64,000 bases of DNA from assembly GCF_043290135.1 (NCBI RefSeq), contig NC_134709.1, positions 65,202,556 to 65,266,555 on the forward strand, given 5' to 3'. The position numbers and the translations under genes were made by a program. Within the stretch, counting starts at the first letter, position 1. Every line of letters starts with the position of its first letter. Source of the DNA: Rhipicephalus microplus (taxonomy: Eukaryota > Arthropoda > Arachnida > Ixodida > Ixodidae). Below the pieces are notes generated by a model that was not told the DNA's origin, made no database searches, and worked only from the letters and a program-made list of their open reading frames with translations. Shown here one piece after another: positions 1 to 64,000 of this stretch.

Positions 1-1286
1 GCCACGTAGCGTATTATCCATAAGTTGTTCAAACGTGGTGGGCGCGTTACAAGGCCCAAAGGGCATGACGTTAAACTCGTATAGTCCGTCAGGTGTAATA
101 AATGAAGTTTTTTGGCGATCGGCTTCAGCCATTGGAACTTGCCAGTAGCCAGACCGCAAATCTAGCGACGAGAAAAATTCCGTTCCGTGAAGGGTGTCAA
201 TGGCGTCATCAATGCGCGGCAAAGGATATACGTCCTTGCGGGTTATCTTATTCAAATGACAATAGTCCACGCAAAATCGGATAGATTCGTCTTTCTTACG
301 CACCAGGACGACAGGAGACGCCCAGGGACTGTGAGATGGTTAAATGACGTCTCTACGAAGCATATCTTCGACTTGATCGTTGATGACGCGGCGCTCTTCA
401 GTGGAGACACGGTATGGTATTTGACGCAGGGCTGGTGTAGGCCGGTGTCAACGTGATGCTTGACTTGCGACGTGCGGCCTAGTTGAGGTTGCGACACATC
501 AAAAGAATTCCGGAACTCATGCAGAAGATCAAGCAGGTCGGCATGTTCGGTGGGAGTGAGGGTGTCGGCGATGGCGCTGGAAAACGTATCCTTGGACGAC
601 TCCTCGAGGGCCGACAGTGATTTTGGGTGGTCGCAGTAGTCATCCGGGACATCAACCAAAGACGAAGGGTCGAGATCCTGCACGCGGCCGAGACATTCCC
701 CCGCAAGCAAAGTGACAGGTGTGGAAAGCAGGTTGAGTATGAACATATTGTTTCTTCCGGCGGCAAGGTCAATCGTTGCGAAAGGCAGTGGCAGAGCTCG
801 ACGACTCGTGAAGATATCGGAAGGCATAAAAAAGACTGTAGCGTCAGTGTAGGCGTTGCATTAAACTGGAACAAGTGCGAAATTTTCAGGTGGAATATCG
901 GTATCTTCATGCACGAACGACTTGGGCGGCTGAAGAGCGTCGAGTAATGGGACATCACAAAAGGGTGAAAACTCAACTTCAGCGCGTGCGCAGTCGATGA
1001 CGGCATTATGGCGGGATAGGAAGTCCCATCCGAGGATGACATCATACGAACAGACAGCGAGGACAATAAACTCTACAATGTAAACAATGCCTTCGATGGA
1101 CACTCTTGCAGTGCAGGCTGCGAGAGGCGTTACTTGCTGTGCACTTGCGGTGTGGAGTGACAGTCCCGAAAGCGGCGTCGTGACTTTACGCAATACACGG
1201 CAGACATTAGCGGCAATCACAGAAACAGCGGCGCCGGTGTCTACAAGGGCTAAAGTACAATAACCTTCAACAGTTACTGCGACCAC
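1..1286 (-). pseudogene. pol: Pol fragment: protease and N-terminal reverse transcriptase
   Basis: The protease (861-1286) carries the aspartic-protease signature LVDTGAA near its start, followed by the hydrophobic ILGWDFL strand typical of retroelement proteases. An in-frame TAA at about 861 ends this open stretch. The same frame then continues through 252-827 as the protease-RT linker up to a HVDTG motif at the start of RT. A frameshift there moves the RT motifs ([20 protein letters not shown]) into other frames down to base 1. In the living element this polyprotein would cut Gag-Pol and copy RNA into DNA inside a cytoplasmic particle. The YxDD catalytic box, RNase H and integrase are beyond the window. 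Confidence 0.8.
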
Positions 1287-1359
1287 GTTAGCAGGAGAGG
1301 GGTGAGGGCTTTTAGACAGTTAGAAAATGGCACAGTTCTTGCCTCTTGAACTGCGGTGC

Positions 1360-2680
1360 TTAGTTTTCCTGGTCAAAAGGTCTGGGCCAACGACGCACGG
1401 GGGAGGGAGATCGCCGACGAGGAGAGGGTGCGCGCGGCGTCACGAAGTCGGGGTCGTTGGGAGGGGCATAGCGAGGTGACCAGACCGGCCCGTATTGCGT
1501 GAAGGGTTGGCTGCCGGGTTGCAACGATCGGACATAGTAGCAGAACGTCTGAGGTCGACGGTGGCAGTAGCGAGCAACGTGTCTGGAAGTGAAGCAGGCG
1601 TAGCATATCGGTCGGTTATTGGGCGTTCTCCAAGGATTGGCGACAGGTGGTGCCGCCCAAGGTGCAATATAAGCAGCCGGGTGTGCGGGCTGTGAGCGCG
1701 AGGTGTAGGGTGGTTGCGGAAGCCTACGCAGAGCGTCTGCATATGTGAACGGCACTGCTACAGGCTGCATCACTTGCGAACAGGTGACAGGAGGAGCCAC
1801 AGGCTGCGCTGCATACGTTAGGGGTGCGGCGACAGGCTGCACGGCTGGCGGATAGGCGACAAGGGGGGCTACCGGCTGCGCGACACGCTGGCAGTGAACA
1901 CGGCTGGATAGAGGTGGCTAGTGGTGCGCAAGAGGAACAGCTTGGGCAGCCTCTTCCGAAATAGCAGTGCGAAGTTGGGCAGGTAGACGGGTGGTGGTCT
2001 CGTGAGTGAAGGTCACTAGGAAAAGTTGGCGGGCGACTTCCTCACGGACGAAGGCTCGAACTTGCTGAAGCAACGGTGAATTGTCAGGCAGGGTGTCGAA
2101 ACTTGACAGAGACTGACCACCATGCTGAGGCTGCCGAGTTAGAGTGCGTTGCTTCTTCAACTCGTCGTAGCTCTGACACAAGCTGACGACTTCGGAAACT
2201 GTGCTCGAATTTCTTGCCAAGCGCATTTGAGATTCGCCGTCGTCGATGCACTTCAGGATGTGTTTGACCTTGTCAGATTCGGGCATGGTGTCATTCGCAC
2301 GTCGACAAAGGTCGACAACGTCCACAATATAGCTGGTAAAGGCCTCGCCAGTCTGCTGAGGGTGGACGCGCGAACGCTGTTCAGCCCGCTGCTTGCGGAC
2401 AGCCGGCCGACCGAACACTTCAGCACATGACGTCTTGAAGACGCTCCATGTGGGGATGTTGTGTTTGTGGTTGTTAAACCACAATTTGGCGACGCCAGTG
2501 AGATAAAATATGACGTGGCCCAGCTTTTCGGCTTCATCCCACTTATTGTTGGCGCTCACCAGTTCGTAGTGCTCGAGCCAGTCTTCGATGTCGGTCCCAT
2601 CCGCACCGCTGAAGACCTTCGAGTCCCGTAGCCTAGGATGGCCAGGGCAGTTGAACTGGGGTAGTGGCGTTGTCAGTCAT
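1360..2680 (-). pseudogene. gag: Gag of element 1
   Basis: The start is placed at the ATG at 2678-2680. A one-base frameshift near 2650 separates the N-terminus from the main open stretch at 1918-2559. That stretch has the capsid-like pattern shared with elements 2 and 4, including FYLTGVAKLWF, FTSYI and EEVARQL. One in-frame TAG at 1918 splits it from the C-terminal half (1360-1842), which has a CCHC nucleic-acid-binding knuckle (C-x2-C-x4-H-x4-C, starting CYACF) and a basic SPRRRSPSP tail. The reading ends in AAC TAA. Pol is in the -1 frame right after it. Role in a live element: particle assembly and RNA packaging. Confidence 0.8.
1363..1369 (-). promoter_or_regulatory. Candidate -1 frameshift heptamer GGAAAAC before the gag stop
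   Basis: GGAAAAC abuts the gag TAA (1360-1362). Slipping back one base opens a frame starting LSTAV that leads toward the protease. A later one-base indel hides the frame relation in this copy. The same arrangement occurs in elements 2 and 4. Confidence 0.5.
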
Positions 2681-2750
2681 GACAGGCGGTAGCGTGCGGC
2701 TTCGCAGCTCCAGGTTGTAGCAACGGGGATTAACAGCACCTTCCACCAAA

Positions 2751-2909
2751 TGTGAGGAGGTTTAATAATCATTAAAGACAGCGACGAGACAGCGTGAAGA
2801 ACCGTCCAGCGATCGGCACAGCAATGAACCGAAGCACGAGCCGAGAGAGCCGAGCGTTGGCGATGCTGCTTGCTGCAGACACATCTTCTTCTTCACAATA
2901 TATATATAT
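2751..2909 (-). repeat. 5' LTR fragment of element 1, interrupted by element 2
   Basis: It starts TGTGAGG in plus orientation, next to the candidate primer binding site of element 1. On the minus strand it contains ATTAAA, a possible polyadenylation signal. It runs into an (AT)n tract where element 2 begins. Its outer end must lie beyond 8087, within or just past the AT tract, but I cannot fix it because the partner LTR is not in the window. Confidence 0.6.
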
Positions 2910-3068
2910 TGCAACGAGCAAGGTTGCGTAAAAACACAGGTTATTATTCCAGAAACATTAGCCACAACAAGCTGGTACAGGCAGGAACCCGGCAAGCACA
3001 AGCCACACATGGACGTCAACGTCTTCTTTCACGCTGGCACAGAGCTGGCGCCACTATACTTCGGTACA
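2910..3068 (-). repeat. 3' LTR of element 2
   Basis: 159 bp, matching 7929-8087 with 8 differences, 5 of which are CA or TG here against CG in the other copy. The purine tract lies just above 3068. The minus strand carries GGAATAATAA, a possible polyadenylation region. Confidence 0.92.
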
Positions 3069-3104
3069 ATTACTCCCCGCGCAGAAAGGAGCCAACCTGC
3101 CGAC

Positions 3105-5864
3105 CTAGGGAAAGGACACGACAAGGGGGTCATAGCACGGTTTGAGGCGTGATACGTGTACTGTTTCACGCCCACGGCAGCGTTGGTCCGAAGGTGGATG
3201 AATGGGCTCAACTTCATAGTTGACAGGAGATGTTTGCCGCACCACACGGTAGGGGCCATGGTATTTCGACGAAAGCTTCGGGGAAAGACCGGGAGGGGTA
3301 GACGGGACCCAGAGCCAAACCAGCATTCCTGGGTTATAGTGTACAGTAGACGCAGAGGAATCGTGGTCAGTTTTCTGGCGCCATTGGTCTTGTGCGGTAA
3401 ATGAGCGAGCGAGTTGACGACACTCTTCGGCATAAGCAGCTGCTTCGGAAGCAGGCGTCGCTTCGAAAACATCAGGCCTGTAAGGGAGAATGGTGTCCAT
3501 GGAGCATGATGGTTCACGTCCGTACAGGAGGAAGAAAGGAGAAAAGCCAGTGGTTGTTTGTGGCGCAGAGTTGTACGCGTACGTGACAAAAGGGAGCACT
3601 TGGTCCCAATTAGTGTGGTCGTCAGAGGCGTACATGGCAAGCATATCTCCAAGGGTACGGTTAAAACGTTCCGTCATGCCATTGGTTTGAGGATGGTATG
3701 CCGAGAATTTCCGATGGACAGTGCGACATGCCTTGAGTAGCTCGTCGATGGCGTTCGAGAGAAACACGCGTCCACGGTCACTCAGTAATTCACGAAGTGC
3801 ACCGTGTCGCAAAATGAGATGGTGAAGAAGAAAGGACGCAACGTCTTTCGCAGTGGTAGCAGGCAGCGCAGATGTTTCAGCGTAGCGTGTCAAATGATCC
3901 ACGGCGACGATAATCCACCGGTTGCCTCGAAGAGAGTTGGGTAGAGGACCATAAATATCAATTCCGACGCGGCCGAATGGTCTCGCTGGGCAGGTTAAGG
4001 GTTGAAAAGGGCCAGCAGTGCTGTGAGAAGGCGTCTTGCGTCGTTGACACGTGGTGCATAACCGAACGTACAGGCGAACGTGCCGATACATGCCGCGCCA
4101 GTAGTATCTTAGACGAAGGCGAGAGTAAGTCTTAAATACTCCAGCGTGGCTACACTGGGGGTCATCGTGAAAGGCAGCGCAGATGTCCGAACGCAAATGA
4201 CGAGGGATGACAAGGAGCCACCTACGGCCGTCCGTCACGTAATTGCGGCGATACAACAAGCCTTCACGGACAGCAAAGTGTCTTGCTTGACGAGAGAGGG
4301 AGCGTGAAGTCGTTTCTGACGAACTGTGAGAGAGGACGTCGAGCAAAGAATTGATCCAGGGATCCTTGCGCTGTTCGGATGGCAAGTCAGTGATGCTCAA
4401 CGATGACGAATCGCAAATGGCAGTTGATAAGCAGGCAAGGTCAGGAGGTAGTGGAGAACGGGATAGTGCATCGGCGTCTGAATGTCTGCGTCCTGAGCGA
4501 GAAACAACACGGATATCGTATTCCTGAAGGCGTAAAGCCCAACGAGCGAGGCGGCCAGTAGGATCTTTCATGGACGCTAACCAGCATAAGGCATGGTGAT
4601 CTGTGACAACATCAAACTGGCGTCCGTAAAGGTAGGTGCGAAATTTTCCTATAGCCCAAATGATAGCCAAGCACTCATTTTCCGTGACGGAATAGTGGGA
4701 CTCTGCCTTCGTTAGTGTACGGCTGGCATAGGCGACAACGTACTCGTCGCAGCCATCCTTGCGTTGAGCGAGAATGGCACCGAGGCCGACACCGCTTGCA
4801 TCCGTGTGAATTTCAGGGTGCGCATTGGGATCGAAGTGGCGGAGAACTGGCGGAGACGTGAGTAGCCGGCGTAGCGCCGTGAATGCCTCATCGCAGTGGG
4901 AATTCCAGCCAGAGAGGTCCGCGCTACGGGAGAGAAGCTGAGTCAGAGGGGCAATTATAGAGGCAAAATTGCGAATGAAACGCCGAAAATAGGAACACAA
5001 GCCTACGAAACTACGAAGCTCCTTTAGGGTAGTAGGCTTGGGGTACTCGGCAACGGCACGCAGTTTGGCAGGGTCTGGCGATATTCCTTCTTTTGAAACG
5101 ACGTAGCCGAGAAAATTGAGTTTGCGGGCGCCAAAACGACATTTCTTGAAGTTTAGTTGCAACCCGGCTGCCGTAAGGCACTGGAGAACTTGTTCCAGAC
5201 GGGAAAGATGAGTTTCGAAATTCGCCGAGAATACAACTATGTCGTCTAAATAGCAAAGACAGATGTGCCATTTAAGTCCCCTGAGGACACTGTCCATCAT
5301 TCTTTCAAAAGTCGCAGACGCAGTGGAAAGACCGAAGGGCATTACATTAAATTCATATGAGCCGTCAGGGGTCCCAAACGCCGTTTTTGGACGGTCTGGT
5401 TCAGCCATTGGCACTTGCCAATATCCAGAGCGCAGATCCAGTGAAGAGAAAAACTCCGCACCTTGAAGGCAATCCAAGGCGTCATCAATGCGTGGCAGGG
5501 GATAAACATCCTTGCGTGTGATGTTGTTTAGTCGCCGATAATCCATGCAAAACCTGATGGAGCCATTTTTTTTTCGCACGAAGACCACTGGCGAAGCCCA
5601 AGGACTGTGTGAGTGCTGAATAACACCACGTTGCAGCATCTCGTCGGCGTGTTGAGTGATGACGTCACGCTCAGCCTGCGAGACGCGGTAGGGGTGCTGA
5701 CGAAGTGGAGTATGATGACCGGTGTCGATATGGTGAGCGAAAACTGACCTGCGTCCCAAGGGAGGTTGTCCGTGGTCGAAGGAGGCGTGGAAACGGTCAA
5801 GTAGTTGAATGAGCTGATTGCGCTGGTAAGGCCGGTGTCTACGCTGCGCAGCAGAACGTCTTCG
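3105..5864 (-). CDS. pol: Pol of element 2: reverse transcriptase, RNase H, integrase
   Basis: A single open frame of about 919 codons, the longest in the window. In order: an RT whose N-terminal motif is HHIDTG, with LDLRSGYWQ and catalytic YLDD (5241-5252); RNase H with its acidic residues in HTDAS, TENECLA and DHHAL; then integrase with an H-H-C-C zinc finger (CxxC is CTTC), the acidic triad in GIDIYG, SDRG and MTERFN, and a C-terminal chromodomain-free GPYRV module. The protein ends DPLVVSFP. There is no true initiator at the upper end; it should be joined to the protease, but a frameshift between about 5840 and 5865 breaks this. The usual products copy genomic RNA, remove it and insert the cDNA. 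All visible catalytic residues are present. Confidence 0.92.
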
Positions 5865-6642
5865 TCAGGTAGTGAGGCGCGGTGCCAGCTGTGACAGCAT
5901 CCATGGACATCGGTGTCGTATCAGAACAGGCATCGAAAGGAAAGATGCCATCATTAGTGTCAAGACTCCCAATGCATTCGCCATGCAATAAGGTAGCGGG
6001 ACAAGGTAAAGGATTGCACACGTATACGGCACTGGAGCCATCGGCAAGTGTTATGACGGCAAACGGGACGACAAGGTTCCGGCGACGAGCGCATTCTTGT
6101 GACGGCATAAATAGGGCAGTTGAGTCGGAAACGGAGTTGCACAAAAGAGATACTGCGGCGACCGAAAAAGCAGAAATGACGACGTCAGCGGTGACGATCA
6201 CCTTTTTGGGTGAGCGAGGGAGATCTATGAATGTCGTGCTGAATGGAAACAAAAGGAGTTGAACACGAGCGCAGTCAACAACCGCATGATTAGCGGGAAG
6301 AAAGTTCCATCCCAGGATGATTTCATGAGACGCATGCGGAAGGACGACAAATTCAACGATGTAAAGCACTCCTTGAATAACAACACGAGCAGCGCATGTG
6401 GCAGAAGGTTGGACGTGTTGCGAACTCGCTGTGCGTAAAGAAATTTCAACCAGTGGAGTCGTCACTTTGTTCAGTTTGCGGCATAACACTTCACTGATTA
6501 TACAAATAGCGGCACCTGTGTCGACAAGAGCAGTTGTGGAGAAACCGTTCACAAACACGGCAATCTCGTTAGGGGGCGAAAGAGGAGGCCTTGGAAATTT
6601 CGACAGTGGCGCAGCTCTTGCCTCAGGAACTGCGACTGTTAG
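5839..6642 (-). pseudogene. pro: Protease part of Pol, element 2
   Basis: This frame opens where a -1 shift would occur at the end of gag (reading LTVAV...), with no stop down to 5839. The active-site motif is LVDTGAA, followed by the ILGWNFL strand. The last third is a linker to RT. The frame ends in a stop at 5839, and the downstream RT is in a different frame, so one indel has separated protease from RT. In the living element this aspartic protease would process Gag-Pol. Confidence 0.85.
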
Positions 6643-7862
6643 TTTTCCTCCTGGGCGTGGTTGGAACGGCGAAGCATGGGGGAAGGAGACCGAAGACGGG
6701 GTGAAGGAGATCGACGTCGGCTGAAGTCTGGTCGACGTGAGCGGGGGTCATGTGAATCAGGTGTCACATGCGATTCTGATTGCCGAGGTATGTTGCCGGA
6801 ATGCTGCACATCATTAAAATAGAATCCACGGCGACGACAGTAGCGCGCGACATGTCCTGGAATACCACAGTTGTAGCAGACGGGCCGGTTATCGGGAGTA
6901 CGCCAAGAGTTTACAGGTGCTCGAGGTGGTGGAAAGGGCCGATTTACCGGATAAACTGAAACTGGTGACCTGTAGTAGTTGGTGGCTGGACTGTATGAAG
7001 GGAGCGGCGGTTGGGCAGGAGGTCAGTGGACGGCTTCTGCATAAGTCAGCGGTGCCGCCACTGATATTGGGGATGCGGGCGAAGGTAGAGCCTCGGCAAC
7101 TTGCGTCTGAATAGCACGGCGAAGTGAGTGGTCCAGTGTTGTGGGGGTCTCGTTGATGGTGGCGACAAGAGAGAGCTGTCGAGCAACTTCCTCCCGGATG
7201 TACTGTTGAATTTGAGGCATTAGCACGCTGTAGTCGGGGCCACTACTTTTGCACTCCAAGGCCGAAATATCAGCTGTTTGCGTTTTAGCGCGACGTGTAG
7301 AAACTCATTGCTTGCGCAGCTCATCGAAACTTGGACATAACTGAATCACGGCCGTGACGGTCTGTGGGTCTTTGGCCACAAGCACATAAAAAGCGTCGTC
7401 ATCAATGCCTTTCATTATATTCTTAATTCTGTCAGCCTCCGTCATCCTGGCATCAACTCGCCTACAGAGGCTGATCACATCCTCAATGTAGCTCGTGAAG
7501 CTCTCACCATTTCGCTGAAATCGTCCCCGCAGTCCCAGTTCAGCACGAAGCTTACGCATGGCTGGACGACCGAAAAACGAGGTGACGGCCTCTTTGAAAA
7601 CCGACCAGGTGGGGATGTCGGCTTGGTGGTTGGTGAACCATAGGTTGGCCAAATCCGTCAAGTAGAAGATGACGTGAGTCAGCTTCGCAGGATCATCCCA
7701 CTTGTTAATCGCGCTGGCATGCTCGTACTCTGCCAGCCAGTCCTCGACATCTTGATCTTCAGTGCCGTTGTATACTGGTGGGTCACGCAGACGAAGTACA
7801 CCAGAACACATGACAGGTGGCAGCGTGGAAGAGCCTTGTGGGGGATCGACGCACTCGGTCAT
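6639..7862 (-). pseudogene. gag: Gag of element 2 with two premature stops
   Basis: The start is taken at ATG 7860-7862 and the stop TAA is at 6639-6641, 407 codons in one frame. The N-terminal half has the family capsid pattern (VYNGTEDQDVEDWL, FYLTDLANLWF, FTSYIEDV). The C-terminal half has a CCHC knuckle (CYNCGIPGHVARYC) and an SRRRSPSP-rich basic tail. Two TGA codons break it, at 7305-7307 and 7023-7025. At the first, element 4 has CGA (Arg) and element 1 has CGC (Arg), so this looks like a CGA to TGA change by CpG decay. The last codons GAA AAC TAA form the candidate frameshift site. Confidence 0.85.
6642..6648 (-). promoter_or_regulatory. Candidate -1 frameshift heptamer GGAAAAC, element 2
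   Basis: It abuts the gag TAA (6639-6641). A slip of -1 gives CTA ACA GTC, which runs open into the protease. This is the only simple way to express pol from the gag start here. No downstream hairpin was checked. Confidence 0.6.
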
Positions 7863-7928
7863 CACGGACTGAGATGGTAGCTTACGGCTGCGGAGCTCCA
7901 GGACGTTACCCAGCACGTTTCCACCAAA

Positions 7929-8084
7929 TGCAACGAGCAAGGCTGCGTAAAAACACAGGTTATTATTCCAGAAACGTTAGCCGCAACAAGCTGGTACAGG
8001 CAGGAACGCGGCAAGCACGAGCCACACACGGACGTCAACGTCTTCTTTCGCGCTGGCACAGAGCTGGCGCCACTATGCTTCGGT

Positions 8085-8087
<3 letters not shown>
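7929..8087 (-). repeat. 5' LTR of element 2
   Basis: 159 bp, TG...CA, pair of 2910-3068. The candidate primer binding site follows on the minus strand from 7928 down. Confidence 0.92.
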
Positions 8088-8127
<40 letters not shown>

Positions 8128-8131
8128 CGCG

Positions 8132-8204
<73 letters not shown>
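8088..8204. repeat. (TA)n microsatellite with GCGCGAA interruption
   Basis: Almost pure TA repeat in two blocks, 8088-8126 and 8134-8204, separated by GCGCGAA. Together with AT repeats at about 2897-2909 it forms the target of element 2. Confidence 0.95.
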
Positions 8205-8207
<3 letters not shown>

Positions 8208-10374
8208 TACACTCCCTTGTCATTTGTTGTTTTTTAGGGTTCTGATTCCTATCCTGCGTGATGGAGTGTCAACTACCCCAAACATTCAGGCTAGTAGCTT
8301 ATATCTAATTATAATATAACAAGAAATGCGATACTTAGTATCGCATGTCAAGTTGCCTCAAACCTTACCTGTCAATCAGTAACATGCGCAAAAAATGGTA
8401 ATCGCCAACTTACTTCGAAGTGGTGTGGCTTATGTATTCTACAGAAAGTGTACTTATACCGTGGCCGGAAATGCATCTTCAGATGAAAGTTAACACCTTC
8501 CTGAAAGACTTCTAGTTGACACTGGACTTCATAAGCGCTTGTGAGCAGCTATGTGTTGCCATTTAATGAAGAATGTGTTGCCCCTAATCTACGGGCGGTA
8601 TTAGAAATGTGTGCGTATTAACGCTTTAATGCATTGTGGACTCTGCAATTTAACTCTAGATAATCATTTGATTTTCAATAGTTTCAGTGGGCCATATGTT
8701 TTCTTCATTGTGCATTTGAAATTGATTTGACCACTTATTATTTTTTTTCTGCTGCAGAACTTCTACAAATGGAGCAGCTGAGGTAACATGAACATCAAAC
8801 TCCCCACAGTAAGACAGTGAAAACGGAACGGAGCCGAGAGTGTTCTTACTAACCGGTAGAGGTGACACCGAACGATGCTGGTCATATGCATGCAGTGTTG
8901 AATGACGACCCTGTTTTGACCTTCGCTACAATCAGGCAAGACCGTAGGTTTCGCTCAAACACGAAAGGGCGAGCGCGTCTGTTGATCTTTGACCTCGGCT
9001 TTTTTTCTTCCGCATCACACGCTGACATGCAATACGGGTGGCAGATGGCTTCATCAGAAACACCGGTCGCCCGCGAAACGTTACCGGCGTTTGCTTTTAT
9101 TCCAGGTCATACCTGTTCGCTCAGGAAGCGCGACAGGTTCGTGACACGACAGCTGAAGAAAAAAAAGTAAAGGAAGGAATTAAAAAGACCAGTACTACAC
9201 CGTTAAACAAACACATGATTTTACCTTTTTTTTTCATGCGTAGATGTGAGAACGAGAACAAAAAAAAAATAAACAGAACCATGAACTGTTTAGGCACATA
9301 GTCTTCCCACGGTCCCTCCCATTCCCCGCCTGCCTTGTTACTGAAACGGAGAAAATCGCAATAATAAGAAGTATACCACAAGGTTTCGCACTTTTGCGCC
9401 GGTGAAAAAGAAGCCAGCAACGAAAAAATCTCGCTACCAGCGTTAGCGCAAGGATTCTTCGCGGTGGGTTTACTGATGGATCACCGGCGAGTGTCAGCGT
9501 GACTTGAAAAGGGGGGGGGGGGGGAATGGAAGGCGTCGCGGTGACGGATGTCTTCATTTTGTGGCGACGGGTCACCTCAGCCGACGTCGTCGACGGTGGT
9601 GGAACGTGTCTCCGAGGTACAACGACGAAACGAAGGTGTCGCCCAGGGAACGTCGTTGAAAACCCCAACATTTCAGTGCTGCAAGTAGCAGCAACAAAAT
9701 GGTCCCCGACACCTCGCATCGTCGTGGAGAATGCAGGACTCTCTCTTATTCGTCGGCCAGCATTGCGAGCGTTTTTCTGAAACGCTCAGTTCATTGTGAT
9801 ACGAATGAACAGCCGGCGCAACCGTTTTTTTGTCTGAAGACCGAAAGCGTTACAGTTTCTCCTGCGTCCACTATTCCATCTTACCCATTGTGTCGCCTGG
9901 TGCGACTCGCAATAGCAGAGGCCTGCACTTGTTGATTCCTTGAGAAACGTCACCGAGAGAATCGGTCATGGGGGCATCCCGGAACATTCCTTCATGTTCT
10001 GCTCGGTGTTACTGGCTTTCGGTGCCGATTTCTGCATGCATATGCTGTATGGGACACGGTTCTGTTACAGAAACGTTCGCGAACTTTCTCATTGCCCTTG
10101 CTTTTCATCTCTGCCGCTGTCTGTAGAGACGAAACGTCAAACGGCCTCGTGTGGAGCCGCTGGTTCTCGCACAGAAGACTTCACGCTCAGCGGTTTGCGG
10201 TGAGTGCGTCAGCATGAAATGCAAAGGATCCAGATGCGGGGTCAGACACAAAACAAATCCGGGAACCCAAAAACTTTGCCTATCGGCCTTGATACACGCC
10301 CCCTTTAGCTTTCCGTTGATTTTACCCACGATGTGAGCGAGAGACAAGAGAGAGTGAGTGGCATGCAAGCGTCT
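8205..10374. other. No gene recognised
   Basis: AT-rich sequence without a supported gene. A 9-bp perfect hairpin (ATGCGATAC, loop TTA) lies at 8326-8346, and a poly-G run is near 9509-9523. Short open frames here have no recognisable motif. Confidence 0.5.
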
Positions 10375-10612
10375 ATATGGCTGATCGTATATATATAGAT
10401 GCGCGCACCTCCACGAAGTGAATAACGACGTAGTTGACGGCACTATAGTCCTTATATGGTCCACAATGTCTATATGATCATGTCGGAGACTGGTATAAAA
10501 CACGGACGCGTGGACAGATGGACGGACGACGCAGGTGGTTTCTCGCAGCTGCTGTGGTACGACTGTGGACGCCGGACAAGGCGCACCACCGGACAAGGCT
10601 AGCCAACAAGGA
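10375..10612 (+). repeat. Copy of the GGAC-array interspersed repeat
   Basis: The left part (CACCTCCACGAAGTGAATAACGACG region) matches the left part of the copy at 25130-25460. It is followed by a short GGACG/GGACAGATGGAC array and then GGAGCTCCACCCCTAAAAG, the shared right end. Confidence 0.6.
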
Positions 10613-10871
10613 GCTCCACCCCTAAAAGAGATTTCTGACAGAGAAGAGCGTCGAACATTGACGCCGCAAGCGGGCTAGAATATGGGAGACGCTGAGCGAC
10701 TGAAGAATCGATCGGTAAGCGAGTGAACCGAAGCGGTGGAATTGCAAGCAAAGCGGTCAGTTGCGATCAGTGACATTGTCACTCACGTGATCGTCTCTAT
10801 CGGCGGGTGCGAACGATCCCAATCTCCTCTCCAATCTACTACTTGCCAGTGCGTCATGCGAATAAACGATT

Positions 10872-12810
<1,939 letters not shown>

Positions 12811-13100
12811 CGATAAAAAATCCGTAAACAGGGGGTTGTGTCGACCCGTCGTTGCGACCAGCTATATCGTCTTCATCTAGGCTAGAACAGAACTGATCAC
12901 TGCCAGTTGGACATGTTGTCATAAGGTCATAATGAAACAAGCGCCAAAAAGTACGAATGCTCAGAAAGGACACGGAATGAGCGCTTACTTGCAAGCGAAA
13001 AGTTTTTTTTTTTTCAAAAAGAACGCTTATATATGCATAACATGCATGTACGTCACCTCAACCCCCCCCCCCCCCTATTATTGTCAACAATGTGAAATAA
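12811..13100 (-). repeat. Penelope-like terminal repeat, arm 1
   Basis: Inverted with respect to 13654-13917. It includes a C-run (about 13061-13075) absent from the other arm and an expanded T-run near 13004. Confidence 0.7.
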
Positions 13101-13260
13101 CAAAAAAATACCACCATAAACGATGGCATACAATCAGAACGAAACTAAACGTGTTGAGCCCCCCCCCCCCCCACTAAAACACAAGAAAAAAATCAAGAAG
13201 AAAAACAGAACAGAGAAAAGAAAAAGAAATGCACTGAGTCATGTTACGTCCAAAAAGCAA

Positions 13261-13570
13261 ATTACGAATTAGTTGAACAGTCACCTAGCTGATGCAATCG
13301 TCACCTCGTTTCTTAATTCGATATGCTTCAATTATCTCTCTCGTCGTCCGCTACTTGTACCTGTCAATTATTCGTGTGTCTTAAAATTTCGGCTGGCAAG
13401 TGCACTCCTTGCAGTGCATCGCTAAGTGCGAGTACGGGGCACCATTTAGTGAACTCTCATGTTCACGAAGGCGCACATTCAGACAACGACCTGTTTGACG
13501 AACGTATTCCTTTCCGCATGTGAAAAGAGTTCCGTATACACAACATCTTTTTCGTACTCAACTTGCCTCC
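13261..13570 (-). pseudogene. GIY-YIG endonuclease remnant of a Penelope-like element
   Basis: On the minus strand the frame around 13533 reads CGKEYVRQTGRCLN then RLREHE, HLAMHCKECTC and REIIEAYRIKKRGDDCIS. This is the C-terminal endonuclease pattern of Penelope-like elements: a Y-x-G-like core, the conserved R of RLREH and the catalytic-type E of REIIEA, with cysteine/histidine spacing in between. Three stops (TAA, TAG, TAG) and a one-base shift near 13545, above which RQVEYEKD continues, show that it is dead. In live elements this domain nicks target DNA for reverse transcription. No RT motif was found upstream. Confidence 0.8.
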
Positions 13571-13653
13571 TACCATGCATGCTTTATGTTACTTCCATCT
13601 GTTTCTCTCGTTTTTTTTTCGGTTGTATGCCATATTATGCGTGTTGTTTTTTC

Positions 13654-13917
13654 TCCTTATTTCACGTTGTTGACAATATTAGGGGTGATTTGAGGTGACG
13701 TACATGCGTGTTATGCGTATATAACTGTGCGTTTCGAAATACAAAAAAAAATCAGTTGCTAGTAAGCGCTTGTCCTGTGTCCTTTCTTGGTGTTAGTACT
13801 TTTTTGCACTTGTTTTATCAAGAACTGCTGAGATCTGTTCTAAACGGTGAAAAAGACAAGTCCGCTTGTCCAAACGTGGGCTCGACACAACCTCTGTTTA
13901 CGGATTGTTTCCTCACA
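13654..13917 (+). repeat. Penelope-like terminal repeat, arm 2 (inverted)
   Basis: Reverse-complement relative of 12811-13100 with clear divergence and small indels. Confidence 0.7.
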
Positions 13918-16289
13918 GAGGCAAATCGATGTGATAAGATGACCTGCAAGTCTGCAGCGCCTTTCCTGTACTAGCCGTTAGTGAGCTAGCGGTCAATATT
14001 TAATTTTCTGCATTAACAATCAGTGTTTAATCATTTGCAGTAGATATGCGTGGCTCCCGTTGGTGGCTCTAAGGGACTATTTCCCTGTGTGCTTTCAATA
14101 GGCTTCCCGCTAGGCTAGATATTTGCGTGTCTTTTCTCACCCTATTTAAAGCGGCACGAAGTTGATAACTGAAAACACCCAAATAGTCTTCTAGCCTCTG
14201 TTAATTACGCATTATTTAAATATTTGAAAACGTACGATCTCACCCAATTTTCGGTCCTATATATACGCGCTCCCTCTGTTTCTCTCTAAGCCTCTTAGTT
14301 GTGTAGTTATATAATGTGGAGGCATTGCACAGCGAAGACACGCAGTGAGTGTGAACCACGCCCTTATTTCTTCATTTAGAGGTGGGACAGACCCACGTCT
14401 TTGGTAGCTTCACCCCTAAAGAAAGTATATCTTTGCTTCCAAGAGCAAACGCTTACGACGATGATGCGCGTGCATGTTAAACACTCAGCCGGAGTACGTG
14501 GCCTGGAGTGGTCTCGTAGCCAAAGCAGACACATTGGTGGTCCGGAGAAGGACCGAGTATGGCGACCAAGTTCCCGTTCCCCCAGCATTCGGCATGTCTC
14601 GTTACAGAACTCCTATTGCCTTTATTCGCCCCAGTAGGACACCGAATCTCTTTTAATGAACAAAAAAAAAAACACACGAAATATTCAAGTTTAAAAATTG
14701 TTTCTGATAGCATTTCTTGTTGAAAGAGTGCGACTACTGAGCATGTCAGTATAGTGAAACTGTACTCGGCAACAACTTTCTGTGTCAACACAGCCGAAGC
14801 TATGGGGATGGAGCTTCTACATCTGTAGAAGGTCCGCCCCAAGTAGCCCGTTTTCGTGCGATTTCGGTTTCGGTTTTGCAAGCGCATCCAACGTGTACTT
14901 CGCACGACCACCATAAAATAAATCTTACATTTATTTGGGAGTAAATAAACAAAATGTAAATGTTCATTTTTAAAGCAAAAAAAACAAACAAAAAGCCTCT
15001 TTGAGCATTGCGATTCATTTCAGAAAAAAGAATGGTATACGGCCGAATGGTACTGGGCTATTGGAACAACGCAAAGCCAAAAAATCGTTTCTCCGATTGC
15101 AGTGCATACTTGGTTGGCATCATTGTTTTTCATTTTCTAGAGACGCAAGAACATGCTGGAGACGCTCACGTTGTTTTTTTAAAGGGACGTGAAGGCAGCA
15201 ACGAGAAGCAGAAATCTCGGCCAAGAACGCTGTTTGTTTTTCACAGCAAACAGCGTGATATACATTAACGCGTTAGTTACCCAGGCAAAGCGCAAGGAAT
15301 GACTATCTCCGTAGACGCCGACGGTAGAGGTGTTAAGTTACACAATCTTCAGCATTATCGTATGAAGACTATTAGCCAGCTGAAACACTGACCACGTATG
15401 CGACGCAGTTTAGAAAAAGAGTTCATTGGTTTTACGTGTAGTTTCAAATCGCTCTCTTTCTTCCAAGCAGCTTAGTGTTGCTGAATACTGACAGATCTGC
15501 GGTGTCACTTTCAAGGCGGCTATAGCGATTAGAGCCCCACTTCAGCTGATGACATCACTTGCACACAAATACTCGGTGATTGCATGCGCGGGAAACAAAA
15601 TATTTCACGACACAACACTGCCTTTGTTTCTACCTGCTCGATGAATGCACATCACCTGACGAACACGCACTCATACTCGCTTATAAGCTTCGATTTTAAC
15701 TTCCTGGAACCAATCGACGCCAACGTTGCTTACCGGGACAGGAAAAAGGTGAAATAGCACCAGAAAGTTAGAAAACTAGAAACAGCAATAAACGAAGAAC
15801 CTACACGGGTGATGCTTCTTAATAATAATGCGAACAATCTTGAACACAATATTTCCATCTCTTCTTTTAGGGGCGAAGTTTCTTATAGCGACACCCATTC
15901 GTCCCTCGTTGCCGTTGTAGTATACTGTGTAACGAGTATAACATTTTGACCTTCAAGGTGGTGCCGGTGAGAGATTTCTTCTGTGCATTGTTGAACAATA
16001 AAAGATAGTGCTCAATGTACATGCCAATGGCTGCTAAGGGGGAATGAGAGACAGGAGAATCCGGCTTCTAGTTAACGCGCACGCTGTGAATTTTTCATTG
16101 TTCAACAGCGCACAGAAGACAAGAAAGGGTTGCTACGTTATACTCGCTGGGCGTAACCTCCTAGGTTTTAGGAAGGTTTAGCGAGCGTCGGGCCGCAGTG
16201 CCATGAATACAGTGAACTAGTATGTACCGTGAACTCGAAGTGGTTGAAGGTGGGAAGTAGACACGAAGTGCAAACCGCATGAAAGTGTG
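13918..16289. other. No gene recognised; repeat fragments
   Basis: 14760-14880 (TACTCGGCAACAACTTTCT ... GGAGCTTCTACAT) is related to 25450-25600. At 15868 starts a TTTTAGGGGCGAAG block, also seen near 25400. Around 15978-16004 and 16090-16119 the sequence TTCTGTGC..TGTTGAACAAT occurs as an inverted pair, with a third copy at about 41811. No coding region is supported. Confidence 0.5.
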
Positions 16290-16358
16290 CGTGTGCCTCC
16301 TCTCGTTCAGTCCTTGGAATGTCCGCTGGATGACGGTGCTTCTATATGAGGAATATAT
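16290..16358 (+). repeat. Left half of GGAC-array repeat, split by element 3
   Basis: Matches 25905-25960 (TCTCGTT.AGT..TTGGAATG.CCGCT.GATG) and continues at 21990 after element 3. Confidence 0.65.
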
Positions 16359-16668
16359 TGCCACATGTTGTTAGGCACCTACCGAAGTCTTGCGCCGCTT
16401 CCTGCTCTTATGAATTCTGCCACACCAACTGACAAGCCAAACGCGCCAAGCTAAACGCGCCATGCAACGCTGGCTGCACGTGTCACCCAACCACGCGCTG
16501 GAAAAGGTAGGCTCGCGGTTTTTAGAAGAAGCAGCACGAGGCGAGACGCAAGAGAAGAAGTTGACGAGGTTTTGACTAGCGAGCTGACAACCTTTGTGTA
16601 TTTAGTTGACGGGCACAAGTTCACCATTAATAAATAGCTGTTTTAGCTTCCGGCGCTGTATTTGTTCG
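16359..16668 (+). repeat. 5' LTR of element 3
   Basis: 310 bp, about 93% identical by eye to 21680-21989. It contains a polyadenylation signal AATAAA near 16628. Confidence 0.9.
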
Positions 16669-16869
16669 TTAAAAACTGGTGGATGTGCTGGGTATGATTG
16701 CCCATCTCAGGATAGGAAACATAGCCCAGAACCCCGAAGGTTGGAGCCAGCGCAGTTGACTCCCGTACACCAACGCACGAGTCGTCGCCTACGAGGTGAG
16801 CAGCCCGAGTTTGGTGCCCTTTTCGATTCTTCGAGACCAGTGGAGGACGTAAGTTTCGGAGCTCCTGCA

Positions 16870-17886
16870 ATGGCCACCCAAGTGAATTCATTTCCATCTC
16901 ATATCGTCATGGACCCGCCCCACATACCAGAGGTATTTCAAGGTGATATTTTCGAGGATTCCGAGGACTGGCTCGACGGTTTCGAACGCTTTGCCAGACT
17001 GAACGGTTGGAGCGAAGACAGGAAACTTCGCTACGTCTACGTGGCACTTCAAGATTCTGCGCGTACGTGGTTCGTAAACCTCGAAGCGTCCTTATTTTCG
17101 TGGTACGACTTTAAAAGAGAGTTTCATGCTACGTACCTAAACACGGACCGCAAAGAAAAGGCAGACGCCGCTCTTCAGACGCGAAATTAACGGAACAACG
17201 AGAGCGTCACCATGTACATTGAAGACATGTCGCGACTGTTCCGCCGGGCCGACCCGAACATGGCTGAGGAAAAGAAGTTGCGGCACCTGATGCGTGGAGT
17301 TAAGGAGGAGCTTTTTGCAGGCCTGGTGCGTAATTCACCCCGCTCTCTTGCCGAGTTCAAATCAGAGGCGACAATGATTGAAAAGACCCTGCAGCAGCGC
17401 GCGCGCCAATACAACAGGGACGTAAGCGTCTCATCTGTTAGCGCGGAATCGACAACCCTCTCGAGTAACATTGACCTCTTGCGTGAAATGCTCAGGGCTG
17501 TCGTAAGAGAAGAACTTCAGAAAATACAAATGACTCAAGCTCATACAGCGATGTCCTCACTTGCCGGCGTTGTGCGCGAAGAAGTGCGGCAAGCGGTTGT
17601 ACGACAGGTGTGGCAAGTTGTACGACAGGACCTCGGACGCATAAATCGGACGGCTGCGACTGCGGTGATGCCTCCGACGTTTTCTCTGAGTATGCCACTA
17701 CCAATGCCGGAAGCAAGATCACGTAAGAGCGATGTATGGCGCACTGTAGACTGGCGGCCTTTTTGCTACCACTGCGGAGAAGCAGGTCATCTTTACCGGG
17801 CGTGCCAGTATCGTCGAGTGGGACTGCGTGGTTTTCCAGTCAATGCACCATGCCCACGGAATGGTGAACGGCCCTACGAAATCTAA
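16870..17886 (+). pseudogene. gag: Gag of element 3
   Basis: The start is placed at ATG 16870 (MATQVNSF), which fits the beginning of the conserved region EVFQGDIFEDSEDWLDGFE. The open frame also extends upstream to 16606 inside the LTR, which is not likely coding. One in-frame TAA at 17188-17190 interrupts the capsid region. The same frame then continues with MYIEDMSRLFRR, VVREEL repeats and a CCHC knuckle (CYHCGEAGHLYRAC). About 338 codons in total. Role in a live element: particle core and RNA packaging. Confidence 0.88.
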
Positions 17887-18107
17887 GAATACTTGTCTTC
17901 CCGCTGTTCACCTCAAGACACGCAACAACGGGAGTCGCGTTCGACAGCACCGATGAGCTATCGGTCGCCGAGTCCTCGTCCGTCATCAAATCTCCGAAGA
18001 CCACGTACACCTAGCCTGCGGCGGGAAAACTAGAGCCAGCGACCTCTGGAGGGAGGCCGCTGATATACTGACAACTGAAGACCCTCCATTGTTAGCCCGA
18101 CAGGACG

Positions 18108-21100
18108 GTGGCAGTTACGCAACTACAGACAAGTGAAGTATATAGTAGCAACGTTACCTCCGAGATATTAGTCACGATCGACGACGTCGAGGCCATTGCG
18201 CTAATTGACACTGGTGCAGACTATTCTGTTGTCAGTAATGCTCTCGCAAAGAAGCTTAAGAAGGTGATGACTGAATGGATCGGACCTCAGATACGTACCG
18301 CTGGAGGGCACTTAGTTAGTCCCGTGGGGTTATGCACCGCAAGGATAGGAAGAAGAGGATTAGCGTATGCCGGCAGCTTTATTGTGCTTCCTGAGTGCTC
18401 CCGGGAACTGATTATAGGCATGGACTTTTTGCAAACAAACAATGCAGTCATCGACTTGCAAGAGTCCCAGGTTTCGTTTTCTACGGAGAATGCCGTCGCC
18501 TTCTGTCATGCGGAAAAACCAATCGTTCTACCTCTCCGCATTGTGGACGAAGATGTAATCGTGCCGCCACGTTCCAGTGTGACCATTCTTGTGAGGAGTG
18601 AAGTTCTCCGTGATTGTGACGGATTAGCGGACGGAAACATTGGACTGCTACTAGAAAAAGGAATATGCGTGGCAAGAGGCCTGGTAAGCCTTCGTGATGG
18701 ATGCGTGCATGTCCTATTAACCAACTTTCGAAATGAGCTGCAGCATGTTGCGAAGGGAACATCCCTAGCATCGCTGCATAAGTGCGGGCAAGTCTCAGAT
18801 GTTTGCACTCTTGATAAAGCTTCATAGACAGTAGATAACGTACTCCAATCAGTAGACATTGACAGGGAGGTCTCGTCACTTCAGAAGCAACAGATTGCTG
18901 ACCTCATCAGAGAGTTCGCCGAGTGCTTCTCCACCTCGTCGAAAGTCGGACGTACTCCCGTCGGAAAGCACCGTATCGTGGTCCAAGAACACGTGAGACC
19001 TGTGCATCAGCGCCCATACCGAGTAGCACCAAGAGAAAGGGAAGCCATCAAGAACCAAGTGCAGGAAATGCTCAACGATGAGGTAATCCAGCCATCCAAC
19101 AGTCTGTGGACATCACCGGTAGTGCTAGTCAAAAAGAAGGACAACACTCTGCGATTTTGCGTTGACTACAGAAAGCTGAACCAAGTCACAAAGCGTGATG
19201 TTTACCCACTTGCAGGGATCATTGATGCTTTGAATAAGTTACGCAATGCTCGCTTCTTTTCATCATTGGACTTAAAAAGTGGATATTGGCAGATCGAGGT
19301 GGACGAACGAGATCGCGAGAAGACGGCGTTTGTGACCCCAGATGGACTATACGAGTTCAAAGTGTTCCCTTTCGGTTTGTGCTCTGCTCCCGCTACCTTC
19401 CAAAGGATGATGGACACTGTGCTCTCCGGACTCAAGTGGCAATTGTGCCTCTTCTACTTCGACGATGTAGTGGTTTTTTCTTCTACCTTCGAGCGGCACA
19501 TACACCGACTGAGTATGGTACTGGATGCCATTCGCGTGGCAGCACTGACCATCGAGCCGGAAAAGTCACTTTGGATTTCATCAGCTTCATTTGCTCGGGC
19601 ACATAGTGCGGAAGGCGTCCACCCAGACCCGGAAAAGATTGCAGCAGTTGATAATTTTCCGAAACCGCAAGACAAAAAGGCCGTCAGACGATTCCTGGGA
19701 CTATGTCCCTACTCAGACGCTTTGTTGAAAACTTTGCTAAGGTCGCTGAGCCTTTGACACGGCTAACGAAAGAAAGTGTACCATTTTGTCGGCGGGAAGA
19801 ATGAGAAGCAGCTTTCTCAGAGTTGCGACGCCGTTTGCAGTCTCCTCCAATACTTGCCCATTTTCACGAAGAGGCCGATACAGACCTACATACCGACGCG
19901 AGTAACGTTGGTCTCGGTGCCATCCTTGTTCAGTGGCAGAACGAAGAAGAAAAGGTCATTGCTTACGCGAGCCGCACTCTATCGAATGCTGAGTCCAATT
20001 ACTCAGTGACAGAGAAAGAGTGTCTCGCAGTTATATGGGCCATCAGCAAGTTTCGCACATACCTCTATGGCAGACCGTTTCGAGCAGTCAGTGATCATCA
20101 TTCATTGTGTTGCCTGGCAAATATTAAGGACCCTTCAGGAAGACTTGCTAGATGGAGCCTGAATCTGCAGGAACATGACATCACTGTGGTCTACAAGTCC
20201 GGCCTCAAGCACAATGACGCGGATTGCCTGTCTCGCGCACCTGTTGAGTCTGCATCGTCTGACCAAGAACAAGACATCCCATTTCTTGGAGTTCTGAATG
20301 CGTCGGAGATGGCTCGTCTTCAGCGAATGGACCCGGAAATACGCCTGCTTATCCAGTGCTTGGAGGGTCACCAAATTAAGGTACCACGAGTTTTCGTCCG
20401 TGGTTTGACATCCTATGTCCTCCGGAACGACTTCCTATACAAGCGCAACTTCGGAAACAGTGGTGAGACGTTTCTGCTTCTTACACCATCATTACTGCGA
20501 GCAGAAACCTTAGAAGCGTGTCATGACGACCCATCGGCTGGCCATATGGGTAGTAGCGGCACTTTGGCCAGAATTCGCCGGAAGTATTATTGGTCGAAAT
20601 TAAGGGATTCGGTGCACCATTATGTTAAGTGTTGCCGGGATCGCCAAAGAAGCAAAACACTACCATCAAAACCAGTGGGTCTGTTGCAACCAATAGAGCC
20701 ACCAAAAGGGCCATTTCAGCAAGTGGGAATGGATTTGCTTGATCCATTTCCTCTCTCTTCATCGGGAAAGCGCTGGATTGTTGTAGCAACAGACTACATG
20801 ACTCGATATGCTGAGACATCACCTCTCGCGAAAGGAACGGCGAACGAAGTAGCCCAGTTTTCCGTCACTCAGATTGTAGTACGATATGGCACACCGCAGG
20901 TTGTCATTACAGACAAAGAAACAGCATTTACTGCCCGTTTGATGCAGTCTGTTATGAAGCTCACCCACACCGACCATAGAAGGACTACAGCATACTATCC
21001 GCAAACAAACGGATACACCGAAAGGCTCAATAGAACTCTCGCCGACATGATCTCGATGTATGTGCACGTTGAGCACCAGACTTGGGACAGTATTTTGCCT

Positions 21101-21573
21101 TATGCTACATTTGCGTACAATACCGCAGTACAAGAAACGACACACTTCACGCCATTTCAACTTGTTTATGGTAGGACGGTCACAACGACCCTAGACGCGA
21201 TGTTACCTGTCAACGATTCGAATGAGAGTGACCCACACATCAGCGACTACATAGAAAGGGCAGAAGAGGCACGGCAATCGGCAAGACATCGTATCATTTT
21301 GCAACAAGGCTCCGACGCAAGTCGCTATAATCTGAAGCGCAGAGACGTACATTACAACCCCGGAGACAAAGTGTGGGTGTGGACGCCTATACGCGCACCT
21401 GGACTATCGGAAAAACTGATGCGGCGCTACTATTTCGGCCCTTACAAAGTACTTCGCCAGGCACGCTAAACTACGAAGTAATTCCTGAAGGGCAAGTGTG
21501 CTCAACCCGACGCAGGAATCGCCCGGAAGTCGTGCATGTAGTACGAATGAAACCGTACTACGAAAGGCACTGA
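18108..21573 (+). pseudogene. pol: Pol of element 3: protease, RT, RNase H, integrase
   Basis: The protease motif is LIDTGAD, followed by the LIIGMDFL strand. TAG at 18825-18827 separates it from RT in the same frame. RT has VDYRKLN, SSLDLKSGYW and catalytic YFDD (19455-19466). A one-base deletion near 19710 shifts the frame, and a TGA follows at 19802-19804. RNase H (HTDAS, TEKECLA, SDHHS) and integrase then run to 21469. The integrase core keeps GMDLLD, TDKE and YTERLN, but the zinc finger has lost one cysteine (CCRDRQ). A last frameshift near 21460 puts the C-terminal VVRMKPYY segment in another frame, ending with TGA at 21571-21573. Confidence 0.9.
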
Positions 21574-21679
21574 ACGAGACAACTGATAAATGTGCTCAAA
21601 CATCAGATAAATACTCCTTTACAAAACTGTTCGACGTCAGCGTACGCATTGGGACGATGCGTTTCGGGAGGGGGACTAA

Positions 21680-21989
21680 TGCCACATTTTGTTAGGCACC
21701 TACCGTAGTCTTGCGCCACTTCCTCCTCTTATGAATTCTGCCACACCAACTTACAAGCCAAACGCGCCCAGTTAAACGCGCCATGCAACGCTGGCTGCAC
21801 GTGTCGCCACATCACGCGCTGGAAAAAGAAGGCTGGTGGTTTTTCGGAGGGGCAGCACGAGGCGAGACGCAAGAGAAGAAGTTGACGAGGTTTTGACTAG
21901 CGAGCTGACAACCTCTGTGTATTTAGTTGACGGGCACAAGTTTACCAATAATAAATAGCTGTTTTAACTTCCGGCGCTGTATTTGTTCG
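21680..21989 (+). repeat. 3' LTR of element 3
   Basis: 310 bp, pair of 16359-16668, preceded by a purine tract. Confidence 0.9.
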
Positions 21990-22290
21990 ATGACGATGAA
22001 TATGATGAAAAAATGCGAGATAGAGGTACTTGGAGTGTTGAATAGGTGGACGAACGGACACACAGATAGATGCATGAACGGATGCACGGATGGCAGCACG
22101 GACGGATGGACGCTTGGACGAAAGCAGGAACGGACGCACAGATGAACGTGGGGACGCACGAAAAGACGCACGCACGGACGAACGGATGGACGCACGGGTG
22201 GCCACACAGACGCACGCATGGAAGGACGGAAGCAAGAACAAATGGACGGACGGATGCTTCGCCCTACTATCCATCATTCACTCCGTAGAT
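21990..22290 (+). repeat. Right half of GGAC-array repeat, split by element 3
   Basis: ATGATGAAAAAATGCGAG and TACTTGGAGTGTTGAA match 25965-26010. These are followed by an imperfect GGACG/GGATG array (about 22040-22250) and the shared end GCTTCGCCC..ATCATTCACTCC. Confidence 0.75.
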
Positions 22291-22480
22291 ATGCTGCCAT
22301 TTTTTATATTTTGCATTATGCTACGCAGCATACCAAAGTAAGCGTTCGTGGACTCCATGCAGAAGCGTAGTAAGAAAGAACGTGCTTCGGCTTCGTAGTC
22401 TTGGCTGTGCTGTCAGAGAAAGTTGTCGCCGAGTATGGGTCATATTTGTGTTTAGAGACGTGTGTGTCAGATATGTGTGT

Positions 22481-22740
22481 TTAGAGACGTGTGTTTGAGA
22501 TGTGTGTCAAAAAAACAACTCCAACTCCGCACATGTTTGAATCGGTTAGCGAAAAAAAGGCTTCGACTCCAAAATGTGAACAAAAGAATTGGACATCAAA
22601 AGGGTTTCTAAAGTTACGTTCCTGTAAGAAGAGGATGTCGACATGACGTGACCTTGCGAAGTGCATGACTTCTCTCTGCTCATCTTGGTGTCTGAAACCT
22701 CTGACATTTAAGGAGAGAAAATTCACCGTAGCGATTTCGA
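22481..22740 (-). pseudogene. ORF2 start: apurinic-type endonuclease fragment
   Basis: Reads VNFLSLNVRGFRHQDEQRE then HVDILFLQE, the conserved first motifs of non-LTR endonucleases (the N of LNVRGF and the E of LFLQE bind the metal). Reading stops in a short tandem repeat, so all later motifs and RT are missing. Enzyme role in intact elements: nicking target DNA to prime reverse transcription. Confidence 0.75.
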
Positions 22741-22818
22741 AAAAAAAAGCAGTGTGTGCGCAAACTTCAGATAAACCCCTTGCAGAAGTTGGGGCGAGCG
22801 CTCAACGAGTGAACATGA

Positions 22819-24145
22819 CTAAAGAGAGAAATGCTCTGACGTCGTTAGAGCATTAGCGAGATTTTGGGGCTTACTACTGTCCGTAGGGCCGCCCTCAGAG
22901 TCCGTGGTCGGTGGGTTGACACGTTTGGTGGCTGGACGGTCTATTTCCATGGCGCTGGCACCGACACTCCCACCAGCTGCCGCACCTATAATCTGGTAAA
23001 TGGGGTTAGACAGGCTCATTTTACGGGTCTGAGCAGAGTATTTGCTGGCTCGGGCGCTCGTCATCCTCAGTGGCATAATCACCGTCGTGGTCTTGTCTGG
23101 GCCGATGACCGGAGCGTCTGCACGCCCCGTTGCTCGGGTGCCACGACCCATCGAAGCTCTTGGTGCCTCGGAGCTGCTGGTGCTACCAACTGTGTCAGAG
23201 CTGTAGCCCTCGTGGTCTCTGCTAGGTACGGGCGCTTGGGCTTCGGTTTTGGATGAGCTGTGGTCTTCATAGGCGTCCGGCGAAAAGTCGCTGGTCTCGG
23301 ACGGGGCGTGAAGGGTTGACGAGACTTTCTCAGACGGAGGAGACAGGTATCCTGCGTCTTGTGGTTCAGCATGGGCGTCGGTATCGCTTGTGTCGGTGTC
23401 GCTCTCAGGCTCGAGCACCAGATAATCATCTTGCAATGCGGGCGTGAAATCGGTACACACTTGTTCTTCGTTTCGTGATGTTGCAGCAGCTGCGAAGGAC
23501 TTCGGACGTACGCAGTCAGCTATTGCATGACTGCCCGAGCACTTGTGGCATGGTTCTGCGCATCCCTCCTTAGCATGTCGAAGGACGTTGCAGCGCGTAC
23601 AACGGGGCGTGGCACAATCTTTGGCGATGTGACCGGCATTCCGGCATTTAGAGCACACACTTCCTTGACTCCCCGGTAGTCACACATGACGTTGTAGCCT
23701 TGAACTGTCAGAAAGTTTGGTATTTGGCTTTTCATTTCCACTCGTGCCACACGGACACCTGTGCCAACCCCAGGGCGGCCCTTGAACACTGGCTCGTGGA
23801 TATGTTGCACGTTGCCATAGGCGGAGAGAAGAGTCATCAGGGCTGCATCACCATCCCACAGCGGTACCCGGTAGACTGTGACTTGGACTATTTCAGGACC
23901 GACGCTGACGAGTGGAACTAATACGCCGTTGAAGAGAATGGTGCCCCGGCTCTTCAGCTTGGTGGCTGCATGGACGTTTGCGGCTGCGGCGCCGAACTTT
24001 GTGCCTTCCATGTGTTGGAGGGACTTGATACCAGCTGTGCCGGTTACCGCTTCAAGGGCATCGATGATATCGTCGACGGTGCTCCCCTCTAGAGCGCTGA
24101 AGTTAAAGCAGTGGGTTTGGGTGGTGGTGGCGCTGCAAAATCCAT
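22819..24145 (-). pseudogene. ORF1 of the non-LTR fragment (nucleic-acid-binding)
   Basis: The start is placed at ATG 24143-24145. A frameshift follows within the first 45 codons, after which STVDDIIDALEAVTG leads into the open stretch 23520-24011. A two-base insertion near 23662 (GTGTGTGC against an expected GTGTGC) moves the frame to 22819-23658. This second part begins with three CCHC knuckles (CSKCRNAGHIAKDC, CTRCNVLRHAKEGC, CHKCSGSHAIADC) and ends in a low-complexity acidic and serine-rich tail. ORF1 proteins of this type coat the element RNA. Both frame breaks show that the copy is dead. Confidence 0.8.
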
Positions 24146-24165
24146 CACTAGTTTAAGAGAATTTT

Positions 24166-25129
24166 ATTTCCGGATATATCCTACATAGCTTAAGTGCCCA
24201 CTGAAAAATGGACAGTGGTGATCAATGCATATGTAAAAATGCAAGTATATACAGCGAAAAGAACCTATTTGCGTATGCAGTGATGTACAATGCAAAAATT
24301 GTACAACAAAGACAGGACATTCATGACCATCGAGATGACTACACTGTAATAAAAAGTAAGGCTATATGAACCAACAAGGAGGGGGGTCATTCACAGTGTA
24401 GGGTGATGTTTATGCATTCACCTGTGAGGACAGTTTGCTCTCGCGCTCAAGAACCATCACTCTACAGAAATTGTGTTTAGAAAAAAAATGATAACGATTT
24501 TGAGTACTTAGCACTCAACTATGGGTATTGTGTGTTTAAAAAAGTTGTTAACGATTTAGAGTACGATGTACTCAACTATGAGAGAGCAGAAAGCCGTCCC
24601 GTGTAGTGCAGAAATAAATGCGTGATAAGTTGCAGAGAGAATACATGGCATACGCAAAGAATACTACCTTAAGCTTTGCTGCCCGTCAATCGACATTTCT
24701 TACGACCACCATAAATGCCCTGCAAGCGCAATATGGGCTTCTCGCAATTTTTTTTGAGATTTCAAAGCAAAAGTCAAGGTGGATAATACAAAACTAATAG
24801 AAACTAACCTCTGCGCATGTCCTTATTCTTACACTATGTTGTTTCAATAAACAGTACCAAGATCTTATATTTTGTTTCGTCAACGCTTTCTGCTGTACGT
24901 CGGGCCTGCGCATGATAGCGGTATAGGTTTGGTGTAGCGAGTGACCACTCTTGGCGGTTATTTCAGTATGCTCCATAACTGTTGCTTTTTAAAATTTTTT
25001 TTGTGCTCCACTGTGACTCTTATTCTGTTCAAGAAGTTTACTCGTGGACACTCGTGGACATTCGCGGACTTGTAGTGAACAACAACAACAACAACAATAA
25101 GAACAACAACAGCAAACAAACAAACGAAA
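24166..25129. other. No gene; local duplication and AAC repeat
   Basis: A tandem duplication of about 52-57 bp lies at 24472-24580 (both units have TGTGTTTA, GATAACGATT or TTAACGATT, and ACTCAACTATG). An (AAC)n run is at about 25078-25110. No coding signal seen. Confidence 0.6.
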
Positions 25130-25610
25130 ACATCCACGCGCCTTCACGAAATGAATGACGACGAGTAGGCGATTCTAGGTCCTAAAGTACATAGTGTTTA
25201 CGCTGAAGTCGCCGACTATAGTATAAAGAACGGAAATATGGACGGACGCACGGACTGGTTGGACGGATGCAAGGACGAACGGACAGATGGATGGATGGTC
25301 GGATGAATGGATGCACGGACGAACAGACTGACAAGTGGCGCGGCAGTTCATGTATTATACTGTCACAATTTGATTGATGTTTCCTACTCAGATGTTTTCG
25401 TTTTAGGTGCGAAGCTCCTTAAGCCATGGTTCGTGTGTCCTCGATGTATGTATACTCGGAGACAACTATTCTTGGCACTGAAGCGAAAGGTGCGGAGGCG
25501 GAGCTTCTGCACATGTAGCACTGCGCGAAGTAGTCCGTTTCGGCGCGCGTCTCGTAACGCTTTAGAAAGTGACGGGGGGTGCACCATCAGCGTTTCGTGG
25601 AGACGCAGGG
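25130..25610 (+). repeat. Copy of the GGAC-array interspersed repeat plus associated block
   Basis: CACGCGCCTTCACGAAATG, then GACTATAGTATAAAGAACGG as at 10480, then a GGACG/GGATGGATGG array to about 25330, then TTTTAGGTGCGAAGCTCC and the GGAGCTTCT..GTAGTCCG block. Confidence 0.65.
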
Positions 25611-25884
25611 GCCACTTAGCGTTTGAGGGCACGTAAAAAGGCGGGACTTTCTCGCGCGTTCGAGAACAGGAAGTAACAATGAATAAATTAACGTAAATAT
25701 GATTTTCTTAATGGTGGCGGCTGCGTCCTGTCTCAAACAGCTCCACGTGGAAAATAGAGGGGGAACTTGTATATTTCACGGTGAAAATACGGGCACTGTT
25801 AAGGAACTACAATCACTCGTGGTAGGATGCCCGTGATTTGGCTCTGTAGCCTTCGCTTCGATGCGAAGAAGAGTTGTCGCCGAG

Positions 25885-26032
25885 TATAGCTGTAGGTAGC
25901 CAGCTCTCGTTTAGTTATTGGAATGCCCGCTAGATGGCGGCACTTTTATATGATGAATATATGAAGAAAAAGATGCGAAATGGCAGTACTTGGAGTGTTA
26001 ACAAGATGAACGGACAGATGGACGAACTGATG

Positions 26033-26114
<82 letters not shown>

Positions 26115-26215
26115 GCCAGTGGACGGACGGGCGATTCACGTTTACCGATAAAACCATCGGAAGCTTTGCCCCACTCATCATCACTCACTCCGTGTATATG
26201 TCATGAAGTTTTTTT
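25885..26215 (+). repeat. Copy of the GGAC-array repeat with pure (GACA)n core
   Basis: The best-preserved unit: left flank GGCGGCACTTTTATATGATG, then TACTTGGAGTGTTAAC, then a (GACA)n array at 26033-26113, then GAAGCTTTGCCCCACTC and CATCACTCACTCC. Confidence 0.75.
26033..26113. repeat. (GACA)n tetranucleotide array
   Basis: About 20 uninterrupted GACA units. Confidence 0.97.
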
Positions 26216-29200
26216 TTTTCGTTGTGTAGATGTTCAGTTTCGGTTTTGTGGAGCGTGGCTGACGCGAACAGGGCTCGGCCTTAAAGAGGTGCGCCCCTAA
26301 AACAAAACAAAAAATGAGGTGGGCGTGGAGGTTCCTAACGTCTGCTCGTACGCGAAGTAGTCCGATTTAGCCCGCGTCTCGTATACCTCTGTGGGAACTG
26401 ATGTTTGCGCTCAATCAGCGTTGCCTACTTTCACATAATTGTGACACGGACGGAGACAGCAGCAGGCGCAACCCTTTGTTTGGCCGAACTTGTGTTTGCG
26501 AAAAGCGAAGTTTCCGTGCAAGCGATGCACACTGTGCACTGTTAGTTGCCAACAAAGAATGCAGCGTCCGTCAATAACACTGACAGGTGGTTGTAGTGAA
26601 CGAGTGTTCACTACAACCACCAACAAACAAAAACCACCAAGGGACAACGCGTCGGCATTAATACGTGCACCACCGAATTTTCCAGCCGCGGAAGGTTGTC
26701 GCAGAAGCTCTAAAATAACCTCGGCAGTTCGCGTCTCGTTATGTCGATGCTCTATCTGGTGGCATCAAATTTGACTTGAACGTGTTGCTTCGTTTTTATT
26801 TTATACAACATTTTTAGAAGGAGTGATTTCATACATTCCTCCTCAGCCCAGAAAGAATAAAAACATGTTATCCATAATTATCAGTTAACCATATGAAACT
26901 AGTGTTTCTTTGCGTACGCATAAACGTCTTAATTATTTTAATGGTTCCTTGCAGTTATCCATAAGCTGTAGCCAGAACGAGCAGTGTGCATGTATAGTAT
27001 AACTGTCAGTTCAAGCGCATGAATAAACAAAAAGGAAGAGAGGACAAGTGCTTTCTCGCAACTAAACGATTCATTAGAAAAGAAAAAAATATATAATGAG
27101 GCAATCAAAAACAACGCATGCGTGTTCAGGCAACAATTACACCCGTGGCACCTCGAGAACACAGAGTAAAAGAAGAAAGATTATCTCAAAACATAATCTA
27201 AAAAAGCAAACTTTTTATCGTGCAGCGAAAGCAAAGGCTGGCTGTCGTATTTTTCTCCTCTTTTTCTTTTGAGAAAATCTTCCGTGAAGTTACGTATTAA
27301 TTGATTCTTAGATCAAAAAACCATTTTAGTTTATTCAGTTTCTTTATGTTTATTCGTGCACTTGAACTGATAGATATACCAAGCATATCCAGCTAGCCCA
27401 ACTTTCGATTCTGATGCGTGTATAGGTTGGGCGCCAAGTCTGATACGGCAGCTCGAGTCCTTAATTATGCAGGGACTGTCTTGCGGCGAAGCAGCTTATA
27501 CGTTGAGGCGCGCTTGAACTCTTGCTTGCGCCTACAGCACGTAAATATTCCTTACAAGTAATTGGCCCGCGACCCGTGTTTACCCACTTAATTACCCCTC
27601 GCCCGCTTGAGCGCCTTCTGTAATCCGACAGTCAAACGCTGTTCCAGTCATTTCTCACCGAGACAGCGGAGAGGCACATTACGCTCAAATCTTTCAAGCT
27701 CATGCTCTGAAAAGCAAGAAAAAGCGCGAGCTGCGTGGTTCCTCGTTTAAACGTCTTTAAGTGTTTTCCAGTTTCCTGCCTTCTAAAAAAAATAATATAC
27801 AAGAACCGACCGCAGCACCCTCTCTAATCTTTAAGGTCTGTCGCCGTCAAGCATACACTTGCCTAAAAGCACAGCTAAACGCGTAAGATTAACGCGATAC
27901 CAAAACAAAAGCACCATCAAAAGGTCGAGGAGCATCGCAAAACGACGTAACCAACGCGAGCAGCGCCGCTCCGCCCCGAAGCGGCGGGGATCGGCGCCAA
28001 CGCAAACAAAGATTAATCGCTCCATCCGCCATTGAACTAGACGAGCGAAGAACACAGCGACTTGTGTTTGTGTGTGAGCATTACGGGCGCTAGTACACGT
28101 TGGTTGTGGCTCGGTGTGGGAGGCATCATTAGCGGGTCGACGCGCGGCGATGGGCTAATTGCCGGCTCGTTTTAATCATCACGCCGTGATGAATGGTTCT
28201 TTCCGCGGCGCAAACCACATTTTGTTGGGCTTCCCCGACTTGTGCCACTGTTGCCTGTCTTCTTGTGTTCTCTGCACTGCGCTGTTTTTTGCTCATTGCG
28301 GGAGCGCTTTTTCGCGGGTGGAGAGCGTTTATTAAATATACCATTAGCGGGAGAAAGAGTGAAAGCGAGCGGATATTGTGGGGCGCGTGTTGAAAGGAAG
28401 CACAAGGAAATCATAGAAACGGGAGGTGTACGAACACGTCGGAAAACAAAGCGGCATTTCCATTATGTGTACACGACCGTGAATAGGGCGACTCAAGTCT
28501 GGCCTCGGGGGCTGTGGTGATTAAGTGAGTGATATTGGAACAAGAAGGCGGGGTTCATTTGGCGACTGCACAGACAAGACGGGAAATTGTTGCGCCGAGT
28601 GTTCAGCACATTGGCGTTCTCGCGACACCGTGAAGTGGCGGTTGCTTTGCGGTGTATGCGTCCTCTTTAAGGAGCCACAGCCAATGCTCAGGGTTTATAT
28701 GCATCTTTATGTGAGTTGTCGAGTATGACGCCATCATGGGTCTGGTAGCCGTGGGCTGCCATTCAGGACTTTTGCATCGCATTTGCCATTTTCTGCCTTT
28801 TTTTGTCGTGGCACAGTGAAGATCCGAAATTTTCGCAAAGGACCAGTCACTGCAGACAAAACGGTCTTAGTTGCTTCCAATTGGCTCACACTTTCATCAT
28901 TGTATACTTCCTCAAAATATTCGTGCGTTCGCAGTGTTCATGCAGCATCACATGACGGGTATAGGCGGTCAGGTGTTTGCATGAAGCGTTGAAATTTTTC
29001 CTTGCGAATTTTCTGGCACACCTTGCATGGTAACTTGCCTCGCACGAATACACAAGGGCCCCGTCCCCTTTTTTGTTAGTAGAGGGACATAGAAGGAATA
29101 CAAGAAAGGTAGGAAAATTAAGCAGACTATGACCAGTTTTTTTTCTTTTTGGTAAATATTTGTTTTTGGATGCCTGGGCGACGTCCAAGAGAGTTTCCCT

Positions 29201-30035
29201 GAGGTAAATATTCAAAGAAATGTGATTTCTGAAGCGGCTGTGACGTTCTTGTAGCAACCACAGTGATTGGAAATCGTAAATGAAAGAATGACTTTCAAAG
29301 AGATTTGCGAGTTGATTCACAAGGAAAGCTGTGAGTGCCGGGAACAACAGACGCAACACTACAAGGATATGCACTACTTAAAAGGACATCCAGACTGATA
29401 CGTAGCGCATCTATAGCTTTATAAATGACAATCTCGCTTCCCCTGAAAGACCAGGAGAATGTAGGCTACACCATTCGATTTACGATAGATGCTTGTAGTT
29501 TGTCCCGTAGACGAGGCTGGGCACCCGATCTGAACGCGTCGAATGGTTTTTGCATCGTGATGGTGCACTAAATTCAATTCACAACCTCCGATTCATAAAA
29601 AAGAAAGAGACAAGCAATGAATGACTGCTTTCAGCATAATCGCGGACAACATTTATAAATCTTGGTCTCACCCCGTGTTCTCTGCGATTTCTGTTCTGAT
29701 TTCTGTTTTGTTGCATTCAGCGCTTGCATTCGTTGAATACGAGTCGATACATGAGTTTAAGTCATGCAAAGAGAAATGAGGGAAACAACAAATCGTTTTC
29801 GTCGCCGTTCGGGTGCAAACAAACAATGAATAATTCACCCGTGCACGCGTCACTTGCTGTGTATAGTGTACCCGCGTGTGCTCGACCCAAAGGATTCCAT
29901 TTCAACCCTGGCCAACGATATCACCACGCGCAGTGCGTTCGTTCGAAGTGCTTTTACCACCTTTCCTTGTTTTTTTTTCTAAACCCCGTCTTGTTGTGCT
30001 TAGTTCCGGAACGGCTGCTGCGACCTTTAAAACTA
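26216..30035. other. No gene supported
   Basis: A perfect 16-bp stem with a 4-base loop lies at 26586-26621 (GGTGGTTGTAGTGAAC / loop GAGT). 26315-26400 repeats the GTAGTCCG block of 25540. The minus-strand 162-codon open frame at 28886-29374 is discussed under rejected items. Otherwise no domain or RNA gene is visible. Confidence 0.45.
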
Positions 30036-31901
<1,866 letters not shown>

Positions 31902-31904
31902 TTA

Positions 31905-32697
31905 TGGCGTATTCGGTTGGCCGTTTTCGAGCCCTCTGGAGCGCTCTGAAAAGTGGCCGCGCCTTCGGTTGGTAGAATTCAAGCGCTTGGACTGCTTTTG
32001 GTAGGTTCTTTTAAAGCGTTAACCTCTGACTCAGAACGCTCCCGATCGCTCTGACTTCGAAGTGAAAGCGTGGCGCGATATGACCTGCAGGATGGATCAC
32101 GTGACAAAAGCCAGCCAATTAGGTGGCTGCTGGCAGGAGAACGAGGTGAGGGGTGCGGATGGGGGTATCGCCGGGCGTTCAATATTTTGTGCACGTGCAT
32201 TGTTAATGGCGTTTTTGCACCTGTGTGGGTGAGTTCACATCTACGAAGCCATGAATACACCCCATGTAAAAAAACGAGGCGGCTAGCTAAGGTGGAATAA
32301 ACGTCAATGTTGCCACTAAAGCAGCTCGCAGACAGCTTCGTGATTCACCTTGAAGATAGCATTTCGGATGAGGACGATCGCCAGATTTATGTGCTGAGCC
32401 CAGGAGGCTTTCGCTACACCCAGACAAGTCAGAGAGAAGGAACATAACAAAGGTCAGACATGTCAGAGAAGTCCACTGAAGTGATCGGTACCATTTATCG
32501 ACGCGGTGCAGCAATGTTTACCCGGCAGCTTCCCGCGAAGGCTGCACGGTGGCGCTACTGGCGCGCTGCTCTGCTATAAATGCTTTGAGATCACCGATGT
32601 ATTCGGTTGGTACACTGCCTCTCGCGCTTCGACTGCGAGCTGCCTCTCATCTGGCGATTCCGGGCCACAGTACCAGAGCGGCCAACCGAATACGCCA
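31905..32697. mobile_element. Candidate MITE, 793 bp, perfect 19-bp TIRs
   Basis: The left end TGGCGTATTCGGTTGGCCG (31905-31923) is the exact reverse complement of the right end (32679-32697). TTA lies immediately outside both (31902-31904 and 32698-32700). A 3-bp TTA duplication fits PIF/Harbinger-like transposition. No transposase is encoded, so it would be non-autonomous. Variants of the TTCGGTTGGT motif recur inside at about 31964 and 32605. Confidence 0.75.
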
Positions 32698-32700
32698 TTA

Positions 32701-33108
32701 GTTAGCAAGGTTCTTATTTTTTGCTTACCGCATCAAACACAAACACCACCAGGTCATAACGCTCATTCACACATAATAACAGATACCACAACACACTCTC
32801 TCAATTCACGTATGAAAAAAGCGTTGTACACCAAACGTTAACTCATCATTTGTGCTTCCTTAGCTTGCATTTCTTGAACAGGTCTCCGAAAGTCAAAGCA
32901 CCTCACCTCGCCGGCAGCTGTCACGACGCCATTTTCTGCTGCGCTGCAGAAGCAGTTGCTTGACACACTGTGCCTCTCATATGTGTCGCTCCCACGTGCT
33001 CTAAGAACCTGCTGAGATAGCCCAGCACGACTCTAAACTTGACGAACACTAACGTATGACAGCCACATAAAGGTTGACTCTGGCGAGGCTACACTGTGAA
33101 AACCAACG
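32701..33108. other. No gene recognised
   Basis: Short unassigned spacer between the MITE and the satellite. Confidence 0.5.
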
Positions 33109-34080
33109 GCCTATGACTGTCATTGCGATCGACCGTAACTCTCGTTGCGACGGGCCGTGACTATCATTGCGATGAGTCGTGGCTATCATTGCGACCTGTC
33201 GTGACTATTAATGCGATGGGCCGTGACTATTACCGCGACGAGCCGTGACCATTATTGCGACTGGCCGTGACAATCATAGCGATGAGTCATGACTCTCATT
33301 GCGAAGAGCCGAGACTATCATTGCAAGGAGCCATGACTATCATTACAATGAGCCATGGCTATCATTGCGACTGGTCATGACTATTATTGCGATGGGCCGT
33401 GACTATTATCGCGATGAGCTGTGACTATTATTGCGACTGGCCGTGACTATCGTTGCGATTGCCGTGACTATCATTGCGATGGGCCTTGACTCTCATTGCG
33501 AAGAGCCGTGACTATCATTGCAAGGGGCCATGACTATCATTACAATGAGCGATGGCTATCATTGCGACCGGTTATGACTATTATATGCGATGGGCCGTGG
33601 CTATTATCGCGACGAGCCGTGACTATTATTGCGACTGGCCGTGAATATCGTTGCGATCGCCGTGACTATCATTGCGATGGGCCTTGACTTTCATGGCGAA
33701 GAGCCGTGACTATCATTGCAAGGGGCCATGACTATCATTTCAATGAGCCGTGGCAATCAGTGCGACCGGTCGTGACTACTATTGCGATTGGCCATGACTA
33801 TTATCGCGACGAGCCGTGACTATCGTTGCGATGTGCCGTGACTCTCATTGCGAAGAGCCGTGACTATCAATGCAGGGGGCCATGACTATCATTGCAATGA
33901 GCCTTGGCTATCATTGTGACTGGTCATGACTATTATTGCGATGGGCCATGACTATTATCGCGACGAGCCGTGACTAATATTGCGACTGGCCATGACTGCC
34001 ATTGCGATGGGCCATGCTGTCATTGCGATGGGCCATGACTATCGTTAAGACGGACTGTGACTATCAGTGTGACGGGCCAT
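33109..34080. repeat. Satellite array, 20-21 bp monomers with higher-order units
   Basis: About 45 diverged copies of a monomer near GGCCGTGACTATCATTGCGA. Variant monomers recur in a fixed order: the marker GCGAAGAGCCG returns at about 33301, 33497, 33697 and 33849, giving higher-order periods near 196, 200 and 152 bp. Open frames through it are repeat artefacts. Confidence 0.9.
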
Positions 34081-34299
34081 AACTATTATTTCACTGCCTC
34101 TCCTATATTGCTCATTCCCCACCTTCATTTCAAACTTTATTTGTTAGTTTTGCAGGTGAAGCATTGCTTCAGTGAGCTTGAGGATGTGAATTCGGTCCCT
34201 TGCCGTGGTGGCCGCATATCGATTGATGACCAGATGCACGAACACAAGCATATATCGATTTACGCGCACACTAGATAACCAGAACTGATAAAAATTAAT

Positions 34300-34498
34300 C
34301 CACAATCTTCTGCTTCAGCATGTCTCATAATCACGTAAATATCTTCGATTGAGGCGAAAATGATGTAGGCCTGTGCGCTCAGATTTGGGTGCACGTTAAA
34401 GAACTCCAGGTGGTCTCCGCTACGGCGTCTCGCATAATCATATGGTGATTTCGAGATGTTAAACCCCACATAACATTCCTTCATTATTTCATTCATTC

Positions 34499-34546
<48 letters not shown>
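34300..34546 (+). mobile_element. tRNA-derived SINE fragment (Ruka-like) with AATC tail
   Basis: The 3' body matches the complete copy at 49506-49739 (GAGGCGAAAATG, GGGTGCACGTTAAAGAAC, CAGGTGGTC, GTTAAACCCCAC). It ends in an (AATC)n tail (34498-34546). The tRNA-like head is missing or scrambled. Confidence 0.8.
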
Positions 34547-34547
<1 letters not shown>

Positions 34548-34691
34548 AATGGTGTATGGATTTGGACGCGTGGTAATCCAGCATTTAATATCAATTTTAC
34601 AATAAGGCTCTTTTTGGAGCATAAACTGGTATCGCACATCGTGTACGCGGGGTTTATCGAAGGTATGCGCCAAGAGAGTTCGTTCGTGGTA

Positions 34692-34846
34692 TAATGAAGG
34701 AATGATGACAACAGCAGGGAACAACAAGCATCATCGCTTAGTAAGGCACCACGTGATCGGCGCTCGAGCTCGTCCATCCTCCTCGTCCTGTCGCTATCTC
34801 GAATCTTCCACCTTCCCGTTTGGTTCGCCCAATAAACCTCTTTACA
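34692..34846 (+). repeat. 5' LTR of element 4
   Basis: Starts TATAATGAAGG and ends CTCTTTACA. It has AATAAA near 34831, deleted in the 3' copy. Confidence 0.88.
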
Positions 34847-34917
34847 TTTGGTGAATCGCGCTGGGTAACCCCATCGCCTACACCCTGGAACTCCAACCCC
34901 CCACCCTGCCGTCGACC

Positions 34918-36189
34918 ATGCGAGTTGACGCTGCCCAACAAACATTATCTCTCGCGGCCGCTACTTGCCCCGGCCCGGTTCACCAGCGAGACCCTCCGAT
35001 ATTTGCAGGCACTGAAGACAAGGACGTGGAGGACTGGCTATTGTCATAGGAGAAAGTCAGTGGACCCAACAGGTGGGAAGACGCTGCTAAGTTGGGCACT
35101 GTCAATTTTTATCTCACCGACGTTACCAAGCTGTGGTATGTGAACCACAAAACCGAGTTCGCGAATTGGTCCGCCTTCAAGGAGGCGATATGTGCCGTTT
35201 TTGGTCGCCCTGCCTTACGGAAGCTATGCGCCGAACAACATCTCCGCACACGTGCACAGGAGCCAGATGAAACTTTCACTTCACATATAGAAAATGTGAT
35301 CGATCTCTGCCGGTGCGTCGATGCTTCCATGAGCCAGAGTGCGAAGATACAGCACATTATGAAGGGCGTCGACGATGACGTTTTCCAGATGCTTCTCGCG
35401 AAGCCTCTTAGCACTGTGGCAGAAGTAGTGACTTTGTGTCAAAGCTATAATGAATTGTGGAGGCAACGAGCTCAGACACGATGTTCATCCCAGACGATCC
35501 AAAAAGTGACCGCACTGGACGTCATTACTGACCAGACAAACCTTCTCGCACATATGAAAGATTTCGTGTGAGAGGAAGTGGCTCGGCAGCTTTCTCTACT
35601 GCCTATTGCTCAACGCCAAGATCTCTCGCAGCAACAGCCACAGTGACACCCACCACCATTGGCTCCCATGCTCCGACATGTGGTCCAGGAGCAGTTTTCC
35701 GAGGCTATGCCGGTGCCCTTGCAGCACGCCCCCGTCACCGCGCCTCTTACTTACGCTGAGGCACTAAAGCGGCAGCAGCTACATCACCCCCCGCCGTTCC
35801 AGTGACTGCGGTATACCTCATCCCCGACTCAGCCGTCCACCGCCTGGGTTCCTCCCATTGCTACCACAGCCTCAACTCACCCGTCTGCCGCATGGGCTGC
35901 TCCCCTCGTCGCCAATACTTGAAGAGCACGTGATAACAGGCCCATCTGTTTTACGTGCGGCTGCCATATCGCCCGATACTGCCGTCGTCGCGTGCCGGGA
36001 TACACAGACGCCCGGACACAGAACAGCTTCATGAACCTTCCTCCATCTCGTCTGGAAAATTCGGATCCTCAGTCAAACTCGTCTTCACGGGAATGTTCAC
36101 GTACTATGTCTGGTCGCTCACCTTCACCCCGTCGTCGCTCCCCTTCACCCGTGCGTCAACGGCCAGCTCTTGAACACGAGGGAAACTAA
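34918..36189 (+). pseudogene. gag: Gag of element 4
   Basis: One frame from ATG 34918 to TAA 36187-36189, interrupted by stops near 35047, at 35569-35571 and at three or more sites between 35640 and 35925. Family motifs persist: DPPIFAGTEDKDVEDW, FYLTDVTKLWY, FTSHIENVIDL, a degenerate CCHC knuckle (CFTCG-CHIARYC, shortened) and the SPRRRSPSP tail. At 35569 a TGA stands where elements 1 and 2 have CGT and CGG arginine codons. Confidence 0.85.
36180..36186 (+). promoter_or_regulatory. Candidate -1 frameshift heptamer GGGAAAC, element 4
   Basis: A canonical X-XXY-YYZ slippery sequence that abuts the gag TAA. The -1 frame begins LTAAV and is open through the protease. Confidence 0.6.
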
Positions 36190-39100
36190 CCGCCGCAGTT
36201 CAGGAGGCAAGAATTGCGCTGTCAAAATGCTCAAGTCCTCGGACATTGCCGTCAAATATTGTCGAAGTTTTTGTAGAAGGTACTCGAGCATATGCTCTAG
36301 TGGATACCAGTGCTGCCGTTTCCGTAATATACGCTAACCTTTGCCGCAAGCTTCGAAAAGTGACGACGCCTTTTGACATGATGCCTTTGCAAACAGCGAA
36401 TGGGGACCCGGTTAAGCCTGTAGCCACCTGTACTGTCCGACTGATGATCGCGAAGGACCACTACACTGTTGAGTTTATTGTTCTTTCGTCATGCTCACAC
36501 GACCTCACACTTGGATGAGATTTTTTATCGCGTAACCATGCCGTTATTGGTTGTGCAAGATTAGAACTTGACTCTTCCCGTTTTACGACCAACCATCCAG
36601 CCGCATTCAGCCCACCATACACAAACTCGTCGTCAAAGAAGGCACTGAAATTCCTCCGACAGCAGCTGTGTTGCTCCCTGTGTTTTATGACGGCAATAGA
36701 AACGAAGCTGCATTCTTTGAACCTTAAAGCCTCCTCCTTAGTCGAAGATCACTCCTTCTGCCTTATTCAACCCTCTCCATTTCTGAAGGAAACAGTTCTC
36801 TTTGCCTCATCAATCCCCTTCCGTATCCCGTCGAACTGATTCAAGGTGAATCTCTTGGACACGTGCATGCCATTGATAAAGAACATTTTTACCATGCCGC
36901 CAGATTGTTCCGGTGACTACGACGCCATCAGTGCCCTCAACCCTTCCAATGTACCACCTTCCGAGCTTTTTGATTCATCGATCGCCGACGAACTATCGCC
37001 ATCTGAACGCTCTGAGCTTCTTCAGCTGCTCTACCAGCTTCATGAATCCTTTGACGTTGCTCAACCTACCATTGTCTGAGCTCCCAGGCTCCCAGTTTTT
37101 TCACTGCATCGACACAGGTTCCAACGCACCAGTACGACAGCGACCATACCGTGTTTCCGCTACGGAACGTCAGGTTATCACCGAACAGGTTGACGATATG
37201 CTCAAGTGCGACGTTATCCGACCTTCCCAAAGTCCTTGGGCATCACCTGTCATTCTTGTTAAGAAGAAAGATGGTACAATTCGCTTCTGCGTTGATTACA
37301 GGCGCTTAAATAAGATCACTCGCAAAGATGTATACCCTTTGCCCAGAATTGATGACGCCCTTGATTGATTACAAGGTGCCGAGTTTTTTTCCTCGTTAGA
37401 TTTGCGTTCGGGGTATTGACAGGTGCCCTTAGAAGATGCCGATCGTTCGAAAACAGCCTTCGTGACACCGGACGGGCTATATGAGTTTAATGTCATGCCC
37501 TTCGGCCTCTGCGATGCGCTGGTCACATTCGAGCGCATGATGGACTCGGTTCTGCGGGGTTTGAAATGGAAGACATGCCTCTGCTACATCGACGATATAA
37601 TCGCCTTTGCACCCGATTTGGCAACACATCTTGTACGCTTGAAACATGTACTCACGTGTCTGAAGAATGCGCTGCTCCAACTGAATCTCAACAAATACCA
37701 CTTCGCTGCTCGGAAGCTCACCATTCTCGGTCACGTCGTATCAAAGGATGACGTTCTTCCCAACCCAGCTAAACTACGCGCTGTCACTGAATTCCCCAAA
37801 CCAACTACTGTAAAACAGTTACGCAGCTTCGTAAGATAGTGCTCCTACTTTCGTCGGTTCGTGCGCAACTTTGCCTCCATAATTGCCCCTTTGACCGAAC
37901 TTTTAAGCAGTGTCAATCACATCTCGTCATGGTCTTCCGAGAGTGATCACGCATTTACCACTCTTCGCCGTCTCCAGACATAACCGCCTATTTTGCGCCA
38001 CTATAATGCCACGGCTGCAACTGAGATCCATACAGACGCCAGCGGTATCGGTCTCGGTGCAGTTCTCGCTCAACGGAAAGCTGGAGCAACTGAGTATGTC
38101 GTCGCCTGCGCCAGCAGAACGCTCAACAAGGCTGAGGTAAACTACAGCGTCACCGAAAAAGAGTGCTTAGCCATACTTTATGCGATTGTGAGGTTTCGCC
38201 CATACATAGAAGGCTGCACCTTTGCGGTATTTACAGACCATCATGCCTTATGGTGGTTGTCGTCGCTGAAGGATTTATCAGGTCGCCTTGCTCGTTGGGC
38301 TCTGCGACTTCAAGAGTATGACATCCGCGTCATGTACCATTACGGCCGCCAACATGCCGATGCGGATGCGCTCTCGCGATCACCACTGTCCATTAAGGCT
38401 GTCTCTATACACGTGCTGTCAGCTCTTGACATCGACACAATGTCCTCCGCACAGCGTGACGATCCATGGAGAACTTTGCTTCTGGACGTTTTATCTGGGG
38501 TACCAAAACTTGCAACCACTCGAGCAATGCGATGCCAGGCTTTGCACTTCACCATTCGAAGTGACCTTTTGTACCCGGGCAATTACTCACCAGACGGCAA
38601 GAAGTGGCTGTTCGTTATTCCCCGAAAGCTGCGCTCTACAATCTGTGTCTCATTTCACCCCGACCAGCAATGCACTCACACCGGTGGCTTCAAGGCCTAC
38701 GAACGTTTACGGAAGCGGTGCTACTGGCGTGGGATGTTTACTTTTGTTCGACAGTTTATTCGTGGCTGCCACGAGTGTCAGCGACGAAAACAGCCATCGA
38801 ATCCAGGAGCAGCTCCACTACGGCCGCTTGCGTGCCCCGACCACCCATTCGATCACGTCGGAATCGACCTTTATGGACCACTGCCATTGGCCACAGCAGG
38901 TAAACGGTGGGCTATCGTTGCTGTAGGTCCCCTGACACGATAAGCCGAAACCGCTTCTCTTCCTACGGCGACCACTCAGGACGTCGCATCTTTCATCCTC
39001 CATCGGTTTGTGTTGCGTCACGGCCCTTCTCGCGAGCTCCTCAGTGACCGGAGCCGTGTATTTCTATCCGACGTAATCCAAGCACTTCTCCGTCAGTGCC

Positions 39101-39720
39101 ATATTGCACGCCGGATGAGTACTGCTTACCACCCTCAGACGAATGGCCTGACTTAGCGGTTTAATCGGACACTGGGTGACATGCCCGTGGCGCTTGTGGC
39201 ATCTGACCAAACGAACTGGGACGTGGTTCTTTCGTTTGCGACCTACGTGTACAACACCGTTACCCAAGTCACCACCGGCTATTCCCCATTCTTGCTTCTA
39301 TACGAACGTCAACCATGTGCACACAATTGACACTTTACTGCCATACGCACCAGATGTATCTGAGTGCACTACTGTGTCCGAAGCCGCCCGTCACGCCAAA
39401 GAATGCCGCCAACTAGCGAAGCAGTTTACCATGGCCGAACAGCAACGCCAGAAAAAGGCCCGTGATGACAACCACCCTCTTGCCGCAAAGTTCGCCCCTG
39501 GAACCCTTGTATGGCTGTATGTACCACCCCGTGCACATGGTTTGTCTACCAAGCTACTTTCAAATTACCACGGTCCTTACCGCGTGGTAGAGCGCACATC
39601 GCCGTCAATTATGCCATTGAACCGCTTATGCCGCTCGGTGACCATCGTCGGCGTGGACACGATATTGTTCACGTGGACTACTTGAAGCCGTACTTCGACC
39701 CGCTCATTCCCACCTGTTAG
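36187..39720 (+). pseudogene. pol: Pol of element 4: protease, RT, RNase H, integrase
   Basis: The protease reads LVDTSAA (active-site Gly replaced by Ser) and stops at 36518. Linker and RT follow in shifting frames. RT keeps [16 protein letters not shown] and catalytic YIDD (37585-37596), but TGA codons replace conserved residues near 37366 and 37420, the latter the Trp of GYWQV. RNase H (HTDAS, TEKECLA, TDHHA) is open in 37993-38943 together with the integrase zinc finger (CHEC) and GIDLYG. After a stop at 38941, SDRS follows and the catalytic Glu after NGLT is a TAG codon. A frameshift near 39310 precedes the C-terminal NYHGPYRV region, and a further one precedes the last residues LKPYFDPL. 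Confidence 0.9.
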
Positions 39721-39758
39721 ATTGCCAGGATGGCTTAATCTTTCTCGATGTGGGCAAT

Positions 39759-39907
39759 TATAATGAAGGAATGATGGCAACACCAGGGAACAACAAGCAT
39801 CATCGCAGAGTAAGGCACCACGAGATCGGTGCTCGAGCTGCTCCATCTTCCTCGTGCTGTCGCTATCTCGAATCTTCCACCTGCCCATTTGGTTCACCCT
39901 CTTTACA
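39759..39907 (+). repeat. 3' LTR of element 4
   Basis: 149 bp, pair of 34692-34846, shorter by a small deletion around the polyadenylation signal. Confidence 0.88.
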
Positions 39908-40141
39908 GTGGCGTAAAGTTGGTATACTTGCTGTATGACATGCCAAATTATGTCGTGCCGTGTGACGTCAGGTGGAAAAAACCAAGCATTTCCCCTAGTG
40001 TGAACATGGTTAAGTGCAAATGCACGGGGTGATGCTTTGAGGGGTATTTATTAATTCGCACTATTATATTTATTAATCTCACTATGGTGCCTTTATGGTG
40101 TAATGGTTCCTGGGAATGGCAATTTGATCACACGGGGGAGT

Positions 40142-40609
40142 TTACGTTAACTCACTGGCGAATGCGGGAACGTCCACTCGCCGTTGACGATTGCGAGCGG
40201 CGTCTTGACGCCGGCCTTCATCGCCCTTCTCCGCCTGACGCTTGCGTTGTCATTCCGCTTCTTGGGCCACGTTCGCGGCTCGATGCTGACGCCTCATCTC
40301 GGCCTCGCGAGCGCGCAGTTCACCATCCTCTGCACGCTTCGCCCGCTTGTCCTCGGCCTCGCGAGCGCGCAGTTCGGCATCCGCTGCACGCTTCGCCCGC
40401 TTTCACTCGGCCTCGCGAGCACGCAGTTCGGCATCCGCTGCACGCTTCGCCCGCTTAAGTTCGGTCTCACGAGCCCTTCGCAGCGCCGCCTTGTCTTCCA
40501 ACATCGGCGAAACCACCGCGGTGCCGTCACCTCTAACGACGGGTGCAGTGCTGGCATTCGGTTGTACTGCATTCGTTGTTGATGGTAGCGTTGCCTCAGG
40601 GACATCCAT
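40142..40609 (-). pseudogene. Decayed gene with 18-residue Lys/Arg/Ala/Glu repeats
   Basis: One minus-strand frame of 156 codons from ATG 40607-40609 (MDVPEAT) to TAA 40142-40144, with only two internal stops, both TGA (40403-40405 and 40250-40252). After a leader of about 40 residues come tandem 18-residue units, consensus KRAKRAADAELRAREAE, coded by 54-bp DNA repeats. The tail (QRKRQAEKGDEG) is also highly charged. A long basic/acidic helix is expected. Such repeats recall STPR-type DNA-binding repeats, but spacing and identity do not prove it. An upstream minus-strand GC-rich region holds CCTTATACC near 40730. The function is unknown. Confidence 0.55.
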
Positions 40610-40756
40610 CGCACGACCCGCTCTCGACGGGAGACTGAGAGAGAAGGCGGGCGCACGAGAGAGAGGGGTGCGCGCGCAGCTGCAGCGAGCGCGAGAGCGG
40701 AGGAGCGAGCGAAGGGGGAGGGGGTATAAGGCGCGTTACTGACACCGATATCAGCG

Positions 40757-40796
40757 TCGCTTCCGTGGCTTATTCGGTAGAGCGTCGCGCTGCGGC
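40757..40796 (+). other. tRNA-like A-box fragment
   Basis: TCCGTGGCTTATTCGGTAGA followed by GCGTCGCGCTG resembles the D-arm half of a tRNA or a tRNA-derived SINE head. No B box or folded 3' half follows, so it is not a tRNA gene. Confidence 0.4.
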
Positions 40797-40799
40797 CCG

Positions 40800-42099
40800 C
40801 CAAGTCCTCTTTCTTTTAAAAATATAGAGAAGACTGCGGACGCCGCCGACGGTGGTGGATGGTTTGGGGTCGCTTATAGAGTGTATTCACACTTAAAAGA
40901 GGGTGTTTCATTCTCGCCGTCATGGCTACAAGCAGCGTCGATGAGTACTGCCATGTTTGCGTGTACAGAAGTAACGCTTATTTAGAGTGAGTATCACTGG
41001 TTTCATCCGCAGCTTTCTTCATCATGTTAAAATGTCGCATTGAAAACTGTGTAGATGCTGTTGCAGTGCTTATAGACAGTAAGTCACCGTTTCCCGCCAC
41101 CTATCTCCTCGACCATGAAGTGCATCCACACGTCAGAAATCAGCCCAACCATTGCAGAATTCGATTGCACACGGCTTTGTAAGCAGACTTCCACAACAGG
41201 TCACAGAAGTGCACGAGGAAAAGACGAAACTGAACAATAAGTGGTACCAAAATATCAGAAATCACTCCCAACATGACCACACCCGAACGACGAAGCTACG
41301 CCACAGACTCAAGTAAAGCTGACGATGGGGCTGACTTTAAGTGATGTCGATGGCGAGTCGTCAGCCATCGCTTGATGTTTTGGTATCAAGTGCAATGTTT
41401 TGACTTAACTTTCAAAGATGGGTGTTTCCTAAGCTTTATTTATATACGTTCTCTACATCGAAATTTTGGCCAGTTTCTCCAACTGCGTAAAAAAAAAGGT
41501 ATTCTGCAGAATTTTCCCTCTTTTCGCATCTCTAACCCTTACTACTCATGTGCCTTCCTTCTACTCGCTCTCCTCTAAGCACCCCTTCCCGCGGAGTTTA
41601 CACACCCATTGCGCAAGCGCGCTCCTCCCCGTTCTCTCCCTCACTCCACTGATATCTTGCATCACAACGCCGACTCAGGCAGTGTCTGCTAGCGAGTTTC
41701 TTGATTGAAAACACCGACAGCTCACGCTGCGCACAACCATTCACTGGCCACCCCGTATAAATAGGCACTGGATTTTGAGCTCTAAGGTTGTGCCAGTGGG
41801 AGACTTCTGTGCGTTGTTGAACAATGAAAATTTACAACGTGTGCATTAACTAAGACGGGGCTGTGGGTCTGCATGTCCAATTGGCGTCTTCTCACTCTCA
41901 TTGCCAATTAGCAGCGACTGGCATGTTCCAGTAGAAAACACTGGTTCATCACTGCGTGCTTTGCACCTCCTCAGATATCACACCTGCGCAACGCCATGAT
42001 GAGCGCTAGCGTCAACCTCACCGCCAGTGTAAGCGTTGGCGCCCGCTGCGTTGCGCCTACACAAGGTTCCCTTTTGCGGGAGATCCTTAAGGCGTGGGC
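40800..42099. other. No gene; one LTR-like stretch
   Basis: At 41752-41860 a TATAAATA box is followed after about 50 bp by TTCTGTGCGTTGTTGAACAAT, the same words as near 15978 and 16090. This may be a short LTR-like promoter/end sequence. The rest is unassigned. Confidence 0.4.
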
Positions 42100-42700
42100 T
42101 GTGCGTACCCTGTATGTAGCCACCTCTCGTTTAGTTCTTGCAGTGTTCACTGGATGGTGGTACTTGTAGCTGATGATGCAGCTGGTCTGCAAGGAGACCA
42201 GCTGGCTGTTGAAAATGTGATAACTCGTTTTGTGTGCGTGTTTGTGCGTGTATGTGTGTGCGTGTCACGTTTTGTTTTTCTCTGTCTCTCTCTTTACTCT
42301 ACGTCTCCCTCCTTTTCTGTCTTTCCTCTCTTTTTTCTGGTTAAGGCAGTTGAGAGCTGCCTACCGTTACGAAGGCCAGGCCCACAACCCGTCATCATCA
42401 TCATCATCATCGATGAAAAGATGCAAGATGTTATAAACTAGACGGCGGTACTTGTTGAAAGATGCGATGGTGCGGATGATGAAAGATGCGAAATGTTATA
42501 AAATAGGAATGATGTCACCTATGGCACGTGTCATTGGTGGAAGGCAATCGTTCGATGTAGTGCGGCGACGTACGCTAGGGGGAGCGTTGTAATAAAATCG
42601 AGTGGGCAAAATGTACGGAGGATTCATGGTTTACCAGGTTTACCTCCGGAGCTTCGCCCACTCATCCTCATTCACTTCGCGGATATGGCGGCACTTTTTC
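42100..42700 (+). repeat. Rearranged copy of GGAC-array repeat without the array
   Basis: CTCTCGTTTAGTTCTTGCAG at about 42123 and GATGAAAAGATGCAAGATG at about 42412 match the left flank of other copies. GGAGCTTCGCCCACTCATC and TTCACTTCGCGGATATGG match the right flank. The tetranucleotide array is absent. Confidence 0.55.
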
Positions 42701-43139
42701 AGACGCACAGATTATATGTGTGCAATATATTACGTGTGCATTTTTGGTCGTCCCTTGTGGCCATCGTGTACGCTGACATTCGTGTAGGGTGGCTAGGACA
42801 CCCTCAAGCTGTTTGATCAGCTGTTCCCCTGGTCTCCCACAACATATTTGTTGTTAATAAACCACTCAATCAAGTCAAATCAAATGTCTGTTCATTTAAT
42901 TACGTTGTGTCTATCGATGAGAAGCGGACTCTTGATTTATTCGCCTTCTCTATTTTAATCTCCGCGTAAGAGAGAAACGTAATTCTGTCCACGTGCAACG
43001 CGTTTCTTCCCCGTGTTGTGCCTTCAGCGCTAATTGCGTCATACAATAACCATGGATATCGGATAACACCATGGATAACACGGACTGATGAGCATCGTTC
43101 ATGACACGATGTGTAGCACGATAATATATGGTGGCGCAC

Positions 43140-43330
43140 ACAAAGGACATGGACAAGAAAAGGCACATTAGAGACAACACAGCGCTAACTTTCAACAACA
43201 GTTTATTACACGCAAATCTCCTAGTATATATACTCCGCAACGTCATACGTCACATGTGCATAGCGCTGCGTCTGTGCGTGTTGCTTACTGCTGATGTTGT
43301 TCCTTCTCTGACTGAGCTGTTCACTGTGTC
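43140..43330. repeat. Possible Penelope-like terminal repeat fragment
   Basis: AGCGCTAACTTTCAACAACAG with GTTTATTACACG and TATATACTCCGC..CGTCATACGTCAC has the same block order as the arms near 13000 and 13700. Similarity is by eye only. Confidence 0.35.
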
Positions 43331-45084
43331 ACGTGCGACGCGAGATGTCAGATTCCATGACACTTTCTGGCAGTACGTTGACCGGGTTTCGGAACCACGG
43401 CCCGTCACTGATTTTTGCACGCCGCCACACTGGCAACACAGCGAGCCGCTGCAGGCGGAAATAAAATCCTTGATATCGCTCTCGGCTCATCAATAACAAC
43501 GCGTGGCTCAGAAAATCAGTGCTTTAAGAAATAATTTTAGCAAAGCGATAATCGATAGCACTGCCCCATTAAGAGTAGCTCAGTGAGCAGCATGCAAGGT
43601 TTAGAATGCAAAATGGGAAAACTGGAAGACGAGTGAAGTTTTCATTTGGTGCTATAGAATAAACGAAAAAAAGTAAGACATAGTCATACGTAGATTTTCA
43701 GGTGAAGCTCTTATAAATATGCGTGGCTCGGCTAATTCTATGATTGGACGCAAAAGAAGGGAAAGGGAACGCACAAATGCACGCGCGTATTACTTATTCT
43801 ATGGGGAGTGTCTGCGTTACATCGTCCTCGGCTAATTCCATCGTTTTTACGCGGAAAGGAAGTGACAGCCAAATTGTCGTACAAGACATGGAATCGCTAT
43901 GCTGCCGCAATGATTGCCCAAGTCAGGCCGAAAATACTTTTGTCTTTTTTATGTTTGTATGAAAGGGAAATGCTATACTCAAAGCCTCAGAAAGTCGTGC
44001 GTAGAGAAGAAAGCAGAAGAAGAAGCAAAAAAAAAATAAACAGAAAAGAAAGCCGTGAATACGCCACATGCATTAGCCACGAACCTGACATTGAGCGCGA
44101 AAAAATAAAAACCCGCCATTTCCGCCGAACCTGTTCTCCGTGCAGCTTTCCGAGGTATACCAACGCGTGTACGAAGAAATCTCCCGCACCGCCTTTTGAA
44201 AAATTTATATTTTTGCCAATTTCATGCTTCTAGAAACACGCGTATAGTAATTTCGTCTCTACACTCTGAATTCGAGAACAATAGGTCCAAAAAAAAAGAA
44301 GAAAGAATTCTTTGCGAGAAAACGACGGACCGCGAACCCGGAGTTGAGGTAACGCCATTTCATGCACCACTTGGCTTTTTTTTATTCCCCGTTGTCGCTG
44401 CATACTCGAGACTGCAGCTATGCATACTGGAAAGCTCCCACAACCACCGGTCTGATTTCGAAATTTAGATTTTTTATCACTGCTTTGAATTTCGACGTTT
44501 GAAGCTTTATCTTCGTGCATTCGCACTGTGATTACAACTACGCGACCACTTCAATACGGGAGAATTATAACTCGAAGTATTTTTTTTCTTGTATTTCTTT
44601 CACGTTCGCCCAAATCAAAACGTCACGGTCAGGACGTCGTCGACGGAGGAGTGCACATGCAAATTTTCGGGAACCTTTGCCCTGTCGGTTTGTATAGGTA
44701 TACGTGGTGAGCTTCTCTAACGCCACGCGCTGTAATGCAGGGCTTTCGAGGCTTGCATGCGGGCGTAGCATTAATTCGCATGAGTGGCGGGTTACAGAGG
44801 AGAGCGCTCGGGTCGAATCGAGTGCCTCAGACAGGAAACGTCAGGAGACGCCGGCTCGTCGTGTTGTATACGCGCGTATGCTCTAAATGGAAAAGTGTGC
44901 GCGCTCATGTGCGCCAACAGGCGAGCAGTCCGAGAAATGTTGGAAGGGAGGATATCGCCCGACGGTTATGTTTGTCTTGTTCATTGCCTGGCGATTAGTT
45001 TCGCTTATCTGCTGGATTTTACAACAAGCACTTCTGTACATTGCATACATGAGTTTAAAATGAAAAACAAAAAGATCACCGCAT
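43331..45084. other. No gene recognised
   Basis: Unassigned sequence with A-rich runs. Open frames are short and show no motif. Confidence 0.45.
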
Positions 45085-45207
45085 ATTCACGGTGTGAATG
45101 ATGATTGGTGGGCCGAAGCGTTCGTCAGTCTGTCCGTGCTTCTGTCCGTCCGTGGGTCCGTCCATTCGTGTGACTGTCGTTGCGTCCGTCCACGCGTCCG
45201 TTCGTTC

Positions 45208-45278
<71 letters not shown>

Positions 45279-45300
45279 CATATTGCCGCGTGCATAGCTG
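45085..45300 (-). repeat. Copy of GGAC-array repeat, minus orientation, (GTCT)n core
   Basis: CATTC/TGATGATTGGTGGGCCGAAGCG is the reverse of the shared right end. GTCCGT-rich sequence and a (TGTC)n run at about 45210-45277 follow. Confidence 0.75.
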
Positions 45301-45459
45301 CATTTAGCGGAGAGATAGCAACGACAACGAAGAACGCGGATTTGCTCGAGAGGCGCAGCGCAGGCGAGTGAAGAAGACAATCTTAGCGGCCTTCTCTGAG
45401 AGCGTCTCTACAAGTTCCACTGTCCGTGTTTTTAAATAAACCCCCTGTAATATAAATAA

Positions 45460-46020
45460 CCCGCGACAATATAGTGAACACTCGAAATGCCGATATCTCA
45501 CATCTTTTCATCGTGCATTCATCGTATACAAGTACCGCCATCCAGCAGACATACTAAGGACCGCTCTTTTAGGTATGTCCATCCGTCTATCTTGTGAACA
45601 CTCCTAGTACCGCTATCTCACATCTTTTCATCATGTATTCATCATATACAAGTACTGCCACCCAGCGAACATTTCAAGGACCACTCTCTCGGGCCACCGG
45701 TGGTTACATACGGCAATGGGACGCGCACAAGCCACGCCACAAGGAGCTGCGCCCCTGAAAAAATCGCAGCATACCCATGAAGTGAATGTTGATTAGTGGG
45801 GCGAAGCGTCCATACGTCCATCCGTGCTTCTGTCTGTCCGTCGTGGTTCCATCCATCCGTGCATCCGTCCATGTGTTGGCCTGTGCGTCTGTCCGTCCGT
45901 CCGTCTGTCTGTCTGTCTGTGCGCCCGTCTGCTTGTCGATATGTCTATCCGTCTGTGTGCCTTTCTGTCTGTCTGTGCGTGCGTCCATGCGTCCATGCGT
46001 CCGATCGCCTTCGAGACTGC
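45460..46020 (-). repeat. Copy of GGAC-array repeat, minus orientation, with direct duplication
   Basis: Two direct units of roughly 118 bp (about 45476-45590 and 45595-45700; both contain ATCTCACATCTTTTCATC and TACAAGTAC.GCCA) represent a duplicated flank. After them come GGAGCTGCGCCCCTGAAA and TTAGTGGGGCGAAGCGTCC, then a GTCCGTCC-type array to 46010. Confidence 0.7.
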
Positions 46021-46888
46021 AGACGGTGCGTGGGTAAAACCGACGAGACGCGAGTCAAGGAAGCCGAGCGCAAGCGTCTTCAACGTGCCTGCCGCTCTGC
46101 TTCGTCCATGCCCCACCAAAGATCCGCCACGTACGGCGACTATCCGGGAGACTGAGAGGGGCACTCCTTCCTAGTGCACCCAGACACAACCCTCTCAGCA
46201 GCCAATCGGAGAGTAGCGGTACAGCGCAACTTATAGTATCCTCACTCAACTGCAGTTTGTGTTTACTTCTATGTGAAAACGTCGTCATAATACTAATCGA
46301 GAGACACTGCCTTCATTTTTTTCTCGCTTCTTCTTCTCTCAGTCCCTCGAATTTTTTTCTCTCTCTCGGTTACGCCGCACGGAGGACAAGGAGCTTCGGC
46401 CCAAAAAAAAAAATCAACCAGCTCCACTTAGGGCACACGGATGAAACAGCAAAACTGGGCCGTTTCTTTCGTTAGGCTAACACATTTCTATGTTGTGCAA
46501 GTCTTTCGGATACGTTGTGTCACTGCTGTTTATTAAACACTCTTCGTTAAATTTTCAGGCGGTAGTAGTTCTATTGTAAAGCAGGTCACCCATTACATAA
46601 GACACTTACGTTGCTGCGCCTTTCCCCTTAAAGCCACATAGTGGTTGCAAAGCAAGTTCTACAATAATTCATGCACTAAGTGCTTGAAGTACGCGACGAG
46701 ATATCGCTATCGCGTTCAACTCTTGAAGACGGAGCTTAAGGATCCCCCAATTTTTTTTTCAAACGCTTCATCTACTCACCTGTAGTTACTCAAAACGACG
46801 GCTTGAGTCTGAGAAGCGGGGTGCATGCTCGATGGACAATAAATAAGAGTCTCGTGGCAGGAGCGGTGTCTCACAATAATTAATAAAT
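46021..46888. other. No gene recognised
   Basis: Unassigned sequence between repeats. Confidence 0.45.
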
Positions 46889-47045
46889 ATAATGGTTGTT
46901 GTTGAATTATTAGTACTATCTGGAGTTTGACGTCCCAAAACCTTGATGTGATTATGACGTAGGGGAGGGCTAAGGGAATTCCGACCATCCGATGTTCTTC
47001 AACTGTCACTCACATCACACAGTACACAGGCCTCCGGCATTCCGC
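46889..47045 (-). mobile_element. SINE fragment (Ruka-like), minus strand
   Basis: The reverse complement contains GAAGAACATCGGATGGTCGG, GCCCTCCCCTACG, TCATAATCACAT and TTTTGGGACGTCAAACTCC, matching the 3' body of 49506-49739. It has an ATT-rich tail. Confidence 0.7.
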
Positions 47046-47164
47046 CTTCTTCACTAAAACATTAACGCATTTGTCGATGTTGTTGATTTGGAAGCTCGTA
47101 GATGCCTTATCTATAGTAACCCAAGATTGCACGAGTAAAGTTGCATACGTTTATTGTTAAAGTT

Positions 47165-47557
47165 TGCTGCGTCGTCGCAGCGAGCGATGGAACGAGCGAC
47201 GGAAGTAGAGTCATATAGGCGTAACCTTAAGGGACAAGAAGAGAGCAGAGTGGGCCAAGAAACAAACCGTGGTTAAGGATATCGTAGTTGAAACCAAGAA
47301 GAAGAAATGTCTTGCTGGATTCCATGCCGACCGGTTGTGCCCTCGCGATCTCCGATGACAGTGCAGCTTTGGCCGACTGGGTTGGTCCTACGTCACCTAC
47401 TGACGCCGGTTCCCGACGACGACGACAGCGTAGCTTTGGCCGACTGGATTAGCCCTACGCCATCTCCTGTCGCCGACAAAAGCTCTCGCCAGTGGTACCC
47501 GGCCTCGGACTCGTGCAACCGTGTCCATCTTTCCTGTCTTCTCCTTACTTCCCCTTG

Positions 47558-47590
<33 letters not shown>

Positions 47591-47950
47591 ACCTTTGAAT
47601 CCTATCCTTTTAATCCCTTCTCTACCCCTATCCCTCGTGAGCTACTGTTGAGGTGTCCTTCTCCTGAGAGACAGTTACGGGGCTCACTTTTCTCTTCTTT
47701 TCTTTTACCCCACCCCCTCCCTTACATAGGCCGGGCACGTAGATCGTATGCAGGATAGCCGCTGGTCATTAAGGGTAACTGACTGGATCCCCGGAGAAGG
47801 CAAACGCACGAAGGGGAGACAGAAAGTTAAGTGAATCGATTAGATTAAAAAGTTTGCAGGTGTAACGTGGCAGTGGAAAATACAGGACTGGGTTGACTGG
47901 CAGATCATGCGAGAGGTCTTTGCCCTGCTGTGGACGCAGTCCGGCTGATG
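47165..47950 (+). pseudogene. C-terminal end of an RTE-like LINE ORF, interrupted
   Basis: The left piece reads LRDKKRAEWAKKQT then KDIVVETKKKK to 47312. The right piece from about 47719 reads AGHV, RWSLRVTDWIPGEGKRTKG and FAGVTWQWKIQDWVDWQIMR. This is the C-terminal region after RT that is widespread in arthropod LINEs (RTE-like by memory). The pieces are separated by an inserted sequence of about 400 bp, and the right piece has TGA and TAG stops. Confidence 0.7.
47313..47718 (+). repeat. Inserted repeat inside the RTE-like LINE fragment
   Basis: About 406 bp between codons that are adjacent in the LINE reading frame. It includes a (CT)n run (about 47560-47592) and pyrimidine-rich ends, with a duplicated GTAGCTTTGGCCGACTGG-like segment. 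It looks like the 5' leader or end of another retroelement. No clear target duplication. Confidence 0.5.
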
Positions 47951-48172
47951 GAGATGGTTGTTGAAGTTCGTAGACAATGCTCATCGTGCGGGTAATGGCA
48001 CGCCTTAAAATGACCATGACATGATAATTGCCGGTTTTCAGCGGAAAATAGAAGTGATAGGTCTATTGATACATATATGAGAAACGTTGCACAAACAGTG
48101 CAAAATAAGTCCTAGAAGTAGCCGGCTATGCACAAACCCTTCCTGCCACCGGTTACCGCATTTTGCCATTGC

Positions 48173-48190
48173 GTGCATGACGTCATGCAC
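48173..48190. promoter_or_regulatory. 18-bp perfect palindrome with a CRE-type TGACGTCA core
   Basis: GTGCATGACGTCATGCAC, about 150 bp before the LINE ORF1 start. It could be part of an internal LINE promoter. Sequence only, no functional proof. Confidence 0.35.
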
Positions 48191-48340
48191 TGCATGGGGC
48201 ATAGCGCTTGTCTTCCATTTTTCTTTTTTTAAAGAAGTTGTCACAGAGAACAGCCTCTCTTCGAGCTCTGTGAGTTTTCTAATTCTTTTGCCAAGATTTT
48301 TCAATAATCGACACACCTCGAAGGGGCGTTCCCTCTTAGA

Positions 48341-49953
48341 ATGGGGGATCAAAACCCCATCCAGCAACTGGGACCAGGCCGACCACATCATATTGCGCCT
48401 GACGCAAGTTCTCACCCCGGCCCAAGCGTGGCCCTCGTTGACAATTCTGATGACTCCTCCGTTGAAGATATGGCTTCGGACAGTGACTACGTTGTCGTAC
48501 AAAGCCAACGCCTGAAGAGGAAAATCAGCCGGACATCGCCGACTGGCCGGCAAGCACAGACAAAGGCGAGTAGCATGCGGTCGTACACCACTTCGTATGT
48601 GCCGACATCGACGGCAGACATCTTGAACTTTCTAAATAGGCAGAGGCTGTCAGAGTACTTTGAGCTCATCGCTCCAGGGAAAGTCGTAGAAATACGCATA
48701 AATACCCGAAAGAACATACTGTCCGTGGAGGTCATTACGAAGGCCTTATTATACACGCTGAAAGTGATGGTTCGATTAGGAAACATTCCGGTTCGCGCAT
48801 TAATTCTCCGCGTACGACGAAGAAACGACAACAGGAGTTATATACGATGTGGATGAGGAGATAATAGACTCAAGTCTCTAGAAACTGTTGTCATCGTCGG
48901 CTCCCGGGCTTGGCTTCCACTGCTTTGGACGCACGCGATGTGTTAAAGTAGTGTTTCAGTCGAAGACGTTACCCACACATGTAAAAGTTGGGTACGTGAG
49001 GCACTCGGTACGTCCTTACGTACCAAAACCTCTGCAATGTCATAAATGCATGAAATTTGGGCACGTTAGTGCAGTTTGCAAGGGTGCAGTAACCTGCAAG
49101 CATTGCGGTGGCCTTCATGATGGTGATAACAGCAATGCTGCGGCCAAATGCCCAAACTGCTCAGGCGCCCACGACGCAACATCAAAGGAATGTCCCAAAA
49201 TTAGGAATGAAATTAGTATCCTGAAGAAGATGGTTCGAGACCACTCCACTCACAGAGAAGCTGCAAGGGCTGTACGGCGCCGTAATCATCGTTCGCGACA
49301 CCGACGCAAACGAAGCAGCAGTACTCATAGCTTATCGAATTCGACACACAAAACAGTGCCCTCACTACCTCCTAGCCTACTTTTGTCGGCCAGAAAGGAG
49401 AATACAGACGCTCAAATGCCAATACAGTCCACGCAAGTACAATGTAACCAGTCATTGGCTCTCCCCACGTCGGAGACTCAGTGGCCTTCACTACCGTCAA
49501 GAGCTGCCCCGCCACGGTGGTCTAGTGGCTAAGGTACTCGGCTGCTGACCCGCAAGTCGCGGGATCAAATCCCGGCTGTAGCGGCTGCATTTCCGATAGA
49601 GGCGAAAATGTTGTAGGCCCGTGTACTCAGATTTGGGTGCACGTTAAAGAACCCCAGGTGGTCAAAATTTCCGTAGCCCTCCACTACGGCGTCTCTCATA
49701 ATCAAATGGTGGTTTTGGGACGTTAAACCCCACAAATCAACCGTCAAGAGCTACGGTAGCGCCATCATCACATCACAGTGCCCCTACCCCCAATTAAGAA
49801 AACAAGAAGATGGACAACGCAGATGCCAAGGCTATGCTTAAAAATTTGATGGGTTCGATGCCTAAGATTCTCAGCAGCCTAAACACTCCCGCTGCTAAGG
49901 CGGCTGTGCAGCTACTTGAGGTTTTGGAGCCCCTTCTATTGGTTCTTCAGTAA
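48341..49953 (+). pseudogene. ORF1 (Gag-like) of the I-group LINE
   Basis: The start ATG 48341 opens MGDQNPIQQLGPGRPHH. A serine/aspartate-rich stretch (VDNSDDSSVEDM) and a basic KRKISRTSP segment follow. One or more indels between 48856 and 48930 move the frame. The middle part (48888-49505) carries three CCHC-type knuckles (CHKCMKFGHVSAVC, CKHCGGLHDGDNS-type, CPNCSGAHDATSKEC) and a basic RRNHRSRHRRKR region. A SINE interrupts it at 49506-49739. The last part from about 49810 reads MDNADAKAMLKNLMG and ends LLLVLQ, TAA 49951-49953. Expected role: binding LINE RNA. Confidence 0.82.
49506..49739 (+). mobile_element. Complete tRNA-derived SINE (Ruka-like) with 13-bp target duplication
   Basis: It begins with a tRNA-like head: A box in GTGGTCTAGTGGC and B box in GGGATCAAATCCC. 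A body follows with GGGTGCACGTTAAAGAACCC and GGACGTTAAACCCCAC. The 13-bp ACCGTCAAGAGCT occurs just before (49493-49505) and just after (49740-49752), a clean duplication of LINE ORF1 sequence. RNA polymerase III would transcribe it from the internal boxes. Confidence 0.92.
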
Positions 49954-49959
49954 GTGAAC

Positions 49960-52918
49960 ATGGCACTGATGTTCGAAGAACGCATGCGACAGTGGCTTGT
50001 TATGCAATGGAATGCTCGTGGCCTACGTGCCGCCTGTCAGACTTCAGACAGTGGGTTTTTAAATATCGATTTCCTGTTATCGTTATATGTGAACCGAATA
50101 TGGTTTCAACTTTTCGTATATCTGGATATATCCAGATTTGGTCCCGCAGTGACCAACGTACGAGCAAAGTTCTTGTTTGTATACGCCGTGATTTGACGTT
50201 CTTGAGACATGAAGTCGCGTCGCATACCAGCAATGATTACGTGAGCCTGACTATAACACATAAAAAGCGGACATTCTCCGTAATAGGAGGATACATACAC
50301 CCAAGCGCACAGATGGACTGCTTCCACCTGGGGACCATTCTTCAAGCAGCACAAAGGCCACACATTGTGATCGGCGATTTTAATGCACATCATCCTCTCT
50401 GGTGTAGCACTACAACAAATTATCGCGGAAAGGATTTAGCCAATTTTATATACAACTATGAACTAAGCGTACTCAACGACGGATCACCTACATTTGTTCG
50501 TGGCACGTCCTACAGCAGCTGCCTCGACCTCTGTTTGGTTTCCAGAAGCCTCCTGTCTTCCGCATGTTGATGCACAGATTTGGACACTCGCGGCAGTGAC
50601 CACCTTCCAACCTATGTTCATTTCAGGTGGTTTCACCGCACGCACACACGCTACATCCGTCAAACCGACTGGACACTGTTCAAGGCATCTGTCAAGTCTG
50701 GCTGTGAGCACACGACTGATCCATCCGAGGTAGAGAACATCATTGCTTCTTCACTGCGTGACACAATCAAACAGGTTAACCTACCGATGCAGAGATCAGC
50801 AGTTGACTAACAATACGAGGCCCTTCGTGCAATCTGTCGCCATGCCAAACGCCGATACAGACGAACGAAGTCGCCTTCAGACCTTTCCGCCTGTCATCTA
50901 GCTCAACGACATGTTCTTCGGCATCTTAACAAGATTGACAGGCAACGTTGAAGAAATTTATGTGAATCTCTGGACCCCAGGCAACCTCTATCTAAGATAT
51001 GGCGGGTGGTACGAAGTTTGCAGACAACTCCCCAACAACGTCAACCATTTCAAGCTGTTGCTCTACATCACGGACGGACAGAAGTTGAGATAGCCAGTGA
51101 CTACTGTAGCCTCATCGTGGACACCACTGATGGTCTTGCTACTAATGAGCCTCTTACTACCATTGCGCCTCCATCGTCTGACGAGCGCCTTGATGTACGT
51201 TTTACAATACATGAGTTTGACGCTGCGATTTCTGCCTCCCGCCGATCATCGGCACTAGGACCTGACAGAATAACGTATGCTGCACTCAACCATCTTGATA
51301 CAGAAGCACGACGTATTCTGTTATCTCATTATAACACCTCATGGGAGTGAGGAGAAGTCCCAGCTAATTGAAATGCAGTCGCATTATTGTATTGCTTAAG
51401 CCGGGGAAGTGTCCTTATGCACTTTTCTCCTACAGACCAATCGCGTTAGCCAGCTGCGTCGGAAAAGTGATGGAAAGAATGGTACTGGCAGGATTAGAGT
51501 GGCTTCTAGAGAGCCACAACTCCTTTCCTGCATTTATGAACGGCTTCAGAAGAGGCCGATCTGCCATTGATGGTGTGGTCGACTTGATCAACAGCGCTGA
51601 AGGGGAAAGAAGTCGACGCAGACTAGTGGCAGCGGTCTTCTTAGACATTAAGGGTGCCTACGATAATGTGCTGCATTATGTGATCCTTGACGAACTGGAA
51701 GATTTCGACATCGGTGGACGACTGTACGCTTGGATTTTTAGCTACCTTAGGAACCACACCATTTACATGACGACAAGTAACGGAGACACCGATCGATATT
51801 AGGTTCATCGTGGTGTTCCCCAAGGAGGAGTTCTCAGCCCGATCCTATTCAATGTCCCAATGATCGGCCTAGCAGCAGAACTTCCCAGCACGGTGAAGAT
51901 CACTGCATACGCTGATGACATATGCATATGGGCATCCGGAACTACTGGTCCGCGATTGCGAGCTCGACTACAGCGTGCAGTGACGATCACATACAAATAT
52001 CTACGACGTCAGGGGCTCACTCTTTCAATCGACAAACGCGCAGTGCTTGCGTTCACGCGCAAGCATATGTCACAATACCCGATATTTATTAATGGGACAG
52101 CGATACCTGCTGTAACGCACCACAAGTTCCTTGGGGTTGTCGTACGCATAGATGTATCGCGGACGAGGCATGTCGCAGTACTTAAATCTAAATTGAAGAG
52201 CTTTTCTCTCATTCTTCGCCACGTAGCAGGAGCAAGATGGGGCCCATCAGAATCATCGCTACTTTAATTGTACAATGCTCTATCTGTGGGATACAATCGA
52301 TACAGCATGCCAGTGCTCTCCAATATGAGACCTATTTGTGTGAAGACACTAGAGAGTGTTCAAGCTCAATGCTTACGAAGATGCTTGGGCCTACCGCGCT
52401 GTACTTCAACAAATGGGACAATCGCAGAGGCTCGGGCTTGTCCGATCAGTGTATACATGCTCTGCGAGTCACTAAGAGTTCACCTCCGACTACTGAGCAG
52501 ACACAGACAGCACCCACTGTCAGTACTACCCGCCACTCACCCAGATTGCAGTTTCTCAAGAATAATATTGTGGCATGAAAATAATACACCATCAAGGTTT
52601 TCTCCGCCAAATGCCCCTGCAGTGCCACCATGGGTCCTGCCTAAACCACCTGCCTCTTTTACGATACCTGGAATTACGAAGAAGTTGCTCATTTATTCTG
52701 TTGGCCTCGGACAACTGACCCTACATCACATTTATACAACGTACAGTGATTCTATGCAGGTGTACACTGACGGATCCACCACGCTAATCACCTCCGCCGC
52801 AGCCTTTGTCATCCAAGACATGGATATCGCTCGATGATTCAAAGTGGACCATAAAACCACATCAACTGCCGCAGAGCTTGTCGCTGTCCGGGAGACAATA
52901 AGGTTTATTTCCGGAGAG
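49960..52918 (+). pseudogene. ORF2 of the I-group LINE, part 1 (endonuclease, RT, RNase H start)
   Basis: The start is at ATG 49960, nine bases after ORF1. The endonuclease motif QWNARGL is followed by a frameshift near 50030, then EPNM, VIGDFNAHHPLW and TRGSDHLPT. RT begins after 51000 with LGPDRITYAALN. A frameshift at about 51360 follows, then SYRPIALASCVGKVMERM, FLDIKGAYDNV, GVPQGGVLSP and catalytic YADD (51908-51919). In-frame stops lie at 50568, 50808, 51800, 52265 and 52835. RNase H begins with YTDGS and reaches the glutamate motif STAAELVAV before the LTR element cuts in after 52918. Enzyme role: target-primed reverse transcription of the LINE. Confidence 0.9.
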
Positions 52919-53680
52919 TGTTGCGACGCTGCCACCACTGTTGCGACGCGCACCTCCGACGACGTTACGAAGGGCGCTACGAATCTCACCGCTGCAACCA
53001 CTGTTTCGAAAGACGGCGACGCCAACATGGTCCCGAAGGCGCCGCTGCTTCGAACTCCGCCGGGAAGGTCACCAGCCGTTTGGTAGCGTAGGTTTCTCAG
53101 CTCGCCACTGCTTCTGCGCAGAGCTGATAGACGAGCGAACGAGATGACGGTGAGTTAAACAAGGTTTATGTACAGCATATATACAGAGGCGTTACAAATT
53201 CGGCACTGGGGCTGACAGAGATTCGAAGAGCCGAGCTCTCCTCTCTAACACATAGGTCTGCTCTAAAATGGGTCTGCTGTCCAAGGGGTCTCTCTCGACG
53301 CGCCGCAGGGCTTCTTTTATATGCCCCGGGTCCAACCTAAATGTCCAACCCGAAGCGCCACTGGTCGCAAGGTCAGAATCCTCCAATGAGGGCGCCGCTG
53401 GGCTGCGTCCTTCTTTCTCATCGAATCTGGAGAGGCTGCGCTGCAGGTGGCTGCACCCAAGGACGAGTGACGTCGCCGCGCATTGCGTCAGCCGCCAGAC
53501 AGGAAGACGCCGGTTGTTTACTCGACGGGCTCGCGGCTGCGCTGACTCACTGCACGTGGGCGACAGAAAGGCGCCGCGCGTGTTTACGCCGTTGAGTTGT
53601 TCGCGTCAGGCGGGCTGGCCTTGACACAGATTGCCTTTTTCAGAGGCACGAACGTCTGCTGTGGACTCGCAGGCATAACA
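52919..53680 (-). repeat. 3' LTR of element 5
   Basis: 762 bp and uninterrupted. It matches 57081-57458 joined to 61563-61960. Confidence 0.93.
53314..53321 (-). promoter_or_regulatory. TATA box in the LTR of element 5
   Basis: TATAAAAG on the minus strand, conserved in the other LTR at 61582-61589, in a GC-rich setting. A plausible promoter of the element. Confidence 0.5.
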
Positions 53681-54373
53681 GCACCCCTGCCGCCAGACAA
53701 TGCGCCAAAAAGACAAGCTGCTTCCACGTGGCTCGCATGACAGGCACGCTCGTTCGCCAGGTCCCACCAGGTTCGTCTCCAAGCCATGGGGAGAATGCAG
53801 CTCCAGACTCTGTTCCGGGAACACATCCCATTCTTGAGGACGGATCCCAGCTCCACTGGCTTGTCGCCACAACTTGCCGGCCAGCTTCACTCGTCTCTGA
53901 CGATCCTTGGTTTCAGCACTTGTCGATGGTTCTGCAACTTGTCAAGAACGGTTCGACAACAGACAACACACGACACAAGCAAGTGCCCTCGGTCACCCGA
54001 CAGAACACCAGACAACGTATAGTTCAACATATACCTAGCTACGTGTCTATCGGAATTTCGTTCCCTCTGCATCAAGAGGCACATGTGGGACACAAGACTC
54101 CTAAAATGAGAGCTCATTTTTTTACACGTACAACAGTGTAACGAATTAGAATACCACATATAGTTGGCCCCTTGAGATCACTCTGAACGAGAGCGCTCAG
54201 CCCAGGTCGTGATGAGGTCAAAATTTTGCCCCGAATTGCCAGCGAGAAACCGAAAGGTTGAGAAGGTACTAGCTAGAACGCACTGCTCAATGTACCTGCA
54301 TTAGCGTATCGCTCTCCTTTTTTTTTTTTGGAGCGAACGTCAAAGTTGTGCTGTTGGAGCATCATGCTCCATC

Positions 54374-55186
54374 TCAATAACCGGCCACTTTTAGGCGACG
54401 ATACCTATGCGGTACCAAGAGCTGATCATACTTGTGACGTTGCAGAGGGGAACAACGATACTGTTTGCTAGGGATTGGCTCCTCACAAGTTAGCTCGATA
54501 TCGTGTTCGATCACCGTCGTGTCTCCGGGACGGTCCGAAAACGCGTATCCGAACTCGGAAACAATCCTTTTCAGGTACTCCTTCTGGACTTCACTTAACC
54601 AAGTCTCTAGGTTCAACTGCTCCAAGATTACCTCCGATTTCCTTTCGATTACCTCACTAGAACTAAAAATTTCTGCTCCCTCTTCCTCTTCAGCATTCAA
54701 AAGGAGATTTACGACCGCTTGATGTTGAACGTAGGGTTTCATCAAGTTGTAAATTTTGTTCTGCCGCCTTCCTAATTTCACTTTATAATTCGTACCGGGA
54801 AGCTTCGATATTACATTGGCAGGCATTTCCCAATCCACCTCAAGCTTTTTCCTTTTGGACGGCTGCAGCAGCATTACCTGACTTCCTACCTCAAAAGCAC
54901 GCTTCTTCGCCGATTTGTCGTAGTAATCCTTTGACAACATTTGTGAAGCTTTCATGTGGCTTTCCTCTAGCGCTTTCATCGAGAGGTCCTCACGCTGCTC
55001 TCGAATGAGCGTCTCCCGATACACCCTCGACAGCTCACTCCAACTTTCCGCTACAGGCGAGAGCGTTGCGCCCCTCTCGCTCTGACTCAATGGCGCCATG
55101 TCGTCTCCCCCTACGCATACCGCGCCGGTCGCTTCGGCGACGGGCCGCTTGAGTGACTGCTCAAACGACTCACACAGAGAATGTGT
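54374..55186 (-). pseudogene. pol: Pol remnant of element 5: integrase C-terminus fused to RT start
   Basis: In the same frame as gag-protease, after one TAG at 55187-55189. From the N-terminus: a linker, then the integrase C-terminal region (SWSELSRVYRETL, a helix rich in charged residues, FEVGSQVMLLQPSKRKK, LPGTNYKVKLG, LMKPYV), then after about 60 residues the N-terminal RT entry (LKRIVSEFGYAFSDRPGD, EHDIELTCEEPIPSKQYR). Integrase before RT is the order of Gmr1-like Ty3 elements, opposite to elements 1-4. The integrase zinc finger and catalytic core, and RT beyond its entry, are deleted. The frame ends at 54374. Confidence 0.75.
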
Positions 55187-56778
55187 CTAAGGTTCCGTCG
55201 ACTCACCGCCAAGGTCACACAGATCTGCTACTTTTGAACTTGTTTTACCACACAGAACAAGATCAAGCTCCCGCGAAAGCTTCCGCGCTTGCGATCGCGT
55301 GAGGGCCATGTACGCTAAGTTGGGAAAAAATGATTTACCCTGTTCTTTGAGAAGCTGCTCTGAGTTGTTAGAGAAAAGATAAGGAAAACGATCGGGAAGC
55401 GCGGCAGACACAGCCGCTTCGGTGCGAAGCTTACCGAACGGGCCTTCAATGACAACCGTAGCGATCGGTAAGCAAGCACTCTGCTCCTCGGCGACTTGCC
55501 TGATCCACGCGCATTCTCCCGTAAAGTCATCCGGAGACACCAATGAAGGATGGACAACGTCCATGGGTGCCGCTGAGTCTCTAAGTGCTCGGCACGTTTT
55601 CCCATTCAAACTAAATTCTTGGATATACGGCTCTAACAACCGCATGTACTTTTTCGATTCTCGAATTGTTGCGAAAGCAAACTTTTGCTTACAGTTTATC
55701 GCGATGTGCCCTTCCTTTTTGCAGTTGTAGCAGATTAGTGGCTTCCGTGATTCAAACGCCCGTGTGGTAGAAACCTCACTCGATTTCTTCGCTTCCGTTT
55801 GCCCTTCCCCTACAGTGTCCTTCGTAAGAGACGGGTCCTTCTTGAAATTACGGTGCGGAACGGGTTTTCGTTGATCATGTTTCCTTGAAAAGCCCTCTTT
55901 CCTTTCATCATTTTCAACGCGCACTGCCCTGCTATGCAACTTTCGGCGAGTATAATACTCCTCAGCTAACTCTGCTGCCTTGTTTAGCTGTACTTCACCA
56001 AGTCTGTCCTGCAGCCAAAGTTTGACATCCTCCTCGATGCAGCGGTAGAATTGCTTAAATGCAACGCATTCCACCACTTTATCGCGGTCGTCTTAAACAC
56101 CTTCGCCCTTGAGCCATTCAATTAAATCGGCTTTAAGACGAAACGCGAAGTCAACGTGTGACTCATTCCCCTTTTTAGCATACCGAAACCTTTGCCTGAA
56201 AGCCTCGGGTGACAACTTATAACGTCTCAAGAGCACTTCCTTAACCTCTTCATAGCTCTCAAACGCTTCCCTCGACAAGCAAGTTATCACGTCGGACACT
56301 TCGCCGGGAAGAAGAGCTAACAGGTTATGCGCCCAAAGAGACCGCTCCAAAGCGTTTCGCTCACAGACGTGTTCAAACTTGACGGATACTTCGCCATGTC
56401 CTCGCCTATTACGAACGGTGGCAGTTGGTCCCGAATTCTAAAACCGCTGACCTGAATCGTCAGAGAAGCTACGCTAGGTGCCTGCGAACACTGTAAGATT
56501 GCCAATTCTATTCGTTTCAACTCGAGGCGCTCCTGTCTCTCGGCCTCCTCGCGCTCGCGACGTTCTCGCCTTTCAGCTTCTTCACGTTCGCGAGCTTCTC
56601 GCCTTTCAGCCTCCTCGCGGCGTGCTTTGATATCCACCCAGGCCTCATCGACTTCCTCAGCTGAGACTCCCTCATCCTTCATGATCTCAAGGATCGCTTG
56701 CATTCGTTTCGCACGGCCCAAAGTAATGCCGAGTTCCTCACAAATTTCAATGAGTTCCTTCACTTTAAGGTTCTCCAT
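55187..56778 (-). pseudogene. gag: Gag-protease of element 5 (SAP-like, SCAN-like, CCHC, protease)
   Basis: The start is at ATG 56776-56778 (MENLKVKEL), giving a SAP-like helix pair (KVKELIEICEELGI) and then a coiled coil of REREEAERR repeats. A one-base frameshift near 56390 precedes a SCAN-like capsid region: LWAHNLLALLPGEV, AFESYEEVKEVLLRRY, AFRQRFR. An in-frame TAA lies at 56093. The rest (55187-56077) has a basic region, a CCHC knuckle CYNCKKEGHIAINC and a protease-like domain whose active site reads LRDSAAP (DSA in place of DTG or DSG). SCAN-like Gag is known from Gmr1-like elements. Role: particle formation and processing. Confidence 0.8.
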
Positions 56779-57080
56779 CGTACACACTAGCCTCTTGCTG
56801 TTTGCCCCTGTTAAGAATCTACTTGCCGTACCCACTATAAGCCTACTAGCAATACGCGCAAGCAATTTTAAACACTCCCGTTTACACCCTGCGCATTAAC
56901 TTTGGTTTCAAAGCGCTTCGACTTGGCTTGAAACAATCAAAGCTCACTTCAATGCTTCACACAGCCCTTCTCTAAACTACTACAACCCGAGCTAGAGTAG
57001 TCTGGTGAACTGAGGGGAAAACATCAGGCACTCACCGCATCGATGTAGCTGACGCCGGCCGAACCCACCGCTGCCACCAC

Positions 57081-57458
57081 TGTTACGACGCTGCCACCAC
57101 TGTTGCGACGCGCACCTCCGACGACGTTACGAAGGGCGCTACGAATCTCACCGCTGCAACCACTGTTTCGAAAGACGGCGACGCCAACACGGTCCCGAAG
57201 GCGCCACTGCTTCGAACTCCGCCGGGGGAAGGTCACCAGCCGTTTGGTAGCGTAGGTTTCTCAGCTCGCGACTGCTTCTGCGCAGAGCTGATAGACGAGC
57301 GGACGAGACGACGGTGAGTTAAACAAGGTTTATGTACAGCATATATACAGAGGCGTTACAAATTCGGCACTGGGGCCGACAGAGACTCGAAGAGCCGAGC
57401 TCTCCTCTCTAACACATAGGTCTGCTCTAAAATGGGTCTGCAGTCCAAGGGGTCTCTC
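57081..57458 (-). repeat. 5' LTR of element 5, inner piece
   Basis: 378 bp, continuing at 61563 after the 4.1-kb insert. It differs from LTR 1 by nine substitutions and a 2-bp indel. Confidence 0.92.
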
Positions 57459-60400
57459 CACCTACCAGTTTAGAGAACGGAAACTGTACCTTTGGGCTGT
57501 TGTATCAAAATAACATGCAAATTCGTAGCGGCGGCGTGCTGAACTGCAATACCGCGAGGCGAGGTGGCGCTAGTAGTTCTATCATCATCAATAAACAGAC
57601 GCATTTTTTTGTTGCAGGTGGAGAGGGAGGAGGCTCGCGGCTGGTTCGCGCTGCTCCCTTCCTCTGGGTTTTTTTTCGTTGCCAAATCGCGTTTCGCGTC
57701 TGTAATTATCGCCAGGGGACCTAGCTGGCCTCGACTGGCAAAAACAACGTAAATCAAGTAAGGTTTGCATCGTTTATTACGAGTGTGCAAGCCGGTACAA
57801 TCAATGTATACGGTCTGGTCGGAACAAAACAAGTCACTCATACATATCGAAAGCTTTCAACCCATGTGTAAAGACTCTTGAAAGTTAACAAGCATATGCA
57901 TATAACTGAACATCTAAATCGCTGAATGAACGTCGCTCTCATTGTGTTATGGCGCTCGAGTTTAATAGCGTGGCTTTAGGGCAAGGGTCCGATTCTGCCG
58001 TCAGATGCTGCGCTTGCCCCGTAGGGTTGATCTTAGACCGAATGCATGATGTGGAATCGGGAAGGAAACTTGTACATTGCCGATAGATAGCTCGCGCAGT
58101 TAGAGCAAGGTAGCTTTGCTAAATTTGTTAAATAAGCAATTGCGTATGCGTGCATTTCCGAATCATTCTCGCTCTGCAATGCTACAATGAGTACTTCATA
58201 ATTCTGTAATGTTGCGTCGTGTCGAGAGAGTAGGCACTAGTTTTAATACTCAGCCGTGAGCCCATATCATAGGTAGTATGTATTTAGGGGCTGGGCTTAA
58301 AAATATTTCAGGCTTGCTACATTTATTGTTAGAGTTAAGTTACACAGTTACCACAGCTAGAATTTCTCGTCGCAGGTAATGACCAGTCTGCTGAGTATGC
58401 AGCGAACATGCATGCTAAAGGGACACTTATGAGGTGTGTGCTTACAGATCGAAAAGGCCCGATTCTAAAAAAATAAGCTTCAGGTATGCATTGTACAATT
58501 TTGTTGTCTGTACATCTTTGTTGGTACTCTTACATCACACTATCTGCTCAGCCCCGAGCACAAGCTCTTTTTTTGCATAGACATATCCATAGAACTTGAG
58601 TACTCTCTTGCAAGCAAGCACTCCTGAAATCAATTGGTGGTACATGATGTGAATCTGTCCGAATACTGGTTCAATAAAGGTCACATTTATTACACACTTG
58701 TTATTATGTTTACTTTTTCAGTATACTTGTGCTTGAAAATGAAGTTGTTTTCTCCCTGCTACTTTTAGAGGTTAGGACTTGAAATACGAACTATCTTGCA
58801 GTGTGGCTGTAGATAAGTGAAGATCATGTATGTTTCAACAACCTGTGCGATTTCCAAGATTTTTTTTTCATGACCGTAGTGCACAGAATTTCACTTCGTA
58901 GTGGTAGACACTATAGTTATGACAACTTAATTTAAACAGAAGCAGATGTGCACAAAGAAATCTGGAACGTTTTTCTGCCAAAAAAAAAAAACAGTAACAC
59001 ATGCAATGAACACAATCTTGCTCTTCATGACAGCATTCACGTCTTTCAAGAAGCTGTGCTGCAACTGCTCATCACCTTTATGATTTATTATTTTAGGAGC
59101 CCATTGAACAGATGTGCAGAGCTAAAGCAATTGAATGCAGTCTTATGAGCTTTGGTGCATCTTTTTGTAAACTTGTATGAGCTAAACACAGTTAATTAAG
59201 ACAAAACAGTTCTGGGTGTTGTTGGTAAACTGTCACACGGCGCAACTAAATGTCGGAAAGCTTGTTTATGCCCATCACTGTGGGTGTGTTCATTATGTAG
59301 TGCAAATAATAACTTCCGACGATTCACATGCCAACTATGAAGTGATCGTGAGTCGTACAGTAGTGGGCAAATTTAGATTGATTCTGGCTTCCAGGGGTTC
59401 AAACAAATGACATTGTAGCCTCACAGGAGACAAGATTGCTTGTCGAAACATTTGATTTGACCCCTTATGTTAACATATTTTTCATATTTTCAAGCTTCCA
59501 TCTTTTAAGGGTCAGTTTAGTTCCCCTGCACCAATCCGAACTGGTTCACAGCTGTGCACAAAAAATTTAGAACTTGTGCGGCAGGAGTTCAGCGGTGCGG
59601 CATCACAAGTGAATGACAAGGTGCTGACAAGGTGGAATCCCTAATTTTTTGTTCGCTTAATTTAATGAGGTGCAAATATCTTGGCAAAACACGCCGCATT
59701 TATAGAGGTGGGTACAGCACCTACGTCTAATGCTATGTTGTTTGGCTGTGCGAGCGGCTGCACCTAACCAGCGCCGTCAGAGCAGAAGGTACAGGAAAGT
59801 CATGAAATAGTTTTAGTGCTTTACTTCTCCTGCGCTTTTTGAAATGAATGGCAAGATTTAGAAGATGCCACTGCTGCGCCACTGAAACGAATGGCGAGGT
59901 GCAGCACTTGGTAAATTGGATTATGTGGTGCAGGCGAATCGAACAAACCCTTAAGCACACAAACGTCTTAGCGTTTCACCCCCATCGAAATATGGCTACA
60001 GTGGCTGGGATCAAACAGTGTGTTGTTGAGCTCAGCATTGTCACACAATCTAACTAATAGTGTTACAGTTTCAACATTATTGAAGTGTAGATTCCGTGCC
60101 ACGGTAGGCAGGCAATGCTTGTAGTCAATCTAGAGCACTTCTCCACGATATGCGCGGTAAAACATTCACAAAAACAGCATTACATGTGTGAGGTTAGAGA
60201 TGACCTGTTGTAGTGGACATTCAGATGTTTCAACGTGCTTGCAGAGTGGACATTCGGGGGTAGTCATCCTGTCTCTGCATGGCAGTCTGGAAAAACAAGT
60301 AACATCTCCAGATATCAATGCAAGAAATTTTCCAAAGTAAACAAATAAACTCAGTTAATTAGTAAACAGCAGTATTTTATACATATATGTAGTGGTACCT

Positions 60401-61554
60401 CATAACACGTATATCACTCAGGGCTGCTTCTTCACAAGGCATGTCATGTAGCAGGTTCCTTGCCCATTGCACACATTTGCTTCCATGTCAGGTGGGCCAG
60501 GAGGCTGTGGCAGAAAAAGAAGTATTTCTCATTTATGTGACGCTTCCTTTGTCACACTATAGCAAAACCAGACCAATAACTATGTGATGTTTTTCAAACG
60601 CGACTGCAGTAAACTATACTTTACCTAGTAGGTTTTTTGCACTATTATATGGGCTGGTTAAGAAGACACATGCGAGGCGACAGTGATTTATTTGCCTTCT
60701 TTTACCGCAACGGCCTGGTTGGTGTGACCTGGTGATAGAATTTCAGAATTAGCTATTGAGTCAGCGACTCGTTGCCACGTGAAGCCATGCTCGCCGCAAG
60801 TAACGCACGTTTTTCCTGTTACAGATTGAGACGTTCAACAATTTTAAAATTTAATACTGCAATGCGCTGTCACCATGTGACGCCTACGCAGTCATTGGCA
60901 AAAAAAACTACATATGTTGAAATGAACCAACTAGCCCCACAAGCAGCCATCCTTAAAAAACTGAAGTGGGTTTCTACTCATCGGCCCGGGCTTGCAACGG
61001 GTGTTCATCCGATGAAAGCTTCAACGGTCGCTTCGTTCCCCGAAAGTCACTCGAATTTTCTTCGCGAAAGCATTTGAACGAGTCAAAATAAACAGAATGA
61101 GAAAGAATGTGTCGGTCGGCAGAATATCGATGTATTTACAGCGAAACGAAACAGTTTGAGACACCTGCGAGCGTACCGCGAGCCGTCACCTGCCGTCGCA
61201 ACCGTTGGCCGCCGCAAACTTTAAAATGAGGATAATGATGTCGATAGGCTGCCACTGACATCGAGTCAGCTGGAGCAAAAACTATTACAGAAAGTTGATG
61301 ATGCAGCACATGTTTAAGAAAAACCCTTTGCTAGAAGGTTAAAATGTTTTTCATGTGTAGCGGTACGCAAACATGTAGTATTTGATCATTTTAAAATAAA
61401 ACTTGGCCCCGACGAAGGCGCCTCTACAAGAAAGTGCAATAGCGCGAGTGGGGAGAGAGGTTAGTAGATCCACTCTGGGTGTTTGAAGCAGAAACGCGCC
61501 GCGGTTGATTTTTTCGCCCCCTACAGGTGAGCACTTGAACTTGAGAGTTTCCGA
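57459..61554. mobile_element. 4.1-kb insert of unknown type with 8-bp target duplication
   Basis: It splits the LTR exactly. GGTCTCTC stands on both sides (57451-57458 and 61555-61562) and once in the intact LTR at the same site. The ends read CACCTACCAG...GAGTTTCCGA and do not form an obvious inverted repeat, though CGGAAACT occurs near both ends in opposite orientation. An 8-bp duplication would suit hAT or P-type transposition. AT-rich inside, no long open frame. On the minus strand at 60507 and 60289 two stretches look like exons after pyrimidine-AG acceptors (see findings). Confidence 0.65.
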
Positions 61555-61960
61555 GGTCTCTCTCGACGCGCCGCAGGGCTTCTTTTATATGCCCCGGGTC
61601 CAAGCCAAATGTCCTACACGAAGCGCCGCTGGTCGCGAGGTCAGAATCCTCCAATGAGGTCACCGCTGGGCCGCGTCCTTCTTTCTCATCGAATCTGGAG
61701 AGGCTGCGCTGCAGGTGGCTGCACCCAAGGACGAGTGACGTCGCCGCGCATTGCGTCACCCCCCCCCCCCCCCCCAGACAGGAAGACGCCGGTTGTTTAC
61801 TCGACGGGCTCGCTGGCGGCGCTGACTCACTCCACGTGGGCGACAGAAAGGCGCCGCGCGTGTTTACGCCGTTGAGTTGCTCGCGTCAGGCGGGCTGGCC
61901 TTGACACAGATTGCCTTTTTCAGAGGCACGGACGTCCGCTGTGGACTCGCAGGCATAACA
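61555..61960 (-). repeat. 5' LTR of element 5, outer piece
   Basis: Includes the second GGTCTCTC. It has a C-run (about 61758-61777) not present in LTR 1. Confidence 0.92.
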
Positions 61961-61964
61961 AGAG

Positions 61965-62675
61965 CGACCTCGAGCCTGGATGATTTTCTGTGATGCAAAA
62001 CCCGCTTTGCAAACCATTAATTACATCATGAAGCAAGGTCCGTATTACAGCTTGGCAATAGAAATCACAGAACTTATTCAGGTTGCTTCAACAAATAGTC
62101 ATCATATAACTTTCCAATGAATTCCCGCTCATTGGGGCGTGATGGGAAACGAAGAGGCAGACGCTGAAGCTAAAAATGCCTTAAGCAGTGCCCCTGAAGT
62201 ACGTATTGCGTTTTCACGAGCTGACACGAACGTCCTGCTTCGCTGCGTGATGCGCAGCTACACACTTCAGCACTGGACCAAACCAGAACGGCGACACCAG
62301 CGACTTCACAAATGGGACCCGGAAATGAGGTTCCCCAAGCCTCCTAAATTAAAATAGCGACTCACAAGTATGATCCACTGCATTCGTCTTGGTGTAGCGT
62401 ACACCAGACGTTACGCACATATCATCGGTCGCAGTGACACCGGTCCTAATTGTGAACATTGTGATGTGCCAGAAACACTTGAGCACATATTTTGAGTCTG
62501 CCCAGCATACGCACGTGAACGACAAACACTGATTTATTCTACTGAACTATATCACAGTAGGTCATTAACTGATGAGAACATGTTGGGCCCTTGGCCAGAC
62601 ACCAACAGTGCAACTGTGGTCACAAGAGCAGTTATTACCTTTTTAGAAACAACTGGACTATGTGCGCGGCTATAA
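61965..62675 (+). pseudogene. ORF2 of the I-group LINE, part 2 (RNase H end, C-terminus)
   Basis: Continues the reading from 52918 in register. The third acidic motif is FCDAKPALQTI, then AHWGVMGNEEADAEA supplies the last RNase H motif. A C-terminal tail includes a CCHC-like stretch (CEHCDVPETLEHIF, then C). Stops at about 62116 (TGA where W of WIPAHW is expected), 62355-62357 (TAG) and near 62494 (TGA). The ORF ends at TAA 62673-62675. The 3' UTR has AATAAA near 62828. Confidence 0.88.
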
Positions 62676-62848
62676 AATGTGTCTCAGCTAGAAAGAACAC
62701 TACATACTCAACTCTCTATCTCACCATCGTCATCCATTAATCTTTCTTTTCCCCTTTCTCTTCCCCCAGTGTAGGGTAGCAGGCTAGAGCAAGCTATGGC
62801 TCAGGCCGACCTCTCTGCCTTTCTGTAAATAAACTTACCTCCTCCTCC

Positions 62849-64000
62849 TACAATCAAAGCTTCAGCCATTGCAAATCCTTCAATATCAATCTGAAGCTGA
62901 ACGAATATCGGATGCCTCGATGGCATGGTGGTGCATGACGCAAAATCCTTCATCGTGACGCTGACGCTCGCACAGTTGGCCGCTTGTTACCTCACGGCTC
63001 GCGAATGCGCCAGTGCAGCCCGATTTACATAGTCCGCTTACATGTTTGTAAAAAAATGATTCAATCATAAACTAAGGGCTTGACAAAATGTGCCAAAATT
63101 TCGCTGACACCTTTGTGAAGGCAGAAGGCTGCTTACCAGACTAAACACAGCTTATGATTTAAACTAGGATGTCACAGCCCCTGTAGGATTTTACTTTTTT
63201 AGCGCACTGTAGGAACAAGATGGTAGACAAAATAACAACTCGGATACAGTGCTAACGTCTGACGTGTGGTTTATTTCACTAGCTTTCACGCCAATAAATA
63301 GGTGGTAAACAAGCGCGCGCAGGCGAATTTGTAAGTAACAAAAAAGGAAAACATACGTGTTTTTTTTTTCGAAAACACGTATACAAACTGGTGTACAGAA
63401 TGATGACACTTGATTTTGCATAACTCATATCATTATGCGAAATGATGAAGGCGAGATGATGATGAGGTCGACGTGCTAAAATAGTGCAGTGTATTATCGA
63501 TATGCCCAAGCCTACACTGTATATCATTTAGAACAATAGCGCAAAGTGTAATGACGAATTGGATAACGCATCACGTGAAAACTGACTGCATAACGCTCTC
63601 GGCGAGAAACCCTTCATTACTTTTTCAAGCACGTGTACCTCGGGATAGGCACGTTTCTAAAACGCTCGCGTACGCGCGCCCACGGCGAGTCCCTCCCTGC
63701 GTGCCGACTGGGGCCGCACGCACGGTCGCCGCACTTTACTCCGGCCAAGAATGCGGGCCATAAAATTTAATTAAACGAGCGCTCGTGATCCTGTGCGATT
63801 TATTAGCTGCCTCTTTGAGAGAGATGGACAAAGAGCCGTATACTTGCGATGGGAGAGCGTTACTGTGAGAATTTGAAAACAAGCAAAGAAATATATGTAA
63901 CCAGGAAATAGAACCGCAGGCGTAATGGCGTTGAACGAATGGATATGCGAGAAGCCGGTGCAGTCTCGGCTGTCTCCGACTTGTCGCAGTGCCATTCTTC
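62849..64000. other. No gene; possible Penelope-like end fragment
   Basis: 63180-63400 contains CAGTGCTAACGTCTGACG and GTGGTTTATTTCAC, similar in block order to 43180-43230. The last 350 bp are CpG-rich in part (63640-63760) without a recognisable gene. Confidence 0.4.

Follow-up and report, generated by a model that had tools for sequence, protein, structure and literature searches.

Structure of the element copy in the window

The stretch analysed here (the window) comprises 64,000 nucleotides of the genome of the cattle tick Rhipicephalus microplus, a host that the first-pass annotation had already taken to be a tick. Its minus strand carries a copy of an LTR retrotransposon whose coding remnants run from 56778 to 54374 in the order Gag start, SCAN-type capsid, CCHC knuckle, DSA protease region, integrase C-terminus and reverse transcriptase (RT) entry. 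The 3' LTR (52919-53680, minus strand; 762 bp) begins with TGTTATGCC and ends with GCAACA. The 5' LTR is interrupted by a nested insertion of 4,096 bp (57459-61554), flanked by the 8-bp direct repeats GGTCTCTC at 57451-57458 and 61555-61562. The first part of this LTR (61555-61960, minus strand), probably U3, likewise begins with TGTTATGCC, is cut off by the insertion and is 93% identical over 406 columns to 53680-53287; the second (57081-57458, minus strand), probably R-U5, ends with AACA and is 97% identical to 53294-52919. We rejected the idea of a copy starting at the transcription start by way of LINE copying, as the missing U3 was found beyond the insertion at 61960-61555. Aligned over 770 sites, the two LTRs show 25 differences (K2P 0.033). 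An AGAG target-site duplication could be read by eye on the plus strand at 52915-52918 and 61961-61964 and, with LTR ends of the form TG..CA and an RT of the Ty3 type, marks a Ty3/Gypsy LTR retrotransposon. The position of the 19 nucleotides directly 3' of the 5' LTR (57062-57080, minus strand) suggests a primer-binding site, and a TGG-starting stretch resembling this candidate occupies the same place in the autonomous-type copies described below. The insertion target was a plus-strand LINE (RT match at 51368-51799), with pieces at 49920-52918 and 61965-62860 (plus strand); by eye, LINE sequence appears to resume after 61964.

Within the element, all on the minus strand, the Gag N-terminus (56500-56778) has a start codon and, in a model of its relative L049, a predicted helix-extended-helix unit followed by a long charged helix. 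The SCAN-type capsid C-terminal domain (55943-56209) is interrupted by a stop at 56093 into two halves that align to positions 1-37 and 41-87 of SCAN, each below the cut-off. It is followed by a CCHC zinc knuckle (55691-55732; Pfam zf-CCHC, E 7.8e-6) and an aspartic protease region (55277-55640) with a DSA site at 55594-55544; the equivalent region of the full-length relative L037 was modelled as retropepsin-like. At a first deletion junction (54951-54972) about 900 bp are gone, comprising the integrase zinc finger and core. The integrase C-terminal remnant (54740-54958) and the RT entry (54443-54600) come next, both within a single 88% DNA match to L037 2739-3282, a segment that contains Integrase_p58_C and leads into RVT_1 in L037. 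At the second junction lies a 50-nt filler (54394-54443), a copy of the integrase N-terminus (84% to L037 1917-1966), and beyond it an out-of-frame RNase H remnant with the 3' untranslated region (53681-54399; 87% to L051, a 3' piece of an autonomous-type copy).

The peptides quoted in the first-pass annotation, FEVGSQVMLLQPSKRKK (54895-54845), NYKVKLG (54790-54770), YAFSDRPGD (54547-54521) and EHDIELT (54508-54488), lie, together with the DSA site, in a single minus-strand frame with a stop at 54374, in which the integrase C-terminus and the start of RT form one in-frame fusion; the Gag start (MENLKVKEL.., 56778-56728) stands outside this frame. Gag passes from one frame (56895-56317) to an overlapping one (56437-56093), and in-frame stops close the frames ending at 56093 and 55187. 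Searched by itself at E up to 1, the integrase-RT piece of the window matched neither the Pfam integrase and RT profiles nor any PDB sequence; it was identified through longer relatives, where the corresponding segments are Integrase_p58_C and the lead-in to RVT_1. An apparent continuation of RT (..YDQLLVPHRYRRLKVAGY) was rejected, being made of about 50 nt from the integrase N-terminus and then out-of-frame RNase H. We also rejected ..RYRRLKVAGY as the C-terminus of Pol: in the 3' pieces of six autonomous-type copies Pol ends with ..NADALSRAFS, and the window tail is filler plus shifted RNase H. With its two deletions, the window copy lacks the complete integrase and RT-RNase H that define an autonomous element.

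Other Ty3/Gypsy sequences lie in the window: an element at 3108-6747 (minus strand) with an aspartic protease frame followed by a frame of 919 aa that holds RT, RNase H and integrase, a piece at 18828-21466 (plus strand) with RT, RNase H and integrase, and a piece at 37984-38940 (plus strand) with RNase H and then an integrase zinc finger. The RT-first elements at 3108-5864 and 18828-21466 provide an internal contrast to the integrase-first copy. Two programs predicted tRNA-like sequences in different places, 3025-3114 (minus strand) and 49511-49583 (plus strand), which are possibly repeat-derived.

Full-length relatives in the tick genome

In Ty3/gypsy elements RT normally precedes integrase, and the first-pass annotation had noted the reverse order here. 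A search of the R. microplus genome with the integrase-RT join (142 matches scored of 9,874 candidates, the window copy itself being one of them) revealed that all 142 span the join, from query residue 13 or less to 266 or more, at 76-100% identity. The join is beyond chance. A public R. microplus protein, P0003, in which the post-protease spacer runs straight into Integrase_H2C2 and rve, was then used for a genome search; 56 of its 100 scored matches (from 90,985 candidates) are at least 95% identical, with open frames of up to 1,557 aa. The relatives thus found have one open frame that encodes, successively, Gag with a SCAN-type capsid and CCHC knuckle, a DSA protease, integrase, RT and RNase H. 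In L037, for instance, a single frame holds SCAN (E 9.1e-11), zf-CCHC (1.6e-5), Integrase_H2C2 (3.9e-21), rve (1.4e-10), Integrase_p58_C (5e-7), RVT_1 (4.9e-28) and RNase H (RT_RNaseH_2, 8.5e-22), and the best PDB match of its RT piece is Ty3 (E 3.9e-56). The 4,242 bases of this frame are fully open in 11 of the 20 fetched loci. Six such copies, which we label autonomous-type as putatively mobile elements, have LTR pairs at K2P 0-0.0032, and 4-bp target duplications are legible by eye in five of them.

The integrase-before-RT order is thereby confirmed. Full-length relatives hold integrase upstream of RT in one frame, so the join did not arise by attachment of a 3' integrase to another copy of RT; neither of the findings that would have overturned the first-pass reading was obtained. 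Profile searches recovered SCAN, integrase and RT domains in the relatives and, up to E 1, none of the integrase or RT profiles in the window piece alone. One polyprotein would be translated from the autonomous-type RNA and processed by the protease, leaving integrase and RT to act as separate enzymes regardless of their order.

A deletion derivative in many copies

Two internal deletions make the window copy a derivative: one removed about 900 bp of integrase, the other most of RT-RNase H, which the filler replaces. Mapped onto L037 and its 3' piece L051, the window copy aligns at 90.5% identity over Gag-protease and then skips about 900 bp. Inspected by eye, junction 1 lies at TGGAAAGC, and junction 2 has the microhomologies GCAA and GTCGCC. 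Both junctions are present in 29 of 29 oriented loci among L001-L030, across many contigs (orientation was assigned by script, with L023 left out). Among L031-L050, three (L031, L040 and L049) have junction 2 together with an intact integrase, and 17 have neither junction. Genome-wide, patterns allowing up to three mismatches gave 1,890 matches for junction 2, a count that includes integrase-bearing copies, and 401 for junction 1, whose pattern misses variants present among the loci; these are counts of junctions, not elements, and reversed-pattern controls for both gave 0 matches. In the lineage of the window copy Gag and protease survive, but the integrase core and most of RT-RNase H are gone, and its junctions recur in many copies.

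Class-wise, non-autonomous LTR derivatives are elements that keep Gag and borrow Pol. The tick derivative shares with them the retention of Gag and protease, the loss of RT and integrase and the many copies; it differs in its integrase-first parent and in a filler copied from integrase. Template switching by RT at homologies of 4-8 nt probably generated both deletions and the filler, with one event switching from RNase H to integrase and then to RT, and a separate one that spanned integrase. The filler event may have come first, because integrase-bearing copies also carry the filler. On this scheme the integrase-derived filler clearly records past template switching. Copies that lack RT and integrase depend on a helper, and the autonomous-type copies are young, with open frames; derivative RNAs would enter particles with Gag and rely on RT and integrase supplied in trans. 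The window copy would have landed in the LINE, decayed and received the nested insertion.

It could be argued instead that the derivatives form no mobile lineage but consist of dead relics or segmentally duplicated copies: the window copy is broken, stops occur in many of the listed copies, and some copies stand in regular arrays (e.g., L020/L021). We regard this as unlikely, given the recurrence of both junctions on many contigs and the 401 and 1,890 matches to junctions 1 and 2, some frames that remain open over 700-870 aa, and the 4-bp duplication and LINE target that the window copy has of its own. Furthermore, dN/dS among stop-free derivative loci is 0.26 for protease (n=12), 0.55 for Gag (n=10) and 0.71 for the integrase-RT remnant (n=13), the pairs not being independent; against two autonomous-type copies the values are 0.16, 0.31 and 0.52, respectively. 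The lower values of protease and Gag would fit continued importance of these two and less of the remnant, and they are indirect evidence for mobilisation in trans.

In integrase, L031 and L040 are 99.4% identical to L037; immediately beyond it the identity falls to 92.6-92.8%, and the two copies look like mosaics produced by recombination; L049, at 98.9% to L037 just after integrase, has no sign of a mosaic. We tentatively suggest, as a proposal that may well prove wrong, that the derivative is a long-lived, Gag-encoding parasite of an integrase-first SCAN-Gag retrotransposon, which has discarded Pol, maintains its own Gag and protease under selection in hundreds of copies and recombines with its autonomous parent. 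The full, intermediate and doubly deleted copies in one tick genome offer material for studying such element-on-element parasitism. As a separate observation, regularly spaced copies at C25 3928398-3953683 and C6 12089019-12094053 (spacings of about 6 kb and 4.2 kb) suggest arrays.

Domain order, Gag and clade placement

A search with the RT region of L037 (E up to 1e-10, 7,973 candidates scored) recovered, in the best 120 of 3,426 proteins, ticks of five genera, spiders, the beetle Onthophagus and a few plant, algal and pseudoscorpion proteins, and a full-length search with P0068 reached frogs, fishes, amphioxus, acorn worm, clam and prawn in the best 120 of 182. Across 207 proteins (206 plus L037), integrase precedes a single RT in 153 and RT precedes integrase in 25; the rest comprise 16 without integrase, five without RT and eight with more than one RT. 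Trees were derived from 52 of the 153 integrase-first proteins, hand-picked for spread, and all 25 single-module RT-first proteins, leaving aside the eight tandem proteins, the 21 lacking a domain except Ptychodera (integrase not found; placed in the RT tree and not counted) and the named Gmr1 type elements. The RT-RNase H tree, of 78 rows, has all 52 integrase-first rows, among them arthropods, a mollusc, amphioxus, fishes and frogs, on one side of a branch (bootstrap/SH-aLRT 100/99), and the integrase tree likewise separates them from the 25 RT-first rows (SH-aLRT 97), the programs having issued long-branch warnings for both. The tick rows are on the integrase-first side. Ticks, spiders, the beetle and four other rows form a clade (SH-aLRT 100 in a quick RT tree, 99 for integrase). 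The vertebrate rows that group with the tick RT and integrase include Xenopus tropicalis, which we take to be the Silurana of the frog Gmr study.

The SCAN-like character of Gag, seen in the window copy as two halves below the cut-off, is borne out by relatives that exceed the Pfam cut-off (L026, L015, L009, L019, L037 and L049). A SCAN profile built from these proteins matches, among P0125-P0206, 45 of 54 integrase-first proteins vs. one of 25 RT-first, the latter at 18 bits, and some of the nine integrase-first misses have a short N-terminus. The SCAN-type capsid goes with the integrase-first order. The spiders are the weak point of this association, the spider protein P0057 having no Pfam SCAN match. 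With Foldseek and VIA the Gag model gave weak capsid matches, and no SCAN chain was among the best 50 listed by either. The SAP-like N-terminus proposed for Gag found no SAP profile match in the window copy, L049 or P0063; Rho_N matched all three below the cut-off (E 0.027, 0.014 and 0.0027, respectively), alongside the helix-extended-helix predicted in L049. The DSA protease site is present, and also occurs in some other tick rows; within the clade it is a variant, and DSG and DTG are found more often among the examined rows. P0047 (LOC142775380) represents a second integrase-first SCAN-Gag lineage in R. microplus, 65% identical in the RT region, with a DSG protease, and groups with an Ixodes protein.

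Together, these observations indicate, with a probability of roughly 0.9, that the locus holds a Gmr1-like Ty3/Gypsy LTR retrotransposon of the cattle tick, here as a non-autonomous derivative; domain order, SCAN-type Gag and the RT and integrase trees agree on the clade. An independent origin of the order in arthropods, making the tick clade Gmr1-like in working and not in descent, is a much less probable reading: such a rearrangement could recur, the tick-spider-beetle rows form a clade of their own and the named Gmr1 elements are absent from the trees, but both trees can be explained by one switch of domain order, for RT in 100% of the 200 bootstrap replicates, and the SCAN-type capsid accompanies the order. 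A rearrangement in one copy that joined a 3' integrase with RT from another element of normal order might be suggested by the two deletions and filler of the window copy and by the RT-first elements in the same window, but is practically eliminated by the join common to all 142 scored matches, the one-frame order of the full-length relatives and the two trees, both of which keep the 52 integrase-first rows apart from the 25 RT-first ones.

The Gmr1-like clade of Ty3/Gypsy (Goodwin and Poulter 2002, as cited in PMC8220671) shares with the tick elements, in the published descriptions available, integrase upstream of RT, a SCAN-type Gag, LTRs of a few hundred bp and a long single Gag-Pol frame (1,506-1,634 aa in fishes, PMC11117352; up to 1,557 aa in the tick). 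SCAN occurs in over half of frog Gmr elements (PMC4131045). The tick family differs in its host, its DSA site and its numerous derivative without integrase core and RT. The first-pass annotation had supposed that a tick element would carry the clade beyond deuterostomes; this limit had already gone with integrase-upstream Gmr1-like elements of crustaceans, termed the first in protostomes (PMC3587641), and an annelid family (PMC8220671), and Gmr1 is counted as one of five Gypsy clades present in several phyla (PMC8556966). The ticks therefore extend a known kind. The first-pass observation is right and its reading right in substance; the kind was known, and this copy is a decayed derivative.

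The crustacean GyRex4, Gychoro2, GyMaja1 and GyLiva4 are likewise arthropod elements that their authors assign to the Gmr1 clade (PMC3587641); in the available text of that report GyRex4 and GyRex5 are non-overlapping sequences and the word SCAN is absent. The single Penaeus row in the present tree lies outside the tick-spider-beetle clade. The Ty3/Gypsy elements described from Ixodes scapularis, of the clades Mag, CsRn1, Squirrel and Toxo (PMC4748124), are tick elements with a CCHC Gag and 4-bp duplications, but are given, in the part of the report available, two ORFs and no integrase-first order; for Squirrel and Toxo the comparison is by description. Among the titles listed in a literature search, with subscription papers mostly outside it, none concerned Gmr1-like or SCAN-Gag elements in ticks. 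The open full-length copies and the two trees establish integrase-first SCAN-Gag Ty3/Gypsy elements in ticks, with close relatives in spiders and a beetle. The SCAN domain is thought to derive from a Gmr1-like or retrotransposon capsid (PMC4592553, PMC6525542); this thought source of the vertebrate SCAN proteins is therefore found in an element clade on both sides of the protostome-deuterostome split. A scan of viral contigs with P0119 gave four stretches, none of them a relative. An integrase-first element annotated in an archaeal MAG (P0060) sits beside a spider protein in a quick tree and is probably eukaryotic contamination.
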